Assembly: GCA_002839765.1 (NCBI GenBank)
Contig: PGYR01000023.1
Coordinates: 1 to 52,384, forward strand
Direction: 5' to 3'
Origin: Ignavibacteriae bacterium HGW-Ignavibacteriae-4
Lineage (GTDB): Bacteria; Bacteroidota; Ignavibacteria; Kapaibacteriales; UBA2268
Length of the DNA stretch: 52,384 bases
Shown: piece after piece, positions 1 to 52,384 of the stretch
How the letters are laid out: each line of letters opens with the position of its first letter
Numbering within the stretch: the first letter of the stretch is position 1
Notes under the pieces: model-generated
Told to the model about the DNA's origin: nothing
The model's input: only the letters and a program-made list of their open reading frames with translations
Databases searched by the model: none
Made by a program: the position numbers and the translations under genes

Positions 1-232
1 TAAATATTTACATCCGCATAGAAACGTTACATTGACTGCAAGTCAATTTATAGAGCTAGTGGGATTATTGTGAATCGGTAAAGAATGTGAGCATAAATTC
101 TAATAAAAACGTGTGAAGTAATAATCCAAGCAGACTCAGACCTGAAGTTCAAGCTAAGTTTTTACAAAATGGTTTTAACAAAACAAAATAGGTGTAAATA
201 TTTCTTTAAAAATTAGGGAATTCCCTAGTTGA
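1..232. repeat. Long direct repeat, left copy (cut by window edge)
   Basis: This stretch is almost the same as 10942-11184, in the same orientation. Both copies share the start TAAATATTTACATCCGCAT, an ATTATTGTGAATCGGTAAAG block, an AATAATCCAAGCAGACTCAG block and the final AAAATTAGGGAAWTCCCTA palindrome. The right copy differs by point changes and by a small tandem duplication of GCGTTACATT. The left copy begins at the window edge, so the repeat may extend further left. An open frame at the start reads KYLHPHRNVTLTASQFIELVG and then stops, so the repeat may contain the wreck of a coding region. No gene is supported in it. Confidence 0.85.
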
Positions 233-256
233 TTTTTTTAAAATGTCCCTTATATT
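214..256 (+). promoter_or_regulatory. Promoter with palindromic activator site, copy 1
   Basis: A perfect 14-bp palindrome, TAGGGAATTCCCTA (214-227), is followed by a TATATT box at 251-256. The distance from palindrome centre to box is 30.5 nt, the same as at 8818-8861 and 11164-11207. If the box is a -10 element, the palindrome sits near -42, the usual place for a class II activator dimer that replaces a -35 element. The transcript would start near 263, just before the MauE-fusion gene. The activator is not identified; a LuxR/NarL-type response regulator is one possibility. Confidence 0.6.
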
Positions 257-345
257 CCAACTGAAAGGTATTTCAATCCAACACGCCGAACGGGGGAAAA
301 ATAAAAAAAATATTTTACATAACCGGCTATTATTTTATAGCGGGG

Positions 346-2229
346 ATGCTGTTATTTTCAGGTTTAACTAAAATAATAGATCCTATCCCATTGATAAATG
401 TATTAAACACTGTACAATTTTTTAATGATCAGGTGAATTTAATAATTGTATCATTGCTTCCGCTATTAGAAATAATGCTCGGTATATTATTACTTTCAAG
501 GCAATATCTTAAAATTACGGCTGCAACTATTTGTGTTTTGTTCGGGAATTTCCTAGTGTTTTCAATATATGGGAATATAATAGGCTTGGAAAATAACTGT
601 GGGTGCTTTGGAAATTTAATAAGAAGTGATTTTAATATTATCATGATTCTAAGAAATACTTTATTTTTTTTAGTATCGATTTTTATTCTTACTCACAGGG
701 ATTTCTTCAATAACATAAGCCAAAATAAAAATTTACAACGAGTTTTATTAAACATTCCCAGAAGAAATAATAAGTTAACTTATTTTGTAATAATTTTAAT
801 ATTCATTACAAGCCTATATCAACTCCTATTTGATGATTTATTCAAATTGACGAATCTTTATAAAGATAATAACTTAAATGCCGACTACTTTTTTTTACTC
901 ACTGTTCCTTTAATTCAACTAATTATAATTGTTTTCATCTTTCTCAGAAAAAGAATTTTATTTTCTTTACTTGGGTTACTTTTTATTACCCCTTTTATAA
1001 TTAGTGAAAGTAAAGATTTTGTTATTTCCCTGCAATTACTCAACAAGTATGAAAAGTACTCAGAGGGTATAAATATTCCGAACAAAGCAGAACATTCCAC
1101 TTACAACAAAAAAATTGATAAAATAAACATTGAAAAATCGATTGATTTAGCAGCCAATTATATATTTACATCAATACTTGAAAGTGGGAAATTCTTGTAT
1201 AAACGAAATCTTAATCCTCAATATGATACTTATCAAGGAGAATACAACATACTTAGGCATGCTGCCGCACTCTATACACTTGCCCAATATTCTAAATATG
1301 AAATTGAGGATGAAAAAATTAGACAATTATTAAAAACAGGTTATTGGTTAAAAAGTACAATAATAAATATTAATCATAATGAAAATATTAGAGCTGTTTG
1401 GTCACCTAAAAAAAACGAGGAAACTAATTTTGATCAAGCCAAATTGGGGGGCAGCGCTTTAGCTTTGATTGCATTATTAGAATTAGAAAAAATACAAAAC
1501 GGATTTACTACATTGGCTTCACTTACATCCTTGGGTGAATTTTTGCTTTTTATGCAAAAAGAATCAGGTGATTTTTATTCTCGCTTTATTCCGCAGTATG
1601 GCGGCAGAACAGCTCGTGATAAATCACTTTTTTATCCTGGTCAAGCAATACTAGCATTAGTATCTCTTTACGAGCATACTGCTGATATAAAATGGATCGA
1701 TGCAGCTGTAAAAGGTTTGGATTACCTCATAAAAAGTAGAAAAGTATCTGGTGAATATCCTCTGGATCACTGGATATTAATTGCTACAAATAAATTAATG
1801 GTGTTTTGGGGAAAAAGTAAATTTGAAATTGCCGTTGATGAAGTGATTTTTCACACAAAACAAATTTGCAATAATTTTATAAATTTTTATGAAGAAAGAG
1901 ATGAAGATTCAAGTTTTTATGGCTGCTTTTCAAATGATGGCAAAACATGTTACACTGCATCAACAATAGAAGGTTTAATATCTGCTCTGCAAATGTTGCC
2001 AGAAAGTGAACTAAAGGATGAAGTAAATAAGATGATTTTTGAAGGTGTTTTGTTTTTAATTAATGCACAGGTACCTGAGGGTGTTTTCGTGGGCGCAATC
2101 CCAAATACTATTAAACCTTGGGAAATAGTTTATAAGAATGAAATGGAACTTGCTGGTGAAATCAGAATCGATTATACACAGCATTTTTTAAACGGATTAA
2201 TGAATTATAAAAATATGATGTATAATTGA
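346..2229 (+). CDS. MauE/DoxX-like redox membrane domain fused to an alpha/alpha-toroid domain
   Basis: Residues 1-115 form several membrane helices with the pattern typical of MauE-like proteins: an FSGLTKIIDP-type first helix, a PLLE helix, and an NNCGCFG motif (Cys85, Cys87). MauE proteins are membrane partners in periplasmic disulfide formation. More membrane helices follow to about residue 230. Residues ~255-627 are soluble and mostly helical, with repeated units such as NILRHAAALYTLAQY and FYPGQAILALVSLYEH. These look like an alpha/alpha toroid of the kind seen in LanC, terpene-cyclase-like and AGE-like proteins, but I cannot name the family. The reading frame stays open and plausible upstream of ATG346 (KKIFYITGYYFIAG), which completes the first helix, but no ATG, GTG or TTG lies there. 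The original start was probably at 301-303 (now ATA), or a non-standard start is used. The gene heads a locus with a six-cysteine peptide and a thioredoxin-like protein, so a role in oxidising or modifying that peptide is inferred. Confidence 0.75.
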   Translation: MLLFSGLTKIIDPIPLINVLNTVQFFNDQVNLIIVSLLPLLEIMLGILLLSRQYLKITAATICVLFGNFLVFSIYGNIIGLENNCGCFGNLIRSDFNIIMILRNTLFFLVSIFILTHRDFFNNISQNKNLQRVLLNIPRRNNKLTYFVIILIFITSLYQLLFDDLFKLTNLYKDNNLNADYFFLLTVPLIQLIIIVFIFLRKRILFSLLGLLFITPFIISESKDFVISLQLLNKYEKYSEGINIPNKAEHSTYNKKIDKINIEKSIDLAANYIFTSILESGKFLYKRNLNPQYDTYQGEYNILRHAAALYTLAQYSKYEIEDEKIRQLLKTGYWLKSTIININHNENIRAVWSPKKNEETNFDQAKLGGSALALIALLELEKIQNGFTTLASLTSLGEFLLFMQKESGDFYSRFIPQYGGRTARDKSLFYPGQAILALVSLYEHTADIKWIDAAVKGLDYLIKSRKVSGEYPLDHWILIATNKLMVFWGKSKFEIAVDEVIFHTKQICNNFINFYEERDEDSSFYGCFSNDGKTCYTASTIEGLISALQMLPESELKDEVNKMIFEGVLFLINAQVPEGVFVGAIPNTIKPWEIVYKNEMELAGEIRIDYTQHFLNGLMNYKNMMYN

Positions 2230-2235
2230 GTTTTG

Positions 2236-2255
2236 TTTATCGCCGGCCGGATAAA
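2236..2255 (+). other. Intergenic hairpin before the peptide gene
   Basis: TTTATC (2236-2241) pairs with GATAAA (2250-2255) around a GC-rich GCCGGCCG core. It lies between the stop of the MauE-fusion gene and the strong ribosome binding site of the peptide gene. There is no T-run after it, so it is not a classic terminator. It could stabilise or process the mRNA so that the peptide is made in larger amounts than the membrane protein. This is inferred from position only. Confidence 0.3.
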
Positions 2256-2282
2256 ATAATAACATATTAAAAGGGAGGGGTT

Positions 2283-2651
2283 ATGTCTGAAAAAATTAAA
2301 CAAGCTGGTAAATTTACCAGCAAAGCGTTCGGACTTTTAGTTTTCTCTATTTTATTCGCTTTTAATATTCAGGTAGCTTTTTCAGATGAAGCGGCCGGAG
2401 AAATCGAGTTCTTAGGTCTAAAGATTTCTTTGTTAAATGATGTTTTAGGTTTACCAGAACAAGCAGATAATGATGGCAGCCGTGGCGGTGGTGGTTCCGT
2501 TGATATGGGAACGGGTTATTATGCGCAAGTTGTTGGTCTAACCTATGATTGTGGAACATTTTATTGGCCAATGCGATGCAAATGCGCCAAAGTATTTTGC
2601 ATGTGGGACGCCCGCAGTTACTGTGTACCTTATGATGATTGTCGTAATTAA
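2283..2651 (+). CDS. Small secreted six-cysteine peptide precursor
   Basis: This 122-residue protein has a lysine-rich N-terminus, a hydrophobic segment (~16-33) and a likely signal-peptidase site after AFS (34). An acidic and hydrophobic leader-like part (35-63) follows, then a glycine-rich linker (GSRGGGGS), then a cysteine-rich C-terminus. The cysteines are at 90, 99, 101, 106, 114 and 120, enough for three disulfides, and the region is rich in Tyr and Trp. An unusually strong Shine-Dalgarno (AAAGGGAGGGG) precedes the ATG, suggesting high expression. The size and layout recall the NVEALA-type peptides of Bacteroidetes, which also sit beside 6-bladed propeller genes, but the NVEALA motif is not visible and homology is not claimed. 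The flanking MauE-like and thioredoxin-like genes fit an extracytoplasmic disulfide-rich product such as a toxin, signal or modified peptide. The function is unknown. Confidence 0.8.
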   Translation: MSEKIKQAGKFTSKAFGLLVFSILFAFNIQVAFSDEAAGEIEFLGLKISLLNDVLGLPEQADNDGSRGGGGSVDMGTGYYAQVVGLTYDCGTFYWPMRCKCAKVFCMWDARSYCVPYDDCRN

Positions 2652-2785
2652 TTATTTAACATTTTTAGACACTTTGAGAATAACATATTCGATATCGTGT
2701 TTGTTAATTTTTTACTAAACAAACAGAACAAATATTACAGAATGTTAAGAAGAATGATTTTATTAAACTAAGAGTGATTAATAAA

Positions 2786-3904
2786 ATGAAAGTAACTTCA
2801 ATAATTATTTTCATAATAATTGTGGGATGTAATAAATCGAATGAAAATGTAAGGGAAAACAATATAGTAAACGAGCTAAATTTTGCACAAGATTCTATGT
2901 TTTATGATGCAGTAAAAAATTCCAACTCTCTAAAAGAATTGTTTAAGCCTGTAAAAGTGATAAATCTTGAGACAACAGATGAATCCTTAATGGGAGAAAT
3001 TAATTCCATAATCTATTTGCCGGATAAACAAAAAATTATTGTATTGGATTCTTTTATTTCTCAAAGTGTTTTTGTTTTCAATTTAGAAGGGCAGTATTTA
3101 TTTAAATATGGAAATATTGGTGACGGACCTGATGAATATAGAAAGCCAAAATGTATTACATATGAAGATGATATTATAGTTATAAATGGGTGGGACTTAA
3201 AATTGTTGTTTTACAATCTTGATGGTGATTTAATTAAAGAATTATTATTAAATAGTAATGGTTTGCATTTTGCAATTGATAAAATGATTCTATTTAAAAA
3301 AGACCTTTATTGTTATACTAACCAACCACACAGGAATATTGGGATTTCCGGTCATCAAAATCGTGTATTTAAAATTTCCAATTATAAATTGACATCATCT
3401 TTTGGTGAACCTGAAGAAACATTTCATGTTTGGGGCGGTGATTTAATCAGGTATCAAAATAAAATTATTTTTTCAGGAGTATTTGACGGAAACATATATA
3501 AAATACCATCATTAGAAGTCAAACCCGAAATTTTTTATACATTTGGAAAAATGACTGATTTGAGCGGTTTAATGAACAAATCAGATTCGGACAAATTAAA
3601 TTTTGTTATAAAAAATATTAATAATTTTGATTATATCCGAAATTTAGGGGTTATTAAGAATTTATTATTTGTCCAGAAAAATAAATTTGTTTCAGTAATT
3701 GATACAGATGGAAAGATGGTCAATTATAACATTAAAGACGATCTATATCCCCCAAAAGGTTATCGGGATTTTGCAATGCCAACAAAGGTTTGGCAAACAT
3801 ATTCAGATGGTATTATTATGCCCAGTATAAACCAGGAGAAAGTAAAAAATGGTACGTCACCTAATCCATCTTTAATCTTTTATGAATTTAATCATACGGA
3901 TTAG
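2786..3904 (+). CDS. 6-bladed beta-propeller lipoprotein
   Basis: An N-terminal hydrophobic stretch ends in a lipobox (IIVGC, Cys15 from the ATG chosen here), so the mature protein is lipid-anchored. The ATG at 2786 gives a clean signal peptide; an in-frame GTG at 2774 would only add four residues. The body consists of repeated beta units of the kind VFVFNLEGQYLFKYG followed by GDGPDEY, the mark of the Bacteroidetes 6-bladed beta-propeller family (PF17170-like). Such proteins are common beside small secreted peptides and thioredoxin-like proteins, but their job is not established. It is one of three propellers in the first 11 kb, with 4587-5609 and 9651-10712, so the window holds a divergent paralogous set. 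Confidence 0.75.
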   Translation: MKVTSIIIFIIIVGCNKSNENVRENNIVNELNFAQDSMFYDAVKNSNSLKELFKPVKVINLETTDESLMGEINSIIYLPDKQKIIVLDSFISQSVFVFNLEGQYLFKYGNIGDGPDEYRKPKCITYEDDIIVINGWDLKLLFYNLDGDLIKELLLNSNGLHFAIDKMILFKKDLYCYTNQPHRNIGISGHQNRVFKISNYKLTSSFGEPEETFHVWGGDLIRYQNKIIFSGVFDGNIYKIPSLEVKPEIFYTFGKMTDLSGLMNKSDSDKLNFVIKNINNFDYIRNLGVIKNLLFVQKNKFVSVIDTDGKMVNYNIKDDLYPPKGYRDFAMPTKVWQTYSDGIIMPSINQEKVKNGTSPNPSLIFYEFNHTD

Positions 3905-3966
3905 GCACTAATTCAAAGTATCCGTTAATTCACAAACATTTAACTTTATTAAATTGGTTATATGTA

Positions 3967-4557
3967 TTGGTCTATAAAGGAAAAAATATTCTAACAATAA
4001 TACTTATTATTATAAACATCATTCTTCTTATTAAATTATTTCAAAAAAATAGTTATCATTTTCAAAATGAATTCAATCCTGATTTAATACCGATTAAAAT
4101 GAGTTTATTCGAGTCATATTTGCAAAATATGGAATCGATCCCAAATACAATATTACGAAATATTGATAATGAAATAATGCAATCTGAAACAATAATGCTG
4201 GGATATAAATCAATTTTATTGATTTATTCTGATGGATCATGCAACATATGTCTCGATAGTCTAATATTTGGTTGTAATAAATTATTCCAAGATTTATCAA
4301 GTAATTCAAAGGTAATCGGAATTGGGTACTCTCAAAGTATAGAGAGTATTAAAAAATTTAAAAATGTAAAGAATATTTCCTTCCCTGTATATTTTGATTA
4401 TCAAAATAATTTTATTCAAAAATGTAAGTTAAAAACATTACCTGTTGTTCTAATGGTTGACAAAAAAATGAGGATTATTAATTCATTTTTTATTAATCCC
4501 CAAAACAAAAAATATAATGATATTTTTTTTAAGGCAGCTACAAAATATTTACAATAA
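3967..4557 (+). CDS. Membrane-anchored thioredoxin-like protein
   Basis: The 196-residue protein has one N-terminal membrane helix (~8-24) and an extracytoplasmic domain. That domain has a beta strand (SILLIYS), a CxxC motif SCNIC (Cys92, Cys95), and later LPVVLMVD, matching the cis-proline strand of thioredoxin folds. This is the layout of TlpA/ResA/MauD-type thiol-disulfide proteins. In methylamine dehydrogenase maturation, MauD (CxxC thioredoxin-like) and MauE work together to form disulfides in a cysteine-rich subunit. Here a MauE-like gene, a six-cysteine peptide and this protein are neighbours, so a similar job is inferred. No ATG is available near the start; TTG at 3967 is used and makes the start uncertain. 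Confidence 0.7.
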   Translation: MVYKGKNILTIILIIINIILLIKLFQKNSYHFQNEFNPDLIPIKMSLFESYLQNMESIPNTILRNIDNEIMQSETIMLGYKSILLIYSDGSCNICLDSLIFGCNKLFQDLSSNSKVIGIGYSQSIESIKKFKNVKNISFPVYFDYQNNFIQKCKLKTLPVVLMVDKKMRIINSFFINPQNKKYNDIFFKAATKYLQ

Positions 4558-4586
4558 TTAGGAATAGTATGTTTTGGATTCTCACA

Positions 4587-5609
4587 ATGAATAAAAGATT
4601 ATTAATAATATTTTTCTTAAAATTTTTAATCATCAGCTGCGGTAAAGAACAAACACTACCATTAAAAGACTTGATAAATAATTATACCGGAAGCACTCCG
4701 ATTTTATCTTTGGATAATCTTAATTTGGAATCACAAAAATCTTTTTTCGCTAACAGCAGTGACACTATTACAATTAATGTAAATACTTATATTATTCCCT
4801 TATTTTCAAATCAATTGTTAGTACTTAAAAGAAATAAAATATTTCTTATTGATTCCACTCTAGGAATACAATCGTCTTTTATCCCAAAATACAGTAGTGG
4901 TGATTATTACAAAGGGGAATTTTTTGGCGGGCATATAGCTAAAGAAGATTTTTATCTTTTTGACTTAGAAAATAGTCTCAAAAAAATAAATACTGGCAAT
5001 AATGTTATATCAGATATTTATATCAGTAATAAAAAAACGCAAAGCGACAAATCTAATTTTTTTGATATTTCCATATGTGATTCTGGACAAATAATAGCAA
5101 CAAATCAAATAATGTCCTCTATTTACTCAGAACTATTAAAAACCGATATGGTTATAGGTAGGTTGATAGAGGGAAATGGTAAAATATTAAATCACTTTAT
5201 AATACCTCATAATGAAATAGATTCTCTAACTTGGGCACAATTTATAGATTACCCATTTTGTACAGCCTATAAAGACAATGTTTATATTTCTTTTGTTTTT
5301 TCAAAGAAAATATATCGCTTTAATATAGATGGAAATTTTGAAAGATCCTTTCATCCAAATGAACCTAGTCATCAAAATTATAGGGGGAAAAATCAGTTGA
5401 ATAGAATACAAATAAGAGATAGTTGTATTTATTCTATATTCAATGATGACTTAAATACCAAGCCTAAATTAATAAAGTATAACCTGAATTTTGAAAAAAA
5501 AGAGGAGAGGGAATTAGATATTTCGCCTAACAATAATTTGGGATACAAAATTTATGTTACAAAAGATAGAATATTGGTTCATGGTAAAGAGTTATATATA
5601 TGGAAATAA
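4587..5609 (+). CDS. 6-bladed beta-propeller-like lipoprotein
   Basis: ATG at 4587 begins a lipoprotein signal peptide ending in IISC (lipobox, Cys16). An in-frame ATG at 4569 would add six unneeded residues. The mature ~325 residues contain repeated beta-rich blocks such as IYRFNIDGNFERSF, which match propeller blades, but the family signature is weaker than in the two sister proteins. It follows the thioredoxin-like gene by 29 bp and probably belongs to the same transcript. The function is unknown; lipid anchoring places it in the periplasm or at the outer membrane. Confidence 0.6.
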   Translation: MNKRLLIIFFLKFLIISCGKEQTLPLKDLINNYTGSTPILSLDNLNLESQKSFFANSSDTITINVNTYIIPLFSNQLLVLKRNKIFLIDSTLGIQSSFIPKYSSGDYYKGEFFGGHIAKEDFYLFDLENSLKKINTGNNVISDIYISNKKTQSDKSNFFDISICDSGQIIATNQIMSSIYSELLKTDMVIGRLIEGNGKILNHFIIPHNEIDSLTWAQFIDYPFCTAYKDNVYISFVFSKKIYRFNIDGNFERSFHPNEPSHQNYRGKNQLNRIQIRDSCIYSIFNDDLNTKPKLIKYNLNFEKKEERELDISPNNNLGYKIYVTKDRILVHGKELYIWK

Positions 5610-5690
5610 AATGTAAAATGCTCCTCGTCAAGAGTTGGAAACATTAGGTAAAACAATAAATCTAAGCCTAATTATTCAATTAAATTAAAC

Positions 5691-5771
5691 GTGGAGAAAT
5701 TATCGCTCGGTGTTTATATTTATTCTTTCAGGGATAATAAATTCATCATGAATAGAAAGATGATATTGTAA
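5691..5771 (+). pseudogene. Orphan tail of a T9SS C-terminal sorting domain
   Basis: A 26-codon frame reads LGVYIYSFRDNKFIMNRKMIL and then stops. This matches the last strands of the type A T9SS sorting domain (SSGIYFYSL ... KKMIL), seen intact at the end of 19717-21837. No upstream coding part remains, so this is the stub of a lost secreted protein. A second short frame, 5774-5911 (45 codons), follows with no recognisable family. Confidence 0.6.
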
Positions 5772-5983
5772 AAATGATTAACCAATACTTTTACGAATAC
5801 ATTTACAACTATGGAAAAAATAGTAAGCATTTCATCCCTGAAGACGTTTTAATTACGGTAACCCTATCCCAAATTTGTAGACAATCAGATAAGCTGCCAT
5901 ATTTAAGTTAAAAAAAATACAAGAGCAGAAAATGTCATTATAAAGAAAGATATACCAAAAAAATTAAGACATCGGCAGTAAAA

Positions 5984-6144
5984 ATGGAGCAAGATATATT
6001 TAAAAAATCCATAGCCTTCTTTGCAAAAGATGCGAGATTAAATACTGATTTATCAGAGAAGAGAGAATGAATTATATAATCGGTCTGTTGTGTAGAAAGT
6101 TGATAGTAAGTCGTTCAGGCTATTACAAGTATCTAAGTAATTAG
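5984..6144 (+). pseudogene. Wrecked IS3-family transposase (OrfA end and OrfB start)
   Basis: The frame 5984-6070 contains DIFKKSIAFFAKDARL, the typical C-terminal end of IS3-family OrfA (ILKKA-AFFA-E pattern). In another frame, 6082-6144 contains LCRKLIVSRSGYYKYLS, the typical start of OrfB (C..L.VSRSGYY.W). Stops separate and follow both pieces, so the element is dead. The rest of 5772-6359 is non-coding as far as I can see, with a short frame (about 6247-6339, MEKSVLVKYNYGEIKNYY) of unknown origin. No terminal inverted repeats could be fixed by eye. Confidence 0.7.
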
Positions 6145-6359
6145 GAGACGCTAAAAGCATTTAAGGACGTAAAAGTACTGGGAATAATCAGATTTTATTA
6201 CAGGAAATGGAGTGAAATATACAGACTTTCGTGAATAACAGCAGCCATGGAAAAATCTGTATTAGTAAAATATAATTATGGAGAAATAAAGAATTATTAT
6301 TTATTACCATTCAATCCTAGGCAGGTATTACTTAATTAGTGGATAGGGCAACGAGTATA

Positions 6360-7280
6360 ATGGTAAAAAACAATTTTATTGTCAGCGTTGAGTCTGTTAA
6401 AAAAGTATACAAAAATAATAACAACTTGATTACTGCATTAGATGATATAAACTTAAGAATAAAAAAAGGTGAAGTTTTTGCATTGATTGGTCCAAATGGT
6501 TCAGGCAAGACTAGTTTAATTAAACTTTTATTGAATTTTATTTATCCGACAAGGGGAACTATCTTTATTGAGAACAATTCAGTGTACAATAGAGTATCGC
6601 GTAAAAATTTAGGATATGTTCCGGAAGAAACTAAATATCCATTTAATACTAATGTAATTTCCTTCCTAAAAAGAATGAGCAAAATAAATGGATTAGAATC
6701 AATATCTCAGAACAAATATATATTAGATCTTCTAAAAAAACTCAATTTGTATGAAAACCAAAATTCAATCTGCAATTTTTCCAAAGGTATGAAGAAAAGG
6801 CTTAGTATTGCTTATTCTTTACTAATTAACCCGAAAATACTACTTCTGGATGAACCGACGGATGGTCTTGATCCGGTTGAAAGGAAAGCAATAATTAGTA
6901 TAATCAAAGAGTTTAAGGAAAATAATGGAACAGTATTCTTATGTTCCCATATTCTCACAGAAGTTGAACAACTTTGCGATAGATTTGCAATTATTCAAAA
7001 AGGTAGAATTATTTATGAAGGGAGAAAGGAAGAATTTAATACTAAAGGATTTATCGTAACATTTATTAACTATAATTCTGAAACATTAATAAATAATTTT
7101 GATCCGAAATATCAAATTCAATATGATGGAATTGAGGGTAAAGCTGAAGTGACCGATGAAAATGAACTATCAACATTAATAGCATTATTGTCTCATTATA
7201 AACTTGTCGTTAAAGAAATTAAATCTAATAACGTTAGTTTGGAATCGATTTATGTGAAATATCTTAAGGAGAATAAATAG
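6360..7280 (+). CDS. ABC transporter ATP-binding protein
   Basis: The protein shows a complete nucleotide-binding domain: Walker A GPNGSGKT (about residues 44-51 from ATG6360), a signature-like FSKGMKKRLS, Walker B ILLLDEPTDGLD and H-loop CSHIL. This is the CcmA/YadG/NosF-type class that pairs with ABC-2 membrane proteins. The C-terminal ~90 residues are the usual accessory part. ATG6360 starts a natural N-terminus (MVKNNFIVSVESV); an in-frame GTG at 6339 gives only seven extra residues. It is directly followed by its permease. It could export or extrude the nearby cysteine-rich peptide or protect against it, but the substrate is not shown by sequence. Confidence 0.9.
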   Translation: MVKNNFIVSVESVKKVYKNNNNLITALDDINLRIKKGEVFALIGPNGSGKTSLIKLLLNFIYPTRGTIFIENNSVYNRVSRKNLGYVPEETKYPFNTNVISFLKRMSKINGLESISQNKYILDLLKKLNLYENQNSICNFSKGMKKRLSIAYSLLINPKILLLDEPTDGLDPVERKAIISIIKEFKENNGTVFLCSHILTEVEQLCDRFAIIQKGRIIYEGRKEEFNTKGFIVTFINYNSETLINNFDPKYQIQYDGIEGKAEVTDENELSTLIALLSHYKLVVKEIKSNNVSLESIYVKYLKENK

Positions 7281-8057
7281 TTGAAAGCTATTTATGGTAT
7301 AGCAGTAAATCAATTACATGTAATATTCAGTTCCAAATATTTACGATATTTTTTATTTGTTATCGCAGTTTTAGTGTTCATCTTTTTATCTGGAATAAGT
7401 AGTAAAAACCTTGAAAACGGATTTATAATATCTATTTGGGGAAATGAAATACATAACTTTGACAGTATTTTCTTAAAAATATATTTATCACTTATTTACC
7501 TCGTACTTTTTTTAATCATTTTCCCACTTGGATTTGCACATCATATTTATAATTTAATTACAACTGATTATGCTAATATTTATCTATCGCGATCAATTTC
7601 TAGATCCGATTTGCTAATAGGTACTTTATTTGCATTTTATAAGTTTTATTTAATTTTAACTTTCTCAATTGTTTTTATAACAACCATATATTTCTTTATA
7701 ATCACCGGAACTGTGATCATAAGTTTACTGACAACTTCGTTACAGTTTATATTATTATTTTTTTCATCGTTTACGCTAATGAGTTTATTTATTATAGGGA
7801 CTAATAGTATAGGTATTGCAACTTTATTATATGTAATCTATATATTTTTTATCAGCGGTCTATTTGTTATTAAAACATCAAATATATTTTTGCTGAATGT
7901 ATTAAATTTATTTTCATATTTACTACCTCCCATTTCTCAGACCTATGAGAATTTTGAAGCTGATAAAACCATTAATGTCATAAAGTCTTTAACATCATTA
8001 ATATTTTTATTTTGTATTACAGTTTTAATTTACCGAAGAAAAGAGTTTTATAAATAA
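7281..8057 (+). CDS. ABC-2 type transporter permease
   Basis: The 258-residue protein has about six hydrophobic helices, consistent with an ABC-2 membrane subunit. It begins with TTG at 7281, directly after the stop codon of the ATP-binding gene, so translation is probably coupled. The order and spacing make it the partner of 6360-7280. A conserved piece (TTDYANIYLSRSISRSDLL) resembles the cytoplasmic loop of NosY-like permeases. The pair lies between two dead IS3 elements, so it may have been inserted into, or separated from, the peptide locus by rearrangement. Confidence 0.75.
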   Translation: MKAIYGIAVNQLHVIFSSKYLRYFLFVIAVLVFIFLSGISSKNLENGFIISIWGNEIHNFDSIFLKIYLSLIYLVLFLIIFPLGFAHHIYNLITTDYANIYLSRSISRSDLLIGTLFAFYKFYLILTFSIVFITTIYFFIITGTVIISLLTTSLQFILLFFSSFTLMSLFIIGTNSIGIATLLYVIYIFFISGLFVIKTSNIFLLNVLNLFSYLLPPISQTYENFEADKTINVIKSLTSLIFLFCITVLIYRRKEFYK

Positions 8058-8162
8058 TTTAATTGAATACCTATTACACCGCTCCTAGTGAAACCGCTGA
8101 GTTGTAAAGAAATTAGTTGGCTCGAAAATGAGTAAGAAGTCAGCTACAATAATGACAAAAAA

Positions 8163-8575
8163 ATGAAGAGTAAAAGAATTAACAAAAGAAGAATACCACA
8201 GGTTTACTGTGAAGAATTCGGATGTAAAGCTGTTAAAGAAGTACTTTATGGTGAACTTACTCAGTTTGAACTAAAACGAAATTATAACGTAAGAAATAAT
8301 GAAGCTATTCTATACTGGATGACAAAGTTTAGTGGAATAGAAAACTACAGAGAAAATAATAGTTATTTAACAGGAAAAGGAAGTGATTAAAAAATATAAG
8401 CTAACCGGAGAGCAGAAGAAAATTAAGGATTAGCAGGCAGCTCTTAAAAAAGAGACAAACAATACTTAGAGGAAACGATTATTGAGATAGTTGAAGAAGA
8501 ATATGGAATACATATAAGAAAATAGTATGACCAAGAATTCCGGGAAGAAGTATGGAATATGTTGAAGACGAGGAA
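8163..8575 (+). pseudogene. Wrecked IS3-family OrfA
   Basis: The first 75 codons (8163-8390) read as the N-terminal helix-turn-helix half of an IS3-type OrfA: YCEEFGCKAVKEVLYGELT, then NYNVRNNEAILYWMTKF. After a stop, the downstream sequence still encodes the coiled-coil end (YLEETIIEIVEEEYGIHIRK, then EEVW) in a broken frame. So the 75-residue frame should not be taken as a gene. There is no OrfB. It lies ~2 kb after the other dead IS3 piece (5984-6144); that piece keeps the other half of OrfA, and the two could come from different elements. Confidence 0.7.
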
Positions 8576-8582
8576 TTATATT

Positions 8583-8692
8583 GTAAAAAATATTTTCCAT
8601 ACCCGGCTATTATTTTATAGCAGGGATGCTGTTATTTTCAGGTAGAACTAAAATAATTTATAATACACTCATATCTTCAATGTGAGGGTATT
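8583..8692 (+). pseudogene. Decayed second copy of the MauE-fusion gene start
   Basis: Bases 8583-8657 match 303-377 with no gaps and few changes; both encode GYYFIAGMLLFSG. After AAAATAAT the two sequences part, and this copy stops at 8692. The match covers the first membrane helix, including the part upstream of ATG346, which supports that part being coding. It shows that the MauE-fusion unit was once present twice. Confidence 0.75.
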
Positions 8693-8817
8693 GGTGTGGT
8701 TTTTAGCAAATGAGTTAAACTGTTTCAGATATGAGTCGCAATGAATCCAAAGGCGAATATGAAATAACACAAAATTATTTAAAGAAAATTAAGTAGTTCC
8801 AAATTAATCTCTAAAAA

Positions 8818-8861
8818 TTAGGGAAATCCCTAAGTGATTTTTCTTCCAGTCATCTTATATT
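8818..8861 (+). promoter_or_regulatory. Promoter with palindromic activator site, copy 2
   Basis: TTAGGGAAATCCCTAA (8818-8833; arms TTAGGGA/TCCCTAA) is followed by TATATT at 8856-8861, again 30.5 nt from palindrome centre to box. The bases after the palindrome (GTGATTTTT) also match copy 1 closely. It lies about 290 bp before the lipoprotein gene at 9146. The stretch 8862-9145 shows no gene. The stretch 8693-8817 has only a short frame (MSRNESKGEYEITQNYLKKI) of uncertain origin. Confidence 0.6.
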
Positions 8862-9145
8862 AAAACTAAAATAAAAATTATAATAATATATAATTTAATA
8901 CTCTTTTTATTATTACTATCCAGTTAATTCTCTGAAATTCTGCGTCCAATTAGAACAAGTGCTAGGGGATAAAATTTTCCACAGTGGCTGAAACATAAGT
9001 TTGTCGTTTTGAAATATCGATATACAAACTGTTAGTTAAAAATGAATAACTTGATACTATTGTCAAAAAATCATTTTAGAATATTGAATTCATTTCTATT
9101 TAGAATAACGTCTCATAATTATTAACGGACTTTTTGGTGGAGAAT

Positions 9146-9661
9146 ATGAAAATAAAAATTATAATTATAGTTGGGCTGCTACTAATAGCAGCCTGTTCAT
9201 CAAAAGAGAATTTAAAACAGAATCTTACAATTAGTGCGCTCGTTAAAGAATTTGATATGGATATGAAATATTCTGATACCAAAGAAATATTTTTTGAAAA
9301 ATACGGAATAAACGTAATCTCCGATGGAATTATAGAGGGCAAGAATATGATAAGAACTGAATTCTCGGCAGGAAAAATTAACAATCATAATTTTAACAGG
9401 TTATATGCACAGTTTCTTAATAACAAATTATATTTTATGAGTTTACAAATTTGGAATGATTCGACCCAATTGGATGATGTATATAAAAATCTGATAGAAT
9501 TAACTAAAAAAGAATTTAATGAACCCAATGAGAAAAATATAAGTGATATGAATTGGAAGATTAGAAATGAGAAATCGGATATAACCAATTTACTTTTGTC
9601 TATTGATCCGGAATCAAAAAAAATAATAATTATTTCTCTTGGGTACTATAATGAAAAATAA
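9146..9661 (+). CDS. Lipoprotein of unknown function
   Basis: ATG9146 follows a GGTGGAG ribosome binding site and starts a lipoprotein signal peptide ending at LIAAC (Cys16). Upstream in-frame TTG and GTG codons (9134, 9137) are less likely. The mature 155 residues are mixed alpha/beta (for example NKLYFMSLQIWNDSTQ) and match no family I recognise. The gene overlaps the following propeller gene by 11 bp, so the two are co-transcribed and probably act together at the same membrane. Confidence 0.65.
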   Translation: MKIKIIIIVGLLLIAACSSKENLKQNLTISALVKEFDMDMKYSDTKEIFFEKYGINVISDGIIEGKNMIRTEFSAGKINNHNFNRLYAQFLNNKLYFMSLQIWNDSTQLDDVYKNLIELTKKEFNEPNEKNISDMNWKIRNEKSDITNLLLSIDPESKKIIIISLGYYNEK

Positions 9662-10712
9662 ATCCTGTATTTATATACCTCCGATAATAATTTTGACATT
9701 ATTATTTTATTCGTGTGAATCAAATCAGAACAAACACTCTCAGTTATTTAACAAAAATTTGGATTTAGATCTTGACTCAACGAAAATTATTAGAATTAAT
9801 CCGGATGGTATTTCAAAAGAAATAATTTATCCCGATCTAATTATTGATGACAAATTTATTAAATCAACGGGAGATACGGTTTATCTGGCGAAGCCCACAT
9901 CATGTCTGATTTACGATGAGAGTTATTATATTCTCGATTCAAAATTAAATACAATTATTGAACTGGATATAAACGGAAATTTTATTAAAAAGATTGGGAG
10001 GAAAGGAAAAGGTCCGGGTGAATTTATAAAACCATTCTCAATTCATCGCACTAACAATTATTTTTTAGTTTTTGATCAGGGGAATGGAAGATTACAATTT
10101 TTTAATAAAAATTTTGAATATGTTAATTTTTTATACGCTAATTATTTCTCATTTATGCAGTCGCTTTCTTTTAATTCTGAAAATTTAATGATCCCAACCG
10201 AGATGACTAACACATATGAAATTTATAAAATTGAAAATATATCAAGAGAAAAAATAAAGATGGACACACTTTATTATTTCCCTTACGCAAGTTTTATAAA
10301 AGATGGTCATGAATTTCCTCACACAATAAAAGCAAAATATATTGGTTCCAATTCAATCTGTTATTTTTTTCATTCTTTTCCATTTTTATTTTTTTCTAAT
10401 CAAGCCGGAGAAACAGTTTTGCAAATTGAACTGTTCGGAAAAATGATTGACGAGATTTTCGAATATCAAGTTTCAGCTGATCAGAGAGGAATAGCAATGC
10501 ATTTAACCGATATAGCGGTAATTGATTCCAGGCTGGTGATAGTTTTAGGCCAGAAAATTATAATATTTGAATCCCTCGACGATAAGTATAAAATTCATAA
10601 AATATACGAGATACCCGTTGAATATCACTTATCCAATATAGATGTTATCGGGAATTATATGTTTACATACGAATGGAGCAGAGCCCGTATTCTTAGATTT
10701 AAGTTGTTCTGA
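9651..10712 (+). CDS. 6-bladed beta-propeller lipoprotein
   Basis: ATG9651 overlaps the end of the upstream lipoprotein gene (ATGAAAAATAA). The signal peptide ends in a lipobox (LFYSC). A clear PF17170-type signature is present: IIELDINGNFIKKIG followed by RKGKGPGEF, then FDQGNGRLQFF. It is a paralogue of 2786-3904 (blade VFNLEGQYLFKYG, then GDGPDEY). Together with 9146-9661 it forms a second short unit behind its own copy of the palindromic promoter, next to the decayed MauE copy. Confidence 0.8.
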   Translation: MKNKSCIYIPPIIILTLLFYSCESNQNKHSQLFNKNLDLDLDSTKIIRINPDGISKEIIYPDLIIDDKFIKSTGDTVYLAKPTSCLIYDESYYILDSKLNTIIELDINGNFIKKIGRKGKGPGEFIKPFSIHRTNNYFLVFDQGNGRLQFFNKNFEYVNFLYANYFSFMQSLSFNSENLMIPTEMTNTYEIYKIENISREKIKMDTLYYFPYASFIKDGHEFPHTIKAKYIGSNSICYFFHSFPFLFFSNQAGETVLQIELFGKMIDEIFEYQVSADQRGIAMHLTDIAVIDSRLVIVLGQKIIIFESLDDKYKIHKIYEIPVEYHLSNIDVIGNYMFTYEWSRARILRFKLF

Positions 10713-10941
10713 ATTCTAAACGTATGTTAATATAAAATAATAAGTCTCAAAGGATTGCAGATCGATAATAAAGAAATATTTAATAATATTTTAACAATAG
10801 ATAATACTCATCGTATAAAAATGATAAAAAATGACAACGTTTTGATAAATATCTCACTGGATGCACATTATATAATAGTAACCATAAAATAGAACTAAAG
10901 ATTTAGTGCTACAATTATTACTTCAACATAAATTGATTAAT

Positions 10942-11184
10942 TAAATATTTACATCCGCATAGAAACGTTACATTGCGTTACATTGTCTGCAAGTCAATTT
11001 ATCGAGCTAGTGGGATTATTGTGAATCGGTAAAGATTGTGAGCATAAATTTTAATAAAAAAGTGTGAAGTAATAATCCAAGCAGACTCAGACCTGAAGTT
11101 CAAGTTAAGTTTTTACAAAATGGTTTTTAAAAAACATAATAGGTACAAATATTTCTTTAAAAATTAGGGAAATCCCTAAGTGAA
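10942..11184. repeat. Long direct repeat, right copy
   Basis: This is the partner of 1-232, in the same orientation, ~10.9 kb away. It differs by scattered point changes and by a tandem duplication of GCGTTACATT near 10967-10986. Two long direct copies bracketing the whole peptide/propeller region could recombine and delete it, or could mark how the region was duplicated. Confidence 0.85.
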
Positions 11185-11207
11185 TTATCAAAAAAATTAC
11201 TTATAAT
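11164..11207 (+). promoter_or_regulatory. Promoter with palindromic activator site, copy 3
   Basis: TTAGGGAAATCCCTAA (11164-11179) and TATAAT (11202-11207) have the same 30.5-nt spacing as copies 1 and 2. It lies about 310 bp before the RND operon, so it may drive the efflux genes or be left over from a lost MauE-type unit. Confidence 0.6.
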
Positions 11208-11519
11208 GAATTTAAGGTTACTGCACGATCTGAGGTTTGAAGAGGGGACAAACACTAAGAAATATTGCACAAACCTAATAAACAATTAATTGTTTTTTTG
11301 CAAAACGGTTTATTCATTAAAATTACTTCAGAGGCGGTTTCGGTAAATTCTAAAAAATATCTGAAAAATGAATAATCTAAATTCATACTCAGGCAATCCG
11401 TAAATTATTAATCATTACATTAAACGAAGAATTTTTGCATATTAAAAAAAGAATAATTTTCTAAAATATAGCCCGGCGCTTATGTTTTTAGGATTATTTA
11501 ATAAGATTTGTCATTTATA

Positions 11520-14500
11520 ATGCAAATCTCAAAATTTTCAATATCCCGCCCTATATCAACAATCATGCTTTTTTTAGCATTTGGATTCCTGGGATTATTT
11601 GCTTTTACTCAATTGGGTATAGATTTACTGCCGAATATTTATCTGCCGCATTTAATTGTTCAGACAAATTATCAGAACGCCACACCCGAAGAAGTTGAAA
11701 AACTTATAACGGAACCTCTAGAGTCCACAATAGGTACAGTGAGCGGCGTTAAAAAAATTACGTCAGCTTCAAAGGAAGGGGTTTCAGTTATATCCATAGA
11801 TTTTGTTTGGGGAACTGATATGGATATGGCGGTGCTGGCGATGCGGGAAAAACTTGATAATGTGAGTTTTATATTGCCGCGCGGATCCGGCAGACCCACA
11901 ATTGTGCGAGCCGATCCTTCTGCCGAACCAATAGTTTCTTTGGTTTTAGCATATAAGGACAGAACACATAATCAAGATTTAAGTACGAAATATGAAGAAC
12001 AAAGTGGAAGGAATTTATCATCATCAAAATTCATTGACCACTCCTCACCTGAGTATGAAATAAAAAGATTAATTGACCTTAAAGAAGCGGCGCGGGTAGT
12101 ATTTAAACGCAGGATGGAACAGATTGACGGAGTTGCGCAGGCAGTAATAACAGGCGGATTGGAAAGAGAAATATTGATTGAAGTTGATCCGGCAAAATTA
12201 GAGATGTATAATTTAACATTCGAACAAATCGCGCAATCGTTAAAGTCATCAAATATAAATCTTCCAGCGGGATCCATAATGAAAGGACTTTTCAGATATT
12301 CGTTAAGAACTTTCGGGGAGTATACCCATACCGATCAGATAGGCGGCACGATAATCAAATATCAAAACAACAAAAGCTATGTAAAACTTAGTGATATAGC
12401 AAAAGTTAAAGAAAATTTTAAGGAGAGAGACGGTTTAACAAGACTTAACGGATCGGAAACAGTAGGATTATTGATTTATAAAGAACCCGAGTCAAACACA
12501 GTCTCAATTTCATCACGTGTGAAGGATGTGGTTAAAAATTTAAAAGAGGAGTATCCGGAATTTGATTTGATACTTGTATCGGATAATTCCAACTTTATTC
12601 AGGACGCCATTACAAATGTAAAACAGGAGGTAATATACGGAGGTTTGCTCGCGACCATTGCGTTGTTTTTCTTTCTGGGCAATTTACGCAACATATTCGC
12701 TATCGCCGTTACAATTCCAGCTTCTCTTGTTATTACAATACTACTGATGTACTTGTTCAAGATTAATTTTAACATAATATCGTTGGGTGGAATTGCGGTC
12801 GGCGTTGGCATGCTGCTGGATAACTCAATTATAGTTATCGAGAATATAATTCGTTACAAGGAGCAGGGACTTAAATTGCGGGACGCGGCAATTAAAGGGG
12901 CATCGGAAGTTTCAATGCCTGTAGTAGCTGCCACATTAACTACAATTGTTGTTTTTCTTCCTTTAATATTTATAAGGGGAATTACAGGCGAGTTATTCAG
13001 GGATCAGTCGCTCGCCATCACCTTTTCATTGACCGCATCAATATTGGCGGCGCTTACTCTTATTCCGTTAATTGTATCGCGCGATAAAATAATTAAAATC
13101 GATAGGAAAAAATATAGCGGCAGTTATATTAGAGTAAATAAACCTGCTAAAGGAAAAATATTGGTTATTATGTTCTGGATCGGTTTACCGTTTGTTCTAC
13201 TTTTTAAGTCCATCTTTTTATTTTTTGTTAAATCGTATTTAACGGTTGGAGATCTGTTCACAAAATATTTCGGAAGATATTTCATAGTGGTCGATAAATG
13301 GATGGAGAGGCTTATAAAGTACTATGAAAAACTTCTCCTCCTGGCGCTGGATAATAAACCGAAAGTAATTTTGTTAACGTTTGTTCTTATAATATTAACA
13401 GTTCTAGCGGTTATTGATATAAAAAAGGAATTTATTCCGGAATCTGCGCAGGACCAGTTTATAGTTGAACTTAAATTCCCCGAAGGAACTTCGTTAAAAG
13501 GGAATGCCGGGATAGTTTCAAAAGTTGAACAAGCGGCGCTGAACTTAAGTGGGGTGGTCAATATAGTATCAAATATAGGAAGAGTTAACGAATTCGATTT
13601 TATGAATAAGGAACAATTCTCCCTTAATAAAACTAACCTCATTATCAAATTAAAAAGTTATAAATATTATTACGAAACCTTGGATAACTTAAGAAAACTT
13701 TTTACAAATCTGGCGGGTATAGATTATTCCTTTAAACAGGTTAAAACCGCATACACTCAAATTATTTCCGCTACCGACTATAACCTGGAAATTAAAATCA
13801 AAAACAAGAATATTAATAGCGCCTATAATAAAGCAGCTATATTGATTGACAAAGTGTCTAACGCAGAGATAAATGGAATTAAAGAAATAATGATTGGAGT
13901 TGAAAAAGGTCTGCCGGGTTATGACGTTAAAATTGACAGGGAAAAATGTATCGCTTTCGGTGTGAGTATATCGGATGTATCAGCTAAACTTGTAAATGTG
14001 GTGAAAGGTAACGAAGCTACGTTTTTCTCAGATTTCGATAAAAAAATTGGTGTTCGGGTTAAATCGAAGGAAGAAAACAGGGAAGATATTCTGCGTGTAC
14101 TAAATCAATATGTAAACAGCGGTAATAAAATGGTACCTCTTAAAAATCTTGTGAGTATCAATTTAACGGATACATACAGTGAAATATGGCACGAAGATCA
14201 ATCGAGGACATTGTTTGTTTACGCTTCAGTTGAGGGAGAAAGTATAGACAAAGTAGTTAATGAAATAAATAAAATAATAGCCGGTCTGCCTAAAACTCAA
14301 AAAGAAATTATTACGGCTGGCGGGGTTAACGAGGAAATACAAGCCTCTTTTTCATCTTTGTACGTCGCACTGGCAATTTCTGTAATGCTTATGTATATGA
14401 TACTTGCATCGGAATTCGAATCGTTTTTATTTCCGTTTATAATTATATTCTCAGTACCTCTCGGACTTATAGGCGGTATTATTCTACTCTACATTCTCGG

Positions 14501-14858
14501 TGACAGTTTGAACATTATTTCGTTAATGGGTTTAATTATTCTTGTAGGAATAGCTGATAACGACGCCGTAGTAAAAGTTGAATTTATATTACGAAAGCGT
14601 GAAGAAGGTCTGTCGGTTCGCGAAGCTATTATTCAAGCCGGGCACGACAGGTTCCGTCCAATTATAATGAACAGTTTAACTGTATTATTCGGTTTAATTC
14701 CTATGATTATTGGTATAGGCGCCGGCACACAATTAAGAATATCTTTGGCGGTTGCCATTGCGGGTGGATTGGTTTCCGCTACGGTTTTAACATTAATTAT
14801 AATCCCGGTGATGTATTCGTATTTGGAAAAATATTCCAATAAAAAATATGATAGATAA
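11520..14858 (+). CDS. RND-family efflux pump subunit (first of two)
   Basis: This is a full-length RND transporter (1112 residues from ATG11520; an in-frame TTG at 11510-region would add four). It has the N-terminal helix start SKFSISRPISTIML, a long periplasmic domain (~35-350), the proton-relay helix GMLLDNSIIVIENI, the central loop, a second periplasmic domain, and a C-terminal helix bundle with a matching GIADNDAVVKVEF repeat. HAE-type RND pumps use the proton gradient to export lipophilic compounds or drugs with a membrane-fusion protein and an outer-membrane channel. There is a ~30-residue insertion (~150-185, THNQDLSTKYEEQSGRN region) in the first porter domain. It heads the operon with 14910-16136 and 16152-19295. 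Confidence 0.92.
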   Translation: MQISKFSISRPISTIMLFLAFGFLGLFAFTQLGIDLLPNIYLPHLIVQTNYQNATPEEVEKLITEPLESTIGTVSGVKKITSASKEGVSVISIDFVWGTDMDMAVLAMREKLDNVSFILPRGSGRPTIVRADPSAEPIVSLVLAYKDRTHNQDLSTKYEEQSGRNLSSSKFIDHSSPEYEIKRLIDLKEAARVVFKRRMEQIDGVAQAVITGGLEREILIEVDPAKLEMYNLTFEQIAQSLKSSNINLPAGSIMKGLFRYSLRTFGEYTHTDQIGGTIIKYQNNKSYVKLSDIAKVKENFKERDGLTRLNGSETVGLLIYKEPESNTVSISSRVKDVVKNLKEEYPEFDLILVSDNSNFIQDAITNVKQEVIYGGLLATIALFFFLGNLRNIFAIAVTIPASLVITILLMYLFKINFNIISLGGIAVGVGMLLDNSIIVIENIIRYKEQGLKLRDAAIKGASEVSMPVVAATLTTIVVFLPLIFIRGITGELFRDQSLAITFSLTASILAALTLIPLIVSRDKIIKIDRKKYSGSYIRVNKPAKGKILVIMFWIGLPFVLLFKSIFLFFVKSYLTVGDLFTKYFGRYFIVVDKWMERLIKYYEKLLLLALDNKPKVILLTFVLIILTVLAVIDIKKEFIPESAQDQFIVELKFPEGTSLKGNAGIVSKVEQAALNLSGVVNIVSNIGRVNEFDFMNKEQFSLNKTNLIIKLKSYKYYYETLDNLRKLFTNLAGIDYSFKQVKTAYTQIISATDYNLEIKIKNKNINSAYNKAAILIDKVSNAEINGIKEIMIGVEKGLPGYDVKIDREKCIAFGVSISDVSAKLVNVVKGNEATFFSDFDKKIGVRVKSKEENREDILRVLNQYVNSGNKMVPLKNLVSINLTDTYSEIWHEDQSRTLFVYASVEGESIDKVVNEINKIIAGLPKTQKEIITAGGVNEEIQASFSSLYVALAISVMLMYMILASEFESFLFPFIIIFSVPLGLIGGIILLYILGDSLNIISLMGLIILVGIADNDAVVKVEFILRKREEGLSVREAIIQAGHDRFRPIIMNSLTVLFGLIPMIIGIGAGTQLRISLAVAIAGGLVSATVLTLIIIPVMYSYLEKYSNKKYDR

Positions 14859-14909
14859 ATAATTCGGTGCAAAAGGAAAAACATAATTAGAAAAAATTAG
14901 TGGCTTAAA

Positions 14910-16136
14910 ATGAAAATACAAATAAAACTAATTTTGATACCATTATTTCTAATCGTCATTACAGTATTTGGTTATTTTATATTATTAAATGACGATAAGG
15001 TTGATCCATCGACGGATGAAATAAAAAATGTGGATTACAATAAACTCGATGAGATTTTATTTGATGTAAAAACATCCAAGGTAATAAGAGGTGATTTGGT
15101 AAAATCTACGAATACTAACGGGCTGATAAGAGCAAATAAAGAAATAGATGTAGTTTCCAACATCTCAGGATATATCAACGAAATTAAAGTTTTCGAGGGC
15201 AAAAAGGTAAACGGAGGAGAATTATTAATTTCACTGGACGACAGGGAATTTAGAATTGCTTTGAAGGAAGCTGAAGACAGATTGATAGAAGCCAGAGTTG
15301 AGTACGGTTTTTTAGCTAAGGACACAGCTGTTGACAGCACCAACATAAAAAACGCTGCAATAATAGAAAAAGAAATTTCTACTCTTGAAGAAAATTATAA
15401 GAACGGTTTAATGAATGAATCTAAATATCTATCCGAGAAGGAAGAACTGGAACTAAAACTGATTTTTACCGGAGCTAAAAGGGAGGAACTAATTTTAAAT
15501 AAAAGCGGATACAGCCGGGCAGTAAACGCTAAAGAAAGAGCTAAACTTAATTTGGAATATACATTGATCAAAGCCCCGTTTCAAGGTGTTATAGGTGACC
15601 TGGATATGTCCGTGGGACAAAGGGTTAATCCCGGTGAAAAACTTTTCAAACTGCTTGATATATCAAAACTCCGGATAGACGTTGGAGTACTTGAAAGTGA
15701 AATAACTGAAATTGCCAAAGACAATACCGCTAAAATTACAGTCACGGCGCTGCCTAACCAAAAGTACATAGGGAGAGTGGTTTTTGTTAGCCCTTACATT
15801 GATCCTATAAATAAAACGTGCAAAGTAACAGTGGAGATTAATAATCCTGATGCAAAATTAAAACCGGGAATGTTTGCTCAGGTGAATATTGAAACGGAAT
15901 CTTTAAAAAACAAGATTCTTATTCCGAAAGACGCGTTGCTCGTACGTGACAGGCGAAATCTTGTTTTTGTTTTGGAAGAGAAACTTGCCAGATGGAAATA
16001 TGTAGATATAGGCGAACAAAATGATTTATTTATCGAAATTCTAAAAGGTGTGGTTCCGGGAGAAGACGTTATTGTTGAAGGTCAATATACATTAGCACAT
16101 GACGCCCGCGTAAGAGTTATTGGTAATTCCCAATAG
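14910..16136 (+). CDS. RND membrane-fusion (periplasmic adaptor) protein
   Basis: An N-terminal membrane anchor (~5-26) is followed by the two halves of a lipoyl domain (GYINEIKVFEGKKV and GDLDMSVGQRVNPGEKL), a coiled-coil hairpin (~115-205) and beta-barrel/membrane-proximal domains. This is the AcrA/HlyD_D23 layout. There is no lipobox, so it is anchored by its helix. It lies between the two RND pump genes (51 bp after the first, 15 bp before the second), so one adaptor probably serves both pumps or a mixed trimer. Confidence 0.9.
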   Translation: MKIQIKLILIPLFLIVITVFGYFILLNDDKVDPSTDEIKNVDYNKLDEILFDVKTSKVIRGDLVKSTNTNGLIRANKEIDVVSNISGYINEIKVFEGKKVNGGELLISLDDREFRIALKEAEDRLIEARVEYGFLAKDTAVDSTNIKNAAIIEKEISTLEENYKNGLMNESKYLSEKEELELKLIFTGAKREELILNKSGYSRAVNAKERAKLNLEYTLIKAPFQGVIGDLDMSVGQRVNPGEKLFKLLDISKLRIDVGVLESEITEIAKDNTAKITVTALPNQKYIGRVVFVSPYIDPINKTCKVTVEINNPDAKLKPGMFAQVNIETESLKNKILIPKDALLVRDRRNLVFVLEEKLARWKYVDIGEQNDLFIEILKGVVPGEDVIVEGQYTLAHDARVRVIGNSQ

Positions 16137-16151
16137 TCCAGGCGGCATTTA

Positions 16152-19100
16152 ATGAAAAAGATATTTTACATATTTCTAGCAAGACCAATAACTTCGGGAA
16201 TGATGTTTTTAAGTATAATCGTTCTGGGTATAATTTCTGTATTTAATATTCCCGTTGAATTATCGCCTCACGCGGAATTCCCAAGATTATCGGTCTCCGT
16301 TTTATGGGCTAACGTATCGCCGGAAGCTGTAGAAGCATTTGTAACTTCTCCAATTGAAGCTGAACTGGCAGCTATTAGAGGTATTAAGAAGATCACTTCA
16401 AGATCGACTGAGGGGAACGGTTATATAAATCTGGAATTCCAGCCCGGTGTTAATATGGACTTCGTTAGAATTGAGATAAACGAAAAATTACATTCGCTTA
16501 AAGAAGAACTTCCCGTCGGTATAAACGCTCCTTATTTATCGGATTATATACCTGATGATTTAAAAGACCTGCAGGGATTTATGACCTATACAATATCAGG
16601 CGACGATAATTCGAGTACAATAAGGAAATATGTCGTTGAAAATATTTTATACCCGCTTCGTGCACTTAACGGTGTCTCAGATGTTTCTATAAGAGGAGGA
16701 ACAGAAAGAGAAATTGAAATTATTGTCGATTACGAAAAGGCCAAATCGTTATCTGTTACAGAAGAAGAAATTCGGTTGGCTGTTGAGAACACTGAAAATA
16801 TATTGCCGGCAGGCTCAATAATTAAATTGGATAAACAAAATTATATTCGTTTAGCCAACGAAGTCAGTTCAGCATCTGAACTATATGATCAGCCGGTAAA
16901 AGTTCAATCTAATGGAACTATAATTAGACTTAAGGATATAGTTTCAATTATAGATGATTATAAGAAACCGAGCGATTATTACAGAATAAACGGCAAAGAG
17001 ACTGTCACAATAATAATAAGCAAAGAGCCCGGCACAAATACTCTTGAAGTAGCCGGAAAGGTAAAGAAAAAAATAAGCAGGCTTAGCGCGGTGATGCCTG
17101 TAAGTTACGAAGTTAATAAGGAGATAGATAAAAGTGAGTCGATTAAAGAGGAATTAAGTGTATTGTACTCCGGAGGCATCTATTCTTTAATTATAATAAT
17201 AATAGTGCTTATGTTAATTTTCAGAAGCATTAATTACTCCCTGATAATTACAACATCAATTATTTTTTCTCTTTTGTTTTCATTTGTGTTATTCTATGTA
17301 TTTAAACTGCCTCTTAATATTCTGACCATTTCTTCGTTTATTCTCGGTTTTGGATTTATGGTAGATAATTCAATTGTGGTGATTGATTACCTTGATAAAC
17401 ATTATTCGGGGAGGGGGATAAAACATATCACTATTTTGTTGAATGAAATTTTCTTTCCAGTGTTCTCCTCAACTTTAACTACAGTGGCTGTATTTGTGCC
17501 ATTATTATTTTTAACCGGCGAATTAAGAATATACTTCGAACAATTCGCTCTCGGCATCGTTTTTACACTTTTAGCCTCTTTGTTCGTTTCATTTACTGTA
17601 ATCCCCATTTTGTATTTCAAAACGTTGACCCTCAATAAAAATTATGCTGTAATTGCTGATAATCGGTTTATTTACAAACAGTACGAAAATATTTTAGATA
17701 AAGTGATACGTCATAAAAAAATAAGCTTTGTTGTTGCCGTTTTACTTTTAGGTTTACCTGTGTGGCTGCTTCCTCCAAGAATAGAAACACCGTTAATCGG
17801 CCCGGTTTATAACGCCGTTTTTGACAACAAATTGTACGATGAAATAAAACCTTATTCAAATTACGTTCTCGGTGGTAGTCTGAATCTTTTCTTTAATCAT
17901 ATAACCCGAGGAGAAGTATGGCAATCCGGGGAACCGACATATATTATGGTGCAATTGGAACTTCCGCATGGAAATAAAATTGATAGGATAAACGAATTAA
18001 CAAAAAAATTCGAAAATGAAATTTTAGAATATAGGAATCAAATAAAGTTTTTAACAGCGAATGTATACACCGAAGAAAATTCGTTTATTCGAGTAGAGTT
18101 TACAGAAGATCAAAGTTTTACAGCATTCCCATATATGTTAAAAAATTATTTAACTTCATTCGCTACAAAGCTCGGTGGACTTAACGTGAGCGTGTCCGGA
18201 TTCGGACCGGGTTTTTATAGTGGCGGATCCGGGATGAATTCTTTCTCGATAAATGTAAAAGGATTTAATTATCTCAGAGTTCGTGAATTAGCAGAAGAGT
18301 TCAGGAATATAATAAAACGTAACCCGCGCGTCGATAACGTAGATATAGACAATTCTGGATACTATTGGTCAAAAGACACTTACGAAATTATTGGGAAGGT
18401 AAACAGGGAAAACCTAGCTGCAGCGGAAATTCCACTGGATTATTTATCAACTATATTGGCTAAAAATACGAGTGGAAATATAGGATATAACAAGTTTAGA
18501 ATTAATAATGATGAGGTAAGTTATGATATACGGTATTCGAATTATAAAAATATTCAACTAAGGGAGCTAGAAAACCTTATTTTACACAACCCCGTCGGAA
18601 ATTGGTTGAAGATAAAGGATGTTTTTAGTTTTGAGGAGGGGAAAGTTCTATCCGCAATCAACAGGGAAGACCAGCAGTATATCCGCTATGTAACTTTCGA
18701 TTATAAAGGGCCATACAAATATGGAGACAAATTTATTAAAGCTTCTATTAATAGGATGATAGTTCCGGAAGGTTACAGCGTTAAAGAACGTGAATTTAGG
18801 TTCCGCTTCGGAGATGAAGAAGAAATTGATATTTGGTTAATACTTGGTATGGCGGTCGTATTGATTTTTATGATTACTTCAGGACTTTTCGAATCATTTA
18901 AGAAACCTATGATTATTCTAATGGCGATACCGTATGCTGTTATAGGTACAATATACCTGTTCTATTTCGGAGAATTTAATATGGATAGGGGAGCCTATGC
19001 GGGAATTTTGCTGTTAACAGGTCTATCAGTCAATAACTCGATAGTACTTGTGGATTATCTTTCAAAGAATTTCAAAAATGGTAGCGTTAATAAATTATTT

Positions 19101-19295
19101 GAGTTGAGCGGCGACCGCCTGCGTCCTATTTTTACAACAACAATAACTACTATAGCTGCTTTAATCCCTCTGCTTCTTTCTACTGAATCCACATTTTGGA
19201 AAAGTCTTAGCCTTAGCGTTGTTGGGGGACTTTTTTTATCCTCTTTAATAGTGGTTTTATTCGTTCCACTTTTGTTTGGTTTAATTAAAAAATAA
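16152..19295 (+). CDS. RND-family efflux pump subunit (second)
   Basis: This second full-length RND protein (1047 residues) has a normal start (ATG, MKKIFYIFLARPITSGM), the relay helix FGFMVDNSIVVIDYL and its C-terminal counterpart GLSVNNSIVLVDYL. It is clearly divergent from 11520-14858. Two different RND subunits with one adaptor recall MdtB/MdtC, which form a mixed trimer, but separate pumps are also possible. No TolC-like channel gene follows, so the channel must be encoded elsewhere. Confidence 0.92.
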   Translation: MKKIFYIFLARPITSGMMFLSIIVLGIISVFNIPVELSPHAEFPRLSVSVLWANVSPEAVEAFVTSPIEAELAAIRGIKKITSRSTEGNGYINLEFQPGVNMDFVRIEINEKLHSLKEELPVGINAPYLSDYIPDDLKDLQGFMTYTISGDDNSSTIRKYVVENILYPLRALNGVSDVSIRGGTEREIEIIVDYEKAKSLSVTEEEIRLAVENTENILPAGSIIKLDKQNYIRLANEVSSASELYDQPVKVQSNGTIIRLKDIVSIIDDYKKPSDYYRINGKETVTIIISKEPGTNTLEVAGKVKKKISRLSAVMPVSYEVNKEIDKSESIKEELSVLYSGGIYSLIIIIIVLMLIFRSINYSLIITTSIIFSLLFSFVLFYVFKLPLNILTISSFILGFGFMVDNSIVVIDYLDKHYSGRGIKHITILLNEIFFPVFSSTLTTVAVFVPLLFLTGELRIYFEQFALGIVFTLLASLFVSFTVIPILYFKTLTLNKNYAVIADNRFIYKQYENILDKVIRHKKISFVVAVLLLGLPVWLLPPRIETPLIGPVYNAVFDNKLYDEIKPYSNYVLGGSLNLFFNHITRGEVWQSGEPTYIMVQLELPHGNKIDRINELTKKFENEILEYRNQIKFLTANVYTEENSFIRVEFTEDQSFTAFPYMLKNYLTSFATKLGGLNVSVSGFGPGFYSGGSGMNSFSINVKGFNYLRVRELAEEFRNIIKRNPRVDNVDIDNSGYYWSKDTYEIIGKVNRENLAAAEIPLDYLSTILAKNTSGNIGYNKFRINNDEVSYDIRYSNYKNIQLRELENLILHNPVGNWLKIKDVFSFEEGKVLSAINREDQQYIRYVTFDYKGPYKYGDKFIKASINRMIVPEGYSVKEREFRFRFGDEEEIDIWLILGMAVVLIFMITSGLFESFKKPMIILMAIPYAVIGTIYLFYFGEFNMDRGAYAGILLLTGLSVNNSIVLVDYLSKNFKNGSVNKLFELSGDRLRPIFTTTITTIAALIPLLLSTESTFWKSLSLSVVGGLFLSSLIVVLFVPLLFGLIKK

Positions 19296-19438
19296 GCCAC
19301 TAAAGTTCTAATCATTTTTATCTATCAACTTAAAACAAAATCTTTAATAAGTTTTTGGTGAAAACACAATATTTATCCTCATGAATAAAAAAAAATATTT
19401 TTTTTGTTGACCTTTATGAAAATAAATTCGTAATTTCC

Positions 19439-19452
19439 TGTTAGCGTTAACA
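19439..19452. promoter_or_regulatory. LacI-family operator 1
   Basis: TGTTAGCGTTAACA differs in one base from the perfect palindrome TGTTAACGTTAACA at 49642-49655 and has the central CG typical of LacI/GalR operators. It begins two bases after a TAATTT -10-like box, so a bound repressor would cover the transcription start. Confidence 0.75.
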
Positions 19453-19509
19453 TTTTATTCCCAGTATTTCTAAATAACATATTCTTTGTCATATTTTTTT
19501 CTTATAAAA

Positions 19510-19523
19510 TGTTAGCGTTAACA
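19510..19523. promoter_or_regulatory. LacI-family operator 2
   Basis: This is the same 14-mer as operator 1, centred 71 bp downstream. It begins right after TATAAA (19503-19508). Two sites about seven helical turns apart would allow cooperative binding or looping by the regulator encoded at 48539-49561. Confidence 0.75.
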
Positions 19524-19716
19524 ATTATTCGAAAATTGTTCGTTCATTCCAAACGCTTGTAAAAATTGTTAAGTAGTTGAATTACTTTTAATATAATAAC
19601 TATTACATAGTAGAACGAAAATGCGCAATAAAAATTCCAATACACTACAAAAATCTATATCAAACTGTACCTATCCCAAAACTTATTCTAACCACAATTA
19701 TAACAGGAGGAATTAC

Positions 19717-21837
19717 ATGAAATCTGTTTACACATTAAGAAACGTATCTAGCATTGCGTTCATCATGCTTCTTATGGTTAGTTTTACGCTTGCACAAGAA
19801 AAAATAGGGGGTCCGTATCAAAAAGATGCCAATACAGTTTTATTGCTTCATTTTGACGGCGACCTTACTAACCCTGCTGATCTTTCCGATGATGGAGTTG
19901 GACATGGAAATATTTCGTTTTTCCCAAGACCGAATTTTGGTCAGTGCTTGCGTTTTGATAATGACGCTCTTTCCGATTCATCATATGTAACCGTTCCTGA
20001 TAATGATAATCTGGATTTAACAGGCAGCTGGACAATAGAAGGTTGGATAAATGTATTCACCTTCGGACAGTCATCAAGTGATCATCGCTGGGTTCCCCGT
20101 CTTGTAATAAAACCAGGGGATGAAGCTTTCTGGCAGCCTAATTACTGGGTTGAATTATGGGGCGACAACAGGTTTTTCCAGGTAGGATTCCATGACTCCA
20201 CACAAAGTAATTGGCCCGCTGTTACTTCCGCTCCTAACGTAATGTCGCCAGGTCAATGGGTTCACCTTACATTTATAAGAGACGATTCCAGAAAAATATT
20301 GATTCAAATGGTACATAACGAAGCATTGGAAATGATTTGGTTTGGTAGTATGTCTTACGCAAATTTACCTTGCACCACCCCGGTTACTACTCATCAGGAT
20401 GTTCATATCGGATGGGCTGGTGCAGTAGGAATACCAACATCAAGCGTTGATTCATGGCTCGATGGTTTTGTTGATGAAATTAGAATAAGTAATATTGTAA
20501 GAGATTTTCCCGTACCTCCAATTATTACAGGTCTTAAACAAATAGCTAATCAAGAGGCCTCCGCCACTTCTTATGAAGTTACTGGAAATGTATCCGCTTT
20601 TTCACCTACTGGTAATATCACTGACGTAACACTTCGCTACTCAACGGACAAAGGTACTTCATGGAACAATATTACTATGGTTGCCGGAACTGGTGATGAA
20701 TACACTGCATCTATCCCTCAACAACCTACAGGAAGCATAATACAATATTATATGGTAGCAAAGGATGATAAAGGTCTCGAATCCTTATTCCCTACTCCAG
20801 GAAATTCTCCTTTATCATTTGGCGTCTATTCACCTAATTCTATTGTATTTGACTTAAATTTTGAAGAAGGTAACGGACCTCTTATCGATCATTCGCCTTA
20901 CAATCAGAATATTACATTTTTTGATGGACCTTTCTATTCAACTGACGCAGTTTCGGGAAATTATGCATACGAATTCCCGGCAGATAAAGATTCCGCGTTT
21001 TTCTGGGTAGATTCACCATTCTTAACAAGTAAAGAATTCGCATTGGATTTTTGGTTTAAAGCAGAAGGTGATACAATACTTCCTTACATAAGAATGATAA
21101 TAAGACCTACTCAACCCGCTTCTCATGTTGAACAAAATTATTATGTGAGAACTGAACCTAATAATGCTCTTTCAGCTCGCTATATGGTAGATCCAAATTT
21201 AACAACAAGAACAAAGGATAATGTTAACCTTATTCTTCCAGATGGAATACTAAAAACTAATAAATGGTTTCATGTTCAATTTGAAAGAAGTGATGAATTG
21301 GCAATAGTAAAAGTATTTGATCAAAATGGAAACTTACTTGGCAAAGCTTTTGATGATGAAGATATCGCCCTAAATCCACCTAAACCTGATGCAAACGCTC
21401 CTTTGAGAATTGGTTGGGCTGGAAACTCATGGGACGGCACAATAAGAAAGTTGAATGGTAAAATGGATGACATTAAAGTATATAATTATGCCGCTCTCGG
21501 GCTTGATACAAGCGGTGTTGTGTCTGATGTTGCCGAAGATAGATTTTTGGGTTCAGCTAATACATTCGATTTAGTTCAAAATTATCCAAATCCTTTTAAT
21601 CCAGAAACCATTATAAAATACCAAATTCCATCTTCAGGGAATGTTAATCTTGTTGTTTACGATTTACTTGGTAGAAAAGTTAAAACTTTAGTTGACGGAT
21701 TCCGTAATGCAGGATCGTACGAAGTGAATTGGAACAGCAAAAACGATTCCGGATTTCAAGTATCGAGTGGAATTTATTTCTATTCACTACAATCTGGTGA
21801 TATGATTAAAACACTGAAAATGATACTAATGCGATAA
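19717..21837 (+). CDS. Secreted double LamG-domain protein with T9SS sorting tail
   Basis: From ATG19717 the protein is 706 residues. It has a signal peptide (ending SFTLAQ), a first LamG/concanavalin-A-like domain (~30-270, with DNLDLTGSWTIEGWI and WLDGFVDEIRISN), an Ig-like linker, a second LamG domain (~325-600, with LNGKMDDIKVYNYA) and a C-terminal sorting domain (~620-706, starting NYPNPFNPETIIKYQIP and ending GIYFYSLQSGDMIKTLKMIL). LamG folds bind carbohydrates or proteins; no catalytic residues are evident. The T9SS tail indicates export across the outer membrane. Its place as first gene behind two operators with a consensus AGGAGG site, and the hairpin after it, suggest it is the most abundant product of the locus, perhaps a surface glycan-binding protein. 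Confidence 0.85.
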   Translation: MKSVYTLRNVSSIAFIMLLMVSFTLAQEKIGGPYQKDANTVLLLHFDGDLTNPADLSDDGVGHGNISFFPRPNFGQCLRFDNDALSDSSYVTVPDNDNLDLTGSWTIEGWINVFTFGQSSSDHRWVPRLVIKPGDEAFWQPNYWVELWGDNRFFQVGFHDSTQSNWPAVTSAPNVMSPGQWVHLTFIRDDSRKILIQMVHNEALEMIWFGSMSYANLPCTTPVTTHQDVHIGWAGAVGIPTSSVDSWLDGFVDEIRISNIVRDFPVPPIITGLKQIANQEASATSYEVTGNVSAFSPTGNITDVTLRYSTDKGTSWNNITMVAGTGDEYTASIPQQPTGSIIQYYMVAKDDKGLESLFPTPGNSPLSFGVYSPNSIVFDLNFEEGNGPLIDHSPYNQNITFFDGPFYSTDAVSGNYAYEFPADKDSAFFWVDSPFLTSKEFALDFWFKAEGDTILPYIRMIIRPTQPASHVEQNYYVRTEPNNALSARYMVDPNLTTRTKDNVNLILPDGILKTNKWFHVQFERSDELAIVKVFDQNGNLLGKAFDDEDIALNPPKPDANAPLRIGWAGNSWDGTIRKLNGKMDDIKVYNYAALGLDTSGVVSDVAEDRFLGSANTFDLVQNYPNPFNPETIIKYQIPSSGNVNLVVYDLLGRKVKTLVDGFRNAGSYEVNWNSKNDSGFQVSSGIYFYSLQSGDMIKTLKMILMR

Positions 21838-21850
21838 TTAGTAATAAAAA

Positions 21851-21874
21851 GGAACCAGGTTTTTGCCTGGTTCC
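21851..21874 (+). terminator. Hairpin after the LamG gene
   Basis: GGAACCAGG (21851-21859) pairs perfectly with CCTGGTTCC (21866-21874) over a 6-nt loop, followed by AATTTT. It is a strong stem with a short T-run, so it may be a partial terminator. It could also be a 3' stabiliser that keeps the LamG message more abundant than the downstream genes, which continue on the same strand 31 bp later. Confidence 0.7.
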
Positions 21875-21905
21875 AATTTTATAAATGTTTTTAGGATGGA
21901 AAAGC

Positions 21906-22631
21906 ATGTTATACGTCATTTCTAAAATTAAATTATTGTTTTGGTTGGCAGTATTATCACTTATAAGTATTTCATGTAATACGAATGTTACAGGTGTTGA
22001 TGACTCCCCAAGTCCTGGGACAGTACGCATTACGCTTAGAGCAAATCCTTCAGATAATTATGTCGTAGAAAGAACTGATACTTTCTCCGTATTTACACCC
22101 AATACATCCTTAGGGTTTTATGTAAACATTTTTCAGGGTAGTGTTTTTGCAAAGGATAAATTTGCAATTCTTTATACAACTCCCAAAAGTTATATGCAGG
22201 AAGATTCTGTATATAATATATTCAAACAAAATACTAGTCAGGCGGATTTAAAAATAATCGCTGGTAAGTTGGATAGTTCAAAAGTAAATATTAATACTTT
22301 ATTAGCAGATTATACAGAATATACAATTTTTGAATCATTTGTACCTCCCGGAAATTATGATAAAATCCGGTTTGGTGTAAACGTTCCTACTGATTTAACA
22401 AAAAGCAGAGTAACTCTTATTTCAATAAAAGGTAAAGTTACGCCCATTCCGCTGGAGTTACCTCCAGACGAAGACATTCTAAAAGAATTCCTGGTGGATT
22501 TTAAAGTTGAGGAAAATAAAACAACTCAAATTAATATAATTATTAATCCATTTAAATCAATTTCCCGCTATAAAGATAGCTATAGATTTAGCAGAGTAAT
22601 GGAAGTTAATAGCGTTGAATATATTAAATAG
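21906..22631 (+). CDS. Lipoprotein, DUF4382-like
   Basis: ATG21906 follows TTAGGATGG and starts a lipoprotein signal peptide ending at ISISC. The mature protein is a single beta-rich domain with VPPGNYDKIRFGVNV, which resembles the DUF4382 pattern of Bacteroidetes/Ignavibacteria lipoproteins (PAG.Y..IR). It sits just upstream of a second lipoprotein and the SusC-like receptor, the position often taken by surface glycan-binding lipoproteins in polysaccharide-utilisation loci. It is not SusD-like. Function unknown. Confidence 0.55.
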   Translation: MLYVISKIKLLFWLAVLSLISISCNTNVTGVDDSPSPGTVRITLRANPSDNYVVERTDTFSVFTPNTSLGFYVNIFQGSVFAKDKFAILYTTPKSYMQEDSVYNIFKQNTSQADLKIIAGKLDSSKVNINTLLADYTEYTIFESFVPPGNYDKIRFGVNVPTDLTKSRVTLISIKGKVTPIPLELPPDEDILKEFLVDFKVEENKTTQINIIINPFKSISRYKDSYRFSRVMEVNSVEYIK

Positions 22632-22650
22632 TAGTGTTAATGATAATAGG

Positions 22651-24111
22651 ATGTATAAAATGATAAAGCAGAGAATCTATTTGGTATTATTGTTTAGTAG
22701 TGTGTTATTATGGATTTCTTGTGAAAGACCGACGTCACCTGAAAATCCTAATGAACCGCCAAATACCACAATGGCAAATATTCCCCGCGAAAACGATACA
22801 CTGTTTGCATTGGTAAAACTTCACTGGGATGGTGAAGATAATGATGGATATATCTCGAAATATGAATACAGATATATCACTAAAAGAATTTTTATAGGAG
22901 ATTCCATTGTTCAGGAGTGGAAAGAGACAGATCAAACAAGTTTAGTAGTTCCATTCCTTTCGGATGACGAATTAAATCTCCAAATATTTCAAGTACGCTC
23001 CGTGGATAATAAAGGTTTTGTTGATCCCACACCAGCTGAAAAAAGATTTTATACTATTCAAACAGTTTTCCCAGAAACTGAAATTTTGTATCCAAAAAAC
23101 AACAGTACTTATTTTGTAAATGACAAACCAACAGATTGGTGGCAGGGAATAAAATTAAATTATTTCGGATTTGATAAAGACGGCCAAATTGTTGAATATG
23201 CTTGGGCTGTGGATGATACAGACTGGCATTGGACAAATGATACAAGCGTCGTAATTACACCTGATTATTTCTCTAAACCGTTATCTGGACAACATACAAT
23301 TAGAGTAACAAGCAGGGATAATACTAATCTTATTGACCCTGACGGGAAAGAAATTATAATAAACTTGATCAATCCAAGCTTCGAGAAAAAAATTCTTGTA
23401 ATTGACGCTACTACAGAATCTAATTTCCCAGCCGGATTAGTAAATAAAGCCAATGACGCCCAAGTGGACGCTTTTTACGCTGACGTGTTCGAAGGAAGCG
23501 ATTCCTGGGATTTTAATAAAAATGGAATGCCGCCCGTAGATGTGCTTGGTCAATACAAATGTATTGTTTGGCATTCAGATGATCTTCCATTTTCCAAACC
23601 ACATGCTATAGCCAATTATACTGATGCTATTGAAGACTATCTTAACGTAGGCGGGAATATAATTATTGGCGGTTGGAGAATATTAAAATCTTTCGCATGG
23701 ACGGATAATTTCCCGATTGTTTTTGAACAAAATTCATTTGTTAACCAATACTTGCATATCGTATCTGTTGATGAAACCAGTCTTATCGGAGACTTTAAAG
23801 GCGCCGCTGGTCTAAATGGAATTTATCCCGATATAAAAGTTGATTCTCTTAAACTGGTTGGTTTCCCCTACAATGGAATGTTAGGCAATATTAATCTCAT
23901 TTTATTACCTGCGGGATTTACAGATGGAATTTATTTTTATCAAAACGCCAATGATAGCCCTTATTATCAGTACAGGGGCAGAACAGTTGGTCTGCGATAC
24001 TATGGAACTAGTTTTCAAGCTACAGTTTTAGGCTTTCCATTATTTTTTATCGAGAAAGAGAATGCTAAAATAATGGCTAGGGAAATTCTTAAACAGATGG
24101 GTATTAATTAG
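22651..24111 (+). CDS. Lipoprotein with Ig-like repeats and a GATase-like C-terminal domain
   Basis: ATG22651 (or 22660) gives a signal peptide ending in LLWISC; an upstream in-frame ATG at 22615 would overlap the previous gene and spoil the signal. Two Ig/FN3-like segments follow (~40-145, with HWDGEDNDGYISKYEYRYI, and ~150-250, with FGFDKDGQIVEYAWAVDD). From ~255 onward an alpha/beta domain begins with KKILVIDATTE and includes YKCIVWHSDDL and LNVGGNIIIGGW, which resembles a ThuA/type 1 glutamine-amidotransferase fold without an obvious catalytic cysteine. It precedes the receptor gene by 25 bp and may present the substrate at the cell surface, but this is inferred. Confidence 0.6.
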   Translation: MYKMIKQRIYLVLLFSSVLLWISCERPTSPENPNEPPNTTMANIPRENDTLFALVKLHWDGEDNDGYISKYEYRYITKRIFIGDSIVQEWKETDQTSLVVPFLSDDELNLQIFQVRSVDNKGFVDPTPAEKRFYTIQTVFPETEILYPKNNSTYFVNDKPTDWWQGIKLNYFGFDKDGQIVEYAWAVDDTDWHWTNDTSVVITPDYFSKPLSGQHTIRVTSRDNTNLIDPDGKEIIINLINPSFEKKILVIDATTESNFPAGLVNKANDAQVDAFYADVFEGSDSWDFNKNGMPPVDVLGQYKCIVWHSDDLPFSKPHAIANYTDAIEDYLNVGGNIIIGGWRILKSFAWTDNFPIVFEQNSFVNQYLHIVSVDETSLIGDFKGAAGLNGIYPDIKVDSLKLVGFPYNGMLGNINLILLPAGFTDGIYFYQNANDSPYYQYRGRTVGLRYYGTSFQATVLGFPLFFIEKENAKIMAREILKQMGIN

Positions 24112-24136
24112 AAGTAATAATTAGGAGCAGTTTTCT

Positions 24137-26914
24137 GTGAAAACTAAAATATTATTTTACACCATTTCGATTGTATTATTTGCTTTGTGCCAAAATGTTA
24201 TAGGACAAGGTAGAGGTAAATTAATAGGGATTGTTAAAGATAAAACCACAAATGAATCGTTGATTGGAGTTAATATAATAGTAGAGGGCACTTATCTTGG
24301 AGCTTCTTCCGATATTGATGGTAAATATTATATTATTGGTGTTTCGGCCGGCACATATAATATAAAAGCGTCGTTCATAGGTTATAACTCTGTTACCGTT
24401 AAAAATGTTAGGGTTCAAACTGACCTAACAACCGAAATTAATATTGAATTGGAATCAACTTCATATGAAACCGAGACAGTTGTTGTCTCGGCGGAGAATA
24501 AGCTTGTTCAAAGAGATATAACTTCTACAAGACGCACAATAACCAGTGAAAATATGAGTCATGTTCCCGGTCTCGAATCGAGCGCTGATATTTTTAAACT
24601 AAATGGTGGAACAGTTCTCGGCGGAGCGCCTCAATCTCTTCAACTGGCAAATGGAACTCAACTTCAGGTAAGAGATGAAAGTGTTAAAGACGTTCATATA
24701 AGAGGGGGGCGAGGGGGCGAAATACTATTTATGGTCGACGGTATGCCTGTAAACCACCCATTGTATGGCGGTAGAATGGTGCTTGATCTTAACGTGAACG
24801 CGGTTGAACAGATTGAGCTTTTAACCGGAGCTTTTAGTGCCGAATATGGACAAGCTCAATCGGGTGTTGTAAATATAACAACAAAAAAAGGTGGCACTAA
24901 ACTGCATGGCGGTTTTGAATATAAAACAGATGATTTTAATTTTCTGCCCGAAAACTATAATACACATTACGGCTCGTTTAATATTGGAGGTCCGGAATTA
25001 ATAACAGGTCAATTACTTCCTCTTTTTGGTATAAAATCTCCCGCGTCTTTAAAATTCTTTTTAACAGCCAACGCAACACTAACAAACACTGAATATAATA
25101 ATCACAAAAAAAGAGATGATTTCTCAATCTTTGGGATTAATACTATTGGTAAACAGGACAACTCTAAAAACATTACAGGTAAAATAGACTGGGATGTGAC
25201 AAATAATATAAGAACAACGATTAGCTATAATGGCTCCTGGAAACAATGGAGCGCTTTCAGTTGGGAGTGGATAAACTATCCTGATCATATGGTAGAATAT
25301 AAAAGAGATAATAATAACGGCAATATTCTTGTTAGCCATGTTTTATCACAAAAAACGTTTTATTCGCTAAACCTCGGCTATCTTGGAATTAAATATAATA
25401 GTTCGTTAGACGCATTAACTCCTGATAAATTTTGGGTTATAAATCAAGATACAGTTTATTCGAAAGTGTTGGCACCTCAAAATGATCCCTTAACTCAATT
25501 TAGAGATGATAAAGGCTACGAAACTTTGTGGCGGGATGATAATACAAAAACTTATACAGTTAAATTTGATTTCACTTCACTTTTTCATCCGGAGCATTTA
25601 ATAAAAATCGGATTCGACGCTCAATTTCATGATATCAGTTATGTCGATATTCAGGATGGCGGTTATGAATTATCAGATTATGGAAGGTATTTATATTTAA
25701 ATGATAATTATTCAATTGCACCACCAGGACCGTATAAAGAATTTGGGCAATATAGGTGGGTATTTGACGTTAAACCTATTGTTGGCGGACTTTATGTGCA
25801 AGAAAAATTTGAAAAAGAATTTATGGTTATCAACGCCGGTGTGCGTGCCGACTGGTTTTATATGGGCAACAGTGTTGATCAAGCCGATTGGAAAGCGCAA
25901 TGGAAATCTGCCACAGGTATGAAAGCTGACTGGAATTTGTTAAAAGTTAAACTTAGTCCTCGTTTTGGTATTTCATTTCCTATTCAGGAACAAACTGTTA
26001 TCTTCTTTTCCTACGGACATTTTTCTCAATTACCAGAACTGCAATATTTCTACAGAGATCCATACTCGGGTGGTTTAACTGGAAATCCGAAACTCGATTA
26101 TGAACAAACAATTCTATATGAATTTGGATTAACTCATGAACTCTTTGAGAATTGGGCCATTGATATAAAAAGTTATGCAAAGGATATAAGTAAACAAGTT
26201 GGCACAACTCAATTATTATCAGCCTCAGGCTTACCTGTGGCTTTATATGATAATGTGGGTTATGCCCGTGCAAGAGGACTTGAGTTTGAATTGAATAAAG
26301 GAAGTTCTTATCATACAAGCGGTAAAGTTACATATACGGTTCAATGGGCAAATGGATATTCTTCATCCGCATTTGAAGATTATATTAGATCAACTAATGA
26401 TTGGCCTAATCCAATTAGAGAAAGAAGATTGGACTGGGATGTACGTCATCAATTAATTTTCCAGGGATCCTTATCCGCAACCCAGGATGATCCGATTACA
26501 CTTTTTGGATGGGAGATGCCTACCGATTGGGACTTAACCTTCTTGGCAAGTTTAAGTTCTGGACAGCCTTATACTCCATTTTCCTTAGATCCAGCCATTC
26601 TACAAGTGACCGAGAATACAGCCAATGGACCAATAACTTTTTCAGCGGATGTAAAATTTATCAAAAGTTTTGAAATATTGGGCGGTAAGTTTTCATTCTC
26701 AGTCGATGTATTTAATCTGTTTGATCAGAATAATGTTAACATTTATTATGGATTTAATACAGATACAGGTAAACCTTATAAATACGGCGATGTTAACGAA
26801 GCTACAAGCGGTAAATCTCAATTTTACGATTGGTTCACAATGTTTAAAAAACGAGATCCACGACAATTTACGACCGGAAGATATATAAAGTTCGGCGTAA
26901 GATGTGATATCTAA
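24137..26914 (+). CDS. SusC-like TonB-dependent outer-membrane receptor
   Basis: The protein starts with GTG after AATTAGGAGC and has a signal peptide (ends VIGQ). A carboxypeptidase-regulatory-like domain follows (~25-112, with GVNIIVEGTYLGASSDIDG), then a plug domain (~115-250, with VHIRGGRGGEILFMVDG and VEQIELLTGAFSAEYGQAQ) and a ~650-residue beta barrel. This is the layout of SusC/RagA-type receptors that import oligosaccharides with energy from TonB. No SusD-like gene follows; two lipoproteins precede it instead. The length (925) fits the family. Confidence 0.88.
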   Translation: MKTKILFYTISIVLFALCQNVIGQGRGKLIGIVKDKTTNESLIGVNIIVEGTYLGASSDIDGKYYIIGVSAGTYNIKASFIGYNSVTVKNVRVQTDLTTEINIELESTSYETETVVVSAENKLVQRDITSTRRTITSENMSHVPGLESSADIFKLNGGTVLGGAPQSLQLANGTQLQVRDESVKDVHIRGGRGGEILFMVDGMPVNHPLYGGRMVLDLNVNAVEQIELLTGAFSAEYGQAQSGVVNITTKKGGTKLHGGFEYKTDDFNFLPENYNTHYGSFNIGGPELITGQLLPLFGIKSPASLKFFLTANATLTNTEYNNHKKRDDFSIFGINTIGKQDNSKNITGKIDWDVTNNIRTTISYNGSWKQWSAFSWEWINYPDHMVEYKRDNNNGNILVSHVLSQKTFYSLNLGYLGIKYNSSLDALTPDKFWVINQDTVYSKVLAPQNDPLTQFRDDKGYETLWRDDNTKTYTVKFDFTSLFHPEHLIKIGFDAQFHDISYVDIQDGGYELSDYGRYLYLNDNYSIAPPGPYKEFGQYRWVFDVKPIVGGLYVQEKFEKEFMVINAGVRADWFYMGNSVDQADWKAQWKSATGMKADWNLLKVKLSPRFGISFPIQEQTVIFFSYGHFSQLPELQYFYRDPYSGGLTGNPKLDYEQTILYEFGLTHELFENWAIDIKSYAKDISKQVGTTQLLSASGLPVALYDNVGYARARGLEFELNKGSSYHTSGKVTYTVQWANGYSSSAFEDYIRSTNDWPNPIRERRLDWDVRHQLIFQGSLSATQDDPITLFGWEMPTDWDLTFLASLSSGQPYTPFSLDPAILQVTENTANGPITFSADVKFIKSFEILGGKFSFSVDVFNLFDQNNVNIYYGFNTDTGKPYKYGDVNEATSGKSQFYDWFTMFKKRDPRQFTTGRYIKFGVRCDI

Positions 26915-26951
26915 ATAAGAATATGTACAATAATTTTTTTTAGGACATTTA

Positions 26952-28727
26952 ATGATAAAGAAGATTTCTATAGTCGCTGTTATTATGCAAATCCTAATAG
27001 GATTTACGGCTGCGCAAGAGGCAACTTTTGATTGGAAGATGCATAATGTTGGCAATGTTCGCCAAGTAGTTACAAACAGAGGCGGATTAAATGCCAAGGG
27101 AGATGCAACTTTTGACTACAAGGGATTATTAAACTGCGAGCATCCGCTAAACAGTAATATGGAACATATTACAAATACAGGACTTTGGGTTGGTGCTGTT
27201 TTGAACGGAACCAGGTCAGTTTCCTTGGCAGATGGAGAAAGCGGAATTATTCATGAATTTTTTCCTTCAGCAGAGCCATGGGATACTGTGTGGGTTGTAA
27301 ATAAAAGGCAAGAAGTAGATATCCCTTATTGGCCTGGTTATAAAGGAATTTCTGATCAGGATTTTGTTTGCAGATATAATGATTATGGGCCAATAAGTCA
27401 GCGATTAACTGAGCATAGACCTTTATACGTTGATGTAATTCAAAGTACACATGCGTGGGCTTCTCCTCCACTCGATGAAACCATTGTTGTAGACTATTAT
27501 ATTATTCCAACAAAGTACGATTTAGAAAATGTATACATAGGCGTATACATGAACGGTAATGTTGGTTATGTTTTGGATAATAGTTACGGTTTAGACGATG
27601 AGTCTTTCTTTAGAAATGGAGAAAAAATTAGTTTTTGCCGTGATTTGCCCGGTGGTCCGGACGGTTCAGCTACAACAGTCGGGGAAAAATTTTACGTACC
27701 TGGAAATCCTAAAAAAACTACATATTACTGGTGGAATGGTGTTAAAGGATCTCCACCTGATAGGGATAATGATAAATATATTCAAATGTCTTCCGGAGAA
27801 ATAATGGAAGATCAACGAAGTACTGGGGACGGAACAAAGTCAATGGTAGCATTCGGCCCTTATGAAAAATTAGCTGTCGGTGACACGCTGCATTTGGTTA
27901 TGGGACTGTTACTTGGCGAGAATGAAAGTGATATTATTGCAAAAGGAAAATATTTAACTCAGCTTAAAGAAAGGAATTATAAAGTTCCATCCCCACCTCC
28001 AAGTCCCGTGCTTACAATTGTTCCCGAAGACAAAGGAGTTGTTCTGGATTGGACACCAAAACCGGATTCAAATCCAGAAGAATTTACCGATCCGGATAGA
28101 GCTGATGGAGTGGAAAAACCATTTGAAGGATATAGACTATATAAAAGCACTGTCGGAACAAGTGGACCTTGGACTTTGCTCGATCAATACGATATTGAGG
28201 ATGATTATGGACAAAATACAGGACTCCACCATTCATATAAAGACGTTGGTTTGCTTAATAATATCGAATATTACTATACAGTTACCGCATACACTTTACC
28301 CGACGAAACGATAGATTTTCCAGAGTTAGAATCGGCAAAAACAGTTAGTAGTAAAATAGTAACACCCGGTACACCTCCACCTGCGTCTGTTGGAAAAGTT
28401 GCGGTTGTTCCAAATCCTTACCGTGGGGACATGGCATACTATTCTTATAATCCTCCTTGGGAAAAACCACCAGGAGGAAGACGCTGGTTAGAACAAGATA
28501 GGAGAATTCAGTTTATAAATTTGCCAGAGTATTGCGAAATTAAAGTTTATACTGTCTCCGGAGATCTTATCTACACAATTAGGCATGAGAATGCTTCCAG
28601 AGGATATGAGGATTGGAATCTCACATCCAAAGTTGGGCAGGCAATATCCAGTGGAATTTATCTATATACGGTTGAAGACCTGAATAATGGAAAAGTTCAG
28701 GTGGATAAGTTTGTTGTTATAAAATAA
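26952..28727 (+). CDS. Secreted protein with FN3-like domain and T9SS-type tail
   Basis: Signal peptide (ends FTAAQ). The N-terminal ~340 residues match no domain I know; they are rich in aromatic and Gly residues (LNSNMEHITNTGLWVGAVLNG). A fibronectin-III-like segment follows (~350-470, LDWTPKPDSNPEEF ... GYRLYKS). A C-terminal FlgD-like/T9SS sorting domain (~480-591) starts VPNPYRGD and ends SSGIYLYTVEDL. Proteins of this build are common in Ignavibacteria next to SusC-like receptors and PorV-like barrels, as here. A role at the cell surface is likely; the exact function is unknown. Confidence 0.7.
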   Translation: MIKKISIVAVIMQILIGFTAAQEATFDWKMHNVGNVRQVVTNRGGLNAKGDATFDYKGLLNCEHPLNSNMEHITNTGLWVGAVLNGTRSVSLADGESGIIHEFFPSAEPWDTVWVVNKRQEVDIPYWPGYKGISDQDFVCRYNDYGPISQRLTEHRPLYVDVIQSTHAWASPPLDETIVVDYYIIPTKYDLENVYIGVYMNGNVGYVLDNSYGLDDESFFRNGEKISFCRDLPGGPDGSATTVGEKFYVPGNPKKTTYYWWNGVKGSPPDRDNDKYIQMSSGEIMEDQRSTGDGTKSMVAFGPYEKLAVGDTLHLVMGLLLGENESDIIAKGKYLTQLKERNYKVPSPPPSPVLTIVPEDKGVVLDWTPKPDSNPEEFTDPDRADGVEKPFEGYRLYKSTVGTSGPWTLLDQYDIEDDYGQNTGLHHSYKDVGLLNNIEYYYTVTAYTLPDETIDFPELESAKTVSSKIVTPGTPPPASVGKVAVVPNPYRGDMAYYSYNPPWEKPPGGRRWLEQDRRIQFINLPEYCEIKVYTVSGDLIYTIRHENASRGYEDWNLTSKVGQAISSGIYLYTVEDLNNGKVQVDKFVVIK

Positions 28728-28803
28728 ACTGAAATAATATTATTAAATCTCCGACTCAATTGAGCGGATAAAGAGTGTAAGATTAATTTAACCAGGTTTA
28801 ATT

Positions 28804-29724
28804 ATGTTTAGAAAAATTTTAGTTGTTGTTATGCTCATTCCAGTATTTTCATTTGCTCAATACGAAAGACCGGGGAGCACGGATGGACAATTTCTGAAAA
28901 TTGGTGTCAGTCCTCGCGGAACGGCTATGGCTGATGCTTACATCTCAGTTGTTGATGGGGCAGAAGCCGCTTATTATAACGCCGCAGCTCTTGCTTGGCT
29001 TCAGGGAACCGATGTTGTATTTAATCATACCGTTTGGTTCGCGGGCATAAATCATGATTTTATTGCGGCTGCAAAAACATTTGGGGATGCTGGTACTTTT
29101 GGTCTATCCGTAACTGGACTTTATACTGATGAGATGAAAGTCAGAACTCCTTTACAGCCGAATGGTACGGGTGAGACATTTTATGCGGGAAATTATAGAG
29201 TGGGTTTAACTTATTCTAGGTATTTTACAGATAAAGTTACAATCGGGCTAAATCTCAATTACATCAATTTATCACTGCATAAAGATTTTTCCGCCGAAGC
29301 TGTTTCTATTGATATTGCAACAATGTATAAGTCGGAATTCAGGGATTTTACTTTCGCGATGCAAATTTCAAATTTCGGATCTGATATTAAATATGTAAAT
29401 GAATCATATCCATTGCCAACAAACTTTACTTTTGGAGCAAGTATCAATGCAGTTGAACTTGAAGCACAGAAATTGTTAGTATCCTTTTCTGCCGTAAAAC
29501 CAAATGATGGTTCTCCCTTAATGCAAGTAGGTTCCGAATGGAATTATAATAATACTTTTTTCCTTAGAGGCGGATATAATATTAATCATGAGGTTGCTTC
29601 TTTTACATTCGGGACAGGTTTCAAAATAAATTATGCTGAATATAGTTTTAGAACAGATTATTCATACAGCAAATATGAGTTGCTTGGTGGTTCTCATAGA
29701 TTTGGATTAGCTGTTAGAATATAA
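28804..29724 (+). CDS. PorV/PorQ-family outer-membrane barrel
   Basis: The 306-residue protein has a signal peptide (ends FSFAQ), the family opening FLKIGVSPRGTAMADAY and EAAYYNAAALAW, and alternating beta strands to a C-terminal aromatic-rich end (HRFGLAVRI). PorV and PorQ are barrel partners of the T9SS that help sort or attach cargo to the surface. Its presence directly after a T9SS-tailed protein suggests a locus-specific sorting or attachment partner rather than the housekeeping PorV. No gene or clear terminator is seen in 29725-29995; a TATAAT at 29970-29975 could be part of a promoter for the enzyme genes. Confidence 0.8.
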   Translation: MFRKILVVVMLIPVFSFAQYERPGSTDGQFLKIGVSPRGTAMADAYISVVDGAEAAYYNAAALAWLQGTDVVFNHTVWFAGINHDFIAAAKTFGDAGTFGLSVTGLYTDEMKVRTPLQPNGTGETFYAGNYRVGLTYSRYFTDKVTIGLNLNYINLSLHKDFSAEAVSIDIATMYKSEFRDFTFAMQISNFGSDIKYVNESYPLPTNFTFGASINAVELEAQKLLVSFSAVKPNDGSPLMQVGSEWNYNNTFFLRGGYNINHEVASFTFGTGFKINYAEYSFRTDYSYSKYELLGGSHRFGLAVRI

Positions 29725-29995
29725 ATCCATTTGTTAAAATAGAACAAATTATTAAGGATGGTTTTGAAATTCTTTTTTAAAATAAGTGAACAACTCTAGC
29801 ATAAATATTATTACTTCGTTTTATGAAGAAGATAATTATGGCACCGATTAAATAATGTATTCTTGTGAGATTTTATAGACGATTCTTATTTATAAAAATT
29901 TTAGAAATAACGGTTGGTTTTGATGAATAATGATTTTTAATAACTCTAAAAAAACCCTGCAATTTTAAGTATAATATTTAACTCTAGGAGATTAT

Positions 29996-31966
29996 ATGAA
30001 ATTTAGAACCATTTTATTATTCCTTTCTTCTTGGGTAATATTATTTTCATCCCTTCTTTCGCAAACACAATTGGAAAAAATAATTTCTCCGTCAAATTTA
30101 CCCTATCTGAAAAAATCTAAATTAATTCAGATATCCAGCTATGATACAACGGGGGGTAACAACGATAGAATAAATATCCATAGTGGAAATACCGCGGTGC
30201 TTGCGGATATTGAGGGACCAGGTGTTATAACCAGAATATGGGTGACAATTGATTCTAGAGATCCATATTTTCTGCGAAGAATATTATTAAGAATTTATTG
30301 GGACGGTGAAGAAAATCCTTCTGTTGAAGCTCCAATCGGAGATTTTTTCGGTAACGGGTTTCAATATACGCACTATTATTCTGCATTTGCTGGTATGACC
30401 AGCGGCGGTTATTTTTGTTATTTACCCATGCCTTTTAATAAATCAGCGAGAATAGAAGTTGTAAATCAAACAGGCGAGGAAGTGTACGCTTTCTATTATC
30501 ATATCGATTATCAAAAATTAGAAGAACCATTAGATAAAGATATCGCTTATTTCCACGCTCAATGGAGAAGAGATATCAGAACCAACAATAATGAAAATTA
30601 TTTAATTCTTGACGCGGAAGGAGAGGGGCATTTTGTTGGCGTAAATATGAATATGCAGCCTTATAAAAACAGTTACTGGTATTTGGAAGGTGACGAAATG
30701 ATTTATGTGGACGGAGAGCAGTTCCCGTCTGTTTACGGAACTGGCATGGAGGATTATTTTACAAGCGGCTGGTATTTTAAAAATGGTGAATACAGCGCTC
30801 CATACCATGGCTTAATTATGAAGGATGATTCTACTAGCAGAATTGTAGCTTACAGATATCATATAGGGGATGCAGTACCGTTCAAAAAATCGATTAAAGT
30901 TACAATTGAACATGGACACGCTAATGAAGAAATCGCTGATTTCAGTAGTACGGCTTTCTGGTATCAAATGGAGCCACATAAAAAATTTGAAAAAATACCC
31001 AACGGAAATTTAAGGATACCCCTTAGAGCAACAATACCCAATGGTTTATACGAAGCAGAAAATATAAAACCCTCAGATTGTAATCTCCAATTTAATGTTG
31101 AAGATATGAGTGAATACGGACCGGAATGGAGCGGTTTAAAACAATTGAGAGTGGAAGGGGAAAAAGAGAATGATATGTTCTCTCTTAATATTCCAGAGTC
31201 CGAGGAAAATGCGTACAATATAACTTTGTTTTATACAACAGGTCCAAATTATGGTGATGTAGAAATATTTAGTGAATTAAATAAGATTGGCGTATTCTCT
31301 GGATACAATAAAGATGTTATGCCAGGCGGCAAAATAGAATTACCGAATGTAAAATCAGGAAAAGATAATACAAAATTAAGTTTTAAAATCTCCGGGAAAG
31401 ATAAAAAATCTTCCGGTTATGCAGTTGGTCTTGATGGATTTAAACTTGTTCCTGTAAGAGAATATATACCGGAATGGTATATGATAGGTCCTTTTGCTAA
31501 CCCAAGAACTTCAGATATTGATCGAAAAGGTTTAGATACCGAATATCCGCCTGAAAAAGAAATTGATTTACAAAAAACTTATTCGGGGAAGGATGGTCAA
31601 CAAATAAAATGGACGTCAGAAAAAACTCCTGAATCCGGTCAAATGTCACTTTGGGAAAAATATACTCCTTCTGAATTCGTTGTGGCTTATGCACTTACAT
31701 ATGTGTATTCACCTGAAGATCAAAGAGTTCAATTCTTTATTGGGTCGGATGACGGCTCCAAAGTATTCCTGAATGATAAGGAGATATATAGATTTCTGGA
31801 TGTTAGAATCTCCGCGCCCGATCAGGATAAAGTTATCCTAAACCTTAAAAAGGGTTGGAACAAATTATTATTAAAGATAGAAAATAATTTTGGCGGTTAT
31901 GCCTTTTATGCGAGGATTTTGGATAAAAAAGGAAACTTAATAATTAATAAGGATCAAATTAATTAA
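29996..31966 (+). CDS. GH172 (DUF2961) family glycosidase
   Basis: Strong AGGAG site and signal peptide (ends LLSQ). Residues ~30-400 match the DUF2961/GH172 family: ADIEGPGVITRIWVT, IYWDGEENPSVEAPIGDFFG, and the hallmark YGTGMEDYF (Glu252) with a second conserved acid in EHGHANEE (Glu305). GH172 members act on alpha-D-fructofuranose or alpha-D-arabinofuranose linkages through a jelly-roll double domain. The C-terminal ~200 residues form an extra beta-sandwich (EWYMIGPFANP, IGSDDGSKVFLN) like a PA14-type carbohydrate-binding module. It opens the enzyme part of the locus. Confidence 0.85.
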   Translation: MKFRTILLFLSSWVILFSSLLSQTQLEKIISPSNLPYLKKSKLIQISSYDTTGGNNDRINIHSGNTAVLADIEGPGVITRIWVTIDSRDPYFLRRILLRIYWDGEENPSVEAPIGDFFGNGFQYTHYYSAFAGMTSGGYFCYLPMPFNKSARIEVVNQTGEEVYAFYYHIDYQKLEEPLDKDIAYFHAQWRRDIRTNNNENYLILDAEGEGHFVGVNMNMQPYKNSYWYLEGDEMIYVDGEQFPSVYGTGMEDYFTSGWYFKNGEYSAPYHGLIMKDDSTSRIVAYRYHIGDAVPFKKSIKVTIEHGHANEEIADFSSTAFWYQMEPHKKFEKIPNGNLRIPLRATIPNGLYEAENIKPSDCNLQFNVEDMSEYGPEWSGLKQLRVEGEKENDMFSLNIPESEENAYNITLFYTTGPNYGDVEIFSELNKIGVFSGYNKDVMPGGKIELPNVKSGKDNTKLSFKISGKDKKSSGYAVGLDGFKLVPVREYIPEWYMIGPFANPRTSDIDRKGLDTEYPPEKEIDLQKTYSGKDGQQIKWTSEKTPESGQMSLWEKYTPSEFVVAYALTYVYSPEDQRVQFFIGSDDGSKVFLNDKEIYRFLDVRISAPDQDKVILNLKKGWNKLLLKIENNFGGYAFYARILDKKGNLIINKDQIN

Positions 31967-32233
31967 ATGTTCGAAATTTTTACACATTATAGAATAACAC
32001 TATTCATTGCTACTATGTCTAAACACATTAATTTTATGATTCATTTCGTTTATGTTTCAATGCGAATCAATACGCGGAATAATAATTATTCAAATAATCT
32101 TCAACTTTTAGCTTTTTTACTGCCGGCAGCTCTGTTTGCCAATCAACTTCTTATGGAGGATAAAAAAGAAATTACACTAGTTCCATATGGTGCAACCTCA
32201 CATAGAATAATACTTTTTCAGACTGTAAGATAA
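31967..32233 (+). pseudogene. Probable leftover tail of a lost glycosidase gene
   Basis: The 88-codon frame starts directly after the stop of the GH172 gene but lacks a signal peptide and looks unlike a protein at its start. Its last ~25 codons (KKEITLVPYGATSHRI, then a short end) resemble the C-terminal end of GH127/GH146-type glycosidases (LVPYG.T.LRI..FP). I read it as the stub of a deleted enzyme gene. A short real gene cannot be excluded. Confidence 0.35.
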
Positions 32234-32251
32234 AACTATTAGGAGTGTAGT

Positions 32252-34318
32252 ATGATAAAATATTTCCGAATTATTTTTATGGTTACCCTAATATTCGGGG
32301 TTCAGGTAAAATTGTTTTCCCAAATACATATTAACAAGGATATCGATATAATTAATGAAATATCCGCCGGCAATATTAACGTTTCCATTTATCCGGAATC
32401 CCTTAACTCGGAGATAAATAAATTATTTGATGGACAACCTTTTACTGAGTTTGGAATAAATGATGATGATTCAATAGAGGTTACAATATCGTTCAAAGAC
32501 CCAACTAGAATTTTTAAAAGTAAAACATTTTTTATGATTTACGGCGGTCAGTGGTCATTGGCTACAGCAAATAATTTGGAAGATTTAAAAACTAAAAAGA
32601 ATTCCTTTAAAGCTTGGGTAACTGATAAACCTTATAATGGTTTTCAATGGGATTCTACATCTTTAAATAACGAAGAAGTTAGCTTTATAAAACTTACTGC
32701 CAGAAACCTCTCAGCTAAAATTGTACATCTGGGTGAATGGAAAATTCAAATAGAGAAAACTTTGGTTTCTCTTGTAATTAAGCCCGACTTACCGAGGCTT
32801 TTACCTGGAACACATCTTACATTAAAAGTTGGAATGCTGGATGAGTTCAATAATTATTATGATTACAATTTAGGTGAAAGTCTGGTCTGGTCATCAGAAA
32901 ATTCGAACGTGGCCTCTTTTGAAGATGAATTTAGTGTTCTTACGGGTAAAACACTTGGCACCACAATTGTTTCAGTAAGAACCGCTTCAAACAAACTTAG
33001 CGGTAATTCTGTAGTTTCTGTGGTAAATGATTTTGAAGCTGAAAAGGCTGATAAAATTACAGTTAAGGTGGCGGTTGTATATCAAGATCCTATGGTTACA
33101 ATGGGCACAAGACTTCACACAAAATTTAACTGGTTCGATCCCAAACCAATGGTTCAGCAACTTGTTGATGAATATAATACATTCAGCGGCGGTGTTATTG
33201 ATTTTAAAATTGTGGAAGTCCATGACGATCAGTTTTTATTCACTCGTTTAGATTCGACTTATATGACAACAAATCAGCTGGTTACATATTTTAACGAGCC
33301 GGGATGGGCTACAATAAAAAGTTTAGCTGAAAAAGAAAACCGGATAAAATTTGATTATAAAGCGATGATTGAATATTACGATTTTTATAATAAAAGACAA
33401 AAAGGTGACATAGATGAAGTATGGGTGTATACTTTCCCGTTCGGCGGCATGTATGAATCCCAATTAGTTGGCAAAGAGGCTATCTGGTGGAATTCACCTC
33501 CTATAAAGGATGTTCCTGCAGACTTTACAAAATTAATTTCAGTAATGGGTTGGAACTATGAACGAACAGTAGATTTAGCAATGCACAGTTTTGGTCATCG
33601 AATGGAAAGCGCTGTTAGAGCAGCTTACGGCAGGTGGGATGTACATAATGCTAATCCTAATGGTTGGGAAATATTTACAAGTATTGATAAAGAACTGGGT
33701 AACAGAGCTCACATAGGAAATATACATTTTCCGCCTAATGGAACAAGCGATTACGATTATGAAAATACAAGAGTTGTAAAAACTTTTGCTAAAAACTGGA
33801 AACGTTATCCTAATTTACTAGATCAATATGACATGGTCAGTTGCAGCGAATGGAACTGCAATCAGCTTGGATATATGCGCTGGTGGTTTTCACACATTCC
33901 TCGATTTAAGGGTATAACAGACGGTGTTTTAAATAATTGGTGGCATTACTTTGTTGATTACCAGGGCGCTATAAAACTGGCCGCTAATTCACCGGTAGTT
34001 AGTGTTAAAGATGAAGTAAATTCTGCTATTCCCGAAAAATTTCACCTGAATCAAAATTATCCAAATCCGTTTAATCCAACAACAACAATTTCATTTGAAC
34101 TGCAAACTGCAGGGAGCGTTACGTTAACAATTTATAATTCATTGGGTCAAAAAGTTGAATCATTGTTGAATAATTCTGAGTTGTCAGCCGGAATTTATCA
34201 AACGCAATGGGAACCCAAGGTCGCATCAGGAATATATTTTTGCCGTATTTCCACTAATGACAAAAATAATTCGACATCAAACAACTCAAATATTATAAAA
34301 ATGATGTTCTTAAAATAA
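32252..34318 (+). CDS. Secreted protein of unknown family with HxxxHRxE motif and T9SS tail
   Basis: GGAGTG site and signal peptide (ends LFSQ). A beta-sandwich module (~25-170, with FDGQPFTEFGINDDDSIEV) precedes an Ig-like domain (~170-265, SSENSNVASF). The core domain (~270-580) is followed by a T9SS sorting domain (~590-688, NYPNPFNPTTTISFEL). The core shares long blocks with the next gene: MGWNYERTVDLAMHSFGHRMES (His445, His449, Glu452), FPPNGTSDYDY, YMRWWFSHIP and DGVLNNWW. The HxxxHRxE arrangement looks like a metal or catalytic site, but I know no characterised family with it. Its place among glycosidases suggests an enzyme or binding protein acting on the same polymer. Confidence 0.65.
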   Translation: MIKYFRIIFMVTLIFGVQVKLFSQIHINKDIDIINEISAGNINVSIYPESLNSEINKLFDGQPFTEFGINDDDSIEVTISFKDPTRIFKSKTFFMIYGGQWSLATANNLEDLKTKKNSFKAWVTDKPYNGFQWDSTSLNNEEVSFIKLTARNLSAKIVHLGEWKIQIEKTLVSLVIKPDLPRLLPGTHLTLKVGMLDEFNNYYDYNLGESLVWSSENSNVASFEDEFSVLTGKTLGTTIVSVRTASNKLSGNSVVSVVNDFEAEKADKITVKVAVVYQDPMVTMGTRLHTKFNWFDPKPMVQQLVDEYNTFSGGVIDFKIVEVHDDQFLFTRLDSTYMTTNQLVTYFNEPGWATIKSLAEKENRIKFDYKAMIEYYDFYNKRQKGDIDEVWVYTFPFGGMYESQLVGKEAIWWNSPPIKDVPADFTKLISVMGWNYERTVDLAMHSFGHRMESAVRAAYGRWDVHNANPNGWEIFTSIDKELGNRAHIGNIHFPPNGTSDYDYENTRVVKTFAKNWKRYPNLLDQYDMVSCSEWNCNQLGYMRWWFSHIPRFKGITDGVLNNWWHYFVDYQGAIKLAANSPVVSVKDEVNSAIPEKFHLNQNYPNPFNPTTTISFELQTAGSVTLTIYNSLGQKVESLLNNSELSAGIYQTQWEPKVASGIYFCRISTNDKNNSTSNNSNIIKMMFLK

Positions 34319-34329
34319 TTAAGGTATTC

Positions 34330-35346
34330 ATGAACAGCATTAGAGAAATATTACTTATTCTGATATTAGCAGTTCTTATCTCCGGCAATTATAATCATTT
34401 AAATGCCTTCGAGAAAAATGGATTAACAATAAAAGTAATTGTTCTAAATTTTGATCCCTTAATTCCAGAAAGAGAAAATAAGCAGCTGCACCTTGTTTAT
34501 GGATGGAACGATCCCAGAAAATTAGCTGAGGAATATATCAGTGACATAAAAGATGTTAGCCGCGGTTATATTAATTATAAAATAGTTGAATGGAATGATT
34601 TGAATGTGTTCCCTGCTAAAATTGATGGATATGTATATACCTCGGCAGAATTTATTGACTGCTGGGAAAAGAAGAGCAAATGGCATCAACCAGATAGTGT
34701 TGATTACGAAAAAATCGCTGTTGACTATGACCTGATAAAAAAAATTAACAATGATGAAATTGACGAAGTATGGATTTTCGGCGCACCCTATTTTGGTTAC
34801 TGGGAGTCCGCTATGCTCGGTCCCGGAGCTTTTTATATAAATGGAGGGATATATGATAGAGTCCCCTCTAATAAACCTTTTGTAGTTATGGGTTTTAATT
34901 ATGAACGCGGGGTTGCAGAGATGATACACGATCTGTCGCACAGAACTGAATCCACAATGACAAGAATTTATGGAGGCTGGGCTATTGATCAGTTAACCAC
35001 AACCTGGGCCAAATTTGCCGCTAACGAATTTCAATCGAATTCCTTATCTGCTGTGGGAACCTGCCATTATCCCCCAAACGGGGAGCGGGATTATGATTAT
35101 AAAAATCCGCGTTCAGTTAGAAGTAACGCAAATGACTGGCTGAATTTTCCATTCTTTAAAGGAGATACTATTACAGTTAATTGTGAAACTTGGGGTGGAC
35201 CCGATTATCACAGAAATTATATGAAATGGTGGTTTTCAAGGCTGCCAAATGCTTCTGGAGTATATTCTGACGGACGATTAAATAATTGGTGGGAATATGT
35301 ATTCAATTACAATAAATATGACGAAACCGGAAAACAAAAAAATTAA
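34330..35346 (+). CDS. Secreted paralogue of the HxxxHRxE protein, core domain only
   Basis: The 338-residue protein has a signal peptide (ends HLNAF) and is essentially the core domain of 32252-34318 without its N-terminal modules and T9SS tail. Conserved blocks are IDEVWIFGAPYFGYWES, VMGFNYERGVAEMIHDLSH (His200, His204, Glu207), YPPNGERDYDYKN, YMKWWFSRLP and DGRLNNWWEYV. It starts 12 bp after the larger paralogue. Lacking the sorting tail, it probably stays in the periplasm, so one reaction may be carried out both outside and inside the outer membrane. Confidence 0.65.
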   Translation: MNSIREILLILILAVLISGNYNHLNAFEKNGLTIKVIVLNFDPLIPERENKQLHLVYGWNDPRKLAEEYISDIKDVSRGYINYKIVEWNDLNVFPAKIDGYVYTSAEFIDCWEKKSKWHQPDSVDYEKIAVDYDLIKKINNDEIDEVWIFGAPYFGYWESAMLGPGAFYINGGIYDRVPSNKPFVVMGFNYERGVAEMIHDLSHRTESTMTRIYGGWAIDQLTTTWAKFAANEFQSNSLSAVGTCHYPPNGERDYDYKNPRSVRSNANDWLNFPFFKGDTITVNCETWGGPDYHRNYMKWWFSRLPNASGVYSDGRLNNWWEYVFNYNKYDETGKQKN

Positions 35347-35360
35347 GGCGATAAGTTTTA

Positions 35361-38156
35361 ATGAATAAAATGATTCAAAATGTATTGATTGTATTTTTTC
35401 TATTGCTTCTAATTTTAATCCCTGTTAAAGCGCAGGGACTAATAAGTTTAAAATTAACAATCAACAAAGGATTATTGGCGGAATCTGTAAATGTTTCTGA
35501 TGAGAATAATTACTCTCTGCCTGAAAAGACCTCACTGTTCTCTCTCGAGATAAATGATTGTTTATACTGTTCTTCCGACGCCAAATGTTCTTCTGAAAAA
35601 GGTGTAGTTAATTTTAAATTTATAAATGGTGTTGAAGGGAAGCTAAATGTTATAGGCGACGAATTTAGACTGGGCAATAAAACTGAAATTACTTTTATCA
35701 ACAACACAGCAGATACAATTGATTTATCCAACGTTGTTCCTTTTGGTCAATCCGATAAACATATTTTTATAACGGCTTCAGGTCCCTGGTCTTTGGCAAG
35801 AACTAAAATATTTCAACCGAACAGAGGTCCGGTTGGAGTAGTACTTCCCGATAATGCGTGGGAGCTGGGCTACAGTTCTATAGAACTAAATGGCAATCAT
35901 TCCGTTTGCGCCTTAACAAGAAGAACATCAGTTGAACGCGCGCAAAAAAGAAGATGGAAAACCATTCTTGAACCGGGTGGAACTGTTAAGTATAATTTGT
36001 TTATTGAGACCTTTACAGACAATTGGCAGAATGGTTTAAAACTAATATTCCAGAAAAAATACTTATATGATATCGATGGAGATTTTAATGAAAAATTGTA
36101 TAAGCGGGATGATCTCGAATGGATAAAACATTCTTATGTTATAAGTCTACAAATGTCATGGGATAAAATGTTTTATGATTGGCAAACCAACGAATATAAA
36201 CTTAATAATTATCTGGAAGATGGTAAAAAATTATTCGGCGGATGGGATATTTATGGAATGTGGCCAACTTGGCCTACATTAGGATTGGACAGCAGAAATC
36301 AGTGGGATCTATATGGCGATTTACCCGGTGGTTTAAATAAAATTAAGGAACTCTCAGGGCTTGCTAAAAATTCGGGTACAAAATTTTTTATCGCTTACAA
36401 TCCCTGGGACCAAAGTACCAGAAAAGAAAATCCTTATGAAGGGATGTCCAGGTTAATAGATGCGACTGATGCCGACGGGGTAGTTCTCGATACACAGGGC
36501 AACTCCAGCGATACTTTACAGAATGCGGCCGATAAAGTTAAAAAGGGTGTTATAATGTATAGCGAAGGCATGGCGGTTCCCAAAGATATGCAGGGAATCG
36601 TATCTGGTCGTGTACACGACGCCATATTTATGCCACCCCCACTTAATCTTAATAAATTGATCAAACCAGATTTTTCAATATTTAGAGTGGCACAGTTAAG
36701 AGAAGGAAGAATTCATAGAGAAATTGCGGTTTCGTTTTTTAACGGTTACGGTATTGAGATGAATGTTTTTGGACCAGGTAGACCGGACTGGATGGAAGAA
36801 GAATATTTATATCTTGGTAAATCTGCAAAAATACTACGCGATAACTCTCAGTCTTTCAATAGTAAGGACTGGGTTCCATTAATTCCATCATTAAAAGATA
36901 GTATCTGGGTAAACGTTTGGCCTTTGCCCTATAAAACTATTTATACGGTTTATAGTCTTGTACCTGAAGGATTTAGCGGAGCATTAATAGAAAAAGGTTC
37001 TGCACAAAATAAACACTATGTCAGTCTCTGGCATCATAAAGAACTGGATCCGGTTCATTTAGATGGCGAATTATATTTGCCGGCAGAAATTCGGGCATTT
37101 GATAAACAATGGTTAGGAACCCGAATGGAAGGAAACTTAGATTGTATTGCAGAACTTCCAAATATATTGAATGTCAGATTATACGGTGATTCTCTCGATA
37201 TTAAAGCTGGGGAGGGGGATTTATTAATTGTATGGGCTGGCGATCCTTCGTATCAAGCGGAATATAAGGAATTTTACAGCGTTAACGTTCACTTAAAACT
37301 TTTGGATTTATTTCCTAATTACGAAGGAAAATTTGTAATACAGCTTTTTAATAAAAGAAAATATAATAATGAATTAATTGACGAGAGAATTGTTAGTATT
37401 GACCCTGGTACAGCAAGGATAATCTCCAATGTTGAAAGAACTAAACCGGCTAAAACTATTCCCGATGGAATGGTTGAGATACCCGAAGGCAAATTCGAAT
37501 ATCACATTAATTCTGAAGACAGTTTTATAAAATATCCTGATTTTAGCGATACACAATATGTTTACACTAAAAAATATTATATTGATAAATACCCAGTTAC
37601 AAACAAACAATTTTATAATTTTATCAAATCCACCGGTTATAGCCCAAAAGACACTTCTAATTATTTAAAACATTGGATAAACAACAAATACCCTTTTAAT
37701 CAGGAAAGTTACCCTGTGGTTTATGTTAGTTTGGAGGATGCTAAAGCTTATGCCGCATGGGCTGGAAAAAGATTGCCGACTGATAAAGAATGGCATTACG
37801 CGGCTCAAGGTCCCAAATTAAAAAAATGGACTTGGGGTGATCTTTTTGATTCTACTAAATGTAATAATGCTAAAGGATTCTCGACTTCCACAGATGCCTA
37901 TCCAGAAGGAGAAAGTCAATTTGGCGTAAATGATTTGGTCGGAAATGTTTGGCAGTTAACAAACGATTTGTACGACAATGGCAGCAACTATTTCATTTTA
38001 ATACGAGGAGGAAGTTTCTATAAACCGACTTCTTCCTGGTGGTATGTTCAGGGCGGTCCTCAGCCAATTGATCATCAACAGATGTTATTAATGGTTTCGC
38101 AGGGATTTACAAGAAACGCTACAATTGGTTTCAGGTGTGTTAAAGACAGCAAATAA
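35361..38156 (+). CDS. Glycosidase-like barrel fused to a SUMF1-like domain
   Basis: Signal peptide (ends PVKAQ). Residues ~30-215 are beta-rich. Residues ~230-530 look like a TIM-barrel glycosidase of clan GH-D/GH13-like type, with GGWDIYGMWPTWPTLGL, KFFIAYNPWDQS and DADGVVLDTQGNSS (a candidate acid nucleophile). A beta domain follows, then from ~700 a SUMF1/FGE-sulfatase domain (MVEIPEGKFEY, YPVVYVSLEDAKAYAAWAGKRLPTD, VGNVWQLTND, GFRCV). The cysteine pair that binds copper in true formylglycine-generating enzymes is missing between RGGSF and GFRC, and no sulfatase is nearby. So the domain is more likely a binding module than a sulfatase activator. The fusion is unusual. Confidence 0.65.
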   Translation: MNKMIQNVLIVFFLLLLILIPVKAQGLISLKLTINKGLLAESVNVSDENNYSLPEKTSLFSLEINDCLYCSSDAKCSSEKGVVNFKFINGVEGKLNVIGDEFRLGNKTEITFINNTADTIDLSNVVPFGQSDKHIFITASGPWSLARTKIFQPNRGPVGVVLPDNAWELGYSSIELNGNHSVCALTRRTSVERAQKRRWKTILEPGGTVKYNLFIETFTDNWQNGLKLIFQKKYLYDIDGDFNEKLYKRDDLEWIKHSYVISLQMSWDKMFYDWQTNEYKLNNYLEDGKKLFGGWDIYGMWPTWPTLGLDSRNQWDLYGDLPGGLNKIKELSGLAKNSGTKFFIAYNPWDQSTRKENPYEGMSRLIDATDADGVVLDTQGNSSDTLQNAADKVKKGVIMYSEGMAVPKDMQGIVSGRVHDAIFMPPPLNLNKLIKPDFSIFRVAQLREGRIHREIAVSFFNGYGIEMNVFGPGRPDWMEEEYLYLGKSAKILRDNSQSFNSKDWVPLIPSLKDSIWVNVWPLPYKTIYTVYSLVPEGFSGALIEKGSAQNKHYVSLWHHKELDPVHLDGELYLPAEIRAFDKQWLGTRMEGNLDCIAELPNILNVRLYGDSLDIKAGEGDLLIVWAGDPSYQAEYKEFYSVNVHLKLLDLFPNYEGKFVIQLFNKRKYNNELIDERIVSIDPGTARIISNVERTKPAKTIPDGMVEIPEGKFEYHINSEDSFIKYPDFSDTQYVYTKKYYIDKYPVTNKQFYNFIKSTGYSPKDTSNYLKHWINNKYPFNQESYPVVYVSLEDAKAYAAWAGKRLPTDKEWHYAAQGPKLKKWTWGDLFDSTKCNNAKGFSTSTDAYPEGESQFGVNDLVGNVWQLTNDLYDNGSNYFILIRGGSFYKPTSSWWYVQGGPQPIDHQQMLLMVSQGFTRNATIGFRCVKDSK

Positions 38157-38192
38157 TTTTTTAATCAGATTAAATTTTTCTAAGGAATAAAT

Positions 38193-41100
38193 ATGTGTCG
38201 TAATAAAAATCATGAGTTAAATTTGTTCCCTTTCTTAATCGGTTTAATTACAGCGATTATTTTTTACTCTCCTTATCAATTATCCGCTCAACAAATTAAA
38301 GTTGGGTTGTTGGTAAATGATAAGATTGAAGAAATAGAAGAATTGCGCGCGGCCGAAAATATAATGATGAAAGAAAATCCATTCTTGATTGAGCAAATAT
38401 CGTTTAATCAAATTATTGAAGATGCGGGGTTATTAAATAATTATGATTTATTATGGTTTCATAGACCCGACACAGCAAGTTTTACAACAGCGGAACTTGA
38501 TAAAAAAGTAATTAAAAATCTCAGAGACTTTGTTTCGGGTGGGGGTGGATTATTTCTTACTCTTGAAGCATTTAAATATATAAATGTTCTAGAATTGGAA
38601 ACAAACATTCCCGAAACTCGTTCGGTAGAATCCATTGACGATGGATTTGGAAGAAAACATGGATTCCACTCTTTACGATCCCACCCTATATTTGAAGGAT
38701 TAAACGGAGGCGCATATATATTCAGACCAGTGGAAGATATGCGTGTAAGACAAATCGGATTTTTTGATAATAACGTTCCGAATAATGGTAAAGTTGCCGC
38801 AGTGGATTGGGCTTATATTTTTCTTTTAGAACAAAATAAAATGGTTTTAGAATACGAACTTGGTAAAGGTAAAATCCTTGCCGTTGGAGGTTATACCTAT
38901 TTTAATAAAAAGAACTTAAACGCAAAACATCTTATTATGTTTGCTGCCAACTCACTAAAATATTTGACCGGTAAAATGTCGGAGAAGGATATCAATTACT
39001 GGAATTTTCAAAAACAAGAAGTTCTTCCTACATCTCTTACAATGCCCAATATAACCATCAAGCCCTCGCCAAACTGGAAGACAAATGATTCCCAAATGAA
39101 AATTCAAAGTCGTATTGCTTCCGATAACTTTTTCGACATTGCCGGTCGTAAAATATTATTAATGGGAAAAGAAAACGGCGGACTGGATGAAATTTGGGCA
39201 CATCCATTTATGCCTGTTCGCGATTATAAGGTAGGAATCCAATTCTCTTACTCCGATTCAGTTTATTGGTTAAATGACCAAAGACCGGAGATAGAAATAT
39301 CTCCTGAATCTTTTACTCGTTTATACAAATTTAAACGCGCTTATTTAACTGAGGTGTTAACAGCCGATGTAAATGAAGCCGGCGGCGTATTTCACTATCA
39401 ATACAGAGGTGTTTATCCGGCAAAACTTATAGTTCAATACAATAGTAATTTCCGAATAATGTGGCCGTATTCCGAAAAAGCTTTAGGTTCTTTATTTTAT
39501 TCATGGAACGAGGCAATTAATGCATTCGTAATAAACGACAAAAGTGAAGATTTTTCCTGTTTTGTAGGAGTGAATAAAACACCGTTTCAAACTTTAATTG
39601 GTCAGTACAAAGGATTTGCAAAAAAGGATTCATTGTTCGAAGGTATTAGTACCGACGATTTGACTACAGGAGCACTTTTACAGATCAAATTAGAGCAAAA
39701 TGAAAACATTGATGTGATTTTTTCTGCATCTAATCAAGGTATTAATAAAACATTGGAAACATATAAATCGATTGCCGAAAACCCCCAAAATGTTTTAACA
39801 AATGCGTCGGCTTATAATAATAAAATTTTGAAAAATGTTTTAATGATTAATTCCCCTGATGAAAATTTTAATACTGGTTATAAATGGGCAGTAATAGGAA
39901 CGGACAAGTTTTTTGTTAATACCCCCGGATTAGGTGAATCTTTAATGGCGGGATACGCTACAATCAATAGAGGCTGGAACGGATCGCAGAAAGTTAGCGG
40001 GAGACCAGGTTATGCATGGTACTTCGGCAGGGATGCACAATGGAGCGGTATGGCAATAACCGATTATGGTGACTTTGATAAAGTAAAATCAATAATTTCA
40101 TTTTTTCAAAAATATCAGGATTTAAACGGAAAAATATTTCACGAACTTACTACTTCGGGCTTTGCACATTATGATGCGGCCGATGCAACACCATTATTTA
40201 TTGTGCTTGCAGGTAAATACCTTCGTCACTCCGGTGATATAAATTTTATTAAGGATAGTTGGAATAATATTAAAAGAGCAATTGATTTTTGTTTTTCAAC
40301 GGATACTGATAAAGACCATTTAATAGAAAATACAAATGAAGGTCATGGATGGGTTGAAGGCGGTGAACTATTCGGCGCGCATACAACTTTATATCTTGCC
40401 GGGTCCTGGGCGGCGGCATTAAAAGAAGCAAGTTATATGGCCGCAGCTCTTGATGAAGATGATCTCTCGGAGTACTACGCAGAAGAATCCGAATTAGTTA
40501 AAAGTATTGTCCAAATGGATTATTGGAACGAAAAAAATAATTTTTTCAATTATGGAAAACTTCTGGACGGATCTTTTAATCCGGAAAGAACATTACTACC
40601 ATCGGTTCCATTATATTTTAAACAAGTAAGCGTCGATAAAGCTAAAAAATTTCTTAATACAGTAGCGTCCAATAACTTTACAACAAACTGGGGAGTAAGA
40701 ATAGTAGGTGAGTTCAGTTCTATGTTTCAACCTACGGGATATAATTACGGCAGTGTATGGCCTTTGTTTACGGGCTGGACGGCCTTAGCAAATTATAAAT
40801 ACGGAAAACCTATTCAAGGGTACACTCACATTCTTAATAATCTTAATGTATACAAAAACTGGTCGCGTGGTTATGTTGAAGAAGTTCTTAACGGTTCAGA
40901 ATATATTCCGACCGGAGTATGTAATCACCAATGCTGGTCGGAAACGATGGTTATTCAGCCCGCGATAGAAGGCATGCTGGGATTAGAAGTTTCTGCGATT
41001 GATAAAGAGATTATAATTGCTCCAAAATTACGACCGGATTGGGATAATCTTTCTGTAAACAATATAAGAATTGGGGAAGATTTAATTTCATTCGATTATA

Positions 41101-41606
41101 AAAGAAACAATGATTTTATACAATATAATTTTGCACTCGAAGGGAGCGGTAAAGTTAAACTTATTTTTCAACCGTCGCTTCTACCCGGGACAGACATCAA
41201 AAAAGTATTGCTGAACGATGAGGAATATTCTTTCAGTTTATTGGAAGATGGTCATACTGTATCGCTATTAACCGCCATTGATAAAATGAATCCGGCAAAC
41301 ATTAAAATTTACTTCGAAAACGGAATTTCTGTATTACCATTAGAACAAATTGTTAAACCCACTTACAAAGCCGAAGGATTAAGGATTATAGACTCTGGAA
41401 TCAGCGGTGACGACTATATAATTAAATTGGAATCCCTAACCGGAAAGACAGATAAGATAAAAGTTTATTCCAATATGGAGATAGATGGAAGGATAACAAA
41501 CGCGAATATAATTTCTAAAAATAAAAATATTTATGAACTTGAAATAAAATTTGAAGAATCCGGAGAAAAATATTCTACGGAAACTGTCCGGGTAAAAATC
41601 AAATAA
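38193..41606 (+). CDS. ThuA-like domain fused to a debranching-type (alpha/alpha)6 glycosidase
   Basis: AAGGA site and signal peptide (ends QLSAQ). Residues ~33-270 form an alpha/beta domain like ThuA/GATase-1 folds (KVGLLVNDK, LLWFHRPD, FVSGGGGLFLTLEA, GKILAVGGY). Residues ~330-560 are a beta-sandwich. Residues ~570-970 form an (alpha/alpha)6 barrel with WYFGRDAQWSG, GHGWVEGGELFG and YNYGSVWPL, the pattern of amylo-alpha-1,6-glucosidase/GH15-GH133-like enzymes. A C-terminal beta part (ends with KIKVYSNM) closes it. It is a paralogue of 45912-48512, which lacks the ThuA-like part. The ThuA-like part has no clear catalytic triad. Confidence 0.7.
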   Translation: MCRNKNHELNLFPFLIGLITAIIFYSPYQLSAQQIKVGLLVNDKIEEIEELRAAENIMMKENPFLIEQISFNQIIEDAGLLNNYDLLWFHRPDTASFTTAELDKKVIKNLRDFVSGGGGLFLTLEAFKYINVLELETNIPETRSVESIDDGFGRKHGFHSLRSHPIFEGLNGGAYIFRPVEDMRVRQIGFFDNNVPNNGKVAAVDWAYIFLLEQNKMVLEYELGKGKILAVGGYTYFNKKNLNAKHLIMFAANSLKYLTGKMSEKDINYWNFQKQEVLPTSLTMPNITIKPSPNWKTNDSQMKIQSRIASDNFFDIAGRKILLMGKENGGLDEIWAHPFMPVRDYKVGIQFSYSDSVYWLNDQRPEIEISPESFTRLYKFKRAYLTEVLTADVNEAGGVFHYQYRGVYPAKLIVQYNSNFRIMWPYSEKALGSLFYSWNEAINAFVINDKSEDFSCFVGVNKTPFQTLIGQYKGFAKKDSLFEGISTDDLTTGALLQIKLEQNENIDVIFSASNQGINKTLETYKSIAENPQNVLTNASAYNNKILKNVLMINSPDENFNTGYKWAVIGTDKFFVNTPGLGESLMAGYATINRGWNGSQKVSGRPGYAWYFGRDAQWSGMAITDYGDFDKVKSIISFFQKYQDLNGKIFHELTTSGFAHYDAADATPLFIVLAGKYLRHSGDINFIKDSWNNIKRAIDFCFSTDTDKDHLIENTNEGHGWVEGGELFGAHTTLYLAGSWAAALKEASYMAAALDEDDLSEYYAEESELVKSIVQMDYWNEKNNFFNYGKLLDGSFNPERTLLPSVPLYFKQVSVDKAKKFLNTVASNNFTTNWGVRIVGEFSSMFQPTGYNYGSVWPLFTGWTALANYKYGKPIQGYTHILNNLNVYKNWSRGYVEEVLNGSEYIPTGVCNHQCWSETMVIQPAIEGMLGLEVSAIDKEIIIAPKLRPDWDNLSVNNIRIGEDLISFDYKRNNDFIQYNFALEGSGKVKLIFQPSLLPGTDIKKVLLNDEEYSFSLLEDGHTVSLLTAIDKMNPANIKIYFENGISVLPLEQIVKPTYKAEGLRIIDSGISGDDYIIKLESLTGKTDKIKVYSNMEIDGRITNANIISKNKNIYELEIKFEESGEKYSTETVRVKIK

Positions 41607-41625
41607 TCACATAAGGTAATAATTT

Positions 41626-43713
41626 ATGCTACAAAGAATAATTTATATAATAATTTTATCGTGTTCATCTACTTTTTTTGCTCAGAATTATCTATCTAAT
41701 TTATCGGCTACAAAAGATGATCCCATTTATACAAATTATGCCGCTCCAATTAGCCGGTCAGAGTATAAAACAGACCAAGCTTATCAGATGATGTGGTTCG
41801 ACCAAGAAAGGGGAATTGATTTTGTCAGTTCCGATGGCGGTGAACTTTGTCTCGCATTTAAAGTCGGTAATGAAATAAGATATAAATTAGGACAGTTTTA
41901 TAAGGAGCCAATTATAACAGCTTCATACAGTGATCTTGTTAAACTGCATTATTATCCTTTTGAAGGCGTAAACGTAGAAGTTGTTTTTAATGTTTATTCA
42001 TCGAGGGTGGCAATTGAAAATATTAAAATCACTAATGAATCAAAAAATATTATTGATTTAAGCTTATTGCCATTTTTTCAACTTACCACCAGTCCGTTAA
42101 TTGAGCCGCAATATCTTTTATCTGAAAATGCTTTCGTTTTTAAGCACAACAAGAAACGTGATGGCTGGATGCAGGAACATAATATACCTTTAAGTGAAAA
42201 TCTAAAATCAGTTTACATGATTGATGATAAACCGGTTAGCTGGGGCGGTTATTCAACTATGGAAACAGTTAAGAAGAATGATTTGCCGGGAATGTTAAAA
42301 GATATTATTTCCGGTGGCTTGAATAATATGGAAAATATAACTTCTTCAAAAATTCTTGCGTTCGAATCCAAATATAAATTAAATGCAGGAGAATCTGCTT
42401 CCTTACGAATTGTTCGGGGAATGGATTTAAGCAGCAAAGAAATAGGTGAATTGGTTCTGGAATCTAAATCATGCATGGATAAAGATTTAAATTCCATAAT
42501 ACTTGATGATGAAAAATATTACGAAAAAATACCCAGAATTGTTTTCAAAGATAAAGATGATGAAATGTTGTATTGGAACGCATTTACCTTAATAAGACAA
42601 TGCATGATGCCGCCTGAAAACGAATGCAATTATAATTACTACGTATTTTCTCGTGAACCTAAATGGGGATGGGGTTACGGAGGACAAGTTTTTCACGAAA
42701 GCCTTGTTATGCTCGCTTATGCATACATGGATCCCGTAGGAGCCATGAATTCGCAAAGAGTATATATGGAAAGGCAACGTGAAGACGGATATATAAATTA
42801 TAGAACAGGGCCGTACTTAAATGAAACTATTGAACATGAAGGACAATATACATCCTCGGCACCATGGTATAATTATCAAAATTATGAAATTTATAAGATT
42901 ACAAAAGATAAAAAATTCTTAAAGGAAGCTTACGAATCGGGTAAAAAGTTTTATAACTATTATATCAACAACCGTGATTCGGATAATGATGGATTATGCG
43001 AATGGGGTGCGCATGCAGTTCTGGAATGTGTTAGAGACGCAAGGGTTGCGGTATGGGATCGGGTTGGTTGGCCGAGCAATTTTGAAGGTATGGATTTGAA
43101 TGTGATGTTGGTAAACGAAGCAAAAGCACTGTGCAGCATGTCAGAAGAATTGGGATTAAGTGATGAATCAAAAAAATGGAATACCGATGCACAAACGAGG
43201 ACGGAATTAATAAACAAAACCTTCTGGGACTCTGAAACAAATTTTTACTATCAGGTTGATAAAAATGATGATGATTTTACTTACAAAAATACAAATGATC
43301 TGAAAATAAAAGAGATTATAGGATTTCTACCACTATGGGCCAATGTTGCAACACCGGAGAGGGCGGAATTGCTTTTAAAACAAATGAAGGACCCGGATGA
43401 ATTCTGGAGACCATACGGTGTTCCCACTCTATCTGCTAAAGATCCTTATTATAATCCCATGGGTTATTGGAACGGTCCTGTTTGGGTACAATGGCAATAT
43501 CTTTTATTAAGAGGATTGCTTGATTATAAGTATAACATAGAAGCGAAGGAATTGGTCAACAAAGTGCTCGATAATGTGATCCATCAATTAAAAACAGATC
43601 ATTATTTCTGGGAATTTTATAGCCCCGATGATTACCAGGCCGGCTGGAATAAAACTTATATATGGACGGGGATAGTAGCTCGAATGTTAATAGATTTAAA
43701 TAACGCCAAATAA
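41626..43713 (+). CDS. GH63/GH37-like (alpha/alpha)6 glycosidase, first of tandem pair
   Basis: Signal peptide (ends STFFAQ). A beta-sandwich (~25-300) is followed by an (alpha/alpha)6 barrel with WGWGYGGQVFHESLVML, DNDGLCEWG, FWDSETNFYY, IIGFLPLWANVAT and the hallmark YWNGPVWVQWQYLLL, then FWEFYSPDD. These fit the GH63/GH37 group (alpha-glucosidases, mannosylglycerate hydrolases, trehalases). The substrate cannot be read from sequence; the setting suggests an alpha-linked polymer. It is a close paralogue of the next gene, which starts 19 bp later. Confidence 0.75.
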   Translation: MLQRIIYIIILSCSSTFFAQNYLSNLSATKDDPIYTNYAAPISRSEYKTDQAYQMMWFDQERGIDFVSSDGGELCLAFKVGNEIRYKLGQFYKEPIITASYSDLVKLHYYPFEGVNVEVVFNVYSSRVAIENIKITNESKNIIDLSLLPFFQLTTSPLIEPQYLLSENAFVFKHNKKRDGWMQEHNIPLSENLKSVYMIDDKPVSWGGYSTMETVKKNDLPGMLKDIISGGLNNMENITSSKILAFESKYKLNAGESASLRIVRGMDLSSKEIGELVLESKSCMDKDLNSIILDDEKYYEKIPRIVFKDKDDEMLYWNAFTLIRQCMMPPENECNYNYYVFSREPKWGWGYGGQVFHESLVMLAYAYMDPVGAMNSQRVYMERQREDGYINYRTGPYLNETIEHEGQYTSSAPWYNYQNYEIYKITKDKKFLKEAYESGKKFYNYYINNRDSDNDGLCEWGAHAVLECVRDARVAVWDRVGWPSNFEGMDLNVMLVNEAKALCSMSEELGLSDESKKWNTDAQTRTELINKTFWDSETNFYYQVDKNDDDFTYKNTNDLKIKEIIGFLPLWANVATPERAELLLKQMKDPDEFWRPYGVPTLSAKDPYYNPMGYWNGPVWVQWQYLLLRGLLDYKYNIEAKELVNKVLDNVIHQLKTDHYFWEFYSPDDYQAGWNKTYIWTGIVARMLIDLNNAK

Positions 43714-43732
43714 TTATGGGGCCCATTAACAA

Positions 43733-45904
43733 ATGAAAAGAATTTTAATATTAATTTTATTGCTCATTTTGTCTGGAAATATTTTCAGTCAAAAATTGTA
43801 TCTGCAAGATGATTATTTAAAAATAAATGCCGAAGCAAATGATCCCATTTATACAACATATGCAGCCACAATAGAAAGATCGAAGTTATATGGGGATAAA
43901 GCATATAAATTGGATTATTATTCGCAAAACACACCTATAAATTATTGGGGCGATCAGGCAGGAAAATTCTATACTATTTGGAAGGTAGATCAGGTAGTAA
44001 TAAATAAGATAGCTGACTTTTATAAGAAACCTGTTATTACAGCCTCTTTTCCTGATATGGCTATTTTGGAATATGAACCATTTAAAGGAATTCGGGTTCA
44101 AGAAACTTTCTTCGTATATAGTTCCAACATTGCGGTGGTTAATTTATTCATTGAAAATATAGATAAAATCGATCACCAGGTGGAATTGTATCCTATTTTG
44201 GAGTTAGGAAAAGATTCATTATTGATAAAATCATTTAATTCGTATTCCAATTCTTACATTACAAACCATCACGAGTCCCGCTACAGACTGATAAGCAGTT
44301 TATACAAAAACGCACCTTATCCTACAGAGACAAGAGATATATTGTTATCCAGTTTTAACAATTATTCTCATGGCGGTTACAAAGGCAACATGGACGATTT
44401 TTATATCACTATTAAAACTGATTTTTATGCAGAAAATAGAAATGATTCCCTGAATAATAAAGAGGAAGGATATGTCAATTTTGTTTCGCTGCATGGCAAA
44501 TTAAATTTAAAAGCGGGACAATCTACAAATGTAAAATATATGAGAGGATGGCAGGATATAAATGATAATGCCGCGGAATTAACTGAACAAATGGAAACGT
44601 TAAAAGCCGAATCACTTCAAAAATATGTTAATGATAATTGTGATCTTTTTGCTACAATACCAAAAATTAAATTTACAAATGAAAATGAGAAACTCGTTTA
44701 TTTGGGTTCCTTAAATCTTGTGCGAGGCTGTATGCTCCCGCCCACTGGTAAAACGGTTAATAATTTTTACGTCTTTTCCAGAAACCCATTATGGGGCTGG
44801 GGTCACGGACATCAGGTATTGCATGAATCATTAAGCATGCTGTCATATGTTTATCTTGACTCAGAATCGGCGCAGGGATCGCAGAGGGTTTATATAGAGC
44901 AGCAGGGTGAAGACGGTTTAATTGCTTATCGGCACGGGCCTCGCGGACTTCAGGATTATCCTCACTATAGTAAAAATTTAGGAAAAGAAGTATCAACCAC
45001 TTCCGCTCCTTTTTTTAGTTGGATAAATTGGGAGCTCTACAAAGTTAGCGGTGATAAACAATTTTTGGAAGATTCTTATAAATCGGGTTCTAAATATGTG
45101 GATTGGTTATATGCCAATAGAGACCTCGACAACGATGGTACTTTTGAATGGGGACCTTACGGTATTATTGAAAATGTAAGGGATTGGTATAACGCTGTTT
45201 TCCAGGTTTCGGCAGATCGATATTTGGATGTTGACAAAGAAGACATTTCTGATGAATTGGAATGTTTGGATTTAACTCTTATGGTAGTTAAAGAAATGCG
45301 TTCTTTAGCAAAAATGGCCGAAGTATTAAACGATACCCAAGGATTAGATAAATGGACTAAACAAGCCGATCACGTTTCCAATCTTGTAAATGAACGTATG
45401 TGGGATGATTCCACTAAATTTTATTATTCAGTTAATAAGGAAGACCATACTTTTAAATTTATGACTCGTGATTTACGAAGACAGGAAATAATAGGATTTT
45501 TACCATTGTGGGCCGGAGTTGCTACTAAAGATAGAGCCGAGATGATTGTAAAAACTTTGACTGACACTACAAAATTTTGGCGTAAATACGGTGTCCCAAC
45601 TTTAGCCGCCGACGATCCCTGGTATAGTCCTTACGTAGATTATTGCTGCAAATGGAACGGCCCCGTATGGCTGCTGTGGGATTATATGATCTTCGACGGA
45701 TTAATGGATTATGGATATAAAGAACAAGCTATAGAATTAAAAAATAAAATGATGGATGCGGTAACAACTCAGTTATCCTCGAACCATAATTTCTGGGAAT
45801 CGTTTAGTCCTGATAATACGGTACTTAACAGCCCTTCAAATTATATCTGGGATTCAATTATGGCAAAATTATTAATCGATATTTATACAGACGACAATAA
45901 TTGA
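43733..45904 (+). CDS. GH63/GH37-like (alpha/alpha)6 glycosidase, second of tandem pair
   Basis: This has the same architecture as its neighbour: signal peptide (ends NIFSQ), beta-sandwich, and (alpha/alpha)6 barrel with WGWGHGHQVLHESLSML, LDNDGTFEWGPYG, IIGFLPLWAGVAT, KWNGPVWLLWDYM and FWESFSPDN. It shares the opening block NDPIYTTYAATIERS with DDPIYTNYAAPISRS of the first copy. The two have clearly diverged, so they probably have different linkage or chain-length preference. It ends 7 bp before the next gene. Confidence 0.75.
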   Translation: MKRILILILLLILSGNIFSQKLYLQDDYLKINAEANDPIYTTYAATIERSKLYGDKAYKLDYYSQNTPINYWGDQAGKFYTIWKVDQVVINKIADFYKKPVITASFPDMAILEYEPFKGIRVQETFFVYSSNIAVVNLFIENIDKIDHQVELYPILELGKDSLLIKSFNSYSNSYITNHHESRYRLISSLYKNAPYPTETRDILLSSFNNYSHGGYKGNMDDFYITIKTDFYAENRNDSLNNKEEGYVNFVSLHGKLNLKAGQSTNVKYMRGWQDINDNAAELTEQMETLKAESLQKYVNDNCDLFATIPKIKFTNENEKLVYLGSLNLVRGCMLPPTGKTVNNFYVFSRNPLWGWGHGHQVLHESLSMLSYVYLDSESAQGSQRVYIEQQGEDGLIAYRHGPRGLQDYPHYSKNLGKEVSTTSAPFFSWINWELYKVSGDKQFLEDSYKSGSKYVDWLYANRDLDNDGTFEWGPYGIIENVRDWYNAVFQVSADRYLDVDKEDISDELECLDLTLMVVKEMRSLAKMAEVLNDTQGLDKWTKQADHVSNLVNERMWDDSTKFYYSVNKEDHTFKFMTRDLRRQEIIGFLPLWAGVATKDRAEMIVKTLTDTTKFWRKYGVPTLAADDPWYSPYVDYCCKWNGPVWLLWDYMIFDGLMDYGYKEQAIELKNKMMDAVTTQLSSNHNFWESFSPDNTVLNSPSNYIWDSIMAKLLIDIYTDDNN

Positions 45905-45911
45905 GGCTGTA

Positions 45912-48512
45912 ATGAAAAGAATATTAATATTTATAATAGTATTATTTTTTGCGAGTAATATTAAATCGAATGATGGTTTTGTAAAAAAATTCGAATTAAT
46001 TGATAATCCGCTTAAACTTTGCAGATTGGCTCAGCCGACACAGTACTTCGATAAGATTGGTCAGAAAGCCGCGCTTATGGGTTCCGAAGATGGCACATTT
46101 GAGATGTGGATTTGGCCATGGAAAGTATTAAGAAATTTTAATATCTCTTTTTATTTGAATAATTCTACACAACCTATTCTTTCAAAAGATATTGTTAAAT
46201 CAATTTCAGTAACACCTGAGACTACAGAATTGATTTACTCCTACGAATCCTTTACAGTAAAACAAATAATATACGTGCCTTATGATAAGCCGGGCGCGGT
46301 AATACTTCTGGATGTAAGCACAACAGAATCTTTATCTATAGTTACAAGCCTTTTGCCGGTAATGCAGCCGCAATGGCCTGCCGGTATCGGCGGGCAATAC
46401 AGTTACTGGAATGATGAGTTAAAAGCATTCCATATTTCAGCTTCACAGCAGAGCGCGGCATTTTTCTGCGGATCGCCTGTAGCCGAAAAAATGACTGCGC
46501 CTCCCGCGCATATGTTTTCCGATAATCCACTGCAATTTAAAATAAATGTACAACCGGGTAAGAGCGGGCAATATATACCTATAATAATCTCCGGCAATAC
46601 TAATGCTTCGGCGTCGGAAAACAAACAACTGTACAATGATTTATGGAAGAACGCCGAAAAATATTATCAGAATAATTATAAGTATTATTTGGATCTTCAT
46701 AATAATACAACTCAAATTATTACACCCGATGAAAAATTAAATTTGGCTTTTGAATGGGGGAAAGTTGCACTTCATAATCTTATTGTGGATAATGCTAATT
46801 TGGGTAAAGGACTCGTAGCGGGCTATGGACTTTCAGGCGGTGGCGGCAGACCGGGCTTTGCGTGGTATTTTGGCGGTGATTCCTTTATTAATATTATGGC
46901 TTTTAATTCTTTCGGTGATTTTTCTACTGTTAGGGACGCGCTTAATTTTAATATTAAATGGCAAAGAAAAGAAAACTTTCCTATACGTAAATTAAAACCA
47001 GATGATAAAAATATTGAAACAGGGAAAATGGCACATGAATTGTCCCAAAGCGAAGGAATTATTGACTGGTGGAATAATTATCGTTATGGTTATAACCACG
47101 CAGACACAACTCCATGGTATCTTGTTGCGGTTGGAGATTACGTTCGTTCTTCGGGTGATACCGGTTTTGTTAAACAGAATTGGCAGTCTATTACGCAGGC
47201 ATATAAATGGTGTATAAGCAAAGATAGTAATGATGATGGATTAATGGATCTTGAAGGCGCGGGTCTGGGTGTACTGGAATTTGGAGAGTTGGTTAAAATA
47301 CATAATGATTTGTACACTCAGGCGCTTTGGACGCAGTCTCTTAAAGAAATAATTGATATGGCTAAAATGGTTGGCGATAAATCAATTGAAAAAGAAGCAG
47401 AAAAAAATTATGAAATCGCTCATCCAAATCTGGATAAAATATTCTGGATAGAAAAAATGGGATTTTATTCTTTCGGCGCCAATGCTGCTGGACAGAAAGT
47501 GGAGGAGAAATCCCCCTATACTTCACCTGCAATGTTTTTTGATTTAATGGATGCTAGGCGTTCAGAACTTACAATTAAAGAATTAAACAAATCTGATATG
47601 ATTACCGATTGGGGAATTAGAAATCTTTCTATTAAATCGAAATTATATGATCCTGCTAATTATAATTACGGCACGGTTTGGCCGTTTACTTCCGCTCTTT
47701 TCGGGGCAGCGCAATATAAGCATCATTTTAGCGCTCAAGGTTTTTACACAATTAATACTACCTATCCGCATATTTTTGAATTTGGACTGGGGGTTGCTCC
47801 CGAGGTAATGTCGGGGAAATATAATCAAAAATTGGGTGAAGCATATCATAACCAGGGATTTTCATATACCGGTTATATTTATCCTTTGATGACAGGGTTA
47901 GCGGGTGTAACCGTGAATGCTTTACAAAACAAGATTATTTTCGCGCCGCAAATTCCGGTTCAGTGGGACAGTCTTACAATTCAAAATATAAAATTAGGCG
48001 ATCAAAAAGTTACGTTCATATATAAAAAGATAAATGATGAAATAGAAATTAGTATATTGCCTTCAACAGAAGAACAGTTTACATCAATTATTTCTCCTTC
48101 ATTTTCTTTGGGCACAAAAATAAATTCAGTAATGATTGATGGAAAAGAAATTAATTATGTACACACACATCATTCGCAAGCTGAACAAATAAGTTTAGAA
48201 ACTCAGATAAAAACTAAAGCCAAAGTAGTTATTAAAATAGAAACAGTTCCCGAAATATTCTTACTCGATAATAATTGTGGTCCCGGTGAAGAGAATAGCG
48301 GTTTAAAAATTATTTCTCAGGAATTAAAAGGGAACACTCTAATTGTAGATCTCGAAGGAATGAGCGGTAAAGTTTATAAGGTTGGAATGAAAAACATGAA
48401 TAAACTTAAATCACTAAAAGGTGCTGAAATTAAAAATGACTTTATAACAGTTGAATTCGATTCGATTAAAAAATATCAATACATCAATCAACAAATAGAA
48501 ATTGTTTTTTAA
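45912..48512 (+). CDS. Debranching-type (alpha/alpha)6 glycosidase
   Basis: Signal peptide (ends NIKSN). A beta-sandwich (~30-260) is followed by a barrel with GRPGFAWYFGGDSFIN, AHELSQSEGIIDWWNN, DSNDDGLMDLEGAG and YNYGTVWPFTSALFG, and a C-terminal beta part. It is the shorter paralogue of 38193-41606: the GRPG.AWYFG.D and YNYG.VWP blocks and the C-terminal G..IISQELKG region correspond. The GRDA motif of the paralogue is GGDS here, so a possible catalytic detail differs. It is followed after 26 bp by the LacI gene, tying the regulator to the enzyme operon. Confidence 0.72.
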   Translation: MKRILIFIIVLFFASNIKSNDGFVKKFELIDNPLKLCRLAQPTQYFDKIGQKAALMGSEDGTFEMWIWPWKVLRNFNISFYLNNSTQPILSKDIVKSISVTPETTELIYSYESFTVKQIIYVPYDKPGAVILLDVSTTESLSIVTSLLPVMQPQWPAGIGGQYSYWNDELKAFHISASQQSAAFFCGSPVAEKMTAPPAHMFSDNPLQFKINVQPGKSGQYIPIIISGNTNASASENKQLYNDLWKNAEKYYQNNYKYYLDLHNNTTQIITPDEKLNLAFEWGKVALHNLIVDNANLGKGLVAGYGLSGGGGRPGFAWYFGGDSFINIMAFNSFGDFSTVRDALNFNIKWQRKENFPIRKLKPDDKNIETGKMAHELSQSEGIIDWWNNYRYGYNHADTTPWYLVAVGDYVRSSGDTGFVKQNWQSITQAYKWCISKDSNDDGLMDLEGAGLGVLEFGELVKIHNDLYTQALWTQSLKEIIDMAKMVGDKSIEKEAEKNYEIAHPNLDKIFWIEKMGFYSFGANAAGQKVEEKSPYTSPAMFFDLMDARRSELTIKELNKSDMITDWGIRNLSIKSKLYDPANYNYGTVWPFTSALFGAAQYKHHFSAQGFYTINTTYPHIFEFGLGVAPEVMSGKYNQKLGEAYHNQGFSYTGYIYPLMTGLAGVTVNALQNKIIFAPQIPVQWDSLTIQNIKLGDQKVTFIYKKINDEIEISILPSTEEQFTSIISPSFSLGTKINSVMIDGKEINYVHTHHSQAEQISLETQIKTKAKVVIKIETVPEIFLLDNNCGPGEENSGLKIISQELKGNTLIVDLEGMSGKVYKVGMKNMNKLKSLKGAEIKNDFITVEFDSIKKYQYINQQIEIVF

Positions 48513-48538
48513 ATATTTTTATTTCATTGAGAGGGAAT

Positions 48539-49561
48539 ATGGGCCATAGAATTACAGTTAAACAAATTGCAGACGAATTAGGTGTTTCTATGATGACTGT
48601 TTCTCGTGCGCTGAACGATAGTCCGAATATCGAGGCGAAAACACGCGAGAAAGTTCTTGCAACTGCAAAAAAAATGGGGTACATACAAAACCATATTGCC
48701 CGCAGTTTAGTTCAGCGTAAAACAAACACTATAGGGGTCGTTGTCCCCGAAATTACTCACTCATTTTTCCCAGAAGTTATTAGAGGAGTTGAAGAGGTTA
48801 CTTACGCGAATAACTATCAGCTCATACTAACTCATTCGGCGGAAAACGCCAAAAGAGAAATTAATGCGATTGACACTTTAGCCTCAAAACGAGTTGACGG
48901 TATTTTAATTTCTACAGCGGAATCGGCAAAAAGCAGTAAAAAGTACAAACAAATTATGGAGATGGGCATGTATATTGTTTTTTTCGATAGATGTGTTCAT
49001 AACATAGGTGCGAGCTGTGTAAGAATTGAAGACGAAAAATCATCTTATAAAATAACAGAACATCTGATTTCGTACGGATATACTAAAATTGCTCACTTAA
49101 GCGGGCCGACTTCTGTATCTATTGGTCAAACCCGTTTGAATGGTTTTAAGAAAGCTTTGAAAAAAAACAATATCGATCTTAACAAAAAATATATCGTTGA
49201 ATCCGGGTTTCATGAAGACGGCGGATATTCCGCAATGAAGAAAATATTGGATTTGCCTAAAAAGGAATGGCCCAGAGCAATTGTAGCGGTTAACGATCCG
49301 GCCGCTTTTGGAGCGATGAAAGCAATATTAGAAGTAGGACTTAAAGTGCCTGAGGATATTGCCATTGTTGGATTCTCCGATGATATAAGATCCGAATTAA
49401 TGCCGGCTCCGTTAACTACCATGAGACAACCTGCTTACCAAATTGGGAAAAAAGCCGCTGAAAAATTGATTAAACATATTCAGAATAAAGACGAAATTGT
49501 GGAGGATATTATCATTGATTCGGAACTAATTATTAGAAAATCCTGCGGTATTTATAAATAG
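48539..49561 (+). CDS. LacI-family transcriptional regulator
   Basis: From ATG48539 (after GAGAGGG; an in-frame TTG at 48527 is less likely) the protein is 340 residues. It has an N-terminal helix-turn-helix (TVKQIADELGVSMMTVSRAL), a hinge helix (NHIARSLVQRKTNTIG) and a periplasmic-binding-like effector domain (VVVPEITHSFFPEVIRGVEE ... DIAIVGFSDD ... LTTMRQP). LacI proteins bind palindromes with a central CG and release them, or bind them, on sugar binding. Matching sites are at 19439, 19510 and 49642. It probably represses the locus until a breakdown sugar is present. Confidence 0.93.
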   Translation: MGHRITVKQIADELGVSMMTVSRALNDSPNIEAKTREKVLATAKKMGYIQNHIARSLVQRKTNTIGVVVPEITHSFFPEVIRGVEEVTYANNYQLILTHSAENAKREINAIDTLASKRVDGILISTAESAKSSKKYKQIMEMGMYIVFFDRCVHNIGASCVRIEDEKSSYKITEHLISYGYTKIAHLSGPTSVSIGQTRLNGFKKALKKNNIDLNKKYIVESGFHEDGGYSAMKKILDLPKKEWPRAIVAVNDPAAFGAMKAILEVGLKVPEDIAIVGFSDDIRSELMPAPLTTMRQPAYQIGKKAAEKLIKHIQNKDEIVEDIIIDSELIIRKSCGIYK

Positions 49562-49641
49562 GGCAGACAAATTATTATTTGAATTATAACCGAATAAATT
49601 ATGGAAAATAATAACACATTTTTATAGTTTGCATATATAAA

Positions 49642-49655
49642 TGTTAACGTTAACA
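49642..49655. promoter_or_regulatory. LacI-family operator 3
   Basis: This is a perfect 14-bp palindrome, TGTTAACGTTAACA. It begins two bases after a TATATA box (49634-49639) and ends 19 bases before ATG49675, so a repressor would cover the transcription start of the last two genes. It gives these genes their own promoter under the same control as the start of the locus. Confidence 0.8.
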
Positions 49656-49674
49656 TGAATTTAAGGAATTCAAA

Positions 49675-50994
49675 ATGACAAAGAATATTCTGAGATTATT
49701 AATTCTATCGACAATTTTTGTCGGTCTTTTTTCTTCATGCGCTGATAAAAAAGAAACATTAGAATCAGAAGATTTGGGTTACTGGGAAAATCAGAACCAT
49801 AACTATCAGCCGATTGATGTTCTTAAACGCGAGATTGATAAAAAAATAATTAAAGTACAACAATACTTAACTGAAAATGCTCTTGATGGAATTCTCCTTA
49901 CACAAGTTAGAAATGTTAACTGGATTACCGCAGGTTTAACAAATACACAAATAGTGTTAAATAAAGATGTGGGTGCAGCATCTCTTTTAATTATGAGGAA
50001 TAATGAAAAGTATCTTATTTGTAGCGGAAGTGAAGTCGGAAGATTAATGAAGGAGTCTTTAGGCGATTTGGGTTATACGCCGAAAGTATATAATTGGTAT
50101 GAAGCTAATCCTATTAAAGATGTAAGAGACGAAGTAATTAAAAATATTGCCGGTAACGGAAAAATAGGGAGTGATGTAGACTATCCTGGAACCATACTTG
50201 TAAGTGATTCCTTTAAGAAAATCCGTTATTCTTTAACAGATGAAGAAATTGACAGATATCGCTGGTTGGGAACGCAGACAACAGAAGCCGTTAGTGAGGT
50301 TTGTAGTTTAGTTAAACCTGGAATGGACGAATATGAAATAGAAGCTTTAACGGCACTTAAACTAAGAGCAAAAGGAATAATTCCTACTGTATTACTCACC
50401 GCTGTAGACGATAGAATTTATGATTATAGACACGCTTTGCCTGGTGGAAAAGTTCTCAAAAATTACGCGATGATTAACGTGGTAGCCGAAAAGTGGGGCA
50501 TGCCGATAGCGGTAACAAGATTTGTGCATTTTGGAGAAATATCGCAGGAGCTAAAATCCAAACTCGAAAAAACAGCGATTATCAACGCCAAATATCAAGC
50601 GGCCACATTACCGGGTGCGAAAGCTTCCGATATTTTTGATTCCTGTAAAAAATGGTATGCCGAAGCGGGATTTGAAGGAGAGTGGCAAAAACATCATCAG
50701 GGCGGCGCTATCGGATATGATGATCGCGAATGGGTTATTTACCCCGGTATTAATGAAGATATACAGAACAATCAGGCTTTTGCCTGGAATCCCACAATTA
50801 CAGGGGCTAAAATAGAGGAAACTATAATCGCTAAAGAAAACGGTTTTGAGGTTATTACTAAATCAAAAGCTTGGCCCATGATTATAGTTGAATTAAATGG
50901 AATAGAATATCCGCAGCCCGGCATTTTAATAAGAGATATTAAATCTGGGGAAATTGTTGAACAATCTGATTATAAAATTTCTGAAAAGGAGTAA
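49675..50994 (+). CDS. Creatinase/M24-like lipoprotein lacking metal ligands
   Basis: A signal peptide with lipobox (LFSSC) is followed by an N-terminal creatinase-like domain (~55-180, LDGILLTQVRNVNWITAG) and a pita-bread domain (~200-430). In aminopeptidase P-type M24 enzymes, five metal ligands (D, D, H, E, E) are conserved. Here the matching blocks read NVVAEKWGMPIAVTR (both Asp missing), HHQGGAIGY (His shifted or missing), FAWNP (Glu replaced by Asn) and KIEETI (Glu kept). So it is probably not a metallopeptidase. It may be a creatinase-like hydrolase without metal, or a binding protein. Its role in a sugar locus is unclear. Confidence 0.7.
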   Translation: MTKNILRLLILSTIFVGLFSSCADKKETLESEDLGYWENQNHNYQPIDVLKREIDKKIIKVQQYLTENALDGILLTQVRNVNWITAGLTNTQIVLNKDVGAASLLIMRNNEKYLICSGSEVGRLMKESLGDLGYTPKVYNWYEANPIKDVRDEVIKNIAGNGKIGSDVDYPGTILVSDSFKKIRYSLTDEEIDRYRWLGTQTTEAVSEVCSLVKPGMDEYEIEALTALKLRAKGIIPTVLLTAVDDRIYDYRHALPGGKVLKNYAMINVVAEKWGMPIAVTRFVHFGEISQELKSKLEKTAIINAKYQAATLPGAKASDIFDSCKKWYAEAGFEGEWQKHHQGGAIGYDDREWVIYPGINEDIQNNQAFAWNPTITGAKIEETIIAKENGFEVITKSKAWPMIIVELNGIEYPQPGILIRDIKSGEIVEQSDYKISEKE

Positions 50995-51996
50995 ATGTTG
51001 ATTCAGGAGAGACTGGTTGCCGGATTAAAATGTATCGATTTGGAAAACGATCATATAAAAATTAGCATTTTACCCGGACTTGGCAGTAAGATGATTGAAC
51101 TATATAATAAAGAATCTAAAACTCATTTTTTATTAGAACCTCAAAACGAGAAGAAAACATATCTTAAGCCTAATTATGGCGACGATTTTTCGAGTTTCGA
51201 TACAAGCGGATTTGATGAATGTTTCCCGACTATTGAAAATGTTATTATCGATACGAATGACGAGGAGAATGGGAATCAGTATTTGGAATTCCCGGATCAC
51301 GGTGAAGTATGGTCAAGACCATGGAATTATTCGACACTGAATGACAGTCTTAATTTGGAAATAGACGGCGTTAAACAAAACTATAAATTGGAAAAGAATA
51401 TTTCACTTTCAGGTAAAGTGGTTAGAATAAAATATACTCTGCGAAACTTTGGCGATGATAAATTCAGGTTTTTGTGGTCTGCTCATCCGCTGTTAAAAGT
51501 ATACCCCAAAGCGGAATTGATATTGCCGCCCGAGGTGACATCGGTATTCCTGAATTGGAGCTCCGAAAAAAGTATAGGGGAGTATGGCGATATTAAAAAA
51601 TGGCCTATCACAATAGAGGATAATGGAATAATTGATTTGTCCGTTGTGCAGGATAAATACCTCGGTAAAGCGGTAAAATGTTTCACAGATAAATTAAATT
51701 ACCCTTACGGTGGTCTTTATTATCCTGAAGAAAATGAGTCAATTGTTTTTTATTCACCTTCCGCGGAAATAAATTACGTGGGACTGTGGTTATGTTATGG
51801 GGGATGGCCGGAAAAAATACATCCCGGTCATCTTACTGTCGCCGTGGAATTATCCAACTCCCGAACTGATTCACTCGCTAAATCTATAAAAAATGACGAT
51901 TGCGGTTATCTCGCACCGGGAGAATCTTTATCATGGGAGATGTATATTGAACTGTTTCCCGGAAAGGTAAATTCTTCTGATATATTTAAAAATTAA
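50995..51996 (+). CDS. Aldose-1-epimerase-like protein (galactose-mutarotase fold)
   Basis: ATG50995 directly follows the stop of the previous gene, so the two are translationally linked. No signal peptide is present, so it acts in the cytoplasm. Blocks such as ISILPGLGSKMIELYNKES, FPDHGEVWSRPW, FLWSAHPLLKV and GLWLCYGGW match the beta-sandwich mutarotase superfamily. Members interconvert anomers of sugars or bind oligosaccharides. It would handle the sugar taken up after breakdown by the upstream enzymes. Confidence 0.75.
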   Translation: MLIQERLVAGLKCIDLENDHIKISILPGLGSKMIELYNKESKTHFLLEPQNEKKTYLKPNYGDDFSSFDTSGFDECFPTIENVIIDTNDEENGNQYLEFPDHGEVWSRPWNYSTLNDSLNLEIDGVKQNYKLEKNISLSGKVVRIKYTLRNFGDDKFRFLWSAHPLLKVYPKAELILPPEVTSVFLNWSSEKSIGEYGDIKKWPITIEDNGIIDLSVVQDKYLGKAVKCFTDKLNYPYGGLYYPEENESIVFYSPSAEINYVGLWLCYGGWPEKIHPGHLTVAVELSNSRTDSLAKSIKNDDCGYLAPGESLSWEMYIELFPGKVNSSDIFKN

Positions 51997-52207
51997 AAAG
52001 TAATATAAAAGCAATAGTCCATTATTTCTTACTCCACTGGGAATCGACTAAACAATCAGACGAGCATATTAAAACTAATTATTTAACTCAAAACAATGAA
52101 TTTATCTAGAATGAATATTTTTTGTGATTATAATTCTAAAACAAAAATTAATTTGGATAAATAAAGACTGATTGCTGCTGGTTTAACGATAGGGTTTAAA
52201 AACAAAA

Positions 52208-52230
52208 AAGCTCAAGATTAACTTGAGCTT
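52208..52230 (-). terminator. Terminator of the tRNA-Ser gene
   Basis: AAGCTCAAG (52208-52216) pairs perfectly with CTTGAGCTT (52222-52230) across a 5-nt loop. On the - strand it follows the tRNA by 6 bases and is followed by TTTTTGTT, a rho-independent terminator. The preceding ~210 bases (51997-52207) hold no gene. Confidence 0.75.
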
Positions 52231-52236
52231 AAATTG

Positions 52237-52326
52237 CGGAGGGGGAGGGATTCGAACCCTCGGTACCGGTTTACCCAGTACGACGGTTTAGCAAACCGTT
52301 GGTTTCAGCCACTCACCCACCCCTCC
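52237..52326 (-). tRNA. tRNA-Ser (anticodon GCU)
   Basis: Read on the - strand, GGAGGGG (from 52326) pairs with CCCCTCC (ending 52238), with discriminator G at 52237. The anticodon stem-loop ACGGT-TTGCTAA-ACCGT carries GCT. A long variable arm (TCGTACTGGGTAAACCGGTACCGA) marks a class II tRNA, and GGTTCGAATCC is the T arm. It decodes AGC/AGU. CCA is not encoded. It points opposite to all the protein genes. Confidence 0.95.
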
Positions 52327-52384
52327 GAAGCTGAAAAATTTATATCTAAAATTTAATGAACAGACGTTACAAATTAATTATTCA

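Follow-up and report, generated by a model that had tools for sequence, protein, structure and literature searches.

Two adjacent proteins of one undescribed family

To which family do P0001 and P0002, two adjacent secreted proteins of Ignavibacteriae bacterium HGW-Ignavibacteriae-4, belong, and what might they do? Their genes lie in a 52,384-nt stretch of DNA (assembly GCA_002839765.1, contig PGYR01000023.1, positions 1 to 52,384, forward strand), here called the window, and all the features described below are on its + strand. As seen by open reading frame and domain searches, P0001 (688 aa; 32252..34318) has a hydrophobic N terminus, N-terminal modules, a family core (33050..33967), and a T9SS tail, which had already been recognized in the first-pass annotation and matched the T9SS type A sorting domain (TIGR04183; 34058..34270) at the C terminus with an E value of 1.1e-10. 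The open reading frame of P0002 (338 aa; 34330..35346) encodes a hydrophobic N terminus followed by the bare family core (34402..35316, with the structure prediction beginning at 34408). The common core spans about 305 aa, with 31% identity over 327 columns (168 bits, E 3e-51), and the five sequence blocks quoted as common to the two proteins were all found in both. The N-terminal region of P0001 (32318..33049) had been described as binding modules. Among long-form relatives, 19 of 26 show an Ig-like (Big_2) domain in its second half at E<=0.01 (26 of the 29 long-form N termini, those in the length range used, with L030, L035, and L070 omitted), but no such module was detected in the window's own copy, and the first ~150 aa have no assigned domain. 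A location of P0001 outside the cell and of P0002 in the periplasm is plausible and matches the T9SS tail of one and the bare core of the other.

The suggestion that the two proteins represent a new family was supported by searches of Pfam, NCBIfam, and PDB sequences, which gave no known family. P0002 had no match at E<=1 in Pfam or NCBIfam and none at E<=10 among PDB sequences, and the P0001 core gave chance-level profile matches (A2M_recep, E 0.37; StyD, E 0.14), both far below the cut-offs. For 81 family members, the best Pfam match had an E value of 0.036, with none above the curated cut-off, and the sole NCBIfam match at E<=0.01 was an irrelevant one to a single member (0.0082). Neither peptidase-family Pfam models nor SusD, SusE, and CBM models matched the core in these 81 members (E<=1 for the SusD type). 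A short resemblance of GxxHxPxNGxxDY to cytochrome c3 in the PDB profile search (E 0.08 or worse) was judged to be due to chance. In titles and abstract starts of the literature on zincins, GH172/GH127, and polysaccharide utilization, no description of the family was found. One scan gave 108 relatives, 80 of which were retrieved; alignment A3 has 81 rows and omits L051 (which contains an X), the main copy of L041 (with a disrupted open frame), most of the third-type copies, and the short fragments L039, L072, and L080. Among 60 genomes (its own and 59 relatives), P0002 matched in its own genome alone, and the family profile matched in 8 of the 395 genomes of a phylum sample, its own included. 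A tblastn search of plasmids with P0002 gave no match, and 130 pattern stretches from viral contigs included no relative.

A tree branch with full support separates P0001 from P0002 and places them in two old clades (P0001-type, or L; P0002-type, or S), which rules out a recent tandem duplication. The tandem pair reported for the window is real and was also found in L003 and in genome G313 (copy types assigned by length and motif), but its copies are not recent duplicates. Overall, the two proteins represent separate branches of a single undescribed family of secreted bacterial proteins.

Conserved residues of the core

Conservation was assessed in 95 distinct sequences, obtained from 110 matches after the removal of duplicates and of spans <150 or >600 aa; the window's own copies enter this set via L084. 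The motif is HSFGHRME in P0001 (H445, H449, and E452; 33584..33607) and HDLSHRTE in P0002 (H200, H204, and E207; 34927..34950). It had been described as an invariant HxxxHRxE. This holds for the second His and the Glu, whereas the first His (residue 200 in P0002 numbering, used hereafter) is His in 62 sequences and Glu in 33, with nothing else tolerated, and the Arg is replaced by Gln in 8 of 95. The family motif is therefore [H/E]xxxH[R/Q]xE. Its second position is held by Ser (53), Asn (20), Asp (20), or Ala (2) and never by Glu, so that HExxH with its catalytic Glu occurs in 0/95 sequences, as does HxxG; three positions beyond the second His, all 95 sequences have Glu and none has Gly, and the HExxHxxGxxH of metzincins is absent. 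On the strength of this motif, a simple peptidase was rejected.

Six charged or His residues, H204, E207, H246, E146, E159, and R193, are invariant in 95/95 sequences, together with Y126, W226, and Y255, and many further Trp and Tyr residues of the core are conserved. The proposed site centered on two His and one Glu is supported, with two amendments: Glu can take the place of the first His, and another invariant His, H246, had been overlooked. H246 (35065..35067) lies inside GxxHxPPNGxxDYDY and has H492 (33725..33727) as its P0001 equivalent. According to PMC3650047, Glu (and Arg) replaces the first HExxH His of zincins at about twice the frequency seen in average proteins. In our set, residue 257 (Y257 in P0002; 35098..35100) is nearly always Tyr when residue 200 is His, and Trp, Phe, or Ile when it is Glu. 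In 5.9 of 6 independent comparisons the two residues switched together, the best result among 302 columns (uncorrected sign test: median p of 0.031, with a range to 0.0625), and position 257 also changed without a change at 200 (8 changes versus 6). This co-switching suggests that residues 200 and 257 share one site.

Predicted fold of the core

The P0002 core was predicted by AlphaFold2 with a pLDDT of 96.2 (97.1 for a truncated core). In the model, a single helix predicted with high confidence (model residues 169-188) carries H200, H204, and E207 at positions i, i+4, and i+7, a spacing that places them on one helix face. Given this placement and the lack of a known-family match in the libraries searched, neither of the outcomes named in the first-pass annotation as speaking against its proposal (a family of known function, or His, His, and Glu lying apart) occurred.

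Zincin folds are known chiefly as peptidases. In Foldseek searches of the PDB, zincin metalloproteases made up 50 of the 50 matches listed for the full core (best E 1.6e-4), which are redundant chains of few proteins, and 47 of the 50 listed for the truncated core (best E 2e-3, none reaching E 0.001). The rows listed for the full core were 6-16% identical to it, and TM-scores were low (TMq up to 0.35 for the whole core and 0.46 for the truncated core). Among the 17 metzincin rows with comparable numbering in a VIA comparison of the truncated core, H204 fell exactly on the second His of HExxH in 3 and one residue off in 14; this count omits 7 of the 24 zincin rows (6o38, 5y2z, 3k7n, 9clp, 3dsl, 3q2g, and 3q2h), whose numbering is not comparable. 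A viral fold library gave no match at E<=0.001. Overall, the predicted core bears a middling resemblance to the zincin metalloprotease fold, with the motif where HExxH lies, a resemblance missed before.

Gene neighborhood

The two genes are surrounded by a TonB-dependent receptor (24137..26914), a DUF2961 protein (29996..31966), which we take to belong to GH172, and, downstream, a protein with ~690 aa lacking a significant Pfam match and an FGE-sulfatase domain (35361..38156), whose cluster recurs beside P0001-type relatives. These are followed by a GDE/GH116-like glycosidase with DUF4960 (38193..41606), two MGH1/GH63-like glycosidases (41626..45904; 41626-43713 and 43733-45904), a second GDE/GH116-like glycosidase (45912..48512), and a LacI-type regulator (48527..49561).

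Among P0001-type loci with called genes reaching 12 kb, 32 of 34 hold cluster c1, c2, c3, or c5 (GH127/FGE, DUF2961, GH63-like, and GDE-like, names based on Pfam scans of a few members per cluster), and 16 of 34 hold a SusC-like cluster. By contrast, glycan genes occur in only 4 of 24 longer P0002-type loci, so the suggested link to polysaccharides is strong for the P0001 type and weak for the P0002 type. In this count, clades were assigned by hand from the tree, with L003 and L005 in both groups, L046 as P0001-type, and L039, L041, L051, L072, L080, and the window in neither; locus length runs to where the last called gene ends, and some genes escape the simple gene caller. Enzymes acting on extensin arabinans are among the members of GH127. 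In many Bacteroidota loci, the family gene follows c4 (SusC-like), c7 (SusD), c11, and c9, or c4, c10, and c13, and some members have lipobox-like N termini. One relative, L070, is a fusion of the core with C-type lectins and a genuine M43 peptidase (HEFGH).

Proposed function and alternative explanations

The apparent rewiring of the site on what looks like a zincin fold, together with one branch in sugar-degrading clusters, suggests that the family may be a new metal-dependent glycan enzyme or binder. Building on the observed family, clades, conservation, co-switching, and gene context and on the predicted fold and register, we tentatively favor, at somewhat less than even confidence, a zincin-like alpha/beta scaffold of the metalloprotease type that was repurposed as a secreted metal-dependent glycan-acting protein. 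The helix bearing HExxH in proteases would here bear [H/E]xxxH[R/Q]xE. Judging from residue types, conservation, and the His/Glu alternation, a divalent metal would most likely be held by [H/E]200, H204, and, from a later loop, H246, and the invariant E207 (or E159) might act as the acid or base replacing the lost protease Glu. The likely task would be metal-dependent bond cleavage in a glycan or glycoconjugate, with T9SS-tailed P0001 acting outside the cell, P0002 being periplasmic or cell associated, and both working alongside DUF2961 (GH172), GH127, and GH63-like enzymes. It is possible, although we lean against it, that this amounts to a new class of glycan-cleaving enzymes, in which a zincin scaffold would work on carbohydrates as a metal-dependent hydrolase or lyase. 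Its metal site would be an interchangeable [H/E]-His-His set, its acid/base Glu would have moved, and the class would occur widely among uncultured bacteria and in SusCD loci.

The main rival to this metal-dependent glycan-acting reading is a noncatalytic binder, which we consider doubtful. Such a pseudo-zincin would have lost the catalytic Glu and would bind glycans only, as a surface glycan-binding protein or adaptor, its Trp/Tyr-rich loops gripping the sugar and its His/Glu set being structural or metal stabilized. Loss of the protease Glu, missing from motif position 2 in all 95 sequences, is typical pseudoenzyme behavior, with a precedent in the inactive ADAMs tabulated in PMC11266112, e.g., ADAM22 (QSLAH); the many conserved Trp and Tyr residues and the Bacteroidota gene order after SusC-like/SusD clusters also fit a binder. 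However, a binder would not usually need six charged or His residues that are kept without exception in both old clades and in several phyla, and residue 200 tolerates only His or Glu.

We regard it as unlikely that the core is no zincin but has a separate alpha/beta (Rossmann-like) fold and an unrelated activity, on carbohydrates or otherwise; the match to zincins would then reflect a common arrangement. In favor of this, VIA Z scores for zincins were at most 7.9, below 8 and at a level that the tool calls middling, and were tied with those of Argonaute MID domains (7.7), Argonaute/PIWI rows making up 34 of the 50 VIA matches listed for the full core and 25 of 50 for the truncated core. Profile-profile comparison by hhalign with the PF13688 and PF09471 sets (reprolysin and M64) was likewise not significant (0.5% each), and 2 of 14 unrelated neighbor-cluster controls scored higher (7.2% and 2.0%). 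Nevertheless, the best hhalign segment places HxxxH on HExxH, and the Foldseek matches listed were almost all zincins. In addition, the conserved HxxxH falls within one residue of HExxH, which an unrelated fold need not give.

Quite unlikely, finally, is an unusual glycopeptidase that cuts peptide bonds beside glycans, e.g., in plant glycoproteins rich in hydroxyproline, and uses E207 or E159 as the general base. The entry 6o38, which we take to be CpaA with its chaperone and presumably of family M72, heads the VIA rows of the truncated core and is also among the Foldseek matches listed; GH127 neighbors and the L070 fusion point the same way. CpaA is described in PMC7542363 as an O-glycan-dependent metzincin protease. 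Against this stand the absence of HExxH and HxxG from all 95 sequences and the lack of a peptidase-family Pfam match to the core in 81 members.

A widespread secreted family with a zincin scaffold and a rewired site, one branch of which travels with DUF2961/GH127 clusters, would offer either a novel chemistry of glycan cleavage or a plain example of a protease fold turned sugar-binding module, and both outcomes can be tested on a 312-aa core. A motif is now available for proteins that the libraries used leave unnamed in many glycan-utilization loci.

Comparison with known systems

Metzincins (M12B of the adamalysin/ADAM/ADAMTS type, and CpaA) resemble the family in its predicted N-terminal alpha/beta layout and predicted active-site helix, with the register kept within 0-1 residue. 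The family differs from them in lacking the catalytic Glu and HxxGxxH, in a first His that may be Glu, in a helix that extends beyond the second His and carries E207 in place of the metzincin Gly, and in a long Trp-rich C-terminal part. SusCD-locus surface glycan-binding proteins share with the family a gene order after SusC/SusD in Bacteroidota, secretion, and, in some members, lipobox-like N termini, but the family core has no SusD, SusE, or CBM Pfam match and carries an invariant charged constellation. Inactive zincins (ADAM22-type pseudoproteases and the substituted-HExxH families covered in PMC3650047) combine, as predicted for the family, an altered HExxH with a zincin-like fold. In the family, by contrast, the altered motif is invariant or strictly two-state across phyla and is accompanied by further invariant His, Glu, and Arg residues, which suggests a new function rather than decay.

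Results

P0001 (688 amino acids [aa]; 32252-34318, + strand) and P0002 (338 aa; 34330-35346, + strand) are neighboring open reading frames separated by 11 bases, and the proteins share a common core of about 305 aa (31% identity, E 3e-51). Every sequence block quoted by the first-pass annotation was found in both. Its description of one copy as tailed and the other as bare was also confirmed: the P0001 tail is of T9SS type A (TIGR04183, 1.1e-10), and P0002 consists of the core alone, preceded by a hydrophobic N terminus. The binding modules assigned to one copy were partly borne out: an Ig-like (Big_2) domain occurs in the N-terminal region of 19 of 26 long-form relatives of P0001, but none was detected in that region of the window's own P0001, for whose first ~150 aa no identity was found. 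The pair had been described as a new family, and profile searches indeed returned no known family in the libraries used. P0002 matched no Pfam or NCBIfam model at an E of ≤1 and no PDB sequence, and the P0001 core gave only chance-level matches to Pfam/NCBIfam (E 0.37 and 0.14). Scans of 81 members against Pfam (best E, 0.036) and NCBIfam (a single match, 0.0082) gave nothing meaningful, and the sole resemblance of the family profile to PDB was a short cytochrome c3 stretch (E 0.08 or worse). Judged by sequence, the family is without a known counterpart in Pfam, NCBIfam, and PDB sequences.

Conservation was evaluated in 95 distinct sequences, retained from 110 matches after duplicates and odd lengths were dropped (P0002 numbering). 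Among the positions checked, Y126, E146, E159, R193, H204, E207, W226, H246, and Y255 are invariant (95/95). The HxxxHRxE motif had been considered invariant; this holds for its second His and its Glu, but the first His (position 200) is His in 62 sequences and Glu in 33, with no other residue, and the Arg (position 205) is Arg in 87 and Gln in 8. Since H246 is also invariant, we restate the motif as [H/E]xxxH[R/Q]xE with an additional invariant His farther along the sequence. Position 201, the catalytic Glu site of proteases, is S, N, D, or A and is Glu in 0 of 95 sequences.

AlphaFold2, using 81 sequences, gave a model with a pLDDT of 96.2. H200, H204, and E207 (model residues 174, 178, and 181) all lie on helix 169-188, and their i, i+4, i+7 spacing places these residues, previously suggested to form an active or metal site, on one face of that predicted helix. 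In Foldseek searches against PDB, zincin metalloproteases made up 50 of the 50 matches listed for the full core (best E, 1.6e-4; low TM-scores), including ADAM22, snake-venom enzymes, TACE, and 6o38 (presumably CpaA), these matches being redundant chains of a few proteins recognized as zincins by title or as known structures. For the core ending right past the motif (pLDDT, 97.1), 47 of the 50 matches listed were zincins (best E, 2e-3; none below 0.001). With VIA, Z reached 7.6 and 7.9 for the full and shorter cores, respectively, middling values tied with Argonaute MID domains, and zincins accounted for 16 and 24 of the 50 matches listed. The register was read in the 17 of 24 zincin rows of the shorter core that were comparable, from the chain residue paired with the last model residue (184), as an offset from the second His of HExxH, with catalytic Glu numbering that we assumed for TACE, ADAMTS4, ADAM33, and atrolysin C. 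It was exact in 3/17 rows (two ADAMTS1, one ADAMTS4) and one residue off in 14/17 (ADAMTS5, ADAMTS4, TACE, ADAM33, and atrolysin C), a one-residue slip being indistinguishable from a gap because VIA rows give end residues only. The catalytic Glu is E402 in ADAMTS1 and E411 in ADAMTS5, according to passages of PMC5610267 and PMC5877627, respectively. With hhalign, neither the reprolysin nor the M64 set gave a significant score (0.5% each, below those of two unrelated controls among 14, 7.2% and 2.0%); the best segment placed HxxxH on HExxH in both sets.

Residue 257, the last of the H246-containing segment GxxHxPPNGxxDYD[Y/W], is Tyr in 61 of 62 sequences with H200 and Trp, Phe, or Ile in 32 of 33 with E200. 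The tree requires a minimum of 6 changes at position 200 and 8 at 257 (Tyr versus other). Across six independent pairs differing at 200, residue 257 switches concordantly in 5.9 on average and oppositely in none (the sign test p, uncorrected for column choice, had a median of 0.031 and ranged to 0.0625). It ranked top of 302 columns (runner-up, 5.1), the others being scored with residue sets picked to favor them; an earlier 81-row set gave 3.0/3 (p 0.25). This co-switch, at the residue closing the segment, suggests that the H246-holding segment may pack against the motif helix.

One scan of genome contigs yielded 108 relatives, the best 80 of which (L003-L082) belong to Armatimonadota, Planctomycetota, Ignavibacteriota, Calditrichota, Bacteroidota, Chloroflexota, and other phyla. 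The distribution is patchy, since 8 of 395 genomes in the window's phylum sample hold the family and P0002 matched only its own genome among 60. A quick IQ-TREE run (81 rows; SH-aLRT support only) split 44 rows including P0001 from 37 including P0002 with a support of 100, the latter side also taking in a few deep rows and one third-type copy. Both types co-occur in the window, loci L003 and L005, and genome G313 (typed by length and motif); the genes are adjacent except in L005, where one gene intervenes. Near some P0001-type copies there is a third, divergent type, most copies of which carry ExxxHQxE. Third-type copies at L037:8034-9143, L041:8097-9179, L042:240-1286, and L052:19639-20712 and in L094, L095, L097, and L098 exhibit ExxxHQxE (HxxxHQxE in L098) and GWxHxPPN and adjoin P0001-type copies or sit within about 20 kb; another, L096, is on a separate contig. 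The P0001-type copy of a KSB1 genome bin (L041:9179-11236) comprises two open frames and is therefore broken or misassembled there. P0002-side relatives with fused right-handed beta-helix, laminin-G, Ig-like, or DUF5050 regions were seen at L006:2167-5895, L029:3173-6592, L035:9122-12220, and L036:2919-5753. In a 1977-aa Saprospiraceae protein (L070:7952-13882), the core is joined to a real M43 peptidase (HEFGH); the protein also has C-type lectin and HYR domains as well as a T9SS tail.

Neighboring genes were counted in loci with called genes reaching 12 kb, with clusters named from a few Pfam-scanned members each. At least one of c1 (GH127 and/or FGE-fused protein), c2 (DUF2961), c3 (GH63-like), and c5 (GDE/GH116-like) occurs in 32 of 34 longer P0001-type loci, where c2 is found in 18, SusC-like c4 in 16, and c7 or c10 (the latter without a Pfam match) at the SusD position in 16. 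The corresponding figure for P0002-type loci is 4/24, two of which (L003 and L005) count via an additional P0001-type copy. Therefore, the glycan link is strong for the P0001-type clade and weak for the P0002-type. The window pair is flanked by a DUF2961 gene (DUF2961 corresponding to GH172) and a glycosidase run; a TonB receptor gene lies upstream, and a LacI regulator gene comes last.

The window also encodes, at 35361-38156, a protein of ~930 aa, possibly an undescribed glycosidase, in which a C-terminal FGE-sulfatase domain follows ~690 N-terminal aa without a significant Pfam match. Its counterparts are at L049:11002-13800, L058:10996-13812, and L078:11028-15818, the last fused to a GH127 enzyme, and 17 of the 34 longer P0001-type loci contain long members of its cluster. 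No SusD was detected in the scanned genes of the window. Two conserved proteins without a Pfam match above the cutoff in the window (26952-28727, 591 aa; 28804-29724, 306 aa) come after the TonB receptor, an order that recurs in L064 and L065, and are possible SusD substitutes. In the related loci L024, L026, and L027, the P0002-type gene lies between an Amidohydro_3-type cluster gene and a TonB receptor, a context different from the glycosidase clusters; L026 and L027 have lipobox-like N termini.

Discussion

The family most likely uses a zincin-like scaffold whose site has been rewired. Strict conservation of three Glu, two His, and one Arg, together with a position 200 restricted to His or Glu, points to a functional metal or catalytic site and away from decay. 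The protease Glu is missing in every sequence examined, which argues against an ordinary peptidase. From this loss, the invariant residues, the restricted position 200, and the zincin substitution pattern cited below, we tentatively favor a metal-dependent, glycan-acting protein, whose metal, catalysis, substrate, and location are all putative. A noncatalytic glycan binder is the main rival and somewhat less probable. A different fold, consistent with the middling VIA scores and the nonsignificant hhalign comparison, is improbable beside the Foldseek matches, and an unusual glycopeptidase on this zincin-like scaffold, slightly less probable still, faces the same loss of the protease Glu. In zincins as a whole, according to a passage of PMC3650047, substitution of Glu for the first His is about twice as frequent as in average proteins, and the same applies to Arg.
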